Shown piece after piece: positions 1 through 64,000 of a stretch of 64,000 nt of DNA. The translations under genes were made by a program, and so were the position numbers. The stretch is from the NCBI GenBank assembly GCA_016930915.1, contig JAFGFU010000013.1:248001-312000 (forward strand). Reading direction: 5' to 3'. The notes under the pieces were generated by a model. That model was not told where the DNA came from, did not search any database, and saw nothing but the letters and a program-made list of their open reading frames with translations. Origin of the DNA: Campylobacterales bacterium. GTDB taxonomy: Bacteria; Campylobacterota; Campylobacteria; Campylobacterales; Sulfurospirillaceae. Numbering within the stretch: position 1 is the stretch's first letter; each line of letters starts with the position of its first letter.

Positions 1-700
1 CGCTCACCATCTCTTTTTAATCGAAGATGCCTCTCATGCGCTAGGCAGCGAAATCAATGGGCAAAAAGTGGGACAAAAAGCGGATATGAGCATTTTTAGT
101 TTTCATGCTATCAAGCCCATTACCACCTTTGAAGGCGGAGCCATTGCGACCAACAACACCGCTTTTTATGAAAAAGCCAAACTCTACCGCAGCCACGGCA
201 TTGTGAAAAAAACGTTGTGGAACTCAGACATGGTGCTTTTAGGGGAGAACTACCGTTTGAGTGATGTGGCGTGTGCTTTGGGGCTGAGTCAACTCAAGCG
301 ATTGGATAGTTTTATAGCCAAGCGAAACGCTATCGCCCACGCCTACGATGTCGCCTTTGCACAAACACCTTATTTTACGCCTATTGGGATTGATAAAAGC
401 AAAAAAAGCACCCACCATCTCTACCCTATTTTACTCGCCAAAAACCTTTGGTGCTCTAAAGAGGAGATTTTTCAAGCCTTACATGTAAAAGGTGTGGGGG
501 TACAAGTGCATTACAAACCCATTTATCAGTTTAGCTACTACAAAGAGCGTTTTGGGGAACTTTACCTACCCAATACGGAGGATTTTTACCGAGCCGAACT
601 CTCCATCCCGTGTCATCAGGGGATGAGCATGGAAGAGGCGCAGTATGTCATTCAAACCCTTTTAGAGGTGTGTGAATCCATCAAAGGGTGTCACCGATGA
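1..700 (+). CDS. pseC: PseC aminotransferase, 5'-truncated by window edge
   Basis: PLP-dependent aminotransferase of the DegT/DnrJ/EryC1 family. It should form UDP-4-amino-4,6-dideoxy-beta-L-AltNAc, the second step to CMP-pseudaminic acid. The reading frame is open from base 2, so the gene enters from outside; a GTG at 68 is internal. About 232 C-terminal residues are visible of a family length near 380. The conserved stretch LIEDASHALGSE and the PLP-lysine segment FSFHAIKPITTFEGG are both present. The stop overlaps the pseF start (ATGA), so the two are probably co-translated. The following pseF, pseG, pseH and pseI genes support the assignment over other sugar aminotransferases. A TTACATGTAA copy at 479 encodes Ala-Leu-His-Val-Lys. 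Confidence 0.9.
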   Translation, partial: AHHLFLIEDASHALGSEINGQKVGQKADMSIFSFHAIKPITTFEGGAIATNNTAFYEKAKLYRSHGIVKKTLWNSDMVLLGENYRLSDVACALGLSQLKRLDSFIAKRNAIAHAYDVAFAQTPYFTPIGIDKSKKSTHHLYPILLAKNLWCSKEEIFQALHVKGVGVQVHYKPIYQFSYYKERFGELYLPNTEDFYRAELSIPCHQGMSMEEAQYVIQTLLEVCESIKGCHR

Positions 701-1389
701 ACATTGCTATTATCCCCGCACGAGGGGGAAGTAAGCGCATTCCTCGTAAAAATATCAAGGAGTTTTGCGGTAAACCCATCATCGCTTACAGTATTGAAAC
801 TGCCCAAAAAAGCGGACTGTTTGATAAAATCATCGTCAGTACCGATGATGAAGCCATAGCGGGTGTCGCACGTTTTTATGGAGCCGAGGTTCCTTTTATG
901 CGACCTCGTGAACTCAGTGATGATTTTACGGGTACAGGAGCAGTGGTAGAGCACGCACTTCAGACCTTAAAAAAAAGAGGTGAAAGCTATGATTTTGCGT
1001 GTACGATTTATGCGACTGCGCCTCTTTTAGAGCCTTGTTATCTTATAGAAGGGTTTGAAAAACTTCATACGAGCGATGCAGTATTTTCTTTTTCCGCAAC
1101 CTCTATGCCCTTTCCCATCTGGCGTACCTTTAAAATCACGCCAAATGAGCGCTGTGAAATGTTTTGGAAAGAAAATTTTTCAAAGCGTTCTCAAGATTTA
1201 GAAGAAGCGTATCAAGATGCAGGAGAATTTTACTGGCACAACCTTCACAAAACTGCACATGATGTGATGTTTGGAGGAGAGAGTATTCCTATTATTTTAC
1301 CCCGCCATTTGGTACAAGACATCGACACGCCTGAGGATTGGACAAGGGCGGAGCTGATGTATAAGGTACTGCATGAAAACACTCATTAG
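697..1389 (+). CDS. pseF: Pseudaminic acid cytidylyltransferase
   Basis: Transfers CMP from CTP to pseudaminic acid, giving the activated donor for flagellin glycosylation. The N-terminus IIPARGGSKRIPRKNIK is the signature nucleotide-binding loop of NeuA/PseF-type cytidylyltransferases, and the length of about 230 residues is normal. The ATG at 697 is chosen over a GTG at 688 because it gives the family N-terminus and overlaps the pseC stop by four bases. It overlaps pseG at its 3' end (1373-1389). The pse context separates it from CMP-sialic or CMP-legionaminic synthetases, which share the fold. Confidence 0.9.
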   Translation: MNIAIIPARGGSKRIPRKNIKEFCGKPIIAYSIETAQKSGLFDKIIVSTDDEAIAGVARFYGAEVPFMRPRELSDDFTGTGAVVEHALQTLKKRGESYDFACTIYATAPLLEPCYLIEGFEKLHTSDAVFSFSATSMPFPIWRTFKITPNERCEMFWKENFSKRSQDLEEAYQDAGEFYWHNLHKTAHDVMFGGESIPIILPRHLVQDIDTPEDWTRAELMYKVLHENTH

Positions 1390-2230
1390 AGCGGACAGTT
1401 CTAGCACCATTGGTCTTGGACATATCATGCGAGACCTTGTTTTTGCCAAAGAACTTGAAGGCGAAGTGCTCTTTGCCTGCCAAAATTTAGAGGGCAACAT
1501 TATCGAGCAGATTCCCTATGAGGTTAAACGCCTCACTTCTAACGATGTGGGCGAGCTTATCGCACTGATTCACTCTTTACATGTAAACCTTTTAGTCATC
1601 GACCATTACGGCATTGACGTCTCTTTCGAGCGAAAAATCAAAGAGGCGACGGGAGTAAGGATTTTAAGCGTTGATGACACCTACGCAAAACACTATTGCG
1701 ACATTCTTCTCAACCCAAACCTAAGTGCAGATGCTTCACGCTACGAGGGGCTTGTTCCAAAAGGGTGCGAACTTCGTTGTGGAGTGCCCTTGATACGAGA
1801 AGAATTCCATACAGAAAAAACAATTCAGCGTGAAAAAATCTACGATGTGTGCATTGCGATGGGTGGCAGTGATGCGGGGCATCTCTCCCAAAAAATAGCC
1901 CAAATTTTACCCAACAACAAGCGCATTGCCATTCTCACAACCACTGCCAATGCACATCTTAAAGCGTTGAAATCTTTTGTGGCAGATACGCCTAACATCG
2001 CTTTACATGTAAACACAAAGGAAGTGGCTAAACTTTTGCACCAAAGCCATTGTGTCATTACAACACCTAGCGTGATGGTGCATGAGGTGCTCTTTATGGA
2101 AGTGCCTTTTATTGCCATTCAAACAGCCCAAAATCAAGAAGCAATGTTTGAGTATCTGCACCAAAAGGGCTATCTTGTGTTAAAGGAGTGGAATGAGCAC
2201 GCATTTATGCGACTTTACAACGCTAAGTGA
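1373..2230 (+). CDS. pseG: UDP-2,4-diacetamido-2,4,6-trideoxy-L-altrose hydrolase
   Basis: Removes UDP from the 2,4-diacetamido sugar, freeing the substrate for PseI. It is a GT-B-like hydrolase of about 285 residues. The N-terminal SSTIGLGHIMRDLVFAKEL contains the conserved glycine-rich loop and the histidine known to be catalytic in PseG. The C-terminal half (VCIAMGGSDAGHLS, then TTPSVMVHEVLF) matches the UDP-binding half. It overlaps pseF by 17 and pseH by 38 bases. Two TTACATGTAA copies (1577, 2003) fall in frame as Leu-His-Val-Asn. Confidence 0.9.
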   Translation: MKTLIRADSSSTIGLGHIMRDLVFAKELEGEVLFACQNLEGNIIEQIPYEVKRLTSNDVGELIALIHSLHVNLLVIDHYGIDVSFERKIKEATGVRILSVDDTYAKHYCDILLNPNLSADASRYEGLVPKGCELRCGVPLIREEFHTEKTIQREKIYDVCIAMGGSDAGHLSQKIAQILPNNKRIAILTTTANAHLKALKSFVADTPNIALHVNTKEVAKLLHQSHCVITTPSVMVHEVLFMEVPFIAIQTAQNQEAMFEYLHQKGYLVLKEWNEHAFMRLYNAK

Positions 2231-2681
2231 CACCCAAAAAGCAATGATTTTAACGTGGCGCAACCACGAAAAGGTAAGAGCCTTTATGTACCATGCGCAG
2301 ATGATTTCACGTGAAGAACACCTACGTTTTATAGAGAGTCTCAAAACATCTCACGATAAACGCTATTTTTTGGTGCAACACAAAGGTGTGGATATAGGCG
2401 TGATTGATTTTACGCATATCACACCACAGCATGCAACCATAGGACTTTACGCCAATCCAAACCTCCATCGCACAGGGCTAGGCAAAGAGTTGATGAACAC
2501 CATCATCACCTATGGATTTGAAACCTTACATGTAAAAAAACTCTGTGCGGAACTCTTTGCGTTTAATACCAAAGCCAAAGCACTGTATGAAGCCTTTGGC
2601 TTTTGCGAAACAGTACACAAAACAATAAATAAACAAGAGATTATTTGTATGGAGTTAGAAAATGAACATCGCTCATTTTGA
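2193..2681 (+). CDS. pseH: Pseudaminic acid pathway N-acetyltransferase
   Basis: GNAT-family acetyltransferase predicted to acetylate the 4-amino group of UDP-4-amino-4,6-dideoxy-AltNAc using acetyl-CoA. At 162 residues it fits PseH. The acetyl-CoA loop is visible as HRTGLGKELM near residues 90-100, followed by the typical GNAT ending with a Leu-Tyr-Glu-Ala-Phe-Gly-Phe run. The start lies inside pseG behind AAAGGAG, suggesting coupled translation, and the end overlaps pseI. A TTACATGTAA copy (2526) encodes Thr-Leu-His-Val-Lys. Confidence 0.88.
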   Translation: MSTHLCDFTTLSDTQKAMILTWRNHEKVRAFMYHAQMISREEHLRFIESLKTSHDKRYFLVQHKGVDIGVIDFTHITPQHATIGLYANPNLHRTGLGKELMNTIITYGFETLHVKKLCAELFAFNTKAKALYEAFGFCETVHKTINKQEIICMELENEHRSF

Positions 2682-3699
2682 TTTAAATAGCCCTCACACG
2701 TTTATTATCGCTGAACTCTCCGCCAATCATGGGCAGAGTTTAGAGATTGCCAAACAAACGATACGAGCGGCTAAAAAAGCAGGGGCCGACGCCATCAAGC
2801 TTCAAACCTATACCGCCGATACACTCACCATCGACTGCGACAAAGAGGACTTTATCGTAAAAGGCGGAACACTTTGGGATAACAAAACCTTGTATGCACT
2901 CTATCAAGAAGCCTATACACCATGGGAGTGGCATGAAGCACTTTTTACCTGCGCTAAAGAAGGGGGATTGCTCTGTTTTTCCACCCCTTTTGATAAAAGT
3001 GCGGTCGATTTTTTAGAGTCATTTGACCCACCTGCGTATAAAATAGCCAGTTTTGAGATTACAGACTACGCCCTCGTGCGCTACGTCGCTTCTAAAAAAC
3101 GCCCCATTATCATCTCCACAGGCATTGCCACACTTGAAGAGATAGAAGATGTGGTGCGCATCTGCAAAGAAGAAGGAAATCACGACATTATTCTACTTCA
3201 ATGCACTTCATCGTATCCCGCACCCCTAGAGAGTGCCAATCTTCTGATGATTCCTGATTTACAAAAACGTTTTGGGGTTATTACGGGATTTTCTGACCAC
3301 ACCTTAGGTATCACCGCCCCTGTCATGGCAGTAGCCCTTGGAGCGAAAGTCATTGAAAAACATTTTATCTTAGATAAAAGCATTGGCGGAGCCGATGCCT
3401 CTTTTTCACTCGATTGTGAAGCATTTTCAGCGATGGTGCACGCCGTGCGTGAAGCGGAAAAATTACGAGGGGAAGTTTGTTACCAGAACGAGCCAAACAC
3501 CATTAAAGGACGCCAATTTTCACGAAGTCTTTATGTTGTCAAAGATATTCAAAAAGGTGAGGTTTTTACAGAGGAGAACATTCGTTCGATTCGCCCAGGT
3601 TATGGTTTGCACCCTAAATATTTAGGAGAGATTTTAGGAAAATGTGCATCCAAAAACCTTAGCAAAGGGGAGAGAGTCACATGGGAACTGTTAGACTAA
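2662..3699 (+). CDS. pseI: Pseudaminic acid synthase
   Basis: NeuB-family condensing enzyme joining the 6-deoxy-diacetamido-altrose with phosphoenolpyruvate to give pseudaminic acid. It is 345 residues long with a TIM-barrel NeuB domain (FIIAELSANHGQSLEIAKQ near the N-terminus; FSDHTLG and VIEKHF later). A C-terminal SAF/antifreeze-like domain of about 60 residues follows (SLYVVKDIQKGEVFTEENIR). It is the last + strand gene of the pse run, and its end overlaps by four bases the end of the convergent DUF354 gene. Confidence 0.92.
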   Translation: MNIAHFDLNSPHTFIIAELSANHGQSLEIAKQTIRAAKKAGADAIKLQTYTADTLTIDCDKEDFIVKGGTLWDNKTLYALYQEAYTPWEWHEALFTCAKEGGLLCFSTPFDKSAVDFLESFDPPAYKIASFEITDYALVRYVASKKRPIIISTGIATLEEIEDVVRICKEEGNHDIILLQCTSSYPAPLESANLLMIPDLQKRFGVITGFSDHTLGITAPVMAVALGAKVIEKHFILDKSIGGADASFSLDCEAFSAMVHAVREAEKLRGEVCYQNEPNTIKGRQFSRSLYVVKDIQKGEVFTEENIRSIRPGYGLHPKYLGEILGKCASKNLSKGERVTWELLD

Positions 3700-4760
3700 T
3701 CTAAAATAGCCTTTACGATGGCTTCGACATCAACGACCATGGAACCAAACACCGCTTTGGCTTTGGCATCATAACGCTTACCCATCATACGCCCCACCGC
3801 TTCAAGGAGCTCCTCTTTAGTATTGACCCATTCCATCAACCCTTGGTCGATTTGGTATTTGTCGTAGTGGCTGATAAAACTGCGTGTGGAGATGGTCGGG
3901 GTTCCAAAGTAACACGCCTCAGTGTTAAGCGTTCCACCCCCTCCGATAAACAAATCCGCATAGGCTAAAAGATGCTGAATGACCACTTTTTCTTCTAACA
4001 CGCTCACAAAAGGAAATTGCTCTTTAAGATAACGGCTCTCGTAACGAGGAATAATAACAATATTTGCCCCCGTTTGCGTAGCAATCTCTTGCATCGCATC
4101 GTATAAAATGGGGTAGTGCTTATCCACATAACTCGCCTTATACTCTTCTTCACGAATCACAATCAACGGTTTTTTCAAATCTAAACCATACGGCTCTAAA
4201 ATCGCTTCAACGCTTTTCATATCAGGCTTAAACGCTTTGAGCCAAATGACAGGGTCGATAAAGCCGTAAGAGAAAATTTGCTCATCATCAAGCGAAAAAC
4301 GGCGAAAAATATCATCAGGCACTACAAAAGGCTTAATCACACGGTTGGAAAGCGGCAGAGTCAAACGGGCTTGAGGGAGTGCTTTTTTAAAGTTTTCCCT
4401 ATAATCAGAGAGTGGAATATCGTAAAAATTCACCACAGGAATCCCCAATCCAAACGCCACACGGTTGGCATCCACTGAGCACAGACAGACGAGTTTTCGA
4501 ATGTTATAAAGGCTTACAAACTCCATGAGCGCTTTTTGACGCTCAATGGACGCATGCAATTTATCCCTCAAACACGCTCCACCAAACTCACCACGATTGG
4601 TAAAAGGCATATGATTTAACTTTAAAAGCTCAACGACCTCGCTATACCCCACACCCTCACGCGCGGTGATCAGTGTTTTACACCCTTTTTTTTCAAGATG
4701 CTTAATAATCGGAATGAAAAAAAGGACCGATTTTGGGGTTACAAGGTCAAACCATATCAT
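3696..4760 (-). CDS. DUF354 family protein, possible glycosyltransferase
   Basis: The 354-residue protein opens with MIWFDLVTPKSVLFFIPIIKHLEKKG, shown here in part only: a conserved start followed by a glycosyltransferase-B-like layout. LFIGGGGTLNTEACYFGTP near residue 270 resembles the nucleotide-sugar-binding half of GT-B enzymes. I assign it to DUF354, whose function is uncertain. It is the last gene of the - strand series; its ATG overlaps the upstream radical SAM stop (TAATG). The island context suggests sugar transfer or epimerisation, but that is inference. Confidence 0.7.
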   Translation of the reverse strand: MIWFDLVTPKSVLFFIPIIKHLEKKGCKTLITAREGVGYSEVVELLKLNHMPFTNRGEFGGACLRDKLHASIERQKALMEFVSLYNIRKLVCLCSVDANRVAFGLGIPVVNFYDIPLSDYRENFKKALPQARLTLPLSNRVIKPFVVPDDIFRRFSLDDEQIFSYGFIDPVIWLKAFKPDMKSVEAILEPYGLDLKKPLIVIREEEYKASYVDKHYPILYDAMQEIATQTGANIVIIPRYESRYLKEQFPFVSVLEEKVVIQHLLAYADLFIGGGGTLNTEACYFGTPTISTRSFISHYDKYQIDQGLMEWVNTKEELLEAVGRMMGKRYDAKAKAVFGSMVVDVEAIVKAILD

Positions 4761-5863
4761 TACACAAGTCCCTTTGCTTTGTACTCATCGTACCACCATG
4801 GACGCAAAGGAATGACATCGCTTTCGCTAAACGCAAACCCGTATTTTCCACCGCTGTAAGGTATCATGCCCACAGCTTTAACATTGGGCTCAATGAGCTC
4901 ACATTTGTTGGCACAGGTGTAAAGACAGTCGTTGTGGCACGCTTTGTTTTCAATGGCGTCCAAGATATGCACACCCTGCTCCAACGCTTTGTCAAAACTG
5001 CCCGCTTCTTTGATATTGCCAAATTTGAGGTAAGGTAACCACAATAAACACGGATACAAATTGCCATACGGGTCAATGTCCATATTGCGACTTCCCATGT
5101 AGCAATTAAAATCAATATGTTGCCCCTCAAAAACCGCTTTTTGAAGCAAATATTTGCTCGCATAGCGCCCTTTGTCGTACCCAATCGCCCGTAATTGTCT
5201 ATCAATCAGTGCTAACTCTTCTTCGCTAAAGATAAAGTCGTCTTGGCTTAACACTTTTTTGGTAAGGTTGTCGGTTTTGTTGCGGTAACGATCAGGATTG
5301 TAACGCCCGTAACCGATGTAAAGCCCCACACCCATTTTTTTAGCAAATTCATACACCCACTCAATGAGATGTAAGTTTTCTTTATAAATCGTAAATTGAA
5401 ACCTCAACGCAACGCCTTTGATTTTTTTAAGGCGCTCAATCGTTTCGATGGATTTGGCAAAGCCGTCTTTATGCAAACGAATCTTCGCATGGGTCTGCTC
5501 ATCGCCATCCAAAGAGATATCGAGGCGAATAAGATTCATCTTTTTTAATGCATAACGGGCAATCTCTTCGTGACGTTCTGGGAACCACCCCGTAATGGGT
5601 GAGTCAATGACGGTGTCTGGATGATAGGTCGCAATGGAGTCAATCGCATCAAAGTATTTATCACTCAAATGGGGCTCGCCACCTGTAATGTGTACTTTCT
5701 TCAAATCCAAATATTTGGAGGAAAAGATGGAGTCCATCTCGCTTCGACTTAACTCTTCGTCTGTCTTTTTAGGCAATCGCCACATGGAACAATACCGACA
5801 AGGCCCTGGACAATACTCGCTGATGGTGTAAGAGATATCTTCTATTTTGTACCGATGAGGCAT
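4760..5863 (-). CDS. Radical SAM/SPASM protein (1 of 6 in the island)
   Basis: The cluster-binding motif is CPGPCRYC (CX3CX2C) near residue 20, and GGEP follows in HITGGEPHLS. The C-terminal third holds a SPASM-type cysteine set (DFNCYMGS, YPCLLWL, then CHNDCLYTCANKCE) expected to bind one or two extra iron-sulfur clusters. The role is presumably AdoMet radical chemistry on a sugar, lipid or peptide of the glycan pathway; the substrate cannot be read from sequence. The ATG at 5863 is chosen over a TTG at 5866 because AGGAGCC precedes it and it forms a TGATG overlap with the upstream gene. Confidence 0.85.
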   Translation of the reverse strand: MPHRYKIEDISYTISEYCPGPCRYCSMWRLPKKTDEELSRSEMDSIFSSKYLDLKKVHITGGEPHLSDKYFDAIDSIATYHPDTVIDSPITGWFPERHEEIARYALKKMNLIRLDISLDGDEQTHAKIRLHKDGFAKSIETIERLKKIKGVALRFQFTIYKENLHLIEWVYEFAKKMGVGLYIGYGRYNPDRYRNKTDNLTKKVLSQDDFIFSEEELALIDRQLRAIGYDKGRYASKYLLQKAVFEGQHIDFNCYMGSRNMDIDPYGNLYPCLLWLPYLKFGNIKEAGSFDKALEQGVHILDAIENKACHNDCLYTCANKCELIEPNVKAVGMIPYSGGKYGFAFSESDVIPLRPWWYDEYKAKGLV

Positions 5864-6810
5864 CAAGGCTCCTGTAATAATGTTCTAAAATAATCTATCG
5901 TGTGCTTCAAACCCTCTTCAAGCCCAACGCTAGGCTCCCAATCCAAATCTCGCTTGGCTTTGGTGATATCGGGTTTTCGCTGCATCGGGTCGTCTTGTGG
6001 CAAAGGCTTATAAATAAGCTCGCTTTTTGAATGCGTGTATTGTAACACTTTTTGAGCCAGTTCTAAAATGGTAAACTCACAAGGGTTGCCTAAGTTAATA
6101 GGACCACAAAGCCCTTGTGGGTTTTCCATCATCGCTATCATACCCTCAATCAAATCATCCACATAACAAAAACTGCGTGTTTGCGAACCATCGCCGTAAA
6201 TTGTAATGGGCTTGTTTTGTAAAGCTTGAACGATAAAATTACTCACCACTCGCCCATCATTGGGGTGCATTTTAGGGCCATAGGTATTAAAGATACGCAC
6301 CACTCGTATATCGACATTGTGCTGGCGTTGATAGTCAAAAAAGAGTGTCTCCGCACATCGCTTCCCCTCATCATAACACGCCCTTGGGCCAATCGGATTG
6401 ACCGCACCTCTGTATTCCTCTACTTGAGGGTGCACTTCAGGGTCACCATACACTTCACTCGTACTGGCTTGTAAGATTTTCGCTTTAGTGCGCTTGGCAA
6501 GCCCTAACATATTAATCGCTCCAACCACGCTCGTCTTCGTCGTTTGCACAGGGTCAAATTGGTAGTGAATGGGAGATGCTGGGCACGCAAGATTGTAAAT
6601 CTCATCGACTTCAACGTAAAGTGGAAACGTCACATCGTGACGCAAAAGCTCAAAATAAGGGTGCGATAACAGGTGTGCGATGTTGTGTTTGGAGCCTGTA
6701 AAAAAGTTATCGGCACACAAAACATCATACCCTTTATGCAACAACTTCTCGCACAAATGACTTCCTAAAAATCCCGAACCGCCTGTGACTAAAATACGTT
6801 TTCGTAACAT
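5863..6810 (-). CDS. UDP-glucuronate decarboxylase (UDP-xylose synthase-like)
   Basis: Extended SDR enzyme of 315 residues. It has the NAD-binding loop [12 protein letters not shown] at residues 8-19, a YDEGK catalytic motif (Tyr-X3-Lys) near 145, and the family stretch [15 protein letters not shown]. The latter is characteristic of UDP-xylose synthases, which oxidise and decarboxylate UDP-glucuronate. The product would be UDP-xylose or a 4-keto-pentose. No UDP-glucose dehydrogenase is in the window, so the substrate must come from elsewhere. Both ends overlap neighbours by one to three bases, indicating co-transcription. Confidence 0.83.
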
Positions 6811-7730
6811 TATTTTTTTCTCTCTTTGAGATAGTGTTGCACCACTTCTTTGTACGCCAATACCTTTTTTACAAAAGGAATGCGCATTTCTAAAAACAAA
6901 ACACGGGTATAGAGTTTTAAAAGTTCGTTATCGTAGTGTTCGTGGGTTTTAAACTCTTGAACCAAATGAAACGTATTGTGAAAAAATGCCTCATCCAAAC
7001 ATAAGGTTTCAACTGCTTTTTTCTTAACCGCACCAATGCGTTTGAGACGTGCATATTTTTTATCCGCTGGAATGGTTGTATTGTAATAACCGTTATTTCC
7101 ATGAATACGATACCGAGTCAGCGGTTGTGGGAGAAAATAGGCTCTCTCTAACATCGACGCACTAAACACAATAACATCATCGGCTTGAATACGCCATCCC
7201 TCCTCATCTTCGATGGGGAAAATCTTCATCACCAACGCTTTGGAGAGACTCAATGTAGAGGTAATATCGCCAACGTATTTGGAAATATAATAGACCAAAA
7301 AAAGATTGTAACCGTTGTAGGGGTAGCGAATGGTCTCGTACGACTTGGTGGCACCGTTTTCAAAAACCATTGTATGGTTGTTAAAGATATAGCTGTATCC
7401 CTGTGTGTAGGCTTTAACGACCTCTTCAACTTTATGAGGCTCAAACGCATCATCGCTATCTAAAAAACACAACACTTCTCCTTGGGCTAAAGCAACCCCT
7501 GCATTAAAGGCAGAAGCTTGACCGCCGTTTGTTTTGCAATGCGCCACAATGCGCTGAGGGTACTTCTGTGCATACTCCTGAAGCATAATAACGGAGGTAT
7601 CGCTTGAGCCATCATCCACCACGATGATTTCAATATGCGGATAGGTTTGTGCTAAAACAGACTCTATGGCTTCAGAAAGATAGGCAGCATAATTATAATT
7701 GTTAATCAACACCGAAACGAGTGGTTTCAT
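6810..7730 (-). CDS. Family 2 glycosyltransferase
   Basis: GT-A-fold transferase of about 306 residues. The N-terminus [18 protein letters not shown] leads into [10 protein letters not shown] (nucleotide-sugar contact) and [15 protein letters not shown] (metal-binding DXD-like). The start at 7730 gives the family N-terminus and an ATGA overlap with the upstream radical SAM stop; an upstream start at 7763 would add an unsupported 11-residue basic leader. Donor and acceptor are unknown; attachment of a sugar in flagellin or surface glycan is inferred from location. Confidence 0.85.
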
Positions 7731-8944
7731 TCTTCGACCTTTTCTTGCGCCTTGATAAACCATGTAGGATCAAGCACGCAAATGCCCAAATCAAACGCAT
7801 TTGCTTCCTCTTCTCCAAACACTGCAACATAATCATTATGAAATCCATCGCAAATATCTTGCACGCTACATGCTTTACATGTAAAGGTTTTGTGATACTC
7901 CAAATGCTTTTGCGCACGCAATTTTGCATTTTGTTTGTATAGAAACGTTTTGGGGATATCCGCACTGTGTAAGCGCATCATATGCTCCTTAATATCCACC
8001 TCTTTCATGTAGTGCGCTTTGGTTCCGTGTTCACTCATTACCGAAAAATCCATGCCGTTGAACTGCTTGATACCGTACATCAAAATAGGAATCGGCTCGT
8101 CAAGTTCGGGGGAGTTTGAGCGTTGGTTAAACCGTGTCGTCCATGTCCACGAATTAAAATCCCACTCGTGATGGTCATAGGAAAGTTGCTGAAAGTTATA
8201 CCCATTTTTAGCATAACGCTCTTCCAAAATACACAAAGGCAAATAACGCACATTCACCTCGATACGATGCGATTCTAAAAGGTCTATCGCTTTTTGCAGG
8301 GGCTCTTTGAGGGCACTATACGAGGGAACATCCTGCGCTTGACGTCTACCCTTTTGGTCTGCGAAGGGATTAAATGCAATAAAATTAACCACCAAACACT
8401 GCTTTTCAATCGCAAGGTGTGCAATCTTTTCAAGCTGAGAGAGCGCTTCTTTGGTCATGGTGCAATTCAGACGATACGGAATCTCTAAAGCATGAAGATT
8501 TGCTAGAGCTTGCATCTGTTTTTCACTGCCGTGTTTGAACCCTACCATCGTATCGTAGGCTTCCCCTAAGGCATGAATGCTCACTAAAAAATCATTTACC
8601 CCCGCTTCCCTGAAATGTAACGCCGTCTCTTTTTTGGCAAGAACAATGCCGTTAGTAATGAGTGTTGGTGCTAACCCAATCTCTTTACAATACGCAATCA
8701 GCTCAAAAATATGCGGATAAATCGTCGGCTCTCCGCCTTGAATATCCACCGCTGTATTGCCGTAAACATGGCGTAAGGTATGGCAGATTGTTTTCGCTTT
8801 TTCTAAGCTCATAAAGGCATGTTCGGGGTGTTCTTTATCATCAATCTTGGTTCTAAAATAGCAAAAGTAACATGCAAGATTGCACGTTTGCCCCAGCCAC
8901 AAGACACCTCGTCGAGTCAGAGTTCGTTTTTGCACTTTTTTCAT
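7727..8944 (-). CDS. Radical SAM protein (2 of 6 in the island)
   Basis: The 405-residue protein carries CNLACYFC (CX3CX2C) near residue 21 and a GGEP variant in DIQGGEPTIYP. A C-terminal cysteine group (FTCKACSVQDICDGF) suggests an auxiliary cluster. It lies between two family 2 glycosyltransferases with very short spacing. The substrate is unknown. A TTACATGTAA copy (7875) makes the Phe-Thr-Cys-Lys of that C-terminal group, so the palindrome sits in a probable cluster-binding segment. Confidence 0.85.
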   Translation of the reverse strand: MKKVQKRTLTRRGVLWLGQTCNLACYFCYFRTKIDDKEHPEHAFMSLEKAKTICHTLRHVYGNTAVDIQGGEPTIYPHIFELIAYCKEIGLAPTLITNGIVLAKKETALHFREAGVNDFLVSIHALGEAYDTMVGFKHGSEKQMQALANLHALEIPYRLNCTMTKEALSQLEKIAHLAIEKQCLVVNFIAFNPFADQKGRRQAQDVPSYSALKEPLQKAIDLLESHRIEVNVRYLPLCILEERYAKNGYNFQQLSYDHHEWDFNSWTWTTRFNQRSNSPELDEPIPILMYGIKQFNGMDFSVMSEHGTKAHYMKEVDIKEHMMRLHSADIPKTFLYKQNAKLRAQKHLEYHKTFTCKACSVQDICDGFHNDYVAVFGEEEANAFDLGICVLDPTWFIKAQEKVEE

Positions 8945-8950
8945 GGCAGA

Positions 8951-10105
8951 CTAATCATCCAATAAATCATAAATTTTAATCTCTTTACATGTAACTAATT
9001 TTTTATAGATACGATAAATATCCTGATATTTATAACTTGAAATCACAACGTGACCCTCGTGTTCTTGCTCTTGAAAGGTCTTAAAATCAATCGTATCCTT
9101 AAAGTGTGTCTTAAAATCGTCAATAAAGGCGTTAAATTTAGCGCCATTTTCCAGTAAAAACGTTTTTAACGCCAGCCCTGTCCAGCCTCGACCGTAAATA
9201 TAAATATCGTCTTGCGTTCCTACCTTTTTCAAAAATCGTTCAAAATTTTCGTGATTGCGTAGTCTCTCTTTCTCCGATAAGATGGCACTAAAAACCCACT
9301 CTACCCGTTGATTGAGTGCTTGTTTAATCACCTCTTTTAAACGAGGTTCCATAACATTTTGTTTTAAAAAGGCTTCCATATCAAAGACAAAAGCAAGGTT
9401 GTATTGTGCCTGTTTGACCAAATCATCTCGGTTAGCATTACTAAGCGTATCTTCTTCTGGGAAACGCCAAACATACCCAACAACATCGATAAAACAAATC
9501 GTTCCCGCTAACGTGGCACTTTTAAAAATGACCGAAGCATCAATGGTTGATGACTCTTCAAACAAAGAGCTAAACGCGTTAATCTGGGTAAGTAAATTTC
9601 GCTCAAAAAGAATGGAACTCAGTGAGAAATAATCTGAAAAATTGGAGCGAACCTCCATCCACCATTCAAAAAATTCACGAGGGGAGTAAGAGGGTTTAAA
9701 CGCATAGTGATGTAAAACACTTTGTTGCGAAGTTTGAATACGTGTCTTACTAATCACCATACGGCACGAGGCATTCTGCTCAAATTGCTCTACGGCTTTT
9801 TCAAAAAAAAGAGAATCCCCTAGCGTGTCATCATCTGAGATAAAAATAACATACGCTCCTGTCGCGTGAGAGAGCGCAAAATGGCTGTTTTGAGTGTACC
9901 CTATATTTTTTGGTGTTCGAAGATAGCGAACCAAAGGAAAATCTTCCACTATTTTACATGTAAAGTCCGTCGAGCAATCGTCACTGACAATCACTTCTAG
10001 GTTCGTGTAGCTTTGCTCATACACTTTTTGCAAAGCGATTTTTAACAATTCATAGCGATTATAGGTTGTGATAATAACACTAACCAAAGGATTTGATTTT
10101 TTCAT
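8951..10105 (-). CDS. Family 2 glycosyltransferase with C-terminal Rossmann-like module
   Basis: Residues 1 to about 230 form a GT-A domain (NPLVSVIITTYNRYELL, VIVSDDCSTD, VIFISDDDTLG). The last 90 residues form a separate module with YIYGRGWTGLALKTFL followed by FIDD, the same pattern seen in four further proteins of the island. The ATG at 10105 (after AAGAGGTCT) is preferred over a GTG at 10120. The gene start overlaps the end of the family 9 transferase gene by 26 bases. Two TTACATGTAA copies (8985, 9954) encode Val-Thr-Cys-Lys and Phe-Thr-Cys-Lys. Confidence 0.82.
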   Translation of the reverse strand: MKKSNPLVSVIITTYNRYELLKIALQKVYEQSYTNLEVIVSDDCSTDFTCKIVEDFPLVRYLRTPKNIGYTQNSHFALSHATGAYVIFISDDDTLGDSLFFEKAVEQFEQNASCRMVISKTRIQTSQQSVLHHYAFKPSYSPREFFEWWMEVRSNFSDYFSLSSILFERNLLTQINAFSSLFEESSTIDASVIFKSATLAGTICFIDVVGYVWRFPEEDTLSNANRDDLVKQAQYNLAFVFDMEAFLKQNVMEPRLKEVIKQALNQRVEWVFSAILSEKERLRNHENFERFLKKVGTQDDIYIYGRGWTGLALKTFLLENGAKFNAFIDDFKTHFKDTIDFKTFQEQEHEGHVVISSYKYQDIYRIYKKLVTCKEIKIYDLLDD

Positions 10106-10955
10106 AGACCTCTTCAACACTAATCTGAGACATTGTCTCTTTTTGAATCACCTGACTGTGGTAAAAGCAAACCTCACGAGAGGAGGTCGGACCAAAAAGT
10201 GCCACCACTTTCTTCCCAAGCGCTAGAGCAATATGAAGCCCTAAACTGTCACTTGTGACAATGATGCGATTGGCATTAATCCAATCAATATATTCGTATA
10301 AATTCTCTAAGCCCTCTTGCCATGAAATCGTATAATCTTCTTTGCGCAACATACCCTCAAGCGCTTTCCAGTTCGCATCATCCCACGCTTTATGCGGAAA
10401 TTTTGGTCCTACTTTGTAGTTAAACCCTACATCGTTCACTTCGGTTGTTTTGGGCTTGTAGCCTAAAATATACGGCTGTTCTTCCCATGTTCCGCCCACC
10501 ATCTCGATGAGCACTTGTTGCCAAATTTTGTCATTGTTTTTTTTGATTTCATGTTTGGTACACAAATCAAAAGCGTACTCGCTTCCCTCATAGACATCGT
10601 AACTTCCCCTCATCTCATCAAAGCGAAAGCCATACTTTTTCCATGCGTTGATGCGGTTGGTAATGGCACAAAGCCCTGGAATTTTTTCCAAATTAATCAC
10701 CACATCAAAACGCTCTTCTAAAAGTTGAAAACCCACAAAACTATCCCATACTAAAATACGGTCAATGTATTTATTGCCTTTTAAAAGCGCAAAAGGCGCA
10801 TCATCAACCAGCCATGTAATATGCGATGAGGGATACTGCTGTTTAAGAGTGTGTAAAATAGGGGTGGTGCGTAACACATCGCCCAAAGAGCTAAAACGGC
10901 TTATCTCTTCGTCCAATGTTTCAGAGAATCCTAATTTAATAATGAGAATTTTCAT
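10080..10955 (-). CDS. Family 9 glycosyltransferase (heptosyltransferase-like)
   Basis: GT-B protein of about 291 residues. The N-terminus MKILIIKLGFSETLDEE with LGDVLRTTPILHTLKQQYP is the typical GT9 opening. Near the C-terminus, IVTSDSLGLHIALALGKKVVALFGPT is the ADP-sugar-binding half. The start at 10955 is fixed by AGGAAA six bases upstream; a longer frame from 10985 lacks a binding site. It may add a heptose-like sugar to surface glycan or lipooligosaccharide; the donor is not determinable. Confidence 0.85.
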   Translation of the reverse strand: MKILIIKLGFSETLDEEISRFSSLGDVLRTTPILHTLKQQYPSSHITWLVDDAPFALLKGNKYIDRILVWDSFVGFQLLEERFDVVINLEKIPGLCAITNRINAWKKYGFRFDEMRGSYDVYEGSEYAFDLCTKHEIKKNNDKIWQQVLIEMVGGTWEEQPYILGYKPKTTEVNDVGFNYKVGPKFPHKAWDDANWKALEGMLRKEDYTISWQEGLENLYEYIDWINANRIIVTSDSLGLHIALALGKKVVALFGPTSSREVCFYHSQVIQKETMSQISVEEVYEKIKSFG

Positions 10956-10963
10956 ATAATTTC

Positions 10964-12334
10964 CTATGAAGAAAAATCTAAACAAGAAATATTTTTATTA
11001 TTTAACTTAACATTGTTTTGGTGTTCCGTTATATTTTCTAACGAATGCTTATCAAATGCAAAATTATAACCATTAATGATTTCCACATTAATCTCTTTGG
11101 GTAAAATAGCTTCAATTCTTTTTAAAATCTTTTCATAATATTTATAATGTACTGCTACGATAATCACATCATAATAAATGCTATCTTCCAATAAGAATTT
11201 AGGATCTCTTGCCCCTAATGATTTTTTTTTATCATCGTAAATATATTTTATTTCTACGCCGAACAAAGCATCTTGTAAAAAAGCTGAATACACCCCAGCG
11301 CCATAAATAACTACTCGTTTGCTCAATAAATAGTTTTTTAAATTTTGTATGAAACTATTGGCTTCAACATCTTGATATTTTATTAAAGACCTCTTATTAT
11401 ATTGGACAATTTTGTAACGCATACAACTTCTAAATTCTTCCATTTCTTCGTTATTAATATAGGGTTTGCTAGTAGTATACCCTAACTCCTTCAAATGCAG
11501 TTTATAAGTTTTCTCATACCCATCATAAAATTCTTTGGGAAGAAAATTCATCCACTCATTCATCTTTGGAGAATTATTATAATGAGCAAAATATTTGTTT
11601 TGAGATGGAAAATCATGTAACTCTTTATAAAATAGTTTTTCAATAATTATTTCAATTGCATTTTTAGAAATAGTAACATCAAGATATTTACACAATTTTT
11701 CTATTTCTCCAACAGGATCTAATAACAATTTTTCATACTGAATACCAAAAAATTCTTGTTTGTTTTTCAAATACTCGCTAGTATGCATTGCCCAATTTTT
11801 AAGAATCAAATCTATATTATTTATCATTGCATAATTGACTTTTTGAAACTTAGATTGAGAATTTAAATGTCTCATCATATTATAAGTTCTATTTGTATTG
11901 TGAAGAAATTTCATATAAGAATTTACAACATCAAGTCCATCTCTATAAATATACACTTTTTTCTTAATCTTCTTTAATAATTTATTTCTACAAATAGCAC
12001 TAGGAAAAACATGACTATTGTAAATACAATCTATATCAATCATCTGATGTTCAACGATATCTGTTACATCAATATTCATACCATCTATAATCACACCTTT
12101 TTCATTATGAAAGTTTGCTCTTACAAACAAAGAATAATCTTCTACTTGATACAAACCTGTGGGGATTAAATTCTGACCTATTGCATTGCCTGCTTCCTTT
12201 AAATAAACCTGAAAATCTATAGTACTATTTAATTCTTCAATTAAAAGTTTTTTCTGTGTAATCTCTCTAATAATATTTCGAATTAATACAGTACCTGATT
12301 TAGGAAACGACAACACAACAATACTATCCATCAT
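10964..12334 (-). CDS. Sulfotransferase-like protein with C-terminal Rossmann-like module
   Basis: The N-terminal PAPS 5'-phosphosulfate loop reads SFPKSGTVLIRNII (canonical PKSGT), and the 3'-phosphate site appears as YRDGLDVVNSYMKF near residue 130-145. The C-terminal 100 residues carry VVIYGAGVYSAFL then YIYDDKK, the shared module of this island. Together they suggest an enzyme transferring sulfate from PAPS to a sugar. PAPS synthesis genes are not in the window. The gene is strongly AT-rich, has no TTACATGTAA copy, and starts the anomalous 10964-17387 stretch. AAGG seven bases upstream supports the first of two tandem ATGs. Confidence 0.75.
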   Translation of the reverse strand: MMDSIVVLSFPKSGTVLIRNIIREITQKKLLIEELNSTIDFQVYLKEAGNAIGQNLIPTGLYQVEDYSLFVRANFHNEKGVIIDGMNIDVTDIVEHQMIDIDCIYNSHVFPSAICRNKLLKKIKKKVYIYRDGLDVVNSYMKFLHNTNRTYNMMRHLNSQSKFQKVNYAMINNIDLILKNWAMHTSEYLKNKQEFFGIQYEKLLLDPVGEIEKLCKYLDVTISKNAIEIIIEKLFYKELHDFPSQNKYFAHYNNSPKMNEWMNFLPKEFYDGYEKTYKLHLKELGYTTSKPYINNEEMEEFRSCMRYKIVQYNKRSLIKYQDVEANSFIQNLKNYLLSKRVVIYGAGVYSAFLQDALFGVEIKYIYDDKKKSLGARDPKFLLEDSIYYDVIIVAVHYKYYEKILKRIEAILPKEINVEIINGYNFAFDKHSLENITEHQNNVKLNNKNISCLDFSS

Positions 12335-12351
12335 AATATAACCTTGCTAGT

Positions 12352-13089
12352 TCATGATATTAAATTTATAAAATTTTGCTTCTCTTTATTCTGTTTTTTA
12401 ATCAGTGCATAATGACAATAATGATGTTCTCTTAATGAAAATCTAAACTTTAAAGAATTCACGGCGAGTTGAAAAATACTCTTAAATCGATTAACGCCTT
12501 TATCTGACAAGTGATAAAATTTATCTTTAACTTCTTCTGAATCAAAATAATCTTTCATACATTCATTATACAAATCATATGAACTATGAATTGTAAAAAC
12601 ATTTTGTATGTGATATAAATTCTTCCAAAGATTATAATTTTTTTCATAATATAATTTATCAAAAGCCTCTTTAGTAGAACATTTATCCGATAGAGGATAT
12701 TCAGGATAAAAAAGTAATTTATGCTGAAACAACCAATCAAAAAAGTATCGATTTGTTTTATTCCATGTTAAAAAAATATCAACATTAGAAGCTGCCACAG
12801 AGATAAGATTTTCATTATAATAACAAAGACGAGAATGACTTTTTTCTTTCATAAAATCATCAAAGCAAGAGAATACAATATAAATAACATTAGGATTTTC
12901 TTCAAGCAAAGTGAAAATTAAATTACATTCTTCTTCTGTTTGTGCACCTTCACTACTAACCAAAACATAATCAAAAGAACTTAATTTTAGAACATTGATT
13001 ACCACTTCTCTAATATCATGCACTACACACTTTTTTTTTAAATTAATACAAAAATTTACATTTTGAAGGTATGTTCGGATGATACTCAA
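12352..13089 (-). CDS. Unrecognised AT-rich island protein, TTG start
   Basis: No family recognised. The 245-residue protein has alternating hydrophobic strands in the first half (FDYVLVSSEGAQTEEE, VIYIVFSCFDDF), suggesting an alpha/beta fold. The second half is rich in aromatic and basic residues (Tyr, Phe, Lys, His). No signal peptide or membrane segment is evident. The frame opens at a TTG preceded by GGGAG. It is co-directional and closely spaced between the sulfotransferase-like and SGNH genes and shares their AT-rich codon use, so it probably belongs to the same pathway. The function is unknown. Confidence 0.6.
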   Translation of the reverse strand: MSIIRTYLQNVNFCINLKKKCVVHDIREVVINVLKLSSFDYVLVSSEGAQTEEECNLIFTLLEENPNVIYIVFSCFDDFMKEKSHSRLCYYNENLISVAASNVDIFLTWNKTNRYFFDWLFQHKLLFYPEYPLSDKCSTKEAFDKLYYEKNYNLWKNLYHIQNVFTIHSSYDLYNECMKDYFDSEEVKDKFYHLSDKGVNRFKSIFQLAVNSLKFRFSLREHHYCHYALIKKQNKEKQNFINLIS

Positions 13090-13104
13090 TAATATAATCT
13101 CCCA

Positions 13105-14457
13105 CTAAACATTTAAATTTCTTGCTATATAATCAGTTAAAATGTTATTCCCTTTAGCGTTTAAATGAATATAGTCATCAAATAATGCATCTTTACAGTT
13201 TTCAATTAAAAAATTTAAATTATCATAATGTTTTAAATACTTTTGCTCTGCTAAAGATCGATCTAAGAAATCAATCAAAAAAGGAATTTTTTGCATTATA
13301 TATCCATAATCTGGACTAGCAGACTCGATTAACCAATTATTATATTTTTCCCTTTCCTTCTCATGCCATACTTTTTTTAGAACTAAGGAAGGTTCCAAAT
13401 AAGCAAAAAAAGGAATTCCAAGACTCTGCACAATTCTGGAAAACTGATTTAATCGAAAAACAAGTGACTGGATAATAGCCTCATCCTTTATATACTTATT
13501 AACCATTTTTGCTTCACCCAATAGTGGAATATTAGACTTATAAAATCCCTTAATTTCTTTTTCAATATAATGGAAATAATGTAAATGATTATCTGAAAGC
13601 AATTTTTCACACATAAAAAAAGAGTTTACTAAATCAAAACCAAATAAAGATACTACGATTTTAGGCTTTAACTTTTCAGCCAATAAAATAAAAAGTTGCA
13701 TCTGATGTGTTAATGTTGATGCATTAATAGACAAATTAAGCACTGTAAAATTTCGACCTTTGATAGTTTTCAATTTTCTTTCTAATTGTTTGGGAATAGT
13801 ATCATTATCTCCTACTGTTACACCATATGTTTGACTGTCCCCAAAGACACAAATCAGTTCAGACTCACGATAAAATTCCCTATCCCAAATAATTTTTTCT
13901 CTAAATCCAAAAGGATCATTAGCATTATTCAAAATTTGATTTGCAAAAAAAGGATACCACTTGAACTTGACTTCTATTTTTGACGTTTTATAGAGTTCAG
14001 TAAAGATATCCTCATTTTTTGAATACAATTCATTTTGTATCCTGGCATAATTCAATTTTGCTTCATTTAAAATACGATGATACTCTTTAGAAACATCTTG
14101 CAACTTTGATTTCAAGCAATCAGACTTCTGCGAATCATTTTTGATAAATGCTATAAAGTCATTTGAAGATGACCAAATTGTTTGAATTAAATTTTGTGTT
14201 TCCTCATAAAAATAAACTCCTTGATAGTATCTAATATTGTTTTGTTCTATATTGTACATTTCAAGTTTATTTTGCATATTTTGCAAAATATCGTATCTTT
14301 CTGCGCAGAGAAAAATTATTTCACATAAACATAATTTCTCTAGTTGATTATATGCATCATCATAATCATCAAAAATACAATACTCTATTGTTAAAACTTC
14401 AAATAGCTTTTTTAAATTTTTACCTATAACACCATGTCCATAGATCCCTATTGTCAT
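13105..14457 (-). CDS. Rossmann-like module fused to SGNH/GDSL hydrolase
   Basis: The N-terminal module IGIYGHGVIGKNLKKLF then CIFDD (residues 3-32) is the island's shared domain. After a polar helical linker comes an SGNH-hydrolase domain: CVFGDSQTYGVTV holds the block I Gly-Asp-Ser nucleophile near residue 200, and DDYIHLNAKGNNIL near the C-terminus supplies the Asp-X2-His pair. This suggests an esterase or O-acetyl transferase/esterase acting on a glycan. The start at 14457 gives an ATGA overlap with the upstream gene. No signal peptide is seen, so cytoplasmic action is likely. Confidence 0.75.
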   Translation of the reverse strand: MTIGIYGHGVIGKNLKKLFEVLTIEYCIFDDYDDAYNQLEKLCLCEIIFLCAERYDILQNMQNKLEMYNIEQNNIRYYQGVYFYEETQNLIQTIWSSSNDFIAFIKNDSQKSDCLKSKLQDVSKEYHRILNEAKLNYARIQNELYSKNEDIFTELYKTSKIEVKFKWYPFFANQILNNANDPFGFREKIIWDREFYRESELICVFGDSQTYGVTVGDNDTIPKQLERKLKTIKGRNFTVLNLSINASTLTHQMQLFILLAEKLKPKIVVSLFGFDLVNSFFMCEKLLSDNHLHYFHYIEKEIKGFYKSNIPLLGEAKMVNKYIKDEAIIQSLVFRLNQFSRIVQSLGIPFFAYLEPSLVLKKVWHEKEREKYNNWLIESASPDYGYIMQKIPFLIDFLDRSLAEQKYLKHYDNLNFLIENCKDALFDDYIHLNAKGNNILTDYIARNLNV

Positions 14458-15758
14458 ATATTGTTCTTTATGATTGGATAATACAAACAATCATGGCAAA
14501 TTCGTGGAGGAAATATTGAGTAAATTTTTTGTTTAAAATCAATGTACTTTTTACTCTTTAAAATAGTTTTTAGAGAACTTCTTTCTATTGTTCCAAAGTT
14601 CTGTTCATGGTGATCACAAATCATGCAACAGGGAACAAGGTACCCTAAAACATTAAAATTTAACGCATCTTCAAACAACGTACATTTATCATTCTTTCTT
14701 CTATACTCATAAGAATTAATTACCATTGTCTCAAATGAAAAACCACTTGCCAATTTTTCCCAATATAGAAGGCTCTTTTCCTCAACTTCTATATTTTTAT
14801 TATACAAATCAATAATAGGAGCCAAATGAATATTCTGAACACCGAATTTTTCTAATTGCTTTAAAATTGATGGTAACTCATGCTCATTATATTGACTAAT
14901 TGAAATACGTACTGCGATTTTATTCTTTAATGACTCGATGTTTAATAGAAAAGTTAAATTATCAATCAACTCTTCTATTTTTGTCCCTTTTCTTGTTTTA
15001 TTTAATGTATTTTCTTCAAATGAATCAATACTCACTATTAACAAATCTAATCCATGATTAAACAAATCTAAATAATACTCTTTTGTAGAAGAAAGCAAAT
15101 TAGTATGAATCTCTATTCTATGAAATTTATGAACTTTTTTTGCATAACTAATCATATCTAGCAATTCAGGATTTAACGTCGGTTCACCAACGTTCTGAGG
15201 ACACAGAACAAACTGTTTTATATATGGAATCGAGTCAACAATTTTTTTGAAAAGCTTAAAAGACATATGTTTATTTTTTGACTCATACTCATTGAAAGTA
15301 CGAAAACAGTGATTACATTTTAAATTACAATATGTTGTTGTTTCTATATATACGTAATTAATTCTTTCTAAATCTATAAATGGATAGTCTTCACAAATTT
15401 TTTTTTGCTCATCAAAATATTCTATCCTTAGATAGCTCTCTATTCTATCCTTCATAATTGCTTGTAAAACTTTTTTTCGATGCGCAAAAATATATCCCTT
15501 CATTGTTGAAGAAAAAAAACATTCTGTATAAAAAGTAATTTCTCTATATAAAATACTTTTCTTCTTTAATTTATCTAACATATCTTTTCTATACTCTTCA
15601 TGAGCACTACAAATTACGACTTTATCATAAACAATGCTGTTTTCATTTTTTGTTTTTTTTAAAGAATCATCCAATATGTCATAATTGATTCCAACAATTT
15701 GTAATAAATTTTCAAAATTTTTTCCAACAATACCATAACCGTAAAGGAGAATTCTCAT
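14454..15758 (-). CDS. Rossmann-like module fused to radical SAM protein (3 of 6)
   Basis: The first 85 residues (RILLYGYGIVGKNFENLL then YDILDD) are the shared module and closely resemble the N-terminus of the next gene. The radical SAM domain follows with CNLKCNHC (CX3CX2C) near residue 160 and a variant second motif, NVGEPTLNP. C-terminal cysteines (VPCCMICDHH, CHDC) suggest a SPASM-like auxiliary site. I prefer the ATG at 15758 over a TTG at 15770. This joining of a nucleotide-binding-like module to AdoMet radical chemistry is unfamiliar to me. Substrate unknown. Confidence 0.78.
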   Translation of the reverse strand: MRILLYGYGIVGKNFENLLQIVGINYDILDDSLKKTKNENSIVYDKVVICSAHEEYRKDMLDKLKKKSILYREITFYTECFFSSTMKGYIFAHRKKVLQAIMKDRIESYLRIEYFDEQKKICEDYPFIDLERINYVYIETTTYCNLKCNHCFRTFNEYESKNKHMSFKLFKKIVDSIPYIKQFVLCPQNVGEPTLNPELLDMISYAKKVHKFHRIEIHTNLLSSTKEYYLDLFNHGLDLLIVSIDSFEENTLNKTRKGTKIEELIDNLTFLLNIESLKNKIAVRISISQYNEHELPSILKQLEKFGVQNIHLAPIIDLYNKNIEVEEKSLLYWEKLASGFSFETMVINSYEYRRKNDKCTLFEDALNFNVLGYLVPCCMICDHHEQNFGTIERSSLKTILKSKKYIDFKQKIYSIFPPRICHDCLYYPIIKNNI

Positions 15759-15779
15759 TTTTTTATCCAAATTTTTATC

Positions 15780-17387
15780 CTAAGAAATTAAACAGATCAC
15801 TAACTGTGTGCATTTTTCTTTAATCCTCTTATAAATCTTCTCTCCATATAATGAAGAATTAATAATAATACAATCTAAATTTTTTAAATTATAGTCTTCA
15901 ATTTTTTTTATATTGATTCCATATATAGCAGTACCTTGTTTATGTTCAGCATCATCAAAAACAACTTGTATACGATGCGCATCTAACCCCATTAAGTTCA
16001 TAACCATTTTTGTATCATCCCCGGCACCATAAATTGCAATTCTTTGATGCTCATTTAAACATTTATCAAATTGTTCTATCTTGCTCTTATAACGTTCTAC
16101 ACACGAAATAAATCGTTTTCCTTCACCTAAAACATTCAATAAGTTTTTCAAATTCTCTATTATTTCCCGTTTATTATCTCGGTTACACTTGTCCAAATCA
16201 GGAATATTTAACTCACATTTTTCAATAATTTTCCGATGAGCAAAACAAAATTTTTTTAAAGAATCATTAAAACTTTTAAGTTTGCCTTGCTCCTCATTTA
16301 AAATCATCATTTGTATTTCATCCCAATCAAATTTCTCATTAAATGCTTCTTGAATCAGTTTGATTGTTTGTAATGTCTTATATTCATACTTCTTAGCTTT
16401 TTTTAAAGCTTTCGTTACATTTTTCTCTGATAAATATACTCTCCCCTCTCTCGAAAAAGAAGTAGTTACAAAAAATGAATTGATATGTTTATTTATATAC
16501 AAGGCATTATCAATAAAATTAAAAACTCCTCCAAAATTTTCATAAAAAGTAGATTTTTGTTTTTTAGAGTCAACGGAAGATAGAAAAAACAATCTCGTAT
16601 CTTCAATATAATATATGTCTTCATTGTTAGTTATGTTTTTTTGAATAAATAAGCTATTATCCCAAGTTCTTTCATTAGGAATAGCATAAAAATCTTTCTC
16701 TAAAAAAATAACCAATGGATGCAAGATGTTCATTTTTAAAACATAACCCATTTGATCTTTAAAGAACATATTACCTGTAGCAAAATAATTTTCTGATTCA
16801 ACAAAGGAATTCAAAGACATGGCATGAAGATTCTTAAAAACTATAGAGCAAAAATCATAATAATTGATATCTATTGACTTATAATTACTATGTTGACATG
16901 AATACTGATTAAAAATCGTTTGAATAGCTTCTAATTCTGCATGAACTCCATAAGATAGGAATACTTTTTTATCTTCATGCGTATTAACAATTTTTTTTAA
17001 ATTTTTTAATGCACCATCAAATAAAATAGAATCTGGCATAAGAAAGCAATGCCCTATCCCTTCTTGATTCACTAATCTAATTGCTTCATTATGACAAGCA
17101 GTCATTTTTTTAAATTCCTCATTAAAAACTGACACTATATTGATATCATTCGTACAACATTCATGATAAATATATCTTAAATCAACCAACTCAGCTAACT
17201 TTTTAAAATTTTGAGAATTAAAAAATATTTTTTCTTCTTTTTTAATACAAAGCGTAAAAATAGGTCTCTCATATAATATGTCAATATTATTTTTTGAAAG
17301 AAGTAACGGTACGCATAAATTTTGGAATATATCAATATATTCTTTGCCCCAAATAGGTACAATAAAATGAAATTTCGTTTGCCTCAT
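15780..17387 (-). CDS. Probable glycosyltransferase-like protein with C-terminal Rossmann-like module
   Basis: The 535-residue protein begins with FHFIVPIWGKEYIDIF and contains FLMPDSILFDGALKNL near residue 115, a layout reminiscent of GT-A transferases but without a clear DXD motif. A helical middle part leads to a C-terminal module with IAIYGAGDDTKMVMNL then VVFDDAEH, matching the island's shared domain. Its ATG overlaps the methyltransferase stop by one base (TAATG), so it is translationally linked to the following module. The function is uncertain; glycosyltransferase is a guess from fold-like features. Confidence 0.5.
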   Translation of the reverse strand: MRQTKFHFIVPIWGKEYIDIFQNLCVPLLLSKNNIDILYERPIFTLCIKKEEKIFFNSQNFKKLAELVDLRYIYHECCTNDINIVSVFNEEFKKMTACHNEAIRLVNQEGIGHCFLMPDSILFDGALKNLKKIVNTHEDKKVFLSYGVHAELEAIQTIFNQYSCQHSNYKSIDINYYDFCSIVFKNLHAMSLNSFVESENYFATGNMFFKDQMGYVLKMNILHPLVIFLEKDFYAIPNERTWDNSLFIQKNITNNEDIYYIEDTRLFFLSSVDSKKQKSTFYENFGGVFNFIDNALYINKHINSFFVTTSFSREGRVYLSEKNVTKALKKAKKYEYKTLQTIKLIQEAFNEKFDWDEIQMMILNEEQGKLKSFNDSLKKFCFAHRKIIEKCELNIPDLDKCNRDNKREIIENLKNLLNVLGEGKRFISCVERYKSKIEQFDKCLNEHQRIAIYGAGDDTKMVMNLMGLDAHRIQVVFDDAEHKQGTAIYGINIKKIEDYNLKNLDCIIINSSLYGEKIYKRIKEKCTQLVICLIS

Positions 17388-18523
17388 TACAACGTTTCCT
17401 TACAAAAAGACAGAAACGTCTGCCCTCGCCCAAATAAAGGCTTCATGGTGCATAATTGCGAAACATCATGGGTCGTTAAATTTTCTTTTTGCACTATCTC
17501 AATGACTTCATGAATACTTACATGTAAAGAAGAATCAACCTCCAAAAGATTGTCTGCAATACGTTTTAAAAGGGCTATTGCATCTTCTTTTGCATATGTT
17601 CCATCATGTTTTTCCAACGATTTGACCACTTCGATGAGCTCTTTACATGTAAGGCTTAATGCTACATTTTTTTCTGCCGAGCATTTATCGTATGTTTGGG
17701 CACTGTTGATAAAATTATGCCTTTGGGTATTAAATTGTTCTAAATAATACGCATTGTATTCCAAAGGGTTATGAGGAAGTGCTTTGTACCAACGAAAATC
17801 GTGGAAGACATTGGGACTTGCGCCGTAAAAAAAGTACTCGTTTTGAAAAAGTGTTATCGCATCGGCAACGCTAAAGGTGTGATTGTAAATGGCATCGCAT
17901 AGCAAATCCGCACACCAATCATCATAACGCCTTGTCATGCCTTTAAGCGTCTCTAAATGCGGGCTAAATGCCTCAACCAAGATGGCAATTTGTTTTTTAA
18001 AGTCTTTTTCATCTTTAATCAACTCGTTCGCCAAATAACGACGAAGAATTTCAAAAAACATCGAAATTTCATCGGCGACAGTGATAACCAAAACACCACC
18101 CTCTTTTACCAAAGAAGAGAGCTTGGTTAAAAATACCTCTCGGTTAGGCAATCCTTGAATCAGCCCTTCGCACATCACAACATCAAAGGACTCTTTACAT
18201 GTAAAGTCTTCTAAAAAGGTATTGTGAAATTCAACATTTTCATTAAATCCATGGGTGGCAAAATTGTTTTTTAGCTCTTGAAATCCTGTCGAATTTGGCT
18301 CAACCAAGACATATTTTGAAGGCTTAAAGCTGTAGGTTACTAAGGCGTTATACCCGCCTCCAGGTCCTACTTCTAACACTTTTTTACCCTCAAAATTAGC
18401 TCTAAGCAACCCTAACTGGCGATAAAGCCCTTCTCTTCTTTTCACATGTAACGCAAAATCATCAATATTTTGACGCACGGGAGATATTTTATTTTTTTCA
18501 TAAAAATTGACATATTCGTTCAT
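17387..18523 (-). CDS. Class I SAM-dependent methyltransferase
   Basis: Motif I is VLEVGPGGGYNAL near residue 50, followed by an acidic VLVEPN strand end and FDVVMCEGLIQ (post-motif). The remaining 200 residues are helical and of unknown role. The protein probably methylates a sugar or glycan precursor. ATG at 18523 (TGATG overlap with the SDR stop) is chosen over TTG at 18526. Three TTACATGTAA copies lie inside (17518, 17643, 18195), in contrast to the adjoining AT-rich stretch, which has none. Confidence 0.8.
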   Translation of the reverse strand: MNEYVNFYEKNKISPVRQNIDDFALHVKRREGLYRQLGLLRANFEGKKVLEVGPGGGYNALVTYSFKPSKYVLVEPNSTGFQELKNNFATHGFNENVEFHNTFLEDFTCKESFDVVMCEGLIQGLPNREVFLTKLSSLVKEGGVLVITVADEISMFFEILRRYLANELIKDEKDFKKQIAILVEAFSPHLETLKGMTRRYDDWCADLLCDAIYNHTFSVADAITLFQNEYFFYGASPNVFHDFRWYKALPHNPLEYNAYYLEQFNTQRHNFINSAQTYDKCSAEKNVALSLTCKELIEVVKSLEKHDGTYAKEDAIALLKRIADNLLEVDSSLHVSIHEVIEIVQKENLTTHDVSQLCTMKPLFGRGQTFLSFCKETL

Positions 18524-19257
18524 CAAACACCCCCTTCTAACGCAATAATAGAACCCGTTGCTTGCATACTTTCGATGCTAAAAAGAGCACTAACATAGGG
18601 TGCTATCTCTTCTGGCATCGCAAAACGACCCAGTGGCATTTGCGCTTTTCGAGTCTCATATTTTTGAGGTTCATTCATGCGTTTTGCACTCCACTCGCTT
18701 CCCTCATGTTCCAAAATGGAGGGAACAACCGCACACATCATGATGTTCTCTTTCGCATAATAGCGAGCACTGTTTTTCACATAAGTATGAAGTGCCCCTT
18801 TACTAATGGCATACGCAGGCGATGCGTTACCATTAAACGCCGCACTGGAGCCGATATGCACGATTTTTCCACCGCCTTGGGCTATCATGCGAGGAATCAT
18901 GCGATTATTGATCTCAATCCCTACCTCAACATTGAGTCGCATCGAAGCTTGCAAAGTCTTTACATGTAAAGGCTGAACATCGTCTTTGACTTTTCCACCT
19001 AGATTGTGCACCACACCGTAAAGCGAAATGGCATGCGCTTTTAAAAAAGCATCTAACGCTTCTATCGCATCTTCTTTCGTTAAATCATGGCAAAACAGAG
19101 AGTGTTTCTCTTGTGACGGTAGCTGCGTAAACGCATTTTGAAGGCTTGCACCGTCACGCCCGTTTAAAATCACGCTAAAGCCATTCTTTGCAAGCTCTTT
19201 GGCAATCGCTAATCCAAGCCCCTTGCTCGAACCCGTCACTAAAATCACTTTAGACAT
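18523..19257 (-). CDS. Short-chain dehydrogenase, PtmA-like
   Basis: Classical SDR of about 244 residues: VTGSSKGLGLAIAKEL (TGXXXGXG cofactor loop) at residues 8-23, the NLGG segment near 85, and Ser-Tyr-Lys catalytic residues in IGSSAAFNGNASPAYAISKGA. It should reduce or oxidise a sugar hydroxyl/keto group with NAD(P). It resembles PtmA-type SDRs of flagellin modification loci in Campylobacter; the identity of its sugar is inference. The ATG at 19257 overlaps the upstream stop (TGATG). A motif copy at 18960 encodes Pro-Leu-His-Val-Lys. Confidence 0.82.
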   Translation of the reverse strand: MSKVILVTGSSKGLGLAIAKELAKNGFSVILNGRDGASLQNAFTQLPSQEKHSLFCHDLTKEDAIEALDAFLKAHAISLYGVVHNLGGKVKDDVQPLHVKTLQASMRLNVEVGIEINNRMIPRMIAQGGGKIVHIGSSAAFNGNASPAYAISKGALHTYVKNSARYYAKENIMMCAVVPSILEHEGSEWSAKRMNEPQKYETRKAQMPLGRFAMPEEIAPYVSALFSIESMQATGSIIALEGGV

Positions 19258-20327
19258 CACACAAATCCTAAATGGTCATTATCCACGCTCAAATAATCTA
19301 AAATCATCTGGTTTTTATGGTTGGAAACACAATGGTTTTTACAGTGAATTTTGGGATTGATTTTAAAAAATTTCGACTTATCCTCAAACCAAAACTCCTT
19401 AAAACGCTTCTCTTTGATAGAACCTACCAAACCGTTTTCGAGGTTATACGCTTTATCTTGACACGGATAGATATTCAAATCCGCCCCGATAACAGGCAAT
19501 ACTTGCGAATAAGGGCACCATGTGTAGTCCTTATCAAATTTATCTTCCAAAAGATGGTACGTGTCGTAAATCTCAAACGACGCATCTTCAAGTTCTGCTT
19601 TTGCCCTTTTGGCTTGGGCTTTGACTTCATCGTAAATGGGCTGATGGTAAGCGTTATTTTTTGCTCCTTCATTGTCCACCACGCATCCTGAGAGTTTAAT
19701 GCTATTGGCTCCCGTGGATTTGATGAGTTTGATGAATTCATACACATGTTGGTAATTTTTCTGGTCGATAATAAAACTCACCCCCAGAGCACATGCCCCG
19801 CCGTACGCCTTAAAATCACGCATATTTTGAAGCACTTTGCTAAAAGCGTTTTTGCTAGTGCCTCGATACTGCGCATAGCTCTCATCATCCCAACCGTCCA
19901 TGGAAACACGCACCCATTTAGCATGTTTCGCAAAAATCTCAGCCACTTCGCCTTTTAAATTCGCACCATTGGTCAAAGAGGCAAATGCGATAGGAGAGTT
20001 GGCAAGCTTTTTGGCGGTTTGAAGCATGTACTGATAAACAAAAGGCTCTCCGCCACCGCTAAAGGTAATGGCTTTGACCCCCATCTCAATACAATCGTCA
20101 ATAATTTCCATCATCTTCGCTTCAGGAATAAAATCTTTTTCCACCATATCTTGCCCAAGCTGTAAATTATCAACCTTATAGGCACAGTACCAACAGTTGT
20201 GATTGCAAACATTGGTGGGTTTGATGCGAATGTGCAAAGGGGCTTTGACCTCTTGCACCTCTTTAGGCAACGAATCGACTTTGTCTTGAAAATGAAAAAT
20301 TTTTAGTTGTGAATATTTAGATGCCAT
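19257..20327 (-). CDS. Radical SAM/SPASM protein (4 of 6)
   Basis: CNHNCWYC (CX3CX2C) near residue 40 binds the radical SAM cluster; a GGGEP motif follows in TFSGGGEPFVYQ. C-terminal cysteines (WCPYSQV, IYPCQDKAYN, IHCKNHC) fit a SPASM domain. The start follows GAGGGAACA. It sits in a tight module with an SDR, two methyltransferases, a split transketolase and two more radical SAM genes, suggesting a single sugar-building pathway. Substrate unknown. Confidence 0.85.
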   Translation of the reverse strand: MASKYSQLKIFHFQDKVDSLPKEVQEVKAPLHIRIKPTNVCNHNCWYCAYKVDNLQLGQDMVEKDFIPEAKMMEIIDDCIEMGVKAITFSGGGEPFVYQYMLQTAKKLANSPIAFASLTNGANLKGEVAEIFAKHAKWVRVSMDGWDDESYAQYRGTSKNAFSKVLQNMRDFKAYGGACALGVSFIIDQKNYQHVYEFIKLIKSTGANSIKLSGCVVDNEGAKNNAYHQPIYDEVKAQAKRAKAELEDASFEIYDTYHLLEDKFDKDYTWCPYSQVLPVIGADLNIYPCQDKAYNLENGLVGSIKEKRFKEFWFEDKSKFFKINPKIHCKNHCVSNHKNQMILDYLSVDNDHLGFV

Positions 20328-20335
20328 TGTTCCCT

Positions 20336-20998
20336 CTACTCAAAATAGATAAACTCGTAATCCCCGCTGTAGCCAAACGCTTCATACAGCCACACCCACT
20401 CATCGGGTCCAAAAAAGCTCTCGCATGTCAAAGCCCAACACTCTAAATTAAAGAGTTCCGTGTCGTTACGGTACGCTTCCACCATCACAAACTTCTCTTT
20501 GCCCACACGCTCTATCTCTTGCAATGCTTTTTTTAAATCATAAATTTTCAGATTGTGCAACGCCCCTAGTGAGATGACCAAATCAAACGCCTTATCCTCG
20601 TAAGGATACACATCTTGCGCCTTATGGATAAAAAGATGCTCTTTGATCTCTTCTTTGGCATTTTCAATTGCGTAAGAAGAGATATCAAAACCTTGAATGC
20701 TGATCTGTGGCAAGAGTTGTTTGAGCTCATAAAGCAAAAACGCCTTTCCACACCCGACATCTAAGATTTTAGACTCATTAGTTAAGTGATACTGCTCGAT
20801 TAAATCCTCCGCCACACTTCTCCATCTGCCATCGTACGTATACCCACCGTATCCAAAGCGTCTATCGCCGTCCCAATAATCAAACCCGTACTGTTTGGAT
20901 TTTTCCATACAAGCGACTTTATCATCAACCATACGCTCAATATACTGGCGTGTCGTTCTTTTATGAAGTTTCGTAAAAACATCGCGTAATTTACCCAT
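20336..20998 (-). CDS. Class I SAM-dependent methyltransferase
   Basis: Methyltransferase of 220 residues: ILDVGCGKAFLLYEL (motif I) near residue 78, GFDIS (acidic motif II), and FDLVISLGALHNL (motif IV region). No membrane segment. It overlaps the transketolase C-terminal subunit gene by eight bases. It would methylate an intermediate of the island's glycan pathway, by context only; small-molecule, lipid or protein targets cannot be told apart. Confidence 0.8.
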   Translation of the reverse strand: MGKLRDVFTKLHKRTTRQYIERMVDDKVACMEKSKQYGFDYWDGDRRFGYGGYTYDGRWRSVAEDLIEQYHLTNESKILDVGCGKAFLLYELKQLLPQISIQGFDISSYAIENAKEEIKEHLFIHKAQDVYPYEDKAFDLVISLGALHNLKIYDLKKALQEIERVGKEKFVMVEAYRNDTELFNLECWALTCESFFGPDEWVWLYEAFGYSGDYEFIYFE

Positions 20999-21884
20999 GA
21001 AGTACCCTTTCTACAATCGCTTTAGCATCAATGCCAAAACATTTTCTCAAGTATGCACAATTGCCTATTTCGTGGATAAAATGGTTCTTGATGGCAATTT
21101 TTTCAATCCTTACATGTAAAGATTTTTCTTGTGCAAAATCACGCAACATCGTCCCTAGTCCTCCTTCTTGAAAATGCTCTTCCACCACGTAAACATGCTC
21201 GTATTGGCGCAACAACGCTTCCACTGCCGCTTCGTCAAAGGGAAAAATGAGCGGCATCGAGATAATCGCTACATCATCTAGTGCTTTGGACGCTTCTAAA
21301 ACCTCATCGACGATAGAGCCGTGAAAAATAATCGCTTTGGTCTTCCCCTCTTTTACATGTAAGGGTTTTGTGATGTCTATACTATCGTCAAACAATACAG
21401 GCTCACCGCTACGAGAGATGCGAATAAATGTAGGATTGGAGCTTGCGATGGCATACTCCATCGCCTTTTGCACTTGCATCGGATCAGAGGGTGAGATAAT
21501 GTTCATATTGGGCAAGGTTCGTGCCAACGCTATATCTTCCACACTGTAATGCGTCATACCTGAGGGCGCATAGGTCAGCCCTGAGCCAATGCCCACAAGC
21601 ACCACAGGCAGGTTTTGATACGCAATGTCGATGCGTACTTGCTCATAATTGCGCATGATGAGAAAAGGAATGATGTTATAAATAAACACCTTATGCCCAC
21701 TCAGTGCCAATCCAGCAGCCAAGCCGGTCATCGCCGCTTCGTTAATGCCCGTGTTAATGTACTGTTTGGGAAGTTGCTCTTGAAACGCTTCCCACACACC
21801 AAAACCCGCATCGCCCGAAATGAGAAAACCATCTTCATGGTTTTGACAATACTCAAAAATCTTTTTTGCGGCACTATTTCTCAT
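20991..21884 (-). CDS. Transketolase, C-terminal (pyrimidine-binding) subunit
   Basis: The protein carries the thiamine-diphosphate pyrimidine-binding half and the C-terminal domain of transketolase. GINEAAMTGLAAGLAL holds the conserved Glu that activates the cofactor, and THYSVEDIALART a conserved His; the ~300-residue length is normal for a split subunit. It partners with the gene just upstream (ATGA overlap). Because the pair lies within a glycan island, it probably adds or removes a two-carbon unit on a specialised sugar rather than serving the pentose-phosphate pathway; that is inference. Motif copies: 21110, 21353. Confidence 0.85.
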   Translation of the reverse strand: MRNSAAKKIFEYCQNHEDGFLISGDAGFGVWEAFQEQLPKQYINTGINEAAMTGLAAGLALSGHKVFIYNIIPFLIMRNYEQVRIDIAYQNLPVVLVGIGSGLTYAPSGMTHYSVEDIALARTLPNMNIISPSDPMQVQKAMEYAIASSNPTFIRISRSGEPVLFDDSIDITKPLHVKEGKTKAIIFHGSIVDEVLEASKALDDVAIISMPLIFPFDEAAVEALLRQYEHVYVVEEHFQEGGLGTMLRDFAQEKSLHVRIEKIAIKNHFIHEIGNCAYLRKCFGIDAKAIVERVLHG

Positions 21885-22675
21885 AGGCTTGCCTCCAACT
21901 CACGCACCCCTTGCTCTAAAAACGCATCGATCACGATAAAATAGTGCCACTTCATCTCATCTTCCATAAACGAAACACCCTTACCCTTAATCGTATCGCA
22001 GATAATCGCTTTGGGTTTATTTTGAGGTGCCTTTAACGCCATCTCTAAAGCCTCCAAATCATGCCCGTTCACACGGTGCACATCCCAATTAAAACTTTGA
22101 AACTTCGCATCTAAAGACTCAAACGACACCAAATCGCTGGGTCTTCCATAGCCTTGAAGGTTGTTTCGATCAATCAAAATAGTTAAATTATCCAAACCCA
22201 TTTTAGGCGCTAGCATCGCCGCTTCCCACACCGAACCCTCTTGCGTTTCGCCATCACCCATCAGCACATAGACATGGGAAGAAAGGTTTTTAAGCTTTTT
22301 CGCATACGCAAAGCCTAAGGCTTGGGGCAATCCGTGTCCCAAACTTCCGCTTGAAACTTCTATCGCCTCGCAGGTCTCTTTATCCAAATGCGCAGGCAAC
22401 GCTCCGCCGTTTTGGTAGTAGCTTAAAAATGCCTTCTCTTCCAAGTAGCCTTTTTCAAAAAATGTGGCATAAAGTGCCATCGCCCCATGCCCTTTACTCA
22501 TAATGAAAATATCACGATTGGCATCGCTAAAAGAAGCAATCTTTAAAATTTTAAAATACAAAACCGCCAATATATCTACACACGAAAGCGCTGTTCCGCT
22601 GTGAGGTCCTTTGGACGAGTGGGCGATTTTTAAAATGTTTTTGCGAATATTGACCGCTTTTACATGTAAAGACAT
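21881..22675 (-). CDS. Transketolase, N-terminal (TPP-binding) subunit
   Basis: 264-residue subunit with the diphosphate/Mg-binding motif MGDGETQEGSVWEA and an Asn about 26 residues on (IDRNNLQGYG). Conserved histidines occur in SKGHGAMALYA and SLGHGLPQALG. It forms a heteromeric transketolase with the next gene. Split transketolases are known in archaea and in some secondary-sugar pathways. The N-terminus MSLHVK includes a TTACATGTAA copy (22660), two codons after the start. Confidence 0.87.
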   Translation of the reverse strand: MSLHVKAVNIRKNILKIAHSSKGPHSGTALSCVDILAVLYFKILKIASFSDANRDIFIMSKGHGAMALYATFFEKGYLEEKAFLSYYQNGGALPAHLDKETCEAIEVSSGSLGHGLPQALGFAYAKKLKNLSSHVYVLMGDGETQEGSVWEAAMLAPKMGLDNLTILIDRNNLQGYGRPSDLVSFESLDAKFQSFNWDVHRVNGHDLEALEMALKAPQNKPKAIICDTIKGKGVSFMEDEMKWHYFIVIDAFLEQGVRELEASL

Positions 22676-22687
22676 TTACACCCTTTT

Positions 22688-23752
22688 TTAGATAAATTCC
22701 ACATGTTTGACACTAGGGTTTTTAAGCTCCCAAAGGCTTCGATTGATTGCATCTAACCTACAGTTGGGCATACACTCTTTTTTACAATCCAGCTTCTCTT
22801 TAGCAAAACTCAAAATCTCGCTGCGTTTTTCACCATCCATAATCGTTTGCACATCGCTCTCATAAATATTGCCGTAGCAAAATTTCTCATCGCCCAAATA
22901 AGGCCCGCAACTGTACACATTGCCATCACTTAACACCACGCTAAAAAGAGGCAATGCCAAACAGTGATCGTAGGTTCGCTCATGGTACTTACGAAACGCC
23001 TCTTTTCTGGCAATCACGCTGTAATCCTCGGTTGAGTATGACTCCGCTTCATCAAGCATCGCTTCAACCTCTTGGAGTGAAAAGTTCTGCTCAAAATGGT
23101 ACCCTTCCTGCGCTCCGTGTTGCACAAAAGGCTTAATCGCCAGATAATCCACGCCAATGTCACGCCCTAGTTTTGCGAGGGCTACCACGGTGTGAATATT
23201 CTCAGGAATGACCACGATTTGAAGCCCGATATCCACGCTTAGATTATGCGTTTTTTTATACTGAACGGCGTAACGAAGATTTGCCACCACGGTATCAAAA
23301 TCATCTTTTTGATGCACTTTGTGATAGGTTTCCTTATCGCCTGCATTAAAAGAGACACGAATGAAAGTGAGCTTCTCTAACAAGCGTTCCGCTTTTTTGG
23401 GCGTCAATAAAACGCCGTTGGAAAAAATCGCACTTGCCACACCATTTTCATGTGCCATCTCAACAAACTCCTCCAAATGAGGATGAATGAGTGGCTCGCC
23501 CTCACCCGCAAAAAGCATCGCTTTAGTACCCAGTTTCGCAAAATCTTGAATGGACGCTATGGTTTTATCACGATCCAATCGTCTGGATTGATACCCGATG
23601 TAATCGTACGCACAAAAGAGACAACGATGGTTACAATTGCCCACGGGAGAGTATTCCACATACACGGGATAGACTTTTTTATCCGTTAAAAGACGGTATG
23701 TTGTTTCAAACTGATAAAAAAGCTTATGCCCATCAAAATTAAAATTAGCCAT
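22688..23752 (-). CDS. Radical SAM/SPASM protein (5 of 6)
   Basis: CNHRCLFC (CX3CX2C) near residue 38, GEGEP as the second motif, and a C-terminal SPASM-like set (VYSCGPYLGDEKFCYGN, LDCKKECMPNCRLD). The 354-residue length is close to that of radical SAM protein 4, and the two frame the transketolase pair. It overlaps the next radical SAM gene by eight bases. Function unknown; probably a sugar- or glycan-modifying AdoMet radical enzyme. Confidence 0.85.
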   Translation of the reverse strand: MANFNFDGHKLFYQFETTYRLLTDKKVYPVYVEYSPVGNCNHRCLFCAYDYIGYQSRRLDRDKTIASIQDFAKLGTKAMLFAGEGEPLIHPHLEEFVEMAHENGVASAIFSNGVLLTPKKAERLLEKLTFIRVSFNAGDKETYHKVHQKDDFDTVVANLRYAVQYKKTHNLSVDIGLQIVVIPENIHTVVALAKLGRDIGVDYLAIKPFVQHGAQEGYHFEQNFSLQEVEAMLDEAESYSTEDYSVIARKEAFRKYHERTYDHCLALPLFSVVLSDGNVYSCGPYLGDEKFCYGNIYESDVQTIMDGEKRSEILSFAKEKLDCKKECMPNCRLDAINRSLWELKNPSVKHVEFI

Positions 23753-24710
23753 TCATGAACGCCTTATCTTTTTCGTAATCGTATTGCCCAAGCCCATGCT
23801 CACCTCGCTCTAACGCCTGCATTTGCGATTCACTCAGTTCCTTGATATTTTGAATATCCACAGAGGTGTGCCCGTACTCTTGAAAACGGTTGGTTTTGAC
23901 TTTAATGTCGCATGGATTGCAATGCCCAAACATAAAGCAAGGTCTATGAATCTGCTCAATATCAAAATCAGGGTCTAAAATATGCCCAATGGGCGTGCGG
24001 TTCTCATACAAATCGGAATGACAACGAAACACATGCCCGCTAGGAGCGATAATAAGCTCCGTAGTCTTGCACTCGCAATAATAATTTTTGCTTTGTGCAA
24101 TGGCTTCAGGGTATTTGTAGGTTCCATGCCACTCTTTGCCATCAAACCCCAAATACTCTTTCACCCTAAAATCAATACCCTCACGCAAACAACGCTCTTG
24201 CACCTCTTTAATGTGCGCTTGATTTTCAGGTACCATCACTGAATAAATCCCCACGTAAATCCCAGCGTCTCTTAGCTTATGATGCTTAATAATCAAATCT
24301 TCTATGGTATTTTGCCCAGGATGATAACTCACACGAATCGCCGCATACTTCGCTTCTCGTGTGAATTTTGAAGGCGCAACATGGGCGATAAACGCATCAA
24401 CATCAAACATCATATTGGTCAGTAAATCGAGTTTAACACCGGCATTGACGCCATTGACGATACTCAAAAACTCTTTATGAAGGGTCGGCTCTCCGCCTTG
24501 CAACGAGATAGGTAAATCCTCTCTGCCTATCTCCAAACGATTGAGCGCTTTTGCCCAGTCTGCCCCACTCATGCTCTGTCTTAACACGCTTCTTCGGCTA
24601 GAGCCCTGCTCGTTTAGATTGATGCAATACGGACATGCTAGATTGCAATTTAGCGTTAAAAATGCGCCAATATAGTTGTATTCATCAGGAATTTTAATTT
24701 TTTTCAACAT
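23745..24710 (-). CDS. Radical SAM/SPASM protein (6 of 6)
   Basis: CNLACPYC (CX3CX2C) near residue 22, LQGGEPTLHKEF (GGEP) and a C-terminal cysteine group (YYCECKTTE, VFRCHSD, CFMFGHCNPCD) typical of SPASM or twitch domains. The start codon directly follows the stop of the upstream glycosyltransferase (TAA-ATG). At 321 residues it is the shortest of the six. Substrate unknown. Confidence 0.85.
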   Translation of the reverse strand: MLKKIKIPDEYNYIGAFLTLNCNLACPYCINLNEQGSSRRSVLRQSMSGADWAKALNRLEIGREDLPISLQGGEPTLHKEFLSIVNGVNAGVKLDLLTNMMFDVDAFIAHVAPSKFTREAKYAAIRVSYHPGQNTIEDLIIKHHKLRDAGIYVGIYSVMVPENQAHIKEVQERCLREGIDFRVKEYLGFDGKEWHGTYKYPEAIAQSKNYYCECKTTELIIAPSGHVFRCHSDLYENRTPIGHILDPDFDIEQIHRPCFMFGHCNPCDIKVKTNRFQEYGHTSVDIQNIKELSESQMQALERGEHGLGQYDYEKDKAFMNG

Positions 24711-26444
24711 TTACATATCCAAACTAACCACATATTTGTTTTCACCTTTACTCGCAAACTCATTCACACTCTCTCCACTAGGTTCTGGAAAAGTATTGAG
24801 ATAAATATCGATTACATACCCATACACATGCGGATTGACAAAACCCTCAAAAAAGAACCTATCTTGAGGAATGGCGTATTTTACTATCTTTTGTTTAAGG
24901 CTCTCTTCATTGCCCGTGCCACACGCCAGATAAATCGTATTGGGGTTAGAGCGCATAATTGTAGAGAGAGTTTGCATATAATCATCATTGTCCATCTTGA
25001 CAAGCCTTCCAATGCTCCCCAAAATAACCATTTCCTCGCTCCAACGCTTACGAATCTCCAACGCTAAGGCTTTGTGTTTTTCTTCCTCGGGTTTGTGAAA
25101 CTCCTCCAAAATGGACACATCAAACGTCTCATACGCAAAAGAACTCTGCCTTGAAAAATGGCTGATTCTCTTATCAATCCCTGCCACATCGTAGTGAAAA
25201 TCCCCGTGCGACCAGTAAATCTGTTTAGGGGCACAGCGTGAAACAAACAAAAAGTTCATCATGTCATAGCCATTGACACACCCCACCATGATGTCGATGT
25301 GCTGCTCCAAAAACCACTCTCGAATAAGCATCGCTTTGGTCAGATGGTCATAATAGGGCTCACCTTGGTGCACACTTTGTGCGGGAGAAACTACCCTAAC
25401 ACCCAAAGCTTCTAATTTTTTAACCGCCCCTTCTTGATCAGGTGCTTTGTCGATATAGCCCATGGAAAGCACATAGGGCTCATAATTTTGCGTAAATGCT
25501 TCATCGCTCATGAGCGCACTTAAAAGGGAGTATTCGACCTTAAAAGGAGAATTCTCCACGATTCTATCTTTAACAAAAACAATCTTTTTTTTAGGGTTAG
25601 AAAAATCTTCCAATGCCTTTACATGTAAGGATTTTACATAGTTTGATTGTGGCAGATTAAACGCCTCATTAAAGCGTTTCCACGCCTCTTGGGTTTGGGC
25701 TAAATTGCCCAAAATTTGGTACGCAAAAAAATGAATGTACATCTGTGTCGCAAGTTCATTCCGTAACAATGCTTCTTGGCATAAAAGCGCTAATGATTCA
25801 TTAAAACTTCCCCATGAAGGGTGATTCATGTAGGCAGGATGCGTCCAAATCACATGCAACCACCAAAAAAAGATGGCACGCTGATGCGCTTTTGGCAAAG
25901 CGAAAAAAAACGGTGGCACAAGAAGCTCTGAAATAGCCTCCCTTACCAACGCCATGTCAAACGTATCCATACTCAAATGATACTCAAACGCTCTAACCCA
26001 CTCATTTTCTAAATTCGCCCCTCTCGTGTCCAAAAGCAAAGTACGCTTAACATAGCGCTTGATGCTCTCATGATACCCTAGCGTAAAGAGTTCACACACG
26101 CATATCAGCGCATGGTAGAGATACTTTTCGCTTTGGGCATCACCCAGCTTCGCATACTCACCCCAAAACGCCTGTGCTAAAGTTTCAAAATAGCGCTTTA
26201 AAGAAGGCTCAAGGCTTACATGTAAAACATCTTTACACACAATGCTGAGCTGTAAAATCTCTCTAGGAGGTAACTCGCCTTGGTCAAAAAAGAGTGTTTT
26301 GAGCTTCACAGCAGCCTGCTCTAAAAAGGAGGTAAAAAAGGCTTTGTCGTGATGCGTGGACGTTTTAATGAGGACGTGTAAAAGCGCTAAAAACTCCGAG
26401 CCACTCTCACACTGACGTGTTTTTTCCAATAACACTGCTTGCAT
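24711..26444 (-). CDS. GT-B glycosyltransferase with helical N-terminal half, short C-terminus
   Basis: The 577-residue protein has an alpha-helical N-terminal 270 residues and a GT-B part: KKKIVFVKDRIVENSPFK, IYWSHGDFHYDV, then VILGSIGRLVKMDNDDYMQ and FFFEGFVNPHVYGYVIDIYLN, resembling the UDP-binding half of OGT/GT41- and GT4-type enzymes. The chain ends soon after FPEPSGESVNEFASKG, earlier than many relatives, so the last helix may be lost or replaced. It lies between Maf and the radical SAM genes, overlapping the Maf stop by one base. It probably glycosylates flagellin or extends its glycan. Motif copies: 25619, 26216. Confidence 0.72.
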   Translation of the reverse strand: MQAVLLEKTRQCESGSEFLALLHVLIKTSTHHDKAFFTSFLEQAAVKLKTLFFDQGELPPREILQLSIVCKDVLHVSLEPSLKRYFETLAQAFWGEYAKLGDAQSEKYLYHALICVCELFTLGYHESIKRYVKRTLLLDTRGANLENEWVRAFEYHLSMDTFDMALVREAISELLVPPFFFALPKAHQRAIFFWWLHVIWTHPAYMNHPSWGSFNESLALLCQEALLRNELATQMYIHFFAYQILGNLAQTQEAWKRFNEAFNLPQSNYVKSLHVKALEDFSNPKKKIVFVKDRIVENSPFKVEYSLLSALMSDEAFTQNYEPYVLSMGYIDKAPDQEGAVKKLEALGVRVVSPAQSVHQGEPYYDHLTKAMLIREWFLEQHIDIMVGCVNGYDMMNFLFVSRCAPKQIYWSHGDFHYDVAGIDKRISHFSRQSSFAYETFDVSILEEFHKPEEEKHKALALEIRKRWSEEMVILGSIGRLVKMDNDDYMQTLSTIMRSNPNTIYLACGTGNEESLKQKIVKYAIPQDRFFFEGFVNPHVYGYVIDIYLNTFPEPSGESVNEFASKGENKYVVSLDM

Positions 26445-28330
26445 TACGCCTTGACCTCAGCATTTTTTTCATAGTGACTTCCTTTACGCTCCATCGCCAC
26501 TTGAATCGCATCAATACACCCAGCAAGTGCAAAAAGCCATCCTTTATGCGCTTGTATCCACAACGAAAGCTTTTCGTAGCGCTCTTCCTCATTACATGTA
26601 AAGCGTACTTCAATGCGGGCTAAGTCCATCTCTTGCACCAAAAGCATCGACTGCCCCACATGCCAAATCAACCGCTCAAATCGCTCTTCTCTGACACGCT
26701 TGCGCACTGCTAGAATCTGCGCTTCAAGCGCTTCTAACTGTTCTAGTGTTACGTTTTTGTTTGCCTCAAGGGCTTCGCACAGGGCTGCGGTTTTTAAAAA
26801 GAGAGTCTCAACCAACGTTCGCTGCTGTGCCAAAAAAGAGCGAATCGCCTCAACATTGTGTGCCACCTCTTGTTGTACACGCTTGAGTTCTGTCTCATGA
26901 AGAGGCGTCAATGCAATGGGCTTTTTGATTCTGCTTTTATCGACTGTTGTCATCACTTCTTTAAAAGCACGCTCAATCGCTCCAAAAATGCGAGCACCAC
27001 CCTCGGTGGCATTGATGGTTTGCATATGCTCTTTGGTTTCGGCGATATCTTTTTCAAAAAAAGCCCGAAACCAGTTCCACACCGCCGTGGTTTTGATGAG
27101 TCCACCGCCACCGTAACGCTCCACAAATCCATCACCCGCTTTGTGTTTTACCTCATCTTCGCCGAACACATGCCCTGCTGAGTGACTTTTGCCCTCATCG
27201 CTGTACGCCAAATCTTGCCCAATGAGCACGCAGGTTTTAAATCCACTGTGGTAAATGAGTTCATACGCTTTATTTGCCGCACTCATCCCGATGCCTACAT
27301 AACCCCACGCAGGCGCACCTGTTTCCATCATGTAGCCAAACGGGCGCATATTCATCTGCATGACTCCCGCCTTGATGCTTCCCACCACTTCAGGGTGTTG
27401 TAAAGAGCTAAGTGAAAAAACAACCCCTTCAAACGCCTCTTTGGGTGTCTCTTTGAAAAAACGCCCCGTTAAAGGAATACGCTCCATAGAGACCACCACA
27501 TCGGGCTTAATGCCATAGCGTGTTAAGACAGGAAAACTCGCATCCACGGCAAAAATGGTGATATAAGGTGCCATCTCTTTTAGCAAGGGCAATTGCTTTG
27601 CCAAAGAAGGGCCCGTGGAGACCAAGACTGCTACTTCTGTCGTTTTAGCCTGTTTAAAAAATTGAAGCAAAGGAGGTGTTTTGAGCATCAAAGGAAGGTT
27701 CATAAAGTGATGCTCCACCCCCACAAGGGCGTCGTGCATATCATTGCCCGCTGATTGGACATTTTGATGCAAACACTCTATAAACAAACGATTGCTTTGC
27801 ATGATGAGCTCTTCATACATTCCGTAAAACGCACTGCTTATATGTAAATCGTAAAGTTTGGCATAACGTTGTGTCTCAAAGGTGCTAAAAAGTGCGGAGA
27901 TGGTGGGAAAATTAAGCGCATCTTTTCCAAGAATTACCAAACGATTGCTCGTTAGCTCCTTTGAAAAATCAACCAAATTTAACACCACATAAGCGATGTA
28001 AGCATCAGGCTCAATCACCACGATACGCTCATGTTTTGGGTTCGCTAAAAGGTGTTTCAACAGTGCCCCATTGCCTAGACCAAAAATGTAAAGATAGGGG
28101 TACTCTTGAAATACTTTAAACTGCTCTTTTTGCGCACCGATAACTTCTTGCGGTTTGGTTGCATACAGGGGTTTAAAGGTTGTGGTATGGACTAAATTAA
28201 GGGTTTCAACATTGTCATTTTCCATAAAAATCTCATAAGGAAGCTCCTCTCCTAACTGTTGAAAGGATTCGCTTAATAGGGGATTTTGCATGCGCAATGC
28301 ATTTAAATTGGTTTCAAATAAAGACATCAT
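26444..28330 (-). CDS. maf: Maf-family flagellin nonulosonic acid transferase (DUF115)
   Basis: The 628-residue motility accessory factor should transfer pseudaminic acid (or a relative) from its CMP donor to flagellin Ser/Thr before export. The N-terminal part has LYIFGLGNGALLKHLL. The central DUF115/MptE-like domain has AVLVSTGPSLAKQLPLLKE, IFAVDASFPVLTRYGIKPD and VLIGQDLAYSDEGKSHSAGH. The C-terminal third is helical. It lies directly after the flagellin gene, separated by its terminator, and 23 kb from pseI in the same island. AAAGG precedes two tandem ATGs; either could start. Motif copy 26592. Confidence 0.88.
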   Translation of the reverse strand: MMSLFETNLNALRMQNPLLSESFQQLGEELPYEIFMENDNVETLNLVHTTTFKPLYATKPQEVIGAQKEQFKVFQEYPYLYIFGLGNGALLKHLLANPKHERIVVIEPDAYIAYVVLNLVDFSKELTSNRLVILGKDALNFPTISALFSTFETQRYAKLYDLHISSAFYGMYEELIMQSNRLFIECLHQNVQSAGNDMHDALVGVEHHFMNLPLMLKTPPLLQFFKQAKTTEVAVLVSTGPSLAKQLPLLKEMAPYITIFAVDASFPVLTRYGIKPDVVVSMERIPLTGRFFKETPKEAFEGVVFSLSSLQHPEVVGSIKAGVMQMNMRPFGYMMETGAPAWGYVGIGMSAANKAYELIYHSGFKTCVLIGQDLAYSDEGKSHSAGHVFGEDEVKHKAGDGFVERYGGGGLIKTTAVWNWFRAFFEKDIAETKEHMQTINATEGGARIFGAIERAFKEVMTTVDKSRIKKPIALTPLHETELKRVQQEVAHNVEAIRSFLAQQRTLVETLFLKTAALCEALEANKNVTLEQLEALEAQILAVRKRVREERFERLIWHVGQSMLLVQEMDLARIEVRFTCNEEERYEKLSLWIQAHKGWLFALAGCIDAIQVAMERKGSHYEKNAEVKA

Positions 28331-28378
28331 TAACCTTTTATCTCATCTAGCCCTTTTAAAAGCAAGAACTATACCCAT

Positions 28379-28415
28379 AAAAAAAGGGTAGATGGGGTAC
28401 CCCACCTACCCTTTT
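28379..28415 (-). terminator. Intrinsic terminator after flagellin
   Basis: A near-perfect inverted repeat (28382-28398 with 28399-28415, one G-T pair, centre GTAC) is followed on the - strand by seven T. It lies 38 bases past the flagellin stop, so it should end the flagellin message before maf. Confidence 0.85.
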
Positions 28416-28452
28416 AAGAAACGTTCCCGTAGCTTACGCTACTTTATTTAAA

Positions 28453-29913
28453 CTACTGAAGTAGTTTAAGAACGTTTTGTTGTGTAGAGTTTGCTTGACT
28501 TAAAGCATAACTTCCAGCTTGCGCCATGATGTTATATTTTGAGAAGCTTGCAGACTCTTCAGCAAAGTCTACGTCACGGATTTGAGATTCCGCAGAAGAG
28601 ACGTTTACTTGAGTTACAGAGATGTTGTTGATGGTTGATGTCAACTGGTTTTGAACAGAACCAATGTCCGCACGAATGGTATCAAGTTTCTCTTGCGCTG
28701 TTTGAGCAATTTTAATCATCGCTTGTGCACCCGCATAAGTAGTAACACCCGCTGTTAATTCTTGACCTGCACCTACAACGTTATCATTCGCAAACGCACC
28801 CATTGCTTCTGCGTCAGTCGCACTAATTGCACTCATCATATCACGAAGACTTAAGCTCGCTTCACTTGCACCTGAAGTATCAAGGTCTGTTGCACCCGCA
28901 ATTGTCATCTGAATATCTGCCGCACCCGCTTTAGTTAACGTTAAACGACCAGTATAGTCATCATTTGCAATCGTACCTACTGTTGCAAGGCCTGAAACTT
29001 GAATAGCTCTACCATCAGTTGATGTAAGATTTAACTTACCTTCTGCGTCAACGCTTGCCGCAACACCTGTAGTTGCTGTAAATTGGTTAATGGCATCAAC
29101 CAGTACACCATTGCTATCGTTGGCTTCAACATCTAAATCTGCCGCAACAATCGTTCCATTAATGGTAATATTTGTTGCTGCACCCGCTGCAACAGCCGCA
29201 GTACCTGTTTGTGTTAAACTCCAACTTGCAGTAACACCTGTACTTCCAGAGTTTTTGTTAATCACCGCCGCCAACGCACCAATACCTGTACCCGCACTTG
29301 TACTAATAACCGCTGATTCAAGTGTCAATGTTTGACCAGCCTCATCAGTATAAGTTACTGTTGCAGAAGCAAGTGTTCCACCCATATCACTGGTTTCAAA
29401 ACGAGTTTGACCAATTTTATCAGAACTGGTTGCACCAATACTCATACTTACAGTTTGGTTATTGTACGCACCAATTTGGAACTCTGCATTGGTAAAACTA
29501 CCTGAAAGGAGGTTTTTACCGTTGTATGAAGTTGAACCTGCAATGTTGTCAAGTGCTTCAACGAGTTTAGAGATGTCAGATTGAAGTGCTTTACGAGACG
29601 CTGCACTTTGCCCATCTTGTGCTGCTTGAGTCGCTTTAGTTTTAATGGTATCAAGAATTTTAATCTGTTCATCCATCGCACCGTCTGCAATTTGAGCGAT
29701 AGATACACCATCGTTCGCATTGGCAATCGCTTGACCCAAAGCATTTTTTTGTGAACGAAGAGAGTCAGCAATAGACATACCTGATGCATCATCAGCCGCT
29801 GTGTTGATTCTCAAACCTGAAGAGAGTTTAGACAAAGAGTTGCTAAGAGCGCTGTTTGTCTTTGTGAGGTTAGTTTGTGCTCCAAGAGCAGCAACGTTAG
29901 TATTAATACGCAT
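28453..29913 (-). CDS. fla: Flagellin
   Basis: Flagellar filament subunit of 486 residues. The N-terminal D0/D1 domain starts MRINTNVAALGAQTNL and includes LSSGLRINTAADDASGMSIA; the C-terminal D0/D1 has SAESQIRDVDFAEESA and ends in QQNVLKLLQ. The middle (about 170-400) is a variable Ala/Thr/Ser-rich surface region, the usual place of O-linked pseudaminic acid. Translation starts behind AAAGGA. It is transcribed alone from a sigma-28-type promoter and ends at a strong terminator. The adjacent maf and pse genes make glycosylation of this protein very likely. Only one flagellin copy is in the window. Confidence 0.96.
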   Translation of the reverse strand: MRINTNVAALGAQTNLTKTNSALSNSLSKLSSGLRINTAADDASGMSIADSLRSQKNALGQAIANANDGVSIAQIADGAMDEQIKILDTIKTKATQAAQDGQSAASRKALQSDISKLVEALDNIAGSTSYNGKNLLSGSFTNAEFQIGAYNNQTVSMSIGATSSDKIGQTRFETSDMGGTLASATVTYTDEAGQTLTLESAVISTSAGTGIGALAAVINKNSGSTGVTASWSLTQTGTAAVAAGAATNITINGTIVAADLDVEANDSNGVLVDAINQFTATTGVAASVDAEGKLNLTSTDGRAIQVSGLATVGTIANDDYTGRLTLTKAGAADIQMTIAGATDLDTSGASEASLSLRDMMSAISATDAEAMGAFANDNVVGAGQELTAGVTTYAGAQAMIKIAQTAQEKLDTIRADIGSVQNQLTSTINNISVTQVNVSSAESQIRDVDFAEESASFSKYNIMAQAGSYALSQANSTQQNVLKLLQ

Positions 29914-29967
29914 GATAAATCCTTTTATCGTTTTATTTCGCGGGCTTCCTTGCCTTTGATGAAAACT

Positions 29968-29994
29968 ACATCGTCACCTCAAAAAAAAACTTTA
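29968..29994 (-). promoter_or_regulatory. Sigma-28 (FliA) promoter of flagellin
   Basis: On the - strand TAAAGTTT is followed after exactly 11 bases by GACGATGT, close to the enterobacterial sigma-28 consensus TAAAGTTT-N11-GCCGATAA. Transcription would start about 47 bases before the flagellin ATG. This fits late-class flagellar control. Confidence 0.8.
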
Positions 29995-30051
29995 GCGGTT
30001 GGCATAGATTTTTTTTTTCGATAGAATACGAAAAAACCTTTACATGTAAAG

Positions 30052-32136
30052 ATGGAAAAATCATTGAAAAATCTCATTATTGTGGAATCACCCACTAAAG
30101 CCAAAACGATTAAGAATTTTTTAGGTAAAAACTACACTGTTGTCGCCTCCAAAGGGCATATTCGAGACCTTCCCAAAAGCAGTTTTGGCATTAAAATAGA
30201 AAACCAAACCTTTATCCCAGAGTACCGTGTCCCAAAAGATCACGCCAGTGTGGTTAAAGAGATGAAAGAGCTGGCAAAAGAAGCCGATCAAGTCTATATC
30301 GCAACCGATGAGGACCGTGAGGGTGAAGCCATTGGTTTTCACATTGCCACTGCCATTGGCAAAGACCCAAAAAGCTTACCACGCATCGTTTTTCATGAAA
30401 TTACCAAACATGCCATTACCCACGCACTTGAAAATCCTCGCACTTTAGATGAAAGCAGCATTAACGCACAACAAGCCAGACGTTTGCTTGATAGAATCGT
30501 AGGCTATAAACTCTCTCCCCTGCTCTCATCAAAAATTCAAAAAGGCTTGAGTGCAGGTCGTGTGCAATCTTCAAGCCTTAAAATAATTGTCGATAGAGAA
30601 AAAGAGATAAAAGCCTTTAAATCAGAAGAGTTTTGGAGCCTTGATGCACTCTTTAATAAAACCATTGACGCTTTATTGGTTGAATTTGAGGGTGAAAAAA
30701 TTGAAAAAATGAGCATAGGCAATCAAGAGCGTGCCTATGCCATTAAAGAAAAACTTTTAAAAGAAGCTTTTCATGTCGCTCTTTTGGAGAAAAAAGAGCG
30801 TGAGAGTTCTCCCAGCCCTGCTTTTATGACCTCAACCCTGCAACAAAGTGCGTCGAGTGCTTTGGGATATTCGCCTAAAAAGACGATGATGCTCGCACAA
30901 ACATTGTACGAGGGTGTTAAAACCCATCAGGGCGTTCAAGGGGTTATTACCTATATGCGAACCGACTCACTCAATATCTCTAAAGAGGCAATTGAAGGAG
31001 CACGTGAGCAGATTTTAACTCAATACGGAAAAGCCTACTTGCCTGAAAAAGCTCGTTTTTATGCGAACAAAAGCAAAGGCGCACAAGAAGCACACGAAGC
31101 GATTCGTCCTACCATTTTAGAGTTTACCCCAGCGATGGCAAGTGCCTATTTGGCTCCTGATGAGCTTAAACTCTACGCTCTCATTTACAACCGCTTTTTA
31201 GCTTCTCAAATGAACAATGCTCGTTTTGAATCCCAAACGCTTATCTTTGAAAGCGAAAGTGGTAAGTTTAAAGCCAGTGGTCGCAAACTCCTTTTTGATG
31301 GCTTTTACAAAGTCTATGGCGATAATGACAAAGATAAACTGCTTCCAGATTTAGCGCTCAAACAAGAGGTCGCATTAAGTAAGCTCGATGCCAATCAACA
31401 CTTTACCGAGCCACCTTCTCGCTACTCAGAAGCCAGTTTGATTAAAAAATTAGAGAGCCTTGGCATTGGCAGACCTTCTACGTATGCGCCAACTATCTCG
31501 GTGTTAAGTGCACGTGAATACATTAACATTGAAAAAAAACAGATTGTCCCCACGGAAGTTGCTTTTCAAGTCACGGAGCTTTTAGAACAACACTTTCCTC
31601 AAATCGTTGACTCCTCTTTTACCTCAAATATGGAAGAACGACTAGACCTCATTGCGGAGGACAAAGAGGATTGGCAAGCCATTTTATGGAATTTTTACGA
31701 ACCGTTTGATGCACAAGTTGCCAAAGGAAAAACAGAGATCCAAAGCCAAAAAGTGGTTGTGTTTACAGGCGAAATGTGTCCAGAGTGTGGCAAAGAGCTG
31801 GTACGACGAAAAGGGCGTTTTGGTGAGTTTATTGCGTGCAGTACGTATCCTACATGTAAATACACCCAAAACCTCAAAAAAGTGAGTGAAAGCGCTCCCA
31901 AAGAAAAAGTAACACTGAGTGTGCCTTGCCCTGAATGCGGAGGCGATATTATTGAGCGAAGCTCCCGCCGAGGCAAATTTTTTGGCTGTGGTAATTACCC
32001 CAAATGCAAATTTATCTCCAATTACGAACCCACTGATAAAAAATGCCCCGAATGTGGCTACATTATGGCAAAACGTGAACTACGTAAAAAAGAGATTTAT
32101 GAATGCATTAAATGCAAACACAAAGAAGAGGCGTAA
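30052..32136 (+). CDS. topA: DNA topoisomerase I
   Basis: Type IA topoisomerase relaxing negative supercoils. The 694 residues hold a TOPRIM domain at the N-terminus (IIVESPTKAK; ATDEDREGEAI with the acidic metal site), active-site Tyr at about residue 301 in YMRTDSLNIS, and three C-terminal four-Cys zinc ribbons from about residue 575 (CPECGKEL, CPECGGDI, CPECGYIM). The ATG at 30052 directly abuts a TTACATGTAAAG and has no good ribosome site; a TTG at 30064 would give MKNLIIVESP, the usual family start, so the start is uncertain. Confidence 0.95.
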   Translation: MEKSLKNLIIVESPTKAKTIKNFLGKNYTVVASKGHIRDLPKSSFGIKIENQTFIPEYRVPKDHASVVKEMKELAKEADQVYIATDEDREGEAIGFHIATAIGKDPKSLPRIVFHEITKHAITHALENPRTLDESSINAQQARRLLDRIVGYKLSPLLSSKIQKGLSAGRVQSSSLKIIVDREKEIKAFKSEEFWSLDALFNKTIDALLVEFEGEKIEKMSIGNQERAYAIKEKLLKEAFHVALLEKKERESSPSPAFMTSTLQQSASSALGYSPKKTMMLAQTLYEGVKTHQGVQGVITYMRTDSLNISKEAIEGAREQILTQYGKAYLPEKARFYANKSKGAQEAHEAIRPTILEFTPAMASAYLAPDELKLYALIYNRFLASQMNNARFESQTLIFESESGKFKASGRKLLFDGFYKVYGDNDKDKLLPDLALKQEVALSKLDANQHFTEPPSRYSEASLIKKLESLGIGRPSTYAPTISVLSAREYINIEKKQIVPTEVAFQVTELLEQHFPQIVDSSFTSNMEERLDLIAEDKEDWQAILWNFYEPFDAQVAKGKTEIQSQKVVVFTGEMCPECGKELVRRKGRFGEFIACSTYPTCKYTQNLKKVSESAPKEKVTLSVPCPECGGDIIERSSRRGKFFGCGNYPKCKFISNYEPTDKKCPECGYIMAKRELRKKEIYECIKCKHKEEA

Positions 32137-32196
32137 GCGCTCTTCTTCTCTTCCAAAACCATCTCACCTATCTTTACATGTAAGGAAAAATACCTG

Positions 32197-33048
32197 ATGA
32201 AAAAACCTATTTTTTTATGTTCTATTTGCAATATTTCCAGTGGAAGTTGTGCGGAGGATTGCGGATTTTGTACCCAAAGTGCGCACCATAACGCTGATAT
32301 TGAACGCTACAAATACAAAGTGGTTGAGCAAATTGTTTATGAAGCAAAATGTGCTTCAAGCAATGGTGCCCTTGGTTTTTGTTTGGTCACCTCTGGTCTT
32401 GGACTGGATGATAAAAAACTCGCCTTCGTGTGTGAAGCAGCCCGTGCGGTGAAAAGCGAACTTCCACATCTTCTTTTAATCGCTTGTAATGGAACGGCGA
32501 GTGTTGAGCAACTCAAAGCCCTAAAAGAAGCTGGCGTAAATGCCTACAACCACAACTTAGAGAGTTCCAAAGAGTTTTACCCGAATATCTGTACGACACA
32601 CACATGGGAAGGGCGTTATCAAACCTGTTTAAATGTCAAAGAGGCTGGACTTTTCTTATTTACAGGAGGTATTGTAGGTCTAGGAGAGAGTGAAGCGGAT
32701 AGAGCCTCTTTACTTCAAAGCATTTGCGAACTCTCCCCTGAAACGGTGCCTTTGAATTTTTACATTCCAAACCCTGCTTTACCTTTAAAAGCAGAGCCTC
32801 TTAGTGAAGCAGAAGCCCTTGAAATTATCAAAGAATTTAGAGCCAAACTTCCTAAAGAGAGTGTTTTAATGATAGCAGGAGGACGTGAACAAACCTTTAG
32901 CCCACACTGTGATATTTTTGCAGCAGGGGCGGATTCTATTATTATTGGAGATTATCTTACCACCAAAGGTGAAGCACCTAACCGTGATAGAAAAATGATT
33001 GAAAATTTAGGATACAGTGTCGCAAGCATCTGTCATCACGTAGTCTAA
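32197..33048 (+). CDS. bioB: Biotin synthase (short Campylobacterota type)
   Basis: Radical SAM enzyme inserting sulfur into dethiobiotin. The 283-residue length is shorter than the ~340 of E. coli BioB. The cluster motif is CAEDCGFC (CX3CX2C) near residue 18, preceded by ICNISSGSC; the YNHNLESS stretch and an Arg-containing AGGREQT segment are BioB landmarks. A TTACATGTAA copy at 32174 runs into AAGGA ten bases before the ATG and seems to form the ribosome site. It lies 60 bases after topA, so read-through is possible. Confidence 0.92.
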   Translation: MKKPIFLCSICNISSGSCAEDCGFCTQSAHHNADIERYKYKVVEQIVYEAKCASSNGALGFCLVTSGLGLDDKKLAFVCEAARAVKSELPHLLLIACNGTASVEQLKALKEAGVNAYNHNLESSKEFYPNICTTHTWEGRYQTCLNVKEAGLFLFTGGIVGLGESEADRASLLQSICELSPETVPLNFYIPNPALPLKAEPLSEAEALEIIKEFRAKLPKESVLMIAGGREQTFSPHCDIFAAGADSIIIGDYLTTKGEAPNRDRKMIENLGYSVASICHHVV

Positions 33049-33079
33049 TGATTGTTCATTCGAACAAAAAGAAATTTGC

Positions 33080-33085
33080 TATAAT
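33080..33085 (+). promoter_or_regulatory. Probable -10 element of gltA
   Basis: TATAAT preceded by TTGC lies 41 bases before the citrate synthase start. No convincing -35 hexamer is seen, which is usual for housekeeping promoters of Campylobacterota. Confidence 0.6.
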
Positions 33086-33126
33086 AAATACCATTATGAG
33101 TTTAATCGTTTTAGTAAAGGATGTGT

Positions 33127-34413
33127 ATGCGTAAAGATACTGTTACCCTTATTGACAATCGCACGGGAGAGGAATTTGAGTTTCCTATTCTCAAAGCAAC
33201 TCTTGGTTCTGATGTCGTTGATATATCTTCATTTTATGCCAATACAGGCATGTTTACGTTGGATCGTGGTTTTACCTCAACGGCAAGTTGTCGCTCTCAA
33301 ATCACCTACATTGATGGCAATATTGGCAAATTGATGTATCGAGGTTATGATATCGCCTATCTTGCAACGAAAAAATCATTTTTAGATACGGCTTATTTGC
33401 TTTTGCACAAAGAATTGCCCACCAAAGAGCAGTATAAAAACTTTTTAGCGGAACTCAAAAAACGCTCTTTTATCCACGAAAGTATGCGTAAACTCTTTGA
33501 TGCGTTCCCTGATAACGCACATCCTATGGCTATTTTATCAGCAGCAGTTTCTGCGCTTTCTACGTTTTATTTTGACCATTTGGATATGGATTCACCCGAA
33601 GAAGCCAAAGAAATGGCACATCGTATTGTGGCTAAAATTCCTACGATTGCAGCGTTTTCCTACCGTTATTCACAAGGACTTCCTATTATTTATCCTGATT
33701 TGGATAAAGGCTTTACGGAAAACTTTTTATATATGTTACGAGGCTATCCGCACCACCATATTGATTTAAAACCTATCGAAGTTCAAGCACTCGATACTAT
33801 TTTTACGCTCCATGCCGATCATGAACAAAATGCTTCCACCACATCTGTGCGTGTTGTGGCTTCAACCCATGCCCACCCTTATGCAGCAATTTCTGCTGGT
33901 ATTGGTGCACTTTGGGGACGAGCGCATGGTGGAGCAAATGAGTCTGTGATTCGTCAATTAGAGTTAATTGGCACTGTTGATAATGTCGATACATATATCG
34001 CTAAGGCCAAAGACCCTAATGATCCATTTCGATTGATGGGATTTGGTCATAGGGTCTATAAAAACTTTGACCCACGTGCAACCATTTTGAAAAATCTTCA
34101 AAAGAAATTGGTTAATGAACTCGCAATTAATACCGAACTCATGGCAGTTGCCCACCGTATTGAGGAAATTGCTTTAAATGATGAGTACTTTATTAAACGT
34201 AAGCTCTACCCAAATATTGATTTTTACTCAGGGCTTATTTTACAAGCGCTTAAAATTCCAAAAGAGATGTTTGCCGTTATTTTTGTGATTGGAAGAACCC
34301 CTGGTTGGGTTGCGCAGTGGATCGAACTCAAAGAACAACCCGATATGAAAATTGCTCGCCCTCGCCAACATTATATTGGACCTGTCGATCGAACACCAAA
34401 ATTTGAGCTTTAA
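33127..34413 (+). CDS. gltA: Citrate synthase
   Basis: Condenses oxaloacetate and acetyl-CoA at the entry of the (oxidative or reductive-branch) citric acid cycle. About 428 residues of the type II family: DRGFTSTASCRSQITYIDG near the start, a conserved HADHEQNASTTSVR histidine segment, GFGHRVYKNFDPRA (catalytic His region), and Arg/Asp-bearing IGRTPGWVAQW near the end. The ATG at 33127 is preferred to 33121 because AAAGG sits six bases before it. It ends at a shared bidirectional terminator with the convergent AMIN gene. Confidence 0.95.
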   Translation: MRKDTVTLIDNRTGEEFEFPILKATLGSDVVDISSFYANTGMFTLDRGFTSTASCRSQITYIDGNIGKLMYRGYDIAYLATKKSFLDTAYLLLHKELPTKEQYKNFLAELKKRSFIHESMRKLFDAFPDNAHPMAILSAAVSALSTFYFDHLDMDSPEEAKEMAHRIVAKIPTIAAFSYRYSQGLPIIYPDLDKGFTENFLYMLRGYPHHHIDLKPIEVQALDTIFTLHADHEQNASTTSVRVVASTHAHPYAAISAGIGALWGRAHGGANESVIRQLELIGTVDNVDTYIAKAKDPNDPFRLMGFGHRVYKNFDPRATILKNLQKKLVNELAINTELMAVAHRIEEIALNDEYFIKRKLYPNIDFYSGLILQALKIPKEMFAVIFVIGRTPGWVAQWIELKEQPDMKIARPRQHYIGPVDRTPKFEL

Positions 34414-34415
34414 CC

Positions 34416-34451
34416 TTTTTTACATGTAAGGATTTTCCTTACATGTAAAAA
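34416..34451. terminator. Bidirectional terminator built from two TTACATGTAA copies
   Basis: A perfect 16-bp inverted repeat (34417-34432 and 34436-34451) with a TTT loop lies between convergent gltA and the AMIN gene. Each arm holds one TTACATGTAA, and T/A runs at both ends supply a U-tract in either direction. Confidence 0.8.
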
Positions 34452-34456
34452 CATCA

Positions 34457-35164
34457 TTACTTCAGCTTTATACTGTATCCGCCCTCAAAAGTTTGTAAAT
34501 CATAACGATAATGACCATCTAATAATATAGCAATTCGGTAAAAGTCTTTATGTTCTCCCAGTGTTACCAAAACAAAAGGATTCTTTTTTAAGTCAACTGT
34601 TTTTGTCGCAAACGAATGTGTTCTTTTAAAATCAAGAACGATTTTATAAGGATCTGCTATTAAAAAATCACGTATCTTCAAATCTTTGGTAAAAATTTTA
34701 ATCTCATTTCCTTCTGCAAATAGAAAAATACCCTCTGCAAGTTTTACTCGCTCTTCACTCTTCGTTTTAACAGATGGCATACTGGGTACACTTTTTAGCT
34801 CTTTTCCTTCAATATTTTTTTTTGTAAGAGGTGGCACAGGTGCAATCGGAGCTGCAGGAGGAGGCGTAGATTTTTCAACACCTTGTGGCGATAATAAAAG
34901 AGGATGATGCCAATCAATGTTTTGGTCAATATTTTGGTGTTCTTCTTCAATGGAGCCATCAAGATTTTGAAACGTTAGCGTAACACTTTTTAAAATACGT
35001 GCACTGCTTGGGAGTGTAATCGATGTACTCTTGAAATCGATTCTTTTCTCTTCAATTTGAGTTGTCTTCCCAACAACTTCTGGAGCATTCGTTGTTTCAA
35101 AAGGATTTTCTCTTGCCTCTATGCTGATTATTAGTGATAGAAAAAGCCAAAAAATCTTCCTCAT
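34457..35164 (-). CDS. AMIN-domain periplasmic protein
   Basis: The 235-residue protein has an N-terminal signal sequence (MRKIFWLFLSLIISIEA), a Pro-rich middle, and a C-terminal AMIN-like domain (FLIADPYKIVLDFKR) of the kind that binds cell-wall or envelope structures. Its place after eno and the small coiled-coil protein matches, from memory, C. jejuni Cj1670c (CgpA), a periplasmic glycoprotein. AAGGAG precedes the ATG. The exact role is unknown. Confidence 0.75.
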   Translation of the reverse strand: MRKIFWLFLSLIISIEARENPFETTNAPEVVGKTTQIEEKRIDFKSTSITLPSSARILKSVTLTFQNLDGSIEEEHQNIDQNIDWHHPLLLSPQGVEKSTPPPAAPIAPVPPLTKKNIEGKELKSVPSMPSVKTKSEERVKLAEGIFLFAEGNEIKIFTKDLKIRDFLIADPYKIVLDFKRTHSFATKTVDLKKNPFVLVTLGEHKDFYRIAILLDGHYRYDLQTFEGGYSIKLK

Positions 35165-35178
35165 GAATACTCCTTAGT

Positions 35179-35454
35179 TTATCGATCGGGATCTAGTTGC
35201 CGTAATTCAAAATACTCTTTTTGCAAAACGGCATTCTCTTCTTTAAGACTTTGAATTTTTTGGCTTAAGGTATCTTTATCTGCTTGAAGATTTAAGAGAA
35301 CATCCAGCGAGCTCTTTCCAAAAAGAACATCTCCAATATACAAACCAAAACCTACAACGGCCACAATAAGCGAGATAAGTTTCAAATAAAAGAGGGCAGA
35401 ACCTTCTGCTTCCTCTTTTTTTTCTTGGTCAAATTCGTCTAAAACATCACTCAT
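35179..35454 (-). CDS. Small bitopic coiled-coil protein, FtsB/DivIC-like
   Basis: 91 residues: acidic cytoplasmic start, one transmembrane helix ([20 protein letters not shown], about 23-42), then a heptad-like coiled coil ([20 protein letters not shown]). This arrangement is that of FtsB/DivIC division proteins, but similarity is only structural. The ATG overlaps the eno stop (ATGA). Position matches the unnamed C. jejuni gene between eno and cgpA. Confidence 0.65.
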
Positions 35455-36722
35455 TTAGCAAAAAGTTTTGTTCCTACATACTCGCCATAGACGACTTCAT
35501 TTTCAATATCCAATAAACGATTATATTTTGCAGTTCGCTCACCACGTGCGGTTGCGCCTGTTTTAATCTCACCTGCATTGAGTGCCACAGCAAAATCAGC
35601 AATAAACGCATCTTCACTCTCGCCACTTCTATGGCTCATCACGCATTTATAATTGTTACGTTGGGCAAGACGTACCGTTTGCATGGTTTCCGTAACGGTT
35701 CCAATTTGGTTTGGTTTAATCAAAATGGCATTTCCAATACCTTTTTCAATTCCCTCAGCCAAAATTTTCTTATTGGTCACAAACAAATCATCGCCCACCA
35801 ATTGTATTTTTGAACCTAATTTTTCGGTTAAAAGTTTCCAACCTTCCCAATCGTCCTCACTCAAACCATCTTCAATAGAAACAATTGGGTATTTTGCGCA
35901 GAGATTTTCATAATATGCCACAAGTTCAGCACTGCTTAAAACACGATTTTCAGACGCTAATTTATATCCACCCTCACATACAAGCTCACTACTTGCCACA
36001 TCTAAAGCGATAGCTATATCCACGCCTGCTTTGTAGCCTGCTTTTTCAATCGCTTCCATAATGACTTTAATCGGCTCTTCATTGTCTTTAAGATTAGGAG
36101 CGAAACCACCCTCATCTCCAAGAGCAGTACTCTCTCCCATAGAAGCAATAATTTTTTTCAGCTGATGATAGACTTCAACACATGATCTCAGTGCGTCTGA
36201 AAAATTCTCAAACTGAAGTGGCATAATCATATACTCTTGAAAATCAACACTGTTATTCGCATGGCTTCCACCGTTAATGATGTTAAACATCGGTGTTGGA
36301 AGTGTCATGGCATTGGCACCACCTAAATAGCGATACAAAGGTACATCTAAACTCTGAGCTGCCACACGAGCGACTGCCATAGAGACACCTAAGACGGCAT
36401 TGGCACCCAAACGGCCATAATTTTCTGTGCCATCAAGGTTTTTCATCGTTTCATCAATCACTGCTTGGTTAAACGGGCTTAAGCCAATGAGCTCATCCGA
36501 AATTTCTGTGTTCACATTTTCGCATGCTTTTAACACACCTTTACCCATATAGCGACTGTCTGCATCTCTAAGTTCCAACGCTTCTCGCTTACCCGTACTT
36601 GCACCACTAGGTACAATCGCACTGGCAACGGTACCATCACTCAATGTTACACGAGCACGAACTGTTGGGTTACCCCGACTATCCAGTACCTCATCTGCGT
36701 TTATATCTTCAATATAGATCAT
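35451..36722 (-). CDS. eno: Enolase
   Basis: Interconverts 2-phosphoglycerate and phosphoenolpyruvate. 423 residues with the expected landmarks: [11 protein letters not shown] and [15 protein letters not shown] near the N-terminus, [11 protein letters not shown] (catalytic Glu), the metal-binding Asp/Glu in [14 protein letters not shown] and [18 protein letters not shown] (catalytic Lys) and [17 protein letters not shown]. It overlaps recA by four bases at its start and the small coiled-coil gene at its end, forming a recA-eno operon. Confidence 0.97.
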
Positions 36723-37762
36723 TCATCGTCCTTTATATCATCAACGCCACATGCCATCACCATGGCATTGCCACTGATGGCTTGTTTGATTTTTTCTTCA
36801 ATTTCTAAAGCAAGCGCTTTATTTTCTTTCAAAAAGGCTTTGACATTTTCACGCCCTTGCCCCAATTTGGTTTCATTGTAACTAAACCACGCACCACTTT
36901 TATCGATAATATCGAGTTTTACGCCATAATCAACAATTTCGCCCTCTTTAGAAATACCCTCGCCAAACATAATATCAAACTCTGCTTGACGAAATGGAGG
37001 AGCCACTTTGTTTTTAATGACTTTGGCTTTCACTCTGTTACCGATTTGCTCTTCACCTTGCTTTAACGTCGCAATTTTACGCACATCAATACGCACAGAA
37101 GCATAAAATTTGAGTGCATTTCCTCCTGTGGTTGTCTCAGGTGAGCCATATCCCATCGTTCCAATTTTCATACGAATTTGGTTAATAAAAATAACCGTAG
37201 TGTTCATTTTATGCACAACAGCAGTGAGCTTACGAAGGGCTTGACTCATAAGTCGTGCTTGAAGTCCTACGTGAGTATCGCCCATATCGCCTTCAATTTC
37301 ACTCTTCGGTGTCAGTGCGGCTACAGAGTCAATAACAATCACATCCACCGCGCCACTGCGTGCAAGCGTTTCAACAATATCTAAAGCCTGCTCACCAAAA
37401 TCAGGTTGCGAAACCAATAGGTTTTCAATATCAACCCCTAAATTTCCCGCATATTTAACGTCTAAGGCGTGTTCAGCGTCCACAAACGCACAGATACTTC
37501 CTTTGGCTTGAGCTTCAGCAATAATCTGAAGCGATAAGGTCGTTTTACCCGAACTCTCAGGTCCATACACTTCAATAATACGCCCTTGTGGAATGCCACC
37601 AATCCCAAGAGCCAAATCTAAACCAATAGAACCTGTACTAATCGCAGCAATGGGTTCAACCACTTTATCGCCAAGCCTGATAAGCGCACCCTTACCAAAT
37701 GCTTTATCAATCTGTTTTATCGCAAGTTCGAGTGCTTTTTTCTTATTTTCATCGATTTGCAT
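36719..37762 (-). CDS. recA: Recombinase RecA
   Basis: ATP-dependent strand-exchange protein for homologous recombination and SOS induction. About 347 residues: Walker [14 protein letters not shown] near residue 63, Walker [11 protein letters not shown], and the conserved [24 protein letters not shown]2-region lead-in, quoted only in part by position here (about 175-195). The ATG at 37762 is chosen over 37774 because GAGGGG precedes it. Divergent from mqnD. Confidence 0.97.
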
Positions 37763-37879
37763 GTGACCCCTCATTTCATAATGTTATTATTTTATCATCT
37801 CGAGCTTGAAAAAGCCCTTTGAAGCGATTGTAGTCAAAAATCAAAAAAGAGGCTCAAAATATTTCAATCTGCAATATGT

Positions 37880-37885
37880 TACAAT
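37880..37885 (+). promoter_or_regulatory. Probable -10 element of mqnD
   Basis: TACAAT after TATGT lies 29 bases before the mqnD GTG. Transcription would begin almost exactly at the TTACATGTAA copy (37896), whose AAGGA extension is the ribosome site. Confidence 0.5.
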
Positions 37886-37913
37886 GCCAAAAGATTTACA
37901 TGTAAGGATTTTT

Positions 37914-38780
37914 GTGAGAACAATTAGCGTAGCGCATTCACCTGATGCTGATGATATTTTTATGTATTATGCCATCAAATTTGGCTGGCTCAACACAGAG
38001 GGAATGGCGCTTGAAAACAGTGCTTTAGATATAGAAACACTCAACGTTGAAGCCTTAAAAACCACCTATGATATCAGTGCGATTAGCTTTGCGTTGTATC
38101 CTAAAATTCGAAATGATTATGCGCTTTTACGCACAGCGGTCAGCTTTGGTGAAGGGTATGGTCCCAAACTGGTCAAGAAAAAAGAGACCAAACTCAAACG
38201 CAATTTTAAAGTAGCCCTCAGTGGAACGCACACGACCAACGCTCTTTTATTTAAAATCGCCTATCCTGAAGCACGCATTGTTTATAAAAACTTTTTAGAG
38301 ATTGAAAATGCTGTGCTTAGTGGCGAAGTGGATGCAGGAGTATTAATTCATGAAAGTATCCTCAATTTTAGTGAGGGGCTGGTTGTGGAACGTGAGATTT
38401 GGGATATTTGGAAAAGTTTAACGCAAGGTAAAGAGCTTCCGCTACCTCTAGGCGGTATGGCACTGCGCCGTTCTATGCCATTATTGCAAGCCATTGCCTG
38501 TGAAAAAATACTGATTAAAGCAGTTGATGTTGCCCACACCCATCAACACCTTCTCTCTAAAATGCTCATTGAGAGAAACCTTGTTAGAGTTGATGATACT
38601 ACCCTTAAAACCTATTTGGGGCTGTATGCCAACGCTCACTCCATCGAAATGAGTGACCTACAATATGAAGCCATTAATACCCTGTTTGAACTCGGCTATC
38701 AGCATGGTTTTTACGACCAAAGTATCAAAGCACAAGATTATCTTATTCCTCATGAGTATGAAACCCTTAGGATGAGCTAA
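37914..38780 (+). CDS. mqnD: 1,4-dihydroxy-6-naphthoate synthase, futalosine pathway
   Basis: Member of the MqnA/MqnD family acting in the futalosine route to menaquinone. The GTG at 37914 (AAGGA, five bases) gives VRTISVAHSPDADDIFMYY, the family N-terminus, and about 288 residues; the longer frame to 37806 has no support. Periplasmic-binding-protein-like fold: VDAGVLIHESILNFSEGL and LPLPLGGMALRR are conserved. Its place before fliQ and murB matches C. jejuni Cj1674. The mqnA/mqnD distinction is from overall resemblance. Confidence 0.82.
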   Translation: MRTISVAHSPDADDIFMYYAIKFGWLNTEGMALENSALDIETLNVEALKTTYDISAISFALYPKIRNDYALLRTAVSFGEGYGPKLVKKKETKLKRNFKVALSGTHTTNALLFKIAYPEARIVYKNFLEIENAVLSGEVDAGVLIHESILNFSEGLVVEREIWDIWKSLTQGKELPLPLGGMALRRSMPLLQAIACEKILIKAVDVAHTHQHLLSKMLIERNLVRVDDTTLKTYLGLYANAHSIEMSDLQYEAINTLFELGYQHGFYDQSIKAQDYLIPHEYETLRMS

Positions 38781-39046
38781 TGGAAGCAAAACTGATTGGA
38801 TTAGGTGTTGAAACCTTTAAAATAGCACTTTACCTCTCTTTGCCCATGCTTTTAGCGGGAATGATTGCAGGGCTTGCCATTAGTATTTTTCAAGCCGTTA
38901 CCCAAATCAATGAATCCACACTCAGTTTTGTTCCTAAAATTTTAATTACTATTGTGGTTGCCATATTTACTATGCCATGGATGATGAACATGATGATAGA
39001 GTTTACCACGCGTCTTTTTGACATGATTCCAAGTTTTGTATTTTAA
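38780..39046 (+). CDS. fliQ: Flagellar export protein FliQ
   Basis: 88-residue component of the flagellar type III export gate. Two hydrophobic hairpin helices (IALYLSLPMLLAGMIAGLAI and ILITIVVAIFTMPWMMNMMI) and FQAVTQINESTLSFVPK between them are diagnostic. Its ATG overlaps the mqnD stop (TAATG) and murB starts at once after it. Confidence 0.93.
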   Translation: MEAKLIGLGVETFKIALYLSLPMLLAGMIAGLAISIFQAVTQINESTLSFVPKILITIVVAIFTMPWMMNMMIEFTTRLFDMIPSFVF

Positions 39047-39820
39047 ATGACAAAAACGATTCATTTTTCAAGCTACTCTAGCCTTAAAATTGGCCCAAGC
39101 GTTGATGTTTTACTCCTTGAGACACCCCAGTCACTTCCAGAAAAACACATCATCATCGGTGGCGCAAATAACCTTCTTGTAAGTCCAACACCTCCGCCAC
39201 TTGCTACATTGGATAAAGCTTTTGACTTTATCTATCAAGAGGGCGATGTTTTACATGTAGGGGGAGCCACACCGAGTGGGAAAATGCTCTCCTTTGCTAA
39301 AAAACACAACCTTGCAGGCTTTGAGCTGATGCAAAAACTCCCAGGAACCCTAGGCGGTATGGTTGCTATGAATGCGGGACTCAAAGAGTGGGAAGTGTTC
39401 AATAACCTCCGTGCGATTCGCACTGAAAACGGATGGATAGAAAAATCTAAGATAAACCATGGCTACCGTTTTGCAAACATTGATGGCATCGTGTATGAAG
39501 CCACCTTTACATGTAAAGAGGGATTTGATGAAAGTCTGCTCGCAATGTTTAAGCAAATGCGTGACAATCAACCTAAAGAGGCTAGTGCAGGCAGCTGTTT
39601 TAAAAATCCAAAAGGGCACTATGCTGGGAAACTGATTGAAGAAGCGGGATTTAAAGGCAAACGAATTGGCGCTATGATGTTTAGTCCCGTACATGCCAAC
39701 TTTTTGGTGAACACAGGAGGCGGAACGTTTGAAGATGCACTGAAGCTCATCACGGAGGTGAAAGCAGAGGTTTTCAAGCGTTTGGGGGTGGAACTTGAAG
39801 AGGAAATTATTATCCTCTAA
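39047..39820 (+). CDS. murB: UDP-N-acetylenolpyruvoylglucosamine reductase
   Basis: FAD/NADPH enzyme completing UDP-MurNAc for peptidoglycan. The 257-residue form is the short Campylobacterota type. IIGGANNLLV binds FAD, LPGTLGGMVAMNAG and ASAGSCFKNPKGHYAGKLIE carry substrate and catalytic residues (Ser proton donor region). HANFLVNTGGGT near the end is typical. A TTACATGTAA copy (39507) encodes Phe-Thr-Cys-Lys. Confidence 0.94.
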   Translation: MTKTIHFSSYSSLKIGPSVDVLLLETPQSLPEKHIIIGGANNLLVSPTPPPLATLDKAFDFIYQEGDVLHVGGATPSGKMLSFAKKHNLAGFELMQKLPGTLGGMVAMNAGLKEWEVFNNLRAIRTENGWIEKSKINHGYRFANIDGIVYEATFTCKEGFDESLLAMFKQMRDNQPKEASAGSCFKNPKGHYAGKLIEEAGFKGKRIGAMMFSPVHANFLVNTGGGTFEDALKLITEVKAEVFKRLGVELEEEIIIL

Positions 39821-39823
39821 TCC

Positions 39824-40828
39824 TTACATGTAAAACATATCTTTGGAGGAACTACGCACTTTTAAATCCTCTAAACGTACAAAAGCACCTTTCTTATACG
39901 CTTCCACACCACATCGACCAATCATCGCCGCATTATCGGAGCAAAACTCCATCTTAGCGGTGTGTAATAGCGCTTTTTTAGAAGCGCAAAAGCTTTCAAG
40001 CGCATCTCTTAAATAAAGATTTGCACTCGCCCCACCTACCACACCAAAGTGCTCCATTTTTCGCTCTTTGTAGGCTTTTTTTATTTTTTGCATCAAATGC
40101 GCTACGGCGACACGTTGAAACGAAGCACAAATATCGCACAGGGTTTGCTCATCCATATTTTCTTGCGCCTCAATGCAAAGCCTCACTTGATTTTTAAGCC
40201 CTGAATAACTAAACGCCAATAAAGAGGATGACGTGCCTTGCAGAGGAATGGTAAAATTAAAGCGTTTAGCATCACCTCTTTTGGCATAACTCTCAATAAC
40301 CGCACCCGCAGGATAAGCAAGTCCTAGCATTTTTCCTACTTTATCAAAACTCTCACCAAAGCTATCATCCATGGTGCTTGCTAACAATTCAATGTGCTCT
40401 AAACTCTTTACATGTAAAAGCAGAGTATGCCCGCCAGAAACAAGCAAAACATCCATAGGAAAACGTGTTTCATCTTCAATGAACAAAGAGCAAATATGCC
40501 CTTTGAGATGATTAATCCCAAGCAAAGGAAGCCCCAGCGCTACGCTAAGTGCTTTTGCCATGCTCACTCCTTCCACTAAACTGACCGAAAGTCCTGGCTC
40601 ATTGGTCACGGCAATCGCTTTAAGCTCTGTAAAATAGGGGTGTGTCTCTTCTAAAATTTTAGGCAACGTGACCGCATGAAGCCGTGCGGCAAGTTCTGGT
40701 ACAACCCCACCGTACTTAGCATGTTCCGCGTCTTGTGAAATTTTTTTATGAAAAAGTAGTTTTTTATCCTCTATCCGTGTGATGGCAATAGAGCTATCAT
40801 CACAGCTACTTTCAATACTTAAAATCAT
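39824..40828 (-). CDS. tsaD: tRNA threonylcarbamoyltransferase TsaD
   Basis: Catalyses t6A37 formation on ANN-decoding tRNAs. About 334 residues: IESSCDDSSIAI at the start, the metal-binding HLKGH in GINHLKGHICSLF, VSGGHTLLLHVK, and GGASANLYLRDAL. The start at 40828 overlaps the M15 gene stop (ATGA). The stop codon itself is the last part of a TTACATGTAA copy (39824-39833), read here as Tyr-Met-stop; a second copy is at 40408. Confidence 0.94.
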   Translation of the reverse strand: MILSIESSCDDSSIAITRIEDKKLLFHKKISQDAEHAKYGGVVPELAARLHAVTLPKILEETHPYFTELKAIAVTNEPGLSVSLVEGVSMAKALSVALGLPLLGINHLKGHICSLFIEDETRFPMDVLLVSGGHTLLLHVKSLEHIELLASTMDDSFGESFDKVGKMLGLAYPAGAVIESYAKRGDAKRFNFTIPLQGTSSSLLAFSYSGLKNQVRLCIEAQENMDEQTLCDICASFQRVAVAHLMQKIKKAYKERKMEHFGVVGGASANLYLRDALESFCASKKALLHTAKMEFCSDNAAMIGRCGVEAYKKGAFVRLEDLKVRSSSKDMFYM

Positions 40829-41580
40829 GAGACAATCTTTATATGCCACGGCTCAAAACGCACACCATCACCATTGCCGATGGTATAACGCATGGAGACA
40901 TAGGAAAGTTTTTGCAACTGCCAGAATTCCTGCGTACGTGCAAAATTTGCCGTAAAATTTTGGTGACCCCATCCTTTTTTACCGACATCAAAATCACCTA
41001 TGGAATGGTAAGAATATGCAGGAGGAACGAGGGAACGTGAAGCTACCGTAATATTACCCTTCTCACTCTCAATTTTTTCAAGATGCAAACAGAGTTGTTT
41101 CACCATACTTCGAACACCTGAGGTTAAAATAAGAGACTCCCCCACATCTTTCATAAGACGCTCTAAAAGGGGCGCATAATCGCCAAAAACATAATGCCCT
41201 GTGCCGCTAATTTTAATCACATCTTTTTTGTTAATCGTGTCGCTGATACGTTCAATTGTTTTTTTACCATTAAAGCCATAAATACGTGGGTCTGTATAAG
41301 AAACCTCTTCGATATAGGCAAGTTCTGCTATGGTAAATGGCTCAACCTTTGAATACCCTTTTGCAATTTTAAGGGTTTCATCCAAAGAGATGAGATTGAA
41401 ATTGGCATGTCCCACAATGCTCTCAACCAAATTGAGTTTTTTAAGCACAGAAGCAAATAGAAGTTTATGTTCCTCTTTGACCCAAATATCACCTGATGTG
41501 AGTGTATCAGCCTGTGCCATACTGCTCAAAAGCCCGACACCCAAAACACCCAAAACACCTAAAAAATCCCTTCGTTGCAT
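40825..41580 (-). CDS. Tat-exported M15 (VanY-like) peptidase
   Basis: The 251-residue protein starts MQRRDFLGVLGVLGVG, a twin-arginine signal (RRDFLG) followed by a hydrophobic stretch and an AQA cleavage site. The catalytic core fits LAS/M15 D,D-carboxypeptidases: SYHSIGDFDVG gives the His and Asp zinc ligands, FEPWHIKI the third His. It should cut peptidoglycan stem peptides in the periplasm. Tat export is uncommon for this family, perhaps because zinc is loaded before export. Confidence 0.82.
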   Translation of the reverse strand: MQRRDFLGVLGVLGVGLLSSMAQADTLTSGDIWVKEEHKLLFASVLKKLNLVESIVGHANFNLISLDETLKIAKGYSKVEPFTIAELAYIEEVSYTDPRIYGFNGKKTIERISDTINKKDVIKISGTGHYVFGDYAPLLERLMKDVGESLILTSGVRSMVKQLCLHLEKIESEKGNITVASRSLVPPAYSYHSIGDFDVGKKGWGHQNFTANFARTQEFWQLQKLSYVSMRYTIGNGDGVRFEPWHIKIVS

Positions 41581-41611
41581 AAAAACCCTATGTAATGATT
41601 TCTTTACATGA

Positions 41612-44497
41612 TTATAGCATGTGAGATTGATTTCTCAACATCTCTTCAACGCTATTAGCATCCACAGGTTTACTAAACACATACCCTTGTATCAGTTCAC
41701 AACCGCTACTGTAAATAAACTCTTTTTGTGCTTTGCTCTCAACACCCTCGGCTAAAACAACCAATCCCAAACCTCGACCTAACTCAATAATCGTTCGAGC
41801 AATTGCTCGATCTTCACTACTGTTTTCTAAATTTTGCACAAAACTTTGGTCAATTTTTAACTTCGTAATAGGCAACTGTTTAAGATACGCCAACGAGGAG
41901 TGTCCTGTACCAAAATCATCAATAGAAATATCAAGACCTAGCTCACGAAAGCGCTTTAAAAGGGCTATAGATTTGGCGGTGTCTTTCATGATAAACCGCT
42001 CCACAATTTCCAACTCAATCCACTCAGCCTTACAACCACTCTCTTTAAGACTTTGAAGCATAAATGAAATCAAATGGTTAGATTCTAACTGTTTGCCCGC
42101 AATATTAATTGCCACTTTCCCAGGGTGAAGCCCTTTATCGTGCCACATTTTAAACTGTTGCATCACTTCACGAATCACCCAATTGCCAATCTCAATAATC
42201 AATTCACTCTCTTCTGCAATATGAATAAAATACCCAGGTGCCACCAAACCTTTTGTAGGATGATTCCAACGAAGTAAAGCTTCAAATCCTATAATTTTTC
42301 CCGATTTTAAGTTTACTTGAGGTTGATAATAAACCACAAACTCCTTATTTTTTAACGCTTTGTGTAAACTCTTTTCGATTTCCAGATGCTCATTCGTCTC
42401 TTGATTCATCGCTTGATCAAAAAAGATGTAGCGATTGCGCTCTTGAGCTTTGGCTTTATACATTGCAATATCTGCATTTTTAAGGAGTTTACTGGCCAAT
42501 TCACCATCATTAGGATAAACACTCACCCCAATACTCATTGTAATTTTAAAACTCTCATTGCCTAACACAAATGGTTCTTGAAAGGATGCTACTAATTTTT
42601 TAATGGCAGTGAAAATATCATTGACATCTTTACAGCCATCTAAAAGCACAATAAACTCATCACCACTTAAACGTGCCACCGTATCGGTTTCTCGAATACT
42701 ATTTTGCATCCGTTTAGCAATAACTTTTAAAAGAATATCACCCGCATCATGACCTAAGGAGTCATTGATATTTTTAAACTTATCAATATCAACAAACATA
42801 ACCCCTAAAACTCTGCCATCACGACTTGCTTTTTTCATCGCTTGGGTAAGCCTGTCTTGAAGTAAATTACGGTTAGGAAGTCCTGTTAAAATGTCATGTT
42901 CAACCTGATGCATCAAGAGTTTTTTCTGTTTTTTATTCTCTTCTTCCAAAGCTTTTCGTGCGGTAATATCTCGCACAGAGCAGTGCTGAATTTTGCCCTT
43001 ATTCATAATAATCGTCGTCATCACCACACTAATCCACAAAAGGCTTCCATCACAGGCTTTCGCATACCATTCAAACTTATGCACACCTTCTTTGGAGGCA
43101 ATAGAATTCATCCATTGTGATTTTTCAAAAGAACTCTTCCCATCAGGCTGCAACTCTGGTGACAAATCTGCTAATGTGACATTAATCAGTCGCTTTTTAT
43201 GCTCCGTTTTAAACATCTTCATGATAGCTTCATTACAATCAATAAATAAACCTTCTTTAAGAAGCCAAATCCCATCTGCTGATTTTTGATACAACGTTTC
43301 AAAGACCATTTTCTGCTCTTTAATTTGCTTATTATTCAAAAGTAAGTGGTTTTCATAGCGGGCTAAAATCGAACGCAATTTAATAGAAATAATAAACATC
43401 ATCGCCATAATTAAACACATAATAACCAAAGAAATCAACACCAAATTGGCAATGGTCGTTTGCATTTTTGCTTTAAGCATCTTCTCTTGCTCTAAAAAAG
43501 CGTTATTCTCTTCCAACAAATAAGTTCCTGTCCCTACCACCCATTCAAATTGAGGAATAGGACGAATAAAAGAGATTTTATGCCTATCTTTGTCAATCGG
43601 ATGATACGAAGCGGTGTAGTTCATAAAAAAGCCCTCAACATTGAGCTTGCCACCCACCACAATATCACGAATAATAAACTGATTGTTGCTCACCACATCC
43701 AATCTATTTTTACCGACCAAAGAATGATCACCATGTGAAATAGTATTGCCTGCATAATCATAGGCAAAGATATAACCATATTCCCCATACTTGGTATTTA
43801 AAAGTACCTTTTGCGTCTCTTTTTTGATTTTATCTAAAATAGTATCTTCATAACGTCCACTTAAAATAAAAAGATTGAGAGGATCAAAACGTTTCCCATG
43901 CCCTATTTTCTTACGATACGTCGTATCGTTTGGATTTTTCCAATACCACGCAGAAGTAAAAGAGCTCTCTTTTTGTAAATGAGCAATCACATCTTTGAAA
44001 ATAAATTTGCCATTGAAATCTTGTAGATTAATAAGATTCTTTCCCTCAAGTGCCTCATTCTCACCATGCATTACACAAACACCATTCAAATCAAACATGG
44101 CATAATAACCGCTCAAATCATTAAAAAAACGAATACCTTTGAGTTTAGATTTAATTTTTTCAATAATTTTTTCACGAGGCAATGTTGCATTTTCATTGTA
44201 AATATCGAGCATGATTTTATACGCCAAATTAACCATACTTTCAATCTCTTCTTCTGCTTCTTCTCGCAAAAGTTGTTCATTGACATTAATATAATCAATA
44301 AGTTTATCAATCCGCTCTTGCGCTTGAATCTTAGAGCGCTTGACATAAGAGATTCTGGCTTGCTCTAAAGATTTTTTATAATCATCTTGCTCAATAGAAA
44401 TAACCATGGTTAAAATAATGGCGAAAGTGAGTAAAACGGCCAATACTGGCAAAAAAACAATCCATTTAACAATACTTTGTTTTTTTGCACTTAACAA
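41612..44497 (-). CDS. Cache-PAS-GGDEF-EAL cyclic-di-GMP signalling protein
   Basis: 961-residue membrane sensor. One transmembrane helix near 10-32, two tandem single-Cache-like ligand domains outside (about 60-340; GYYAMFDLNGVCVMHGE and GYIFAYDYAGNTISHGD), a second helix near 350-375, a PAS domain (GIWLLKEGLFIDCNEA), GGDEF and EAL. The GGDEF signature is SGDEF in ARLSGDEFIVLL, still compatible with synthase activity. The EAL part keeps EALLRW, DDFGTGHSSLAYL and KLKIDQSF, so phosphodiesterase activity is plausible. It stands alone, transcribed from its own promoter. Confidence 0.9.
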   Translation of the reverse strand: MLSAKKQSIVKWIVFLPVLAVLLTFAIILTMVISIEQDDYKKSLEQARISYVKRSKIQAQERIDKLIDYINVNEQLLREEAEEEIESMVNLAYKIMLDIYNENATLPREKIIEKIKSKLKGIRFFNDLSGYYAMFDLNGVCVMHGENEALEGKNLINLQDFNGKFIFKDVIAHLQKESSFTSAWYWKNPNDTTYRKKIGHGKRFDPLNLFILSGRYEDTILDKIKKETQKVLLNTKYGEYGYIFAYDYAGNTISHGDHSLVGKNRLDVVSNNQFIIRDIVVGGKLNVEGFFMNYTASYHPIDKDRHKISFIRPIPQFEWVVGTGTYLLEENNAFLEQEKMLKAKMQTTIANLVLISLVIMCLIMAMMFIISIKLRSILARYENHLLLNNKQIKEQKMVFETLYQKSADGIWLLKEGLFIDCNEAIMKMFKTEHKKRLINVTLADLSPELQPDGKSSFEKSQWMNSIASKEGVHKFEWYAKACDGSLLWISVVMTTIIMNKGKIQHCSVRDITARKALEEENKKQKKLLMHQVEHDILTGLPNRNLLQDRLTQAMKKASRDGRVLGVMFVDIDKFKNINDSLGHDAGDILLKVIAKRMQNSIRETDTVARLSGDEFIVLLDGCKDVNDIFTAIKKLVASFQEPFVLGNESFKITMSIGVSVYPNDGELASKLLKNADIAMYKAKAQERNRYIFFDQAMNQETNEHLEIEKSLHKALKNKEFVVYYQPQVNLKSGKIIGFEALLRWNHPTKGLVAPGYFIHIAEESELIIEIGNWVIREVMQQFKMWHDKGLHPGKVAINIAGKQLESNHLISFMLQSLKESGCKAEWIELEIVERFIMKDTAKSIALLKRFRELGLDISIDDFGTGHSSLAYLKQLPITKLKIDQSFVQNLENSSEDRAIARTIIELGRGLGLVVLAEGVESKAQKEFIYSSGCELIQGYVFSKPVDANSVEEMLRNQSHML

Positions 44498-44514
44498 TGT
44501 CCGCTCCAGAAAAG

Positions 44515-45108
44515 TTAATGTAGAGTTATTACTTTATCAAAATTTTCTAAAATTTGTGCAACCCTTTCCTGCCACATCTTGGCAAAAAGTTTCTTTTCTT
44601 CGCATGTGAGTAACCCTGTAAAGAGTTTTGGCATATATACTTGCATAGAAGGATTGATGGCAATACAAGATGGATCATACGCCACATGCACTTCTTTGCC
44701 ATTATCACGTCGTTTCATCTTTACATGTAAAGATGTTTTCTCATTAAAATGCATCAGATCCGTGCGTGAAAAATGACCCTGTAAACCCTTAAATCCAGAG
44801 CAATCGGTTGCTCCTGTAATCAGTGAAAAAACATTGGCAACCACGCCTGTTGTTCCCTCTTCTCGTGCCTCTTTAAAGAAAACTTCAATCTCTCCTCGGA
44901 TGGGCAAACGATCTGGATACAAAGCTTTCAGCCCTTCTCTTACCATCAAATAAGCCCCTGCTATCGTAGGACAACTGTGCCCAGCACTTTTTACCACATC
45001 TAAATAACTAAAGCAAATTTTTCCCTCTTCAAATGCACCTAACACCTCTGAAAGTGGATCATAAAGCGTTACAGATTCTGTGTTATCAAAAAAAGTTGGA
45101 TAATTCAT
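44515..45108 (-). CDS. FmdE-like protein
   Basis: About 197 residues; the start at 45108 has AAGGA seven bases upstream. The segment VKSAGHSCPTIAGAYLMVRE resembles the FmdE domain, in which a His/Cys pair binds metal, and EGTTGVVANVFSLITGA follows. In related bacteria such proteins are linked with molybdenum/tungsten enzymes, but function is unproven. A motif copy (44721) encodes Ser-Leu-His-Val-Lys. Divergent from the methyltransferase gene at 45197. Confidence 0.6.
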   Translation of the reverse strand: MNYPTFFDNTESVTLYDPLSEVLGAFEEGKICFSYLDVVKSAGHSCPTIAGAYLMVREGLKALYPDRLPIRGEIEVFFKEAREEGTTGVVANVFSLITGATDCSGFKGLQGHFSRTDLMHFNEKTSLHVKMKRRDNGKEVHVAYDPSCIAINPSMQVYMPKLFTGLLTCEEKKLFAKMWQERVAQILENFDKVITLH

Positions 45109-45196
45109 CGTTTTTCCTTGCAGTTTTTTCACATTGTAGTACAATAAAAAGATGATTTCCTTGATTTAATTCGTCAATAGATTGCAAAGGGATAAG

Positions 45197-45808
45197 ATGC
45201 AAAAAATGTGGGATCAAAAATTTAAAGAAGCTGATTTTCTCTACGGTGAGGCGCCTAATGCTTTTATTGAAGAAAATTTTGAACGCTTAGAAAAAGCCCA
45301 ACGTATTCTCTGCTTAGGAGAAGGAGAAGGCAGAAATGCTCTTTTTTTAGCCGAACAAGGTATCGCGCACGTTGAAGCCTTAGATGCCTCATTTGTCGCC
45401 CTCTCTAAACTCAGGCATTATGCAAAAGAGCGCTATGTCTTTATTGCGATTCGGCACACACTCCTTAACTACTGGAAGCCCGAAGCTTCTTTGTATGATG
45501 CGATTGTCTGTACCTATTTGCATGTACCCAAAATGGAGCAAAAAGTCCTTTTTGAAAAATCACTGTATGCCCTCAAAGAAAAAGGGGTTTTTATCGGAGA
45601 ATTTTTCAGCAAAAGCCAACTTCAATTTAAAAGTGGAGGGCCTAAAGATGAAACCTTGCTCTATAGTATTGGGGATATGAGCCAAATTTTAAAAACACTT
45701 CCTTGCACCATCCATAAACTCGCTCAAGAAATTATTATGCTCAATGAAGGTGAAAAACATCATGGAGAAGGAAGCGTTATTCGGGTGATATTAGAAAAAA
45801 ACAGTTAA
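45197..45808 (+). CDS. Class I SAM-dependent methyltransferase (TehB-like)
   Basis: About 203 residues: WDQKFKEADFLYGEAPNAF at the start, ILCLGEGEGRNALFLAEQG (motif I) and VEALDAS (motif II). This N-terminus is typical of small TehB/thiopurine-type methyltransferases that detoxify small molecules. The ATG at 45197 follows AAAGGG; a TTG at 45182 is less likely. Its end overlaps the convergent lipoprotein gene by four bases. Confidence 0.78.
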   Translation: MQKMWDQKFKEADFLYGEAPNAFIEENFERLEKAQRILCLGEGEGRNALFLAEQGIAHVEALDASFVALSKLRHYAKERYVFIAIRHTLLNYWKPEASLYDAIVCTYLHVPKMEQKVLFEKSLYALKEKGVFIGEFFSKSQLQFKSGGPKDETLLYSIGDMSQILKTLPCTIHKLAQEIIMLNEGEKHHGEGSVIRVILEKNS

Positions 45809-46347
45809 GGATGGAGTGTTCCAAAATAACGGCTTCTCTCTATATTCTCAACCCAATGGTACGTGGCATCTTCTTCTAATTTTGCCCAATACAATTCTCC
45901 TGAATTGCGCCATGCGTCTATTAAAATACCACTGTAAAAAGGTGCCCCTTTTGCCACAACCACGACACTGTTATGCTCATCAAATTCACCTTTATTGGCA
46001 ACTCCCCAACGTAAATCAAAACTCTCATAGCGTGCTTTTTTAAGATGTGCCATCATATCTTCACTCCACTGATAGCAAAGCCCTCGCTCTTTAAGCCCTG
46101 TGTTAATGAGAAAATTATGAAATGTAGGTGGACTCACAAGCGCATAGCGTGTCGCTAAAACATGCGGATAATTCAGTGCTTCATAGGCAAATAAACGTGC
46201 TTCATCGTAACGTACATTCTCACCCAAAAGCATCAAATCGTTAGTGAGTTTTTCTAAGCCATCTCTTTTTACATGTAAAGATTCTTGCTTAACACTACAT
46301 CCTGTAAAAAGCAAGGCGATGAGAAACAGTAGATAAAATGGTTTCAT
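45805..46347 (-). CDS. Lipoprotein with possible Cys-His-Asp hydrolase triad
   Basis: The signal MKPFYLLFLIALLFTGCS contains a lipobox (LFTGC), so the mature 165-residue protein should be lipid-anchored. In order, RGLCYQWSEDM, DEHNSVVVVAKG and ILIDAWRNSGELYW give Cys, His and Asp in the order and spacing of papain/transglutaminase-like hydrolases. That reading is inference. It overlaps the metallophosphoesterase gene by four bases. A motif copy (46269) encodes Ser-Leu-His-Val-Lys right after the lipobox. Confidence 0.7.
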   Translation of the reverse strand: MKPFYLLFLIALLFTGCSVKQESLHVKRDGLEKLTNDLMLLGENVRYDEARLFAYEALNYPHVLATRYALVSPPTFHNFLINTGLKERGLCYQWSEDMMAHLKKARYESFDLRWGVANKGEFDEHNSVVVVAKGAPFYSGILIDAWRNSGELYWAKLEEDATYHWVENIERSRYFGTLHP

Positions 46348-47465
46348 GCTTTAGGCTTAAGAGTGAGTTTCACAATTTCACTAGGTGCCATCACCCGAAC
46401 TGCAGGCCCCCAATATCCAGCCCCATTGCTGACAAAAATCTGTGTCTGCTTTGAGTGCGCATACAGCCCACTTAAGTAAGGCTGGTCAAGAAGCACTAAA
46501 AGCCCAAAGGGGAAAATTTGACCGCCATGCGTATGACCGCTGAGAATTAAATCTATCTTTTCACCCTTAAGCTCTTTGACAATTTTAGGTTGATGAGAGA
46601 GCAGAATCGTGGGCAAATCATCCTTTACATGTAAAAAGGCTTTTTTTAAATCCGGTGGTAAAAAATCGAAGCGTTTGCCCATCATATCAGTCACTCCCAC
46701 CAAATTGATACGCTCGTTAATGACCACAGAATGATTCTCTAACACCTGAACACCCAGTGTTTTAAGAAAATCCATAATCGTGTTAACTCCGTAAAAATAC
46801 TCATGATTCCCTGGCACAAAAAAGACTCCCCAACGACTTTTTATTTCACGTAGTGCATCTAATGTATTCCCAATTTGAGCCACAGGCATATCCACCAAAT
46901 CGCCCGTAATAACAACTACATCGACGTTTAATGTATTAATTTTTTGCACAATCTCATCCATGAACGCTTTACCCAAAACTTTACCAATGTGCACATCACT
47001 AATCTGCACAATGCTCAGCTCCGCATCCAAGCCCTCAATGACAACATCCACCTCTTTGATCAACGGCGCTTTCATACCATTGAAAAACCCTTTAATCATA
47101 TACGAAAATGCTAAAACCAGCATCGTAACATCAAAAACCATTTTGAGAAAAAGTCGTCTGGAGTAATCATGCGGAATTTTGGCATAGGGAAGATGAAACA
47201 AATCGTATAGCAATGCCACACAAAAAAGCATAAACGAAACACCAATCATCGAAGAAAAAAGCGCGTATAAAAAAGGATCTAAACTATCCAAACGCAACAC
47301 TAAAAAGTAGCAAATTTCACAAAGGGTAATCAAAACCATAACCCCTTTAATCCAAAGCTGATACCCCAATAAAAAATCCAGACGCTTCAAAAAGCGTCTG
47401 TACGCATAATAATTAATTAACGATAAAACAGCAATCGCAACCAAAGCAAATGAGAGGCGGAACAT
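46344..47465 (-). CDS. Membrane-anchored metallophosphoesterase
   Basis: 373 residues: about four N-terminal transmembrane helices (to residue ~130) and a calcineurin-like phosphoesterase with all metal motifs: ISDVHIG, ITGDLVD, PGNHEYF, and SGHTHGGQIFPFG. It resembles YkuE/YaeI-type enzymes, some of which act on lipid phosphates. The substrate is unknown. It sits in a run after the AGCS symporter (11-base gap). Confidence 0.85.
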   Translation of the reverse strand: MFRLSFALVAIAVLSLINYYAYRRFLKRLDFLLGYQLWIKGVMVLITLCEICYFLVLRLDSLDPFLYALFSSMIGVSFMLFCVALLYDLFHLPYAKIPHDYSRRLFLKMVFDVTMLVLAFSYMIKGFFNGMKAPLIKEVDVVIEGLDAELSIVQISDVHIGKVLGKAFMDEIVQKINTLNVDVVVITGDLVDMPVAQIGNTLDALREIKSRWGVFFVPGNHEYFYGVNTIMDFLKTLGVQVLENHSVVINERINLVGVTDMMGKRFDFLPPDLKKAFLHVKDDLPTILLSHQPKIVKELKGEKIDLILSGHTHGGQIFPFGLLVLLDQPYLSGLYAHSKQTQIFVSNGAGYWGPAVRVMAPSEIVKLTLKPKA

Positions 47466-47476
47466 GCCTTAATATC

Positions 47477-48805
47477 CTATTTTAAAGAGGTAAAATAACG
47501 CTTACTCTCACTAGAGACAACTTTAGCAAGTAAAATCAACGCAATGAGGTTTGGAATCGCCATCAACCCATTGGTTAAATCAGAGAAGTTCCATACAAAT
47601 TCTAGCTTCATCATAGAACCCACCATTACACCTGCAATAAATAAAACACGGTATAAACGAATAAAACGCTCACCAAAAATATACTCAAACGCTTTTTCAC
47701 CATAATAACTCCAACCCAAAATGGTTGAGTAGGCAAATAATACGGTTGAGAGAACGACCACAATACTACCAAATGAACCCAAGTGAAGCTGAAAACTTTG
47801 CATCGTTAAGGTTCCAGCACTCACGCCTTGCTCCCAAAATGGAGAAATAAGAATAATCAACGCTGTCATCGTACACACCACTAAAGTATCAATAAACGTT
47901 TGTGTCATACTCACAAGCGCTTGACGCACAGGGTCATTGGTTTTAGCAGCCGCAGCGGCAATGGGAGCTGAGCCCAAACCTGACTCATTGGAAAAGACAC
48001 CCCGCGCCACACCGTAACGAATGGCAGCTGCCATCGTTGCACCAATAAAACCACCGCCTGCTGCAATTGGATTGAAAGCGTGGTAAAAAATAAGACCAAA
48101 AGCACCACCAATTTTATCAACGTTCATCGCCAAAATAACTAAAGCCACAGATACGTAAATCAAAATCATAAATGGCACTAAAAATGAGGTAAAGCGACCA
48201 ATCGATTTAATACCTCCTAAAATAACCACTGCTGTTAAAGTTAAAAGGACAATACCGCTCACCCATGTTGGAATATCCATTTGGGTATGTAAAATTTGTG
48301 CCACAGCATTGGCTTGTGTCATATTGCCAATACCAAATGCCGCCAGTGCTGTAAAAACAGCAAATGCCATACCCAAACGAGGCATATTTAAACCATAGGT
48401 TAAGTAGTACATTGGTCCACCTTTAAACCCATGATGCCCTTTTTGGCGGTATTTAACCGCAAGAACTGCTTCGGAGTATTTTGTTGCCATACCAACAAGT
48501 CCTGTGACCCACATCCAAAAAATAGCCCCAGGTCCACCCAAAGTAATCGCCGTAGCAACACCTACGATATTACCAATACCCACCGTAGCAGCAAGTGCGG
48601 TCATAAGGGCGGCAAAATGGCTGATTTCACCCTCGCCATCATGCTCTTTATGAAAAATGAGCTTCAGGGCATGAGGCAATGCCCAAAACTGCATTCCCTT
48701 CAATACAATGGTTAAATAAATACCCGTACCTACGAGTAAAATCAACATTGGAGGACCCCAAATAATGGATGAAAGGCTAGAAATCAATTTTTCTAATAAC
48801 TCCAT
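47477..48805 (-). CDS. Alanine/glycine:cation symporter (AGCS family)
   Basis: 442-residue sodium- or proton-coupled transporter with about ten transmembrane helices. Family landmarks: GGPGAIFWMWVTGLVGMATKY, quoted in part here as GPGAIFWMW; KGGPMYYLTYG; and FSNESGLGSAPIAAAAA. Likely substrates are alanine or glycine. It starts 12 bases after uraA and probably shares its transcript. No motif copy occurs in this or the adjoining transporter gene. Confidence 0.9.
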   Translation of the reverse strand: MELLEKLISSLSSIIWGPPMLILLVGTGIYLTIVLKGMQFWALPHALKLIFHKEHDGEGEISHFAALMTALAATVGIGNIVGVATAITLGGPGAIFWMWVTGLVGMATKYSEAVLAVKYRQKGHHGFKGGPMYYLTYGLNMPRLGMAFAVFTALAAFGIGNMTQANAVAQILHTQMDIPTWVSGIVLLTLTAVVILGGIKSIGRFTSFLVPFMILIYVSVALVILAMNVDKIGGAFGLIFYHAFNPIAAGGGFIGATMAAAIRYGVARGVFSNESGLGSAPIAAAAAKTNDPVRQALVSMTQTFIDTLVVCTMTALIILISPFWEQGVSAGTLTMQSFQLHLGSFGSIVVVLSTVLFAYSTILGWSYYGEKAFEYIFGERFIRLYRVLFIAGVMVGSMMKLEFVWNFSDLTNGLMAIPNLIALILLAKVVSSESKRYFTSLK

Positions 48806-48817
48806 GCAAACTCCTTT

Positions 48818-50068
48818 TTAATAGCCATCAAAATGGCGTGTTTTTGGTAATACAAAATTTAACACAATACCAACGATAGCACCTAATCCAATGCCACTAA
48901 ACTTCACACCGCCCAAATCAAAACTCATACCACCAATAGCAAACACTAAAATAATAGAAACAATAATCATATTACGAGGGTCTGCCATATCGACTTTGCC
49001 TTTAATCAACGTTTCCATACCAATAGATGCAATTAACCCGAATAGTAACAATAAAATACCCCCCATAACAGGAACAGGGATTGTGGCTAAAAATCCACCC
49101 AATTTTCCTACAAAAGCTAATACAATGGCACACAATGCCGCCCATGTCATAATGGCAGGATTATAGGCTTTTGTAATGGTTACAGCCCCCGTTACTTCTG
49201 AGTATGTTGTATTAGGAGGACCGCCTAAGAAAGCGGCAAAACTAGTGGCTAAACCATCCCCTAATAAAGTGCGCTTTAAGCCAGGGCTCTCTAAATAATC
49301 CCGTTTGGTGACATTACTAATGGCTAACATATCCCCAACATGTTCAACAGCAGGCGCAATGGCAATAGGTAAAATATATAAAATAGCTTCCCAGTTTAAT
49401 TCAGGTGCGACAAAAGAAGGTATCGCAAACCATGGAGCATTCATGACTGCATCAAAATGAACAACTCCCAAAGCAAGAGCAATACTGTATCCACCCATAA
49501 TGCCAAACATAATAGGCAACAATCGAAAAACACCCTTACCTAAGAGCGTAATCAATATCGTTATAACCAGTGCAGACAATGAGATAGCAATCGCATGGTG
49601 GAATGGTACTAGCACAATGCTTCCATCACCCGTTTTACCCATTGCCATATTCACTGCCACAGGAGAGAGAATTAACCCAATGGTCATAATAACAGGGCCC
49701 GTGACCACAGGCGGTAAAAGTTTATGAATAAAACCACTCCCTCGAAGATGAATTAAAATGCTCAAAAGCACATAAAACAACCCTGCGGCAGCCAATCCAC
49801 TCATGGTTCCTGCAATACCCCACGTTTTCACGCCATACAAGATAGGCGCAATAAAAGCAAAAGAGGAAGCTAAGAAAACAGGAGGAATAGGTTTACGTGT
49901 TACCAATTGAAATATCAGTGTTCCAGCCCCTGCGGTAAACAGCGCAACATTAGAATCTAATCCTGTAAGCATCGGCACTAATACCAATGCACCAAAAGCA
50001 ACAAATAAAAATTGCAACCCTACAATACTGTCCTTTAAGCGAAGAACATAATCGGTACGATGGAGCAT
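48818..50068 (-). CDS. uraA: Uracil/xanthine permease (NCS2)
   Basis: 416-residue nucleobase:cation symporter with about 12-14 membrane segments. VEHVGDMLAISNVT carries the conserved Glu-His, and GGPPNTTYSEVTGAV is the NCS2 signature (the TTYGEN-like motif). AAGAGG precedes the ATG. It is transcribed behind a roughly 187-base structured leader, suggesting nucleobase- or nucleotide-responsive control. Uracil versus xanthine specificity cannot be settled from this reading. Confidence 0.85.
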   Translation of the reverse strand: MLHRTDYVLRLKDSIVGLQFLFVAFGALVLVPMLTGLDSNVALFTAGAGTLIFQLVTRKPIPPVFLASSFAFIAPILYGVKTWGIAGTMSGLAAAGLFYVLLSILIHLRGSGFIHKLLPPVVTGPVIMTIGLILSPVAVNMAMGKTGDGSIVLVPFHHAIAISLSALVITILITLLGKGVFRLLPIMFGIMGGYSIALALGVVHFDAVMNAPWFAIPSFVAPELNWEAILYILPIAIAPAVEHVGDMLAISNVTKRDYLESPGLKRTLLGDGLATSFAAFLGGPPNTTYSEVTGAVTITKAYNPAIMTWAALCAIVLAFVGKLGGFLATIPVPVMGGILLLLFGLIASIGMETLIKGKVDMADPRNMIIVSIILVFAIGGMSFDLGGVKFSGIGLGAIVGIVLNFVLPKTRHFDGY

Positions 50069-50255
50069 TCAAACCTCTTTAAAATGAAATAGACTTCTTG
50101 CAACATTCATTTTGCAAGAAGGAAAAGCACCAAGAGTGCATGGGCTTTCTGCCTAAGATTACCCAGTGTTAACGTAGCCCTTGAGAGCTTTGCTTTAAAG
50201 GCGTGTCAAGAGTTTGCAAGAACTCTAATATCGTTCTTTAGTCTTCAATACCTAA
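50069..50255 (-). ncRNA. Structured 5' leader of uraA, candidate riboswitch/attenuator
   Basis: Between a -10 element at 50262-50267 and the uraA start lies a leader of about 187 bases with several hairpins. From 5' to 3': CTTTAG/CTAAAG, AGAGTT/AACTCT with CTTGC in the loop, a GGGCT/AGCCC stem over ~29 bases, a GCAC/GTGC stem, and finally a perfect 10-bp stem CTTCTTGCAA/TTGCAAGAAG (50094-50121). The last is followed by a U-rich stretch. The string TTCTTGCAAA occurs both in hairpin 2 and in the last stem, so they could exchange partners. I do not recognise a known riboswitch class. Confidence 0.5.
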
Positions 50256-50261
50256 AGCCTA

Positions 50262-50267
50262 ATTATA
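50262..50267 (-). promoter_or_regulatory. Probable -10 element of uraA
   Basis: TATAAT on the - strand, about 195 bases before the uraA start; no clear -35 hexamer. It fixes the likely beginning of the leader RNA. Confidence 0.55.
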
Positions 50268-50304
50268 ATCTACAAATGAAACAAAAAATGTAAGTGAACT
50301 GCTT

Positions 50305-51372
50305 TTATTTTAAGCAATACTGACGCACTTCACGATCAACTTCAAAAACCTCATCCAAACTTTTAGGATTAACATTTTCAAAAAATCGATACGCCTTTAA
50401 GGTCAAACGTGCGAGATCTAAAATAGAGATTTCACGATTGTAAAATTTACCAATGCCCACTTCATTGGCCGCATTAATCACAACACCCCGTGTAGGATGT
50501 GCGAGTATTTCATCCTTGATTTCCCAAATCGGGTAACGCTCTTTATCAATTTTTTGAAAAGAGAAAGAGCCAATTTCAGATAAATCAATAGAAGGCAAAA
50601 TAGCCTCTTCAATTTCTCCTCTAAGGGCAAATGCGATGGGAAGTTTCATATCAGCTTTGGCTAAATGCGCGGTTGTACTTCCATCTTGAAAGTGAACAAA
50701 CGCATGAATAATAGATTGTGGTTCAATAATCGCATCCAACTTTTCACACCCAAAAAGCCACCTCGCTTCTAAAAGTTCAAAAAGTTTATTGGTCATGGTT
50801 GCACTATCAATGGTTATTTTAGCACCCATGCTCCAATTAGGATGTTTGAGCGCATCTTGAAATGACATACGAGGAAGCTCCGCTAAAGGTGTGTCTCTAA
50901 AAGCACCACCGCTTGCCGTAATAGTCATCGCGGAAACAGGACGATTCCCCAATAGATACCATAAACCAAAGTGTTCACTATCAATCGGAGTAATACGAGA
51001 AGTATCTAAAAGATGCCCTGCAACGACTAACGACTCTTTATTGGCTAAGGCAAGACGTTTCCCTAATCGTAACGCTTCAATACTAGGCGCAAGCCCCACG
51101 AAACCTACAAGTGCATTGACCACCAAAAAACTTTGTGTCTTTTGTAAAAGCTCTAAAATCCCCTCTTTACCCACAAACACTTCACTGTGTTTCACCAAAT
51201 AGCGATCTTTTTCATCAGAAATAGCAACATATTTGGGATGATGCTCTTTGATTTGCTCATTTAAAAGCGCTATGTTTTTACCAGCGACCAATGCCTCAAT
51301 TTCCATACCAAAGCGTTTAGCAATAATCAGTGCATTCACACCAATAGAGCCTGTTGAGCCTAAAATAATCAC
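50305..51372 (-). CDS. dxr: 1-deoxy-D-xylulose 5-phosphate reductoisomerase
   Basis: Second enzyme of the MEP isoprenoid pathway, making 2-C-methylerythritol 4-phosphate with NADPH. 355 residues: ILGSTGSIGVNAL binds NADPH, ALANKESLVVAG and PIDSEHFGLW give substrate and metal ligands, and KITIDSATMTNKLFELLEA is diagnostic. Its ATG follows the cdsA stop without a gap, so the two are co-transcribed. Confidence 0.95.
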   Translation of the reverse strand: MIILGSTGSIGVNALIIAKRFGMEIEALVAGKNIALLNEQIKEHHPKYVAISDEKDRYLVKHSEVFVGKEGILELLQKTQSFLVVNALVGFVGLAPSIEALRLGKRLALANKESLVVAGHLLDTSRITPIDSEHFGLWYLLGNRPVSAMTITASGGAFRDTPLAELPRMSFQDALKHPNWSMGAKITIDSATMTNKLFELLEARWLFGCEKLDAIIEPQSIIHAFVHFQDGSTTAHLAKADMKLPIAFALRGEIEEAILPSIDLSEIGSFSFQKIDKERYPIWEIKDEILAHPTRGVVINAANEVGIGKFYNREISILDLARLTLKAYRFFENVNPKSLDEVFEVDREVRQYCLK

Positions 51373-52137
51373 TTACGCCAATCCTCGCAGTAAAATCACC
51401 ATCACAACACCACCAAACAAATAACCATCAAGTCTATCCAGCATACCGCCATGACCTGGGAAGAGTGAACCACTGTCTTTCACCCCTGCCTCACGTTTTA
51501 AATAACTCTCAAACAAATCACCAAAGACTGAAGCCACTGAACTTACAAACGCAATCAAAGCGGAGAGCCATAAAGGAATAAAAAAAGTACCATAAACAGC
51601 ACCCACAGCACTTCCTATTACAATTCCCCCAACAACACCTTCAAGCGTTTTATTAGGAGAAGAAGGGGAAAAAGAAGTTTTACCAAAACTCTTTCCCACA
51701 AAATATGCACCTGTATCGGTGAGGGCAACAACCAACACTAACCACACCAATACAGACATCCCAAAATCATGATAAAGTGCGTATAAAAAGAGCATGGAAA
51801 TCGAAGGATAAAAGAAAGGTGCCAGCAGTTTATAGTCTACTTTTTTGGTATAAGACATAATGGCTAACATCACAATTAACGCAAGATAAATCAAATCATC
51901 AGGATTAGGATAAACATACGCCACTAACCACAATACAATAGCATACACATAAAGCTTAACATCTCGCACATCAAAAAGATTCATCGCTTCATGAAAAGCG
52001 AACAAATAGACAACTCCTAAAACCAGCCATGTCAAAATAAGGTTATCTAAAAAAGCAAGCAATGACGCAAAACCCAACATGACAAGGCCTGTAAGAACAC
52101 GTTGCTTATTGGATTCATAGAGTGTTTTAAAATTCAT
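51373..52137 (-). CDS. cdsA: Phosphatidate cytidylyltransferase
   Basis: Makes CDP-diacylglycerol for phospholipid synthesis in the inner membrane. 254 residues with about seven transmembrane helices and the family signature near the C-terminus: SYLKREAGVKDSGSLFPGHG, followed by GMLDRLDGYLFGG. The cdsA-dxr pair is common in bacteria. Confidence 0.93.
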   Translation of the reverse strand: MNFKTLYESNKQRVLTGLVMLGFASLLAFLDNLILTWLVLGVVYLFAFHEAMNLFDVRDVKLYVYAIVLWLVAYVYPNPDDLIYLALIVMLAIMSYTKKVDYKLLAPFFYPSISMLFLYALYHDFGMSVLVWLVLVVALTDTGAYFVGKSFGKTSFSPSSPNKTLEGVVGGIVIGSAVGAVYGTFFIPLWLSALIAFVSSVASVFGDLFESYLKREAGVKDSGSLFPGHGGMLDRLDGYLFGGVVMVILLRGLA

Positions 52138-52198
52138 AAGGAACTCTTTTATGATGGTATTTTAAGTAAGAGACAATGATAGCAAACCAAAGGTGAGG

Positions 52199-52528
52199 TT
52201 ACGCTTTAATATCTAAATGCCCTTGATGCACGAACGATTTTTCCTCTTCAACATCCTCTTCTTTTTTCTCAGCTAAAGATGCCTCTTCCTGCGCTCTTTC
52301 ACGCTCCTCTTCCTCATGTTTATGACGCTCATGCTCATTTTCAGGATCAATTTTATAACTCTCTTCCGTGGGACGAACTTCTTGGACGGTATCTTCTTTT
52401 TCAGCTTGCATGGCAGCGGCTAGTGCATTTTGCATCTGAACACTGTTTTGATAATCCATCTGTTTTGCTGCCTGTGCTGGCATCATTTGGTTTGCATACA
52501 CCACACTACCAAGGGGACCTACTGCCAT
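52199..52528 (-). CDS. Small hypothetical acidic protein
   Basis: 109 residues, no recognised domain. The start MAVGPLGSVVYANQMMPAQ is followed by a Gln/Ala-rich region, then a highly charged Glu/Lys/Arg helix (EHERHKHEEEERERAQEEAS), and a hydrophobic-ending tail GHLDIKA. No signal peptide. The start is supported by AAGGAGG, itself the continuation of a TTACATGTAA copy (52540). Charge pattern and good ribosome site argue for a real gene; function unknown. Confidence 0.65.
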   Translation of the reverse strand: MAVGPLGSVVYANQMMPAQAAKQMDYQNSVQMQNALAAAMQAEKEDTVQEVRPTEESYKIDPENEHERHKHEEEERERAQEEASLAEKKEEDVEEEKSFVHQGHLDIKA

Positions 52529-52554
52529 ACTCTCCTCCTTTACATGTAAGACTT

Positions 52555-52606
52555 ACTCTTTGTAAATTTTTAGCGTCTGATACGTCTCATAAGCAACATT
52601 CGCTCC
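52555..52606. repeat. 52-bp direct repeat of the rqcH 3' end
   Basis: Matches 52779-52830, the last codons of the NFACT gene, at 51 of 52 positions, 224 bases away. The duplicate still has an in-frame stop (TAA instead of TGA). Together with the gene copy it brackets the 65-bp tandem repeats, like the ends of an inserted segment. Confidence 0.85.
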
Positions 52607-52612
52607 CGCACA

Positions 52613-52677
52613 TTTCTACACGCTTCCTAGGCAAAGCCCAAAAAGCTACGCTGCGCTATGCACTAAAGCTTGGCTCT
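52613..52677. repeat. 65-bp repeat unit, copy 1
   Basis: Identical over 65 bases to 52685-52749 with a 72-base period. The unit is richer in GC than its surroundings and can fold: AAGCT pairs with AGCTT and, outside it, AGCC with GGCT. It may be a REP-like intergenic repeat. Confidence 0.85.
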
Positions 52678-52684
52678 CTTTTAT

Positions 52685-52749
52685 TTTCTACACGCTTCCT
52701 AGGCAAAGCCCAAAAAGCTACGCTGCGCTATGCACTAAAGCTTGGCTCT
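52685..52749. repeat. 65-bp repeat unit, copy 2
   Basis: Exact second copy of the unit at 52613-52677. It is followed by a short GGCTC/GAGCC hairpin (52744-52757) just before the end of the NFACT gene. Confidence 0.85.
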
Positions 52750-52776
52750 TTCGAGCCAGAGAGCCAGAAAGAAAAC

Positions 52777-54102
52777 TCACTCTTTGTAGATTTTTAGCGT
52801 CTGATACGTCTCATAAGCAACATTCGCTCCATCAAAAGGCTTCACGTTTTTACGTTGTGTATAATCGACCAAATAGCCACCTTTTTGAGAGAGGCTAAAG
52901 TCCACACACAACTTTGCCGCAAAAATTAAAATAGGCTCAGGCACACTCTGTTTTTCGGTGCAAATAATCACATGCGCTGAGGGCATATCTTTTACATGTA
53001 ACCAGATATCACTCTTTTTTGCCTCTTGCAAAAGCGCTATATTTCCCTTTTCGTTTTTACCCAATAAAATGCGGTACCCCTCGAGCCAAAAGGTTTCATA
53101 ATTGCTATCGTCCCCTTTTTGCTTCTGCTTGGTGACTTTAGGCGTTAAAATGTGTATCTCTTCCAAATCCTGCGCTGCTTCAATCACCCCTATCATCCGC
53201 TCTAAAAAGAGCCGTTTCTCTTCCAAATTCTCCCGTTGTCTGTGAATGGAAAAGGCTTTTTGGCGCAATTTTTTGGACTTTTTATAAAGCATATTGGCGG
53301 CGTGTTGAGGCGAATGCGCTATGGGTAACTCAATGCTCACAAGCTCTCCATCAAAGTCATAAAGTTCCACACGCTCTTGATAATTTTTAATGCTATACAA
53401 ATGCGCTAACACCAGCGTTGCCTCTTTGTGCGCCTGCTCACTTTTGGCTAAAAGTTCTTCCTCATTTTCTAAAGCATTCATGGCTTGTCTGAGCTTTTCA
53501 CTCTTTCGCTCCAGCACCGCTTTTTTTTGGTTTTTTAGCTCACAAAGCTTTACATGTAAACGCTTTTTATAGCTCTCTTGCAAATAATCTTCCACGCTTC
53601 CTTCTATTGAAAAAGGCTTCTCTTTGAGCTCTTTAGGAGGCAAAGGCTCCAACACCTCTCCCACTTTCACACTGCGAAAACTCACACTCGCATCAATGTG
53701 CCGCAATGCCTCTAACACCACCTCATTTTCATCTAAAATAATCGCATTGGTGTTGCGTCCTGTAAATTCCAGTTGTAAGGTGGTCTCAAAGGCTTTGTAA
53801 CTCGAACTTGAAAGCACGCAAATACGCCAAATACGGTTACTCTCCTCTACTGTCATGGAGAGAATTTTTGCATTGGCAAAGCGCTTGTGTAAAAGCACAT
53901 CAAAAGGAGCGTTATAGCGTTTGGATTGTTTAAAATCGCTCTTATAAAACAGGTACGAATCATTCCGTGAAAGGTCGATAAAAAGGGCCTCTCCTGCTTC
54001 AAATACAATGCGTAAAACAGTATCGTCCACACGGTAAATGGAGGAGATTTTGTGGTATTGGTGTAAAAAATTATTAATTAAAATCAGCTCTTTATGTTTC
54101 AT
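52777..54102 (-). CDS. rqcH: NFACT ribosome-quality-control protein (RqcH/Tae2/FbpA family)
   Basis: 441 residues with an N-terminal NFACT-N domain (to about 170), a long Lys/Glu-rich coiled coil (about 185-300; KSEKLRQAMNALENEEEL), and a C-terminal NFACT-R RNA-binding domain with DIWLHVKDMPSAHVII near residue 370. In other bacteria the family binds stalled large ribosomal subunits and directs alanine tailing. The conserved WLHVKD is here written by a TTACATGTAA copy (52992); another is at 53550. Its last 18 codons are duplicated downstream. Confidence 0.85.
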   Translation of the reverse strand: MKHKELILINNFLHQYHKISSIYRVDDTVLRIVFEAGEALFIDLSRNDSYLFYKSDFKQSKRYNAPFDVLLHKRFANAKILSMTVEESNRIWRICVLSSSSYKAFETTLQLEFTGRNTNAIILDENEVVLEALRHIDASVSFRSVKVGEVLEPLPPKELKEKPFSIEGSVEDYLQESYKKRLHVKLCELKNQKKAVLERKSEKLRQAMNALENEEELLAKSEQAHKEATLVLAHLYSIKNYQERVELYDFDGELVSIELPIAHSPQHAANMLYKKSKKLRQKAFSIHRQRENLEEKRLFLERMIGVIEAAQDLEEIHILTPKVTKQKQKGDDSNYETFWLEGYRILLGKNEKGNIALLQEAKKSDIWLHVKDMPSAHVIICTEKQSVPEPILIFAAKLCVDFSLSQKGGYLVDYTQRKNVKPFDGANVAYETYQTLKIYKE

Positions 54103-54105
54103 TCA

Positions 54106-55245
54106 TCACTTTCGTAAAATAGCACGAATCAGTCTAAAAATTTCTGTCGTGCTTTTGGTCACCAACTGCTTGGTGCGCTCTTTTTCCATCGCCTCTTCTA
54201 AATGCATAGGGTAACGCATAATGGAAAACAGTGCGTCAATCTCCTCACACATCTCCAAATCATCAGCAATGCCACCGCCTAGCGCAATGAGTGGGACTCC
54301 CGCCCTGCGAGCACGTTTAGAAACCCCACTGAGCACTTTTCCCATCAATGATTGCGTATCAATACGCCCCTCACCTGTAATGACCAGCGTCGCTCCTTTA
54401 AGCGTTTCATCAAAACGCATCGCATCTAAAATAATCTCAATGCCTGAGCGAAGTGACGCATTTAAAAACGCCAGCATACCGCCGCCCATGCCTCCTGCTG
54501 CACCTGAACCTGCCACATGCGCTATGGTTTTGCTATAAGAGCGTTCGAGCACCTCGCAAAAATGCACCATACCCGCATCCAAACGCTCAACCATCAACGC
54601 ATCAGCGCCCTTTTGTGGGGCATACACATGCGCACACCCTTTTGCCCCATACATCACATTGTCCACATCACACGCCACGCTAAATTCACACTGCTCGAGC
54701 AAAGGCTCAACACCCGAAAAATCAACCTTCTCAATCTTTTCTAGTATCTCACCGCCGTATCCCAAAACATCGCCATTTTTATCTAAAAAACGGTACCCCA
54801 ATGCTTGAAGCATTCCAAGCCCTGCATCATTGGTCGCACTGCCCCCAATACCCACAATAAATTTGCGACACCCTCTTAAAAGCGCATCCTTAATCAACTC
54901 TCCCACCCCATACGTGGTCGTTTTTAATGGGTTACGCTGCTCTTTTGGCACCAAAGGAAGCCCCGAGGCCTGCGCCATCTCTATCACCGCTGTCATGCCA
55001 TCGCTTAAAATGCCATACTGCGCCTCAATGGGTTGCATCAAAGGGTCATGCACTTTACATGTAACGATTTTTCCATCACGATTTTGCATTAAGGCATGAA
55101 GCATTCCCTCACCACCATCGGCAATAAAACACGGTGTTACCTCCGCCTCTACGTAAACGTTTTTAATGCCCTCTTCTATCCATCCTGAAAGCTCTTGCGA
55201 ACTTGCACACCCTTTAAAAGAATCAATTGCTATGACAACATTCAT
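54106..55245 (-). CDS. Glycerate kinase (GarK/GlxK family)
   Basis: Phosphorylates D-glycerate, normally to 2-phosphoglycerate. 379 residues beginning MNVVIAIDSFKGCASSQELS, the conserved family start; later landmarks are ADGGEGMLHAL, VGIGGSATNDAGLGMLQALG and ITGEGRIDTQSLMGK. It overlaps ogt by four bases. Motif copy 55055 encodes Val-Thr-Cys-Lys. Confidence 0.9.
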   Translation of the reverse strand: MNVVIAIDSFKGCASSQELSGWIEEGIKNVYVEAEVTPCFIADGGEGMLHALMQNRDGKIVTCKVHDPLMQPIEAQYGILSDGMTAVIEMAQASGLPLVPKEQRNPLKTTTYGVGELIKDALLRGCRKFIVGIGGSATNDAGLGMLQALGYRFLDKNGDVLGYGGEILEKIEKVDFSGVEPLLEQCEFSVACDVDNVMYGAKGCAHVYAPQKGADALMVERLDAGMVHFCEVLERSYSKTIAHVAGSGAAGGMGGGMLAFLNASLRSGIEIILDAMRFDETLKGATLVITGEGRIDTQSLMGKVLSGVSKRARRAGVPLIALGGGIADDLEMCEEIDALFSIMRYPMHLEEAMEKERTKQLVTKSTTEIFRLIRAILRK

Positions 55246-55697
55246 CGGTATTTTTGCTCCAACGCTAAAAGATATTCTTTACGCCACACTCCACTGCTAT
55301 ATCCCCCTATGCTTCCATCTTTAGCAATCACACGGTGACACGGAATCACAATGGCAATCGGATTTTTACCATTGGCATTAGCCACCGCACGCACAGCTTT
55401 GGGGTGATGCAGTGCAAATGCCTCTTGGCTATACGAAATCATTTCCCCATAAGGAATCGTTCTTAAAACCTCCCAAACACCTCTTTGAAACGGTGTTCCC
55501 CTAGGCACTAAAGGTACTAAAAACTGCTTTAATTTTCCCTCAAAATAGGCATCCAGCTCTCTTCTAAGCTGAATAATATGCTCATTCTCTTGGGAGTGTT
55601 TTTCATCGTTACATGTAAAATCTAACGTATAAATTCCATCCGAATTTGCCTGCGCTCGTAAAAGACCCAAAGGAGAATCAAATGTGCATTGAAGCAT
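55242..55697 (-). CDS. ogt: Methylated-DNA--protein-cysteine methyltransferase
   Basis: Suicide repair of O6-alkylguanine. 151 residues; the alkyl-accepting cysteine is in VIPCHRVIAKDGSIGGYSSG, the minor-groove helix in FQRGVWEVLRTIPYGEMISY. A TTACATGTAA (55707) runs into AAAGG seven bases before the ATG and serves as ribosome site; a second copy (55610) encodes Phe-Thr-Cys-Asn. Confidence 0.93.
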   Translation of the reverse strand: MLQCTFDSPLGLLRAQANSDGIYTLDFTCNDEKHSQENEHIIQLRRELDAYFEGKLKQFLVPLVPRGTPFQRGVWEVLRTIPYGEMISYSQEAFALHHPKAVRAVANANGKNPIAIVIPCHRVIAKDGSIGGYSSGVWRKEYLLALEQKYR

Positions 55698-55785
55698 GAT
55701 GAACCTTTACATGTAAAGAGGATTGAGCTCTTATTATATCTTTATTTGCACATTTTTTGAGCAATCATGGTGTATCATTCTATGG

Positions 55786-55791
55786 TATGAT
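55786..55791 (+). promoter_or_regulatory. Probable -10 element
   Basis: TATGAT lies 18 bases before the start of the cyclotransferase-like gene at 55810; the ribosome site AAGGAG follows. Confidence 0.45.
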
Positions 55792-55809
55792 TTTTTTCAA
55801 GGAGCACAT

Positions 55810-56214
55810 ATGAAACACCTCTTTACATATGGATCATTGATGTTTGAAGATGTTTGGCACAGGCTAGTACAGGGGCATTATCTTTCCCAAAAAGCCACCC
55901 TGCAAGGCTACGCACGCCGTGCCATTAAACACGATGTCTATCCCGTTATTTTTGAAGCAAATGAATGGGTTGAAGGTCGTGTTTATTATGAGATTTCAGA
56001 CGAAGATTTGGTCATCCTTGATACTTTTGAAGGCGAGTATTACGAGCGTAAAGAGGTGGAGCTTCTGGTAGAAAATAAAAAAATTAACGCCTATGCATAT
56101 GTGCTAAAAGAAAAGTATTATGATTTGATTGATAGCAAAGTATGGAACGATGCCCTCTTTGCACAAGAGGGCATCCAATCCTTTTTAGAAGGGTATAAGG
56201 GATTCTTACGATAG
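55810..56214 (+). CDS. Gamma-glutamylcyclotransferase-like (AIG2) protein
   Basis: 134 residues in the GGCT/AIG2 fold: FTYGSLMFEDVWHRL carries the substrate loop YGSL, and DTFEGEYYERKEVEL holds the conserved Glu. Members cleave gamma-glutamyl amine or glutathione-like compounds to 5-oxoproline. The ATG at 55810 has AAGGAG six bases upstream and gives the YGSL loop its normal place. Its end overlaps the convergent peroxiredoxin gene by nine bases. Confidence 0.82.
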   Translation: MKHLFTYGSLMFEDVWHRLVQGHYLSQKATLQGYARRAIKHDVYPVIFEANEWVEGRVYYEISDEDLVILDTFEGEYYERKEVELLVENKKINAYAYVLKEKYYDLIDSKVWNDALFAQEGIQSFLEGYKGFLR

Positions 56215-56913
56215 AATCTCTTCAATCGTGATGTAATCACCCACACGACCTGTCATTTTCTCAACATCCGTTGCGACTGGTAATGTTTTTTTACCTGGTC
56301 TCCAACCTGCTGGGCATACTTCGCCTGTTTTACTCGCATGTTGCCATGCTCTTACTTGGCGTAAAAATTCATTCACATTACGTCCTACCATTGGTGCTTG
56401 GACTTCTTGTGCAACACAAACACCTTCTGGATTGATAAGGAAACGTCCACGAAGCGCAATACCTTCATCTTCAATCATGACACCAAACGCACGGCTTACT
56501 GTACCTGTTGGATCTGCACCGATAGTAAGTTTCAAACCTGCTAAAATAGGCTCTGTCTCCACAAAACGTTTGTGTGAAAACTTAGTATCAGTAGAAACCG
56601 CTAAGATTTCAACGCCGAGTTCTTGGAACTCATCGTATTTTGCGTTCATTGCCGCAATTTCAGTGGGGCATACAAAGGTAAAATCTGCTGGGTAGAAACA
56701 AACAACATGCCATTTACCCTTATAATCTTCACTGTTAACCGTTGTATAGTGACCTGTTTTTGCGTCGTACGCATCCATTTTAAACTCTGGGGCTTTTTGT
56801 AAAACTAAAGATGAACTCATTGATTTTTTCTCCTGTACTTTCATTTCTGAATTTTGATTTTCTTGATTTGTTTGAGAAGCTTTTGCTTCCACAGTATTGC
56901 TATCGCATGCCAT
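56206..56913 (-). CDS. 2-Cys peroxiredoxin with N-terminal extension
   Basis: Typical AhpC/Prx1-type peroxidase reducing hydrogen and organic peroxides. Peroxidatic Cys is in FYPADFTFVCPTE, resolving Cys in GEVCPAGWRPGKK. The ~30-residue polar N-terminal extension (MACDSNTVEAKAS...) is extra; AAGGAG before the first ATG supports it. It is transcribed from a good sigma-70-type promoter divergent from the DUF2892 gene. Confidence 0.92.
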   Translation of the reverse strand: MACDSNTVEAKASQTNQENQNSEMKVQEKKSMSSSLVLQKAPEFKMDAYDAKTGHYTTVNSEDYKGKWHVVCFYPADFTFVCPTEIAAMNAKYDEFQELGVEILAVSTDTKFSHKRFVETEPILAGLKLTIGADPTGTVSRAFGVMIEDEGIALRGRFLINPEGVCVAQEVQAPMVGRNVNEFLRQVRAWQHASKTGEVCPAGWRPGKKTLPVATDVEKMTGRVGDYITIEEILS

Positions 56914-56951
56914 AATAACTCCTTATCGTTTTAATTCGTTAAAGTGATGAA

Positions 56952-56980
56952 ATTCTAGCAAAAGAATAAATATTTGTCAA
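56952..56980 (-). promoter_or_regulatory. Sigma-70-type promoter of the peroxiredoxin gene
   Basis: TTGACA and TAGAAT separated by 17 bases on the - strand, about 40 bases before the peroxiredoxin start. The 36-bp palindrome begins 12 bases upstream of the -35. Confidence 0.78.
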
Positions 56981-56992
56981 TAGTAATTTTTA

Positions 56993-57028
56993 TTATTTAG
57001 TAAAAGAATTAATTCTTTTACTAAATAA
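56993..57028. promoter_or_regulatory. 36-bp perfect palindrome, probable operator
   Basis: An 18-bp perfect inverted repeat with no spacer, all AT except two G-C pairs per arm, centred between 57010 and 57011. It lies between the peroxiredoxin promoter and the -10 (TATAAT, 57031-57036) of the DUF2892 gene. A dimeric repressor or redox regulator could control both. It is not a clear Fur or PerR consensus. Confidence 0.65.
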
Positions 57029-57030
57029 GA

Positions 57031-57036
57031 TATAAT
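57031..57036 (+). promoter_or_regulatory. -10 element of the DUF2892 gene
   Basis: TATAAT three bases after the palindrome; the -35 region would lie inside it. AAGGAG for the gene follows at 57054-57059. Confidence 0.6.
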
Positions 57037-57065
57037 AACTCCAATTTAATTATAAGGAGTTTACC

Positions 57066-57293
57066 ATGAAATGTAATGTTGGAAAAACAGACAAAATGAT
57101 TCGTATGATTGCAGGTATTTTAATTGCCATTATAGGAGTTATCTATAACAGTTGGTTTGGACTGATTGGTGTTGTTCTTTTAGCGACTGCCATTATTCGT
57201 TTTTGCCCTGCTTATCTTCCTTTTAATATAGACACCTCTAAAAATGATGATTCTAACGGATGTGGAAGTGGAGGATGTGGTTGCGGACGATAA
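57066..57293 (+). CDS. DUF2892 membrane protein with Cys-rich tail
   Basis: 75 residues. NVGKTDKMIRMIAGILI and two short membrane segments are typical of DUF2892 (YgaP membrane part). The tail NGCGSGGCGCGR has four cysteines and might bind metal or sulfur species; that is a guess. Being divergent from a peroxiredoxin across a shared palindrome, it may belong to a redox or sulfur response. Confidence 0.75.
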   Translation: MKCNVGKTDKMIRMIAGILIAIIGVIYNSWFGLIGVVLLATAIIRFCPAYLPFNIDTSKNDDSNGCGSGGCGCGR

Positions 57294-57401
57294 GTATCCA
57301 AATAAAGTGAGGAGGAAGTTTTTCTTCTCACAACCCCTCTTTTCTTCGCTTAAACCATTTTTTGATAAAATATCCCAATTTACTACATAAGGTGTACAGT
57401 T

Positions 57402-58667
57402 ATGGGTCAAACAATCACAGAAAAAATTTTTAGTGACCATGTCGGTCATCCTGTTTTTGCAGGCGAAATTGTCAAAAGTAAAATTGATATGGTTATTGGT
57501 AACGATATTACCACACCGATTTCCATTAAAGCGTTTGAGCAGAGTGGAGCTACCAAACTTGCCAATCCTGATGGCTTTAGCATCGTTATGGATCACTACA
57601 TCCCCGCCAAAGATATTGCCAGTGCCAATCAAGCAAAGATTAGTCGTGAATTTGCTTATAAACATGACCTTAAACACTATTTTGATGAAAAAGATATGGG
57701 CATTGAACACGCTTTACTCCCTGAAAAAGGCTTGGTTGTCCCAGGCGATGTCATCATCGGTGCGGATTCACACACCTGTACACACGGCGCCCTTGGAGCA
57801 TTTGCTACGGGTATGGGCTCTACCGATTTGGCGTTTGCAATGATTACGGGTGAGAACTGGTTTAAAGTGCCCGAATCCATCAAGGTTGTCTTTAGCGGGA
57901 AACCCAAAAAATATGTCTATGGTAAAGATTTAATTCTTGAGGTCATCCGTCTTTTAGGCGTAGATGGCGCGTTGTACCGCACCCTTGAATTTACAGGCGA
58001 TACTATTGGCTATCTCAGCATGGATGATCGTTTTTCTTTGTGCAATATGGCAATTGAAGCGGGAGCTAAAAGCGGTATCGTTGCCGTCGATGATATTACC
58101 AAAGCTTTTTTAAGCGACAAAACGCTTGCACGCGAGCCAAAATTTTTCTACTCCGATGCTGATGCTACGTATGTACAAGTCCTTCACATCGATGTCGCCA
58201 ACCTTGACCCTGTCATTGCGTATCCTTTCTTGCCTTCCAATGGAAAATCGATTAACCAAGCCGTTCAAGATGATTTAGCTATTGATCAAGTCTTTATTGG
58301 AAGTTGTACCAATGGTCGTTTGGAAGATTTACGTATCGCAGCGAGTATTCTTAAAGGTCGAAAAGTGGCACGAAAAACACGTTTAATCATTACACCAGCG
58401 ACACAAAAAATCTCCTTACAGGCACAAAAAGAGGGCTTAGTTGAAATTTTTGTAGAAGCAGGAGCCGTATTTAGTAATCCCACATGTGGGGCATGTTTAG
58501 GCGGTTATATGGGAATTTTAGGCGAAGGAGAACGTTGTGTCTCCACCACTAACCGTAACTTTGTAGGACGTATGGGAGCGCGCACCAGCGAAATCTACCT
58601 TGCCAATTCAGCCGTTGCAGCAGCCAGTGCTGTGATGGGTAAAATTACCGATCCAAGAACACTCTAA
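57402..58667 (+). CDS. leuC: 3-isopropylmalate dehydratase large subunit
   Basis: Aconitase-family enzyme of leucine synthesis. 421 residues (the shorter archaeal/HacA-like type). The [4Fe-4S] cysteines are seen in GSCTNGRLEDL and in NPTCGACLGGYMG; VVPGDVIIGADSHTCTHGA is the substrate region. No leuD lies beside it; mobA overlaps its end (TAATG). Homoaconitase-like activity cannot be excluded by sequence alone, but leucine synthesis is most likely. Confidence 0.88.
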   Translation: MGQTITEKIFSDHVGHPVFAGEIVKSKIDMVIGNDITTPISIKAFEQSGATKLANPDGFSIVMDHYIPAKDIASANQAKISREFAYKHDLKHYFDEKDMGIEHALLPEKGLVVPGDVIIGADSHTCTHGALGAFATGMGSTDLAFAMITGENWFKVPESIKVVFSGKPKKYVYGKDLILEVIRLLGVDGALYRTLEFTGDTIGYLSMDDRFSLCNMAIEAGAKSGIVAVDDITKAFLSDKTLAREPKFFYSDADATYVQVLHIDVANLDPVIAYPFLPSNGKSINQAVQDDLAIDQVFIGSCTNGRLEDLRIAASILKGRKVARKTRLIITPATQKISLQAQKEGLVEIFVEAGAVFSNPTCGACLGGYMGILGEGERCVSTTNRNFVGRMGARTSEIYLANSAVAAASAVMGKITDPRTL

Positions 58668-59242
58668 TGCCTTTCATCCCGCTCCCTTTGGTCATTATAG
58701 CTGGCGGGAAAAGTTCACGCATGGGAAGCGATAAAGCTTTGCTTCCCTTTGGTGGGTTTAAAACGCTCACTGAATACCAAATGGCAAGGCTTCAACCCTT
58801 TTTTGAAAGTTTACATGTAAGCACCAAAAAGCGTGATAAATTTGATTTTGATGCCTCCTTTATTGAAGACACCACTACCTACCAAGAGCATTCACCGCTT
58901 GTTGCCCTACTCTCTATTTTGGAATATTTTAAAACACCTGTGTGCGTTCTAAGCGTCGATACACCCTTTGTTACTCCTGAGATTTTTGAGACACTCTACC
59001 AAAAGATGCGTGAAGATGATGATGCCATCATCGCAACGTCACCTTGTTCATCCCATCAGTTGTGCGCCATCTATAAACCTTCTATTTTAGAGAACATTCG
59101 CATCCTGCTGGCAAACAATGAACATAAAATTCGTCTACTCTTGAACCAAAGCCACACTCAATACACTCCGTTTGAGAAGGATGAACCCTTTTTAAACGTG
59201 AATCATCCTGCAGAATATGAAGAAGCTAAGGAGCGCCTATGA
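58667..59242 (+). CDS. mobA: Molybdenum cofactor guanylyltransferase
   Basis: Attaches GMP to molybdopterin, making the bis-MGD cofactor of respiratory molybdo- and tungsto-enzymes. 191 residues with the nucleotide loop IIAGGKSSRMGSDKALLPFG at residues 11-30 and CVLSVDTPFVTPE (metal/GTP Asp). moaC lies 3.1 kb downstream. Motif copy 58811 encodes Ser-Leu-His-Val-Ser. Confidence 0.9.
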   Translation: MPFIPLPLVIIAGGKSSRMGSDKALLPFGGFKTLTEYQMARLQPFFESLHVSTKKRDKFDFDASFIEDTTTYQEHSPLVALLSILEYFKTPVCVLSVDTPFVTPEIFETLYQKMREDDDAIIATSPCSSHQLCAIYKPSILENIRILLANNEHKIRLLLNQSHTQYTPFEKDEPFLNVNHPAEYEEAKERL

Positions 59243-60408
59243 TTGAAAATGTAAACCACTTTCCCTCGCGAGATATGTTTGAAGCACGAATCCTTACATG
59301 TAAAAGCCCAAAACTCTTTCTAATCGACATTAAGCAGTTTCAATCCATAGTCTTAAGCTATGGTGACGAGGGTGGATGCCATGTTCTTTCTTCATTTTTC
59401 ACGACCCTTTCTTCCTTTGCAGCCGCTCATGAAATGGAGGTTTTTCATCTTTGCGATGATACATTTATTCTGCTCATTGACATCCCTTTTGAACTCACAA
59501 AAATGGAAAACCTCATTGGTGCTTTAAGTAGTGCCATGGAAAACTTATCCACGACGTATGCTCATCAAACGATTACATACACTGTTCACATTGGCATTAG
59601 TTTTGATCATTTTGATGCACTTGAGAAAGCACAAAAAGCGCTATTGGTCGCCAAAGCTGAAAATCAACTCTTTGTTACTTATTCAGAATTTGCCAATATC
59701 CTAATGAATGAAAATGAAGAAGCTATTGAGACAATGATGAAAACAGCGATTGAAGAGGGGCAAATTGTTCTTCATTTTCAATCGATTTTAAACAAAGAAA
59801 ATCAGCCTTTTTGTTATGAAGCACTTTTGCGTTTAGCCTATCACCAAACCTTACAATCACCAAAACTCTTTCTCAAAATTGCTAAAAAACGCCATTTCTA
59901 TGATCTGTTATTGCACAGTATCACAAAAAAAGCAGTTGAATTGGCTTCTTCAAAAAATATTGTCATTGCACTTAATCTATCCTCTGAAGACCTTATTGAC
60001 ACTGAACGCATTGCATTTTTTGAAAAAGAACTTAAAAATAAACCTATTATCCTAGAGATTGAGTATCAGCCTAAAACCCCTATATCTCTTTTTAAAGATG
60101 CCGTTGCTAAGCTCAAAGAATCTCATATTTTCATTGCACTTGATAACGTGCAAGAGAGTGAACTCTTGCATCACTTTGATCAGGGGATGATTAATAGCGT
60201 CAAAGTACACGGAAACCTCATCCGCAATCTTTGCATTGATGAACACGCTCTTCTTACATGTAAAAAGATTTTAGAGATATGTCAAACAAAAAAAATAAAA
60301 ACTGTTGCAACCCATATTAACTCAAACGCAACCCTTGAAACGGTGCATGCCCTTGAATTTGACTTTTTTCAAGGCTATATCATTGATCAACCACATGCAT
60401 TAGATTAA
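59239..60408 (+). CDS. Degenerate GGDEF-EAL protein
   Basis: 389 residues without membrane segments. The GGDEF-like half has HLCDDTFILLI where GG(D/E)EF should be, so no cyclase activity is expected. The EAL-like half keeps YEALLRL but lacks the double Asp (ALDNV instead of DDFG) and has VKVHGNLI in place of the K-I-D motif, so it should not hydrolyse c-di-GMP. It may bind nucleotide or a partner. Its start overlaps mobA by four bases (ATGA). Motif copies 59294, 60254. Confidence 0.8.
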   Translation: MIENVNHFPSRDMFEARILTCKSPKLFLIDIKQFQSIVLSYGDEGGCHVLSSFFTTLSSFAAAHEMEVFHLCDDTFILLIDIPFELTKMENLIGALSSAMENLSTTYAHQTITYTVHIGISFDHFDALEKAQKALLVAKAENQLFVTYSEFANILMNENEEAIETMMKTAIEEGQIVLHFQSILNKENQPFCYEALLRLAYHQTLQSPKLFLKIAKKRHFYDLLLHSITKKAVELASSKNIVIALNLSSEDLIDTERIAFFEKELKNKPIILEIEYQPKTPISLFKDAVAKLKESHIFIALDNVQESELLHHFDQGMINSVKVHGNLIRNLCIDEHALLTCKKILEICQTKKIKTVATHINSNATLETVHALEFDFFQGYIIDQPHALD

Positions 60409-60431
60409 ATCACATTAAAGGAATTTTCTCT

Positions 60432-60719
60432 ATGGTTAAACATATTGTATTTTTAAAACTGGAAGACAATTCAGAAGCAAACAAACACATCGTCAAAGAA
60501 CGCATCATGAGCTTAAAAGATCAAATTGAGGTGCTGATTCATATGGAAGTTGGGCTTAATTTTTCTCCAGAAGAAAGGGCGTTTGACCTTGCACTCATTA
60601 CTGATTTTAAGAACAAAGAAGACTTACTTGCCTACGCCATTCATCCTTTACATGTAAAAGTACTTGAATTTTTAAAATCAATTCACACCCTCACAAAAGT
60701 CGTTGACTATGAATATTGA
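60432..60719 (+). CDS. Dabb-family (stress-responsive A/B barrel) protein
   Basis: 95 residues beginning MVKHIVFLKLEDNSE, with HMEVGLNFSPEERAFDLALI and a C-terminal HPLHVKVLEFL. This is the dimeric alpha-beta barrel fold of the Dabb family, function generally unknown. It comes 23 bases after the GGDEF-EAL gene. A motif copy (60648) writes the His-Pro-Leu-His-Val-Lys-Val end, which is a natural Dabb feature. Confidence 0.83.
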   Translation: MVKHIVFLKLEDNSEANKHIVKERIMSLKDQIEVLIHMEVGLNFSPEERAFDLALITDFKNKEDLLAYAIHPLHVKVLEFLKSIHTLTKVVDYEY

Positions 60720-60737
60720 TCTTCCAAAAGCAAACAG

Positions 60738-61784
60738 ATGAAAAAAGTCTCTTTTTTGCTTTCCTTAGTCTGTATGCCCCTGCTACTTTTAGCCATAGAC
60801 ACAACCGTACTCGAAGAAAAGGCACGTTATGGCGATGCGGAAGCAGCGTATACCTTAGCACTTTATTATGAAGAAGAAAATGACAAAGAACGCTCATTCT
60901 TATGGTACAAACACGCTGCTATTTTAAGTTTAGAAAAAAAATCTGCACAAACAAAAGCACTTGAAAGCACCATTGCAGAGCGCTTACACAAAATCGAACG
61001 TACCGAAGCAGCTTATAGCTCTTTTTTAGAAAATTATAACGATACAGACACCTATACTTCCATGAAGCAATTGATTACTAAAACCTTTGATATTGCTCCT
61101 TATAAAATGAATTATCTGCTTCCTATGACGTACGATAACGTTTCACATGACAATAGAAAACATCAAGAAACAAAATTTCAATTCAGTTTTCAAAAGGACC
61201 TTGTGGATAATCTTTTAGGACTGCATGAGAGCATCGTTCTAGCCTATACCCATACAGCGTGGTGGCAAACAGCTGAAGATTCTGCACCCTTTCGTGAAAC
61301 AAATTACCAACCTGAATTGTTTGTGATTATGCCACACTTTGAGCGTGAAAGTTTTATTAAAGCTTACAAATTTGGCATTGTTCATGAATCGAATGGAAAA
61401 GATGAAGAAAAATCACGTTCGTGGAATCGCCTCTATGCAAAGGCTTTTTTTCAAGCAGGAGATGTGATTATAGCACCACGCATTTGGTACCGAATAAAAG
61501 AAAAAGCATCCAGCGATGACAATCCTAACATCGATGAATACTTAGGCAATGGCGATTTAGAACTTATTTATCCATGGAAAAAACATACCTTTAAACTCTT
61601 GGTGCGTAACAATTTACACTTCGATTCGGATAACAAAGGCGCAGTGCAATTAGACTGGACATTTCCGCTATGGGAAGAAAATCTTTTTGGTTACTTGCAA
61701 TTTTATAGTGGTTATGCAGAAAGTCTTATTGACTACAACAAACGTAGCGACCGCATTGGCATAGGTTTTGCGCTTTCACGCTAA
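60738..61784 (+). CDS. pldA: Outer membrane phospholipase A1 with N-terminal Sel1-like segment
   Basis: 348 residues. A signal peptide (MKKVSFLLSLVCMPLLLLA) leads into a short Sel1/TPR-like helical pair (GDAEAAYTLALYYEEENDKE). Then comes an OMPLA beta-barrel with active-site His-X-Ser in GIVHESNGKDEE and Asn in SRSWNRLY. It hydrolyses outer-membrane phospholipids in a calcium-dependent way in relatives. The extra helical segment is unlike E. coli PldA. It ends at a strong terminator. Confidence 0.87.
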   Translation: MKKVSFLLSLVCMPLLLLAIDTTVLEEKARYGDAEAAYTLALYYEEENDKERSFLWYKHAAILSLEKKSAQTKALESTIAERLHKIERTEAAYSSFLENYNDTDTYTSMKQLITKTFDIAPYKMNYLLPMTYDNVSHDNRKHQETKFQFSFQKDLVDNLLGLHESIVLAYTHTAWWQTAEDSAPFRETNYQPELFVIMPHFERESFIKAYKFGIVHESNGKDEEKSRSWNRLYAKAFFQAGDVIIAPRIWYRIKEKASSDDNPNIDEYLGNGDLELIYPWKKHTFKLLVRNNLHFDSDNKGAVQLDWTFPLWEENLFGYLQFYSGYAESLIDYNKRSDRIGIGFALSR

Positions 61785-61793
61785 AAAACATTT

Positions 61794-61820
61794 AAAAGAC
61801 CCTCGCATGTGGGTCTTTTT
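61794..61820. terminator. Bidirectional intrinsic terminator
   Basis: AAAAGACCC pairs with GGGTCTTTT across an eight-base loop, followed by T on the + strand; T also follows on the - strand. It ends pldA and the convergent RRM gene. A TTACATGTAA starts in its T-run (61819). Confidence 0.82.
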
Positions 61821-61835
61821 ACATGTAAGTTTGTA

Positions 61836-62126
61836 TTAAAAATCTCTTGAAGATCTTCTTGCTCTATCGTCTCTTGGACGTTCTTCTCTAGGTCTAGCTT
61901 CGTTCACTTTTAGTGTTCTTCCACCAATCTCTTTTTCATTCGTTGCTTCAATAGCAGCTTTTGCTTCTGAATCATTTGGCATTTCAACAAAACCAAAACC
62001 TTTAGAACGACCTGTATCTCTATCGCTGATGATTCTTGCACTCGAAACCTCACCATAAACAGAGAACATCTCTTTTAACTCATCGCCTGTCATCTCATAC
62101 TTGACATTACCTACATAAATATTCAT
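61836..62126 (-). CDS. RRM RNA-binding protein
   Basis: About 96 residues: one RNA-recognition motif with RNP2 (MNIYVGNVK) and RNP1 (SKGFGFVEM), and a C-terminal Arg/Asp/Glu-rich tail. Glycine-rich RNA-binding proteins like this are often cold-induced RNA chaperones. The ATG at 62126 has GAGGAG ten bases upstream; starts at 62135 or 62168 are possible. The untranslated leader from the likely promoter is about 87 bases. Confidence 0.88.
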   Translation of the reverse strand: MNIYVGNVKYEMTGDELKEMFSVYGEVSSARIISDRDTGRSKGFGFVEMPNDSEAKAAIEATNEKEIGGRTLKVNEARPREERPRDDRARRSSRDF

Positions 62127-62219
62127 CGTGGACATACTCCTCTTTTTTAAATCACGAAATGTTACCATTTGCCCGTAAACACGTTACTTATAAGGAAACA
62201 TTAATGACTTTATGGAATC

Positions 62220-62225
62220 ATTGTA
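62220..62225 (-). promoter_or_regulatory. Probable -10 element of the RRM gene
   Basis: TACAAT on the - strand preceded by TGC, giving an untranslated leader of about 87 bases, in keeping with cold-regulated messages. Confidence 0.45.
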
Positions 62226-62325
62226 GCATAATAATAAACATTTCCATACTGAGATAAGCGCCTTTTTACTCAAAATGAGAAAAAATGACACACTCTTATC
62301 ACACAGAGCTTAAGAGAAATGGTGC

Positions 62326-62331
62326 TATAAT
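62326..62331 (+). promoter_or_regulatory. Probable -10 element of moaC
   Basis: TATAAT with an upstream TGC (extended -10), 32 bases before the moaC start. Confidence 0.55.
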
Positions 62332-62362
62332 GAATTTCACTATGCCATAAAACGAGGTAAGA

Positions 62363-62836
62363 ATGCAACTAACCCATTTAGATGAAAAAGACCGACCTAA
62401 AATGGTCGACGTAAGTGATAAAGATGATTCCTTTCGTGTCGCTGTTGCGAGTGGTACGATTACCATGAGTCAACGTGCTTTTGATACCATTATTTCACAA
62501 CAAACAAAAAAGGGGCCTGTCCTTCAAACAGCTGTTATTGCTGCGATTATGGGCACCAAAAAAACCAGTGACCTTATCCCTATGTGTCACCCTTTGATGC
62601 TCACTTCCGTCAATTGTGATGTAGAAGAGCTTCCAAAACTACCAGGATTTAAATTAACTGTTACCGCAAAACTCACTGGACAAACAGGCGTTGAAATGGA
62701 AGCACTCATGGGTGTAAGCATTGGACTTTTAACCATTTACGATATGTCAAAAGCTATCGATAAATCAATGGTTCTTAATAACATTCAATTAGAATCAAAA
62801 AGTGGAGGGAAAAGTGGAAACTACTCCCGAACTTAA
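62363..62836 (+). CDS. moaC: Cyclic pyranopterin monophosphate synthase MoaC
   Basis: Second step of molybdenum cofactor synthesis, after MoaA. 157 residues with [14 protein letters not shown] and [20 protein letters not shown], including the conserved Glu-Ala-Leu and Asp-Met-Lys type residues. It starts behind GAGG and overlaps the DUF493 gene. Confidence 0.94.
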
Positions 62837-63071
62837 ACTAGATTATCCTTGCCACTGGGAATACAAACTGGTTTTGAGCAGTGAACACAATGTGACAACC
62901 ATTGTGCAAGAAATTTTAGAAGAGCGTATCCACGAAATACGAAAATCACAAAATAGCACAAAAGGTAATTATACCAGCTACACCCTGCAGGTACTAGTAC
63001 ACAATGCTGATGATAGAAAAACACTTTTTCACCTCTTAAAACAGCATCAATCCATTAAATTTGTACTTTAA
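62814..63071 (+). CDS. DUF493 (YbeD-like) protein
   Basis: About 85 residues in the ferredoxin-like YbeD fold: [19 protein letters not shown] and [23 protein letters not shown] at 62814 is chosen because GGAGGG lies just before it; another GTG at 62802 lacks a site. It overlaps moaC by 23 bases. Function unknown. Confidence 0.8.
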
Positions 63072-63083
63072 AAGGAGACACTT

Positions 63084-64000
63084 ATGGAGTCTATACAACA
63101 TATTTTTTCGGTAACACTTAAAGAAAACAAAGAAAACCCTCAGTTATTAAAACTAATTCAAGAGATGAGTTTTGAACTCTCCCGTAAAAAGATACAGCGT
63201 CTCAAAGATGAAAAAAGTATCCAAAGCCGTATTGGTGAACTCTTTGAACTTTACTGTAAAGTACTTCATGATGAAGAGCTCAAAACGCCTAAAGCAGTAG
63301 AACACGTTGTAGATGGGCTTTTAAAAGCCACTAGTCATGATAAAGAAGAATTTTTATACAAAACCATTTACGAAAAAGAGCAACTAGAAAAAAGTATTTT
63401 TCTTCAAAAACAACATATTAGAGAAGAAATTTCACAAACATTTTGTACCCTTGAATCACACATTGAGAATATTACAGACGACACAAAACACGCCGCATTG
63501 ATTGCCCTTAATGATGCAAAACTTAGAGGGATTGAGATGTTAGGTATTTTAAAAGAAACCGTACAAGAAGCGCTCCTCACAACCCTAGAGAAAGGAAGCG
63601 ATATTAAAGATACAACGTACGCCATTACGAAAAATCTAACGTACCAAACCATTCAAGAAGGGCATTTAACCAAACAACGCCTTTTAAATATTTCCCAAAC
63701 GATTATTCAGGCAAGTATAGATATTGCTGATGAAGATTTTGCTCATGCCAAAGATATTTTGGAGGGCTCAATTGAAGGTGTACGTGATGGTATAACAAAA
63801 GCACTAGAAAAGTTTAGAAATGATTTTAAATACATGCCTATAGAAGAAATTGAAGGCTTAGCAGAGACTGACTTGCCACTCTTGCGAAAAGAACTTTTAA
63901 AAATTGATGAAGAATTTATTCTTCTCTTGAGCGTGCTTGCTTCGAATTCAGAAAGTGTATCATCTGCCATTGTTCAAGAAATGGTCGAGGAGATGAATAG
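63084..64000 (+). CDS. Unknown helical protein, 3' end outside the window
   Basis: AAAGGAG precedes the ATG, and the frame stays open to the window end (at least 305 residues, MESIQHIFSVTLKENKENPQ...). It is rich in Lys, Glu, Ile and Leu, with no predicted signal or membrane helices, and seems all-alpha. Segments such as GSDIKDTTYAITKNLTY and GVRDGITKALEKFRND suggest helical repeats. It begins 12 bases after the DUF493 gene. I do not recognise a family with certainty. Confidence 0.75.
   Translation, partial: MESIQHIFSVTLKENKENPQLLKLIQEMSFELSRKKIQRLKDEKSIQSRIGELFELYCKVLHDEELKTPKAVEHVVDGLLKATSHDKEEFLYKTIYEKEQLEKSIFLQKQHIREEISQTFCTLESHIENITDDTKHAALIALNDAKLRGIEMLGILKETVQEALLTTLEKGSDIKDTTYAITKNLTYQTIQEGHLTKQRLLNISQTIIQASIDIADEDFAHAKDILEGSIEGVRDGITKALEKFRNDFKYMPIEEIEGLAETDLPLLRKELLKIDEEFILLLSVLASNSESVSSAIVQEMVEEMN

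Follow-up and report, generated by a model that had tools for sequence, protein, structure and literature searches.

A Rossmann-like, putatively nucleotide-binding module shared by five different proteins of a flagellin-glycosylation island in a Campylobacterales bacterium

Results

Genomic context of the module-bearing genes

The window, that is, the whole 64,000-nucleotide stretch of DNA analysed here, carries a flagellin-glycosylation island (Table 1), just past which lie NeuB and GNAT genes. Five proteins encoded in this island bear the module under study. Four of the five genes fall in a block with a GC content of 25-27% (GC3 16-21%), as against 37-45% GC in the flanking genes, and this block is therefore probably a recent acquisition. 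The fifth gene, encoding a family 2 glycosyltransferase (GT2), lies outside the AT-rich block and has a GC content of 37%; a full-length homologue of its product in the same genus shares 37% identity with it.

The sulfotransferase matches Pfam Sulfotransfer_1 (E 2.9e-20) and possesses a PKSGT motif, the SGNH protein displays the catalytic motifs GDS and DxxH, and the radical SAM protein has the CxxxCxxC motif. The SGNH protein probably starts at ATG 14457, overlapping the radical SAM stop codon, rather than at TTG 14490.

Table 1. Features of the island and location of the five modules (positions in the window)
Feature	Position	Strand	Description
Flagellin-glycosylation island	3696..29913	-	DUF354, six radical SAM, epimerase, GTs, methyltransferases, SDR, split transketolase, Maf, flagellin
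Flagellin gene	28453-29913	-	In flagellin-glycosylation island
Maf-type transferase gene	26444-28330	-	In flagellin-glycosylation island
AT-rich five-gene block	10964..17387	-	Four of five module genes and ORF 12352-13089
GT2 C-terminal module	8954..9217	-	ORF 8951-10120, residues 302-389; IYGRGWTG...FIDD
Sulfotransferase C-terminal module	11054..11338	-	ORF 10964-12334, residues ~333-427; IYGAGVYS...IYDD
SGNH/GDSL N-terminal module	14215..14457	-	ORF 13105-14490; IYGHGVIGKN...FDD
Radical SAM/SPASM N-terminal module	15519..15770	-	ORF 14454-15770, residues 1-84; LYGYGIVGKN...LDD
535-residue protein (p535) C-terminal module	15792..16067	-	ORF 15780-17387, residues 441-532; IYGAGDDT...FDD

One module in five proteins

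A sequence-only reading of the window had proposed that one small Rossmann-like module is fused to five unrelated catalysts, and all five ORFs and their motifs were found in place. The regular expression [ILVM][YFHW]G.G...-..[DE][DN] matches exactly these five among the window ORFs, while residue shuffles give an expectation of 0.11 proteins per window; as the expression was fitted to the finding, this is weak evidence on its own. Leave-one-out HMMs built from the other four modules scored each omitted segment above all 2000 of its own shuffles, narrowly so for p535. For an unbiased test, an HMM trained on 35 foreign modules, and on no window row, was run against all window ORFs: the five ORFs rank first (E 5.8e-17, 3.2e-16, 2.3e-12, 9.7e-12, and 5.8e-10), and the next ORF follows at 0.022. 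When scored with an HMM devoid of window rows, the sulfotransferase segment reaches 1.2e-11, compared with 7e-4 for the best of 5000 shuffles. Pairwise Smith-Waterman comparisons detect the SGNH/radical SAM pair (z 14), in agreement with the earlier view that these two N-termini are clearly homologous, and the sulfotransferase/radical SAM pair (z 9), the remaining pairs being too divergent for pairwise detection. The shared module is genuine: an HMM made of foreign modules singles out exactly the five proteins named in the sequence-only reading.

Fold and family

AlphaFold models were made for two modules: that of the GT2 (pLDDT 93.7) and, within the full SGNH protein (pLDDT 81.8, pTM 0.63), that of SGNH (pLDDT ~88). 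They exhibit an identical order of strand-helix-strand-helix-strand-helix-strand with matching spacings. As these are the only two that were folded, the same fold is predicted for the sulfotransferase, radical SAM, and p535 modules from their profile match. A fold search with the full-length SGNH model listed only SGNH-domain matches, and is by itself no test of the module fold.

A PDB search with a profile of 40 modules retrieved 3nkl (4e-13), entitled UDP-D-quinovosamine 4-dehydrogenase in its PDB entry, followed by PglD (6e-7), Pcryo_0637 (2e-5), and VioB (0.0025). Structural comparison of the GT2 module yielded 3nkl (Z 11.5), Rex (10.9), WbaP (10.5), GDP-perosamine N-acetyltransferase (10.4), PglD (10.1), the N-domain of FkbM 2py6 (9.9), and Pcryo_0637 (9.7). 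In Pfam, the p535 module matches PF08484 (Methyltransf_14) with 33.8 bits for a cut-off of 23.5, and the other four modules have no match to this family. All window modules are below the gathering cut-off of PF17836 (PglD_N), the best being p535 (14.5 versus 23.4 bits), and the window proteins have no match to PF13727 (CoA_binding_3) up to E 10. Finally, the single confirmed match of the radical SAM/SGNH module in the genome collection is the N-terminal domain of a MurD. Given the profile and structure matches in the PDB, the Methyltransf_14 match of p535, and the MurD match, we place the module in a known group of Rossmann-like domains, which includes PglD_N, the WbaP/PglF DUF, the C-methyltransferase C-domain, and the FkbM N-domain, and which is used mostly, but not only, by nucleotide-sugar enzymes.

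Within this group, the PglD N-domain (PF17836, found in NeuD/PglD/VioB sugar N-acetyltransferases) has 28% identity over 79 residues, in addition to the common fold, and shares the GxG loop region and the DD pair at the UDP site, the FIDDFK of the GT2 module aligning with FLDDFK in PglD. However, the PglD domain is fused to a left-handed beta-helix acetyltransferase, and its Ser13 (ribose/phosphate) corresponds to Gly in 34 of the 40 modules, including all five in the window. The WbaP/PglF DUF (PF13727) is similar in fold (8t53, rmsd 2.6, 90 residues aligned), and PglF segments join the module family profile, but this DUF sits inside membrane PGTs or dehydratases and, in WbaP, has a domain-swapped beta-hairpin. 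The p535 module is by score a member of Methyltransf_14, whereas no methyltransferase domain was recognised in p535 when sought in Pfam and NCBIfam. FkbM-type methyltransferases resemble the module in the fold of their N-domain and occur fused to it in sampled genomes, but the window block has no FkbM protein. The MurD N-domain, which binds the UDP part of UDP-MurNAc-L-Ala, is the nearest sequence match of the radical SAM/SGNH module (33% identity over residues 2-81); it is, however, part of a Mur ligase, and this kinship is based on one SAR86 sequence.

The module could also be a Rossmann domain that binds NAD(P) or senses redox state, as it combines a canonical GxGxxG with an acidic residue ending strand 2, features common to Rex and TrkA; Rex is an NADH binder, so the fold can accommodate NADH. 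The motif itself does not separate NAD from UDP binding. We regard an NAD(P) site as very unlikely: the five catalytic classes include none that needs NAD(P), the closest sequence profiles are those of nucleotide-sugar enzymes, and the second Asp matches the Asp that contacts uracil in PglD.

The predicted ligand site

Over the 40 modules, conservation is highest at Tyr-Gly-x-Gly and at the Asp ending strand 2 (D39 in 40/40, Y14 in 39/40, G15 in 38/40, G17 in 34/40, and D40 in 30/40), and the conserved residues are located in the ligand loop, not on the outer surface. That ligand-loop residues are the top conserved positions across very diverse fusions makes it improbable that the module is a structural relic or a solubility domain without ligand, although the glycine loop has been lost in some relatives, such as the G134 GT2 modules (LYPENSWR).

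In Pcryo_0637 and PglD, the domain binds UDP, with Asp41 (PglD Asp36) touching the uracil and Asp40 (Asp35) the ribose (PMC8040287). The module DD aligns with this Asp pair, hence a predicted uridine (or thymidine) ligand. Similarly, the WbaP DUF binds, and is stabilised by, UMP, UDP, and UTP, and UMP inhibits WbaP with an IC50 of 4.1 uM (PMC10942596). On grounds of homology, a nucleotide or nucleotide-sugar would be the likeliest ligand common to the five modules. Should the second Asp touch N3-H of the base, as it does in PglD, CMP-sugars would be less likely than nucleotides of uridine or thymidine. This second Asp is not universal, 10 of the 40 modules having S, L, Q, E, K, or R instead, which excludes a general uridine specificity, and the base is uncertain because members of the superfamily bind UDP-, dTDP-, and GDP-sugars.

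Recurrence in other genomes

Module-like matches were detected in 103 of 200 genomes of the order, many of them being PglF or PglD. After removal of PglF/PglD by frame length, 48 of the 57 module genes in genomes with at least two such genes have another one at most 20 kb away, versus 3 expected under random placement (a generous null, as sugar genes cluster anyway). In other genomes of the order, there are islands with 4-6 module enzymes each, which have catalytic domains of the GT2, GT4, GT9, MT, TylF, FkbM, radical SAM, GSCFA, and HAD types. For example, there are six module genes in ~11 kb in L104, five of them adjacent (two GT4, GT9, MT, TylF, and one without class), five in L103 (two radical SAM, two FkbM, and GT2), five in L105, and four each in L037 and L052. 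A search for further module proteins and their neighbourhoods, suggested by the sequence-only reading, thus finds module enzymes clustered in sugar-gene islands.

These matches rule out a module exclusive to the genome under study. The module-radical SAM fusion is no singleton either, since a full-length relative is encoded at L103:2232-3515 (23.6% over 433 columns, E 2e-13). The module-SGNH fusion is kept in another genus and turns up again in a different family, in many cases together with homopolymer tracts and frameshifts. Neither relatives of the sulfotransferase-module protein nor full-length relatives of p535 were found in 249 genomes; SGNH alone gave no match in a scan of the genome collection, and the SGNH and sulfotransferase proteins gave none as tblastn queries against plasmids.

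Module phylogeny

In the module tree, the GT2 module falls with its GT2 counterparts from other genomes (100/95), the p535 module groups with other-genome modules, the sulfotransferase module is unplaced, and the SGNH and radical SAM modules are sisters (99/91) within a module-SGNH clade. AU tests reject a single clade for the five window modules (p=0.0023) and for the four modules of the AT-rich block (p=0.0135). Only the SGNH and radical SAM proteins share a recent common module within the window, and the tree and AU tests rule out one recent duplication inside the locus. Catalyst type requires 17 changes on the tree, versus 26.6 when shuffled (below all 300 shuffles), and locus requires 31, versus 38.4 (0 of 300 shuffles as low). 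Sister modules are found on adjacent genes with different catalysts, namely SGNH/radical SAM in the window and GT9/MT in G159 (99/93), so copying of the module between neighbouring genes seems to occur.

Such sister modules on adjacent genes, and a clustering by locus beyond chance, are what one may expect from a docking or oligomerisation tag, through which modules pair mutually and bring together the enzymes of a single pathway; in addition, the WbaP dimer is mediated by its DUF (PMC10942596). We nevertheless consider a docking tag improbable: both single-clade hypotheses are rejected, catalyst type also shapes the tree, conserved residues are located in the ligand loop, and the domain is widespread over islands and catalysts. 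The sequence-only reading, which had proposed either a common ligand (sugar nucleotide or NAD-like) or a docking tag of one pathway, was thus half right: its finding is real and general, and homology favours its shared-ligand part as a nucleotide or nucleotide-sugar, while a docking tag private to the pathway is not upheld.

Discussion

Taken together, sequence and structure comparisons lead us to consider it probable that each module is a compact nucleotide- or nucleotide-sugar-binding, Rossmann-like add-on recruited repeatedly to surface-glycan enzymes (here, those of a flagellin-glycan island). The GxG/DD site would hold a nucleotide or nucleotide-sugar, most likely of uridine (or thymidine). 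In the tailoring enzymes (the sulfotransferase, the SGNH esterase or acyl-transferase, the radical SAM protein, and p535), the module would hold an NDP-sugar by its nucleotide, and the adjoining catalytic domain would then modify the sugar. In the GT2 protein, the module would more likely sense the free nucleotide, as proposed for WbaP, because the GT-A domain should already bind the donor. Substrate anchoring thus appears likelier for tailoring enzymes, and sensing for glycosyltransferases. The glycan precursors of the island would be uridine- or thymidine-linked at the relevant step.

Several observations count against this nucleotide-binding add-on. NADH-binding Rex (Z 10.9, E 3.5e-4) and TrkA/Kef (Z 9.2, E 2e-4) come close in score, the modules have Gly in place of the PglD Ser13, their second Asp varies, and the base is uncertain.

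The main rival is a pathway-wide sensor, in which modules bind free UMP or UDP and allosterically switch all enzymes, instead of holding substrates. There is a precedent in the WbaP DUF, for which the authors suggested that the same regulation applies to PglF (PMC10942596). Moreover, GT2, GT4, and GT9 domains carry the module though a second donor site should be needless, and the module is common to several catalysts per island. On the other hand, the domain serves substrate binding in PglD and Pcryo_0637, and probably also in MurD, and we regard a pathway-wide sensor as possible, although unlikely. A bolder form of the add-on, for which our expectation is low, would make the module a general nucleotide-sensing or substrate-presenting unit, copied between chemically unrelated neighbours, so that one nucleotide signal controls or feeds a whole glycan pathway.

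The domain itself is already known and, as far as we found, what is new is the range of its fusions and their clustering in islands; a literature search for a prior generalisation of this domain found none, such an absence being weak evidence. Annotation of bacterial surface-glycan islands follows the catalytic domains, and the accessory module remains mostly nameless in Pfam scans. Reading it as a nucleotide site would provide a testable ligand for several enzymes that await characterisation, among them radical SAM and SGNH proteins, and would stretch the idea of uridine sensing in WbaP from membrane initiators to soluble enzymes. The module may thus offer a handle for asking whether a whole glycan pathway has one regulatory or substrate-handling input.

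Variable Gene Content within the Island

The AT-rich, acquired block of the window seems to lie at a variable site of the flagellin-glycosylation island, because a locus in a genome of the same genus (L095, genome G405) shares the SDR and methyltransferase genes with the window and then carries another gene set: a methyltransferase with a C-terminal module, an SGNH hydrolase without module, and a radical SAM protein. Within this block, the 245-residue protein had no match in Pfam or NCBIfam, and contains the motif HLSDKG, which resembles the C-terminal block of SGNH hydrolases. No recognised family was found for residues 1-430, the N-terminal part, of the 535-residue module protein, of which residues 5-91 match a 32%-identical stretch within a 498-residue frame of genome G024 (locus L092). 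The island as a whole encodes six radical SAM proteins, together with a split transketolase.

Coordinates of the features discussed
Feature	Genome or locus	Positions
Flagellin-glycosylation island	window	3696-29913
245-residue protein	window	12352-13089
535-residue protein	window	15780-17387
SDR and methyltransferase genes	window	17387-19260
Six module genes (~11 kb)	G159, L104	1001-11925
Module-rich island	G356, L103	2232-16987
GT2 modules without glycine loop	G134 and G111; L012, L011, L039	10365-10652 (L039)
Module-SGNH genes with tracts or repeats (family f14)	L039, L040, L041, L048, L049, L087, L096, L097, L100, L101	

Module-Rich Islands and Module Variants

In G159, the module is present on two GT4, a GT9, a methyltransferase, a TylF and one unassigned protein. 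The G356 island has it on one GT2, on a pair of FkbM methyltransferases and on two proteins of the radical SAM type. Several of the G159 modules belong to a subclade, with members also in G120, G172, G331, and G365, in which a GREEEI motif is conserved and the second Asp is absent. The GT2 modules of G134 and G111 keep the DD and have lost the glycine loop, where YPENSWR, YPHTHYT, and YGENSWR are found.

Probable Phase Variation of Module-SGNH Genes

Module-SGNH genes of another family (f14) contain poly-G/C tracts (9-16 nt) or TC repeats, some of them directly behind the module; the module-SGNH copy of the window is free of any such tract or repeat. Many f14 copies are also frameshifted, and the f14 module-SGNH genes probably undergo phase variation.
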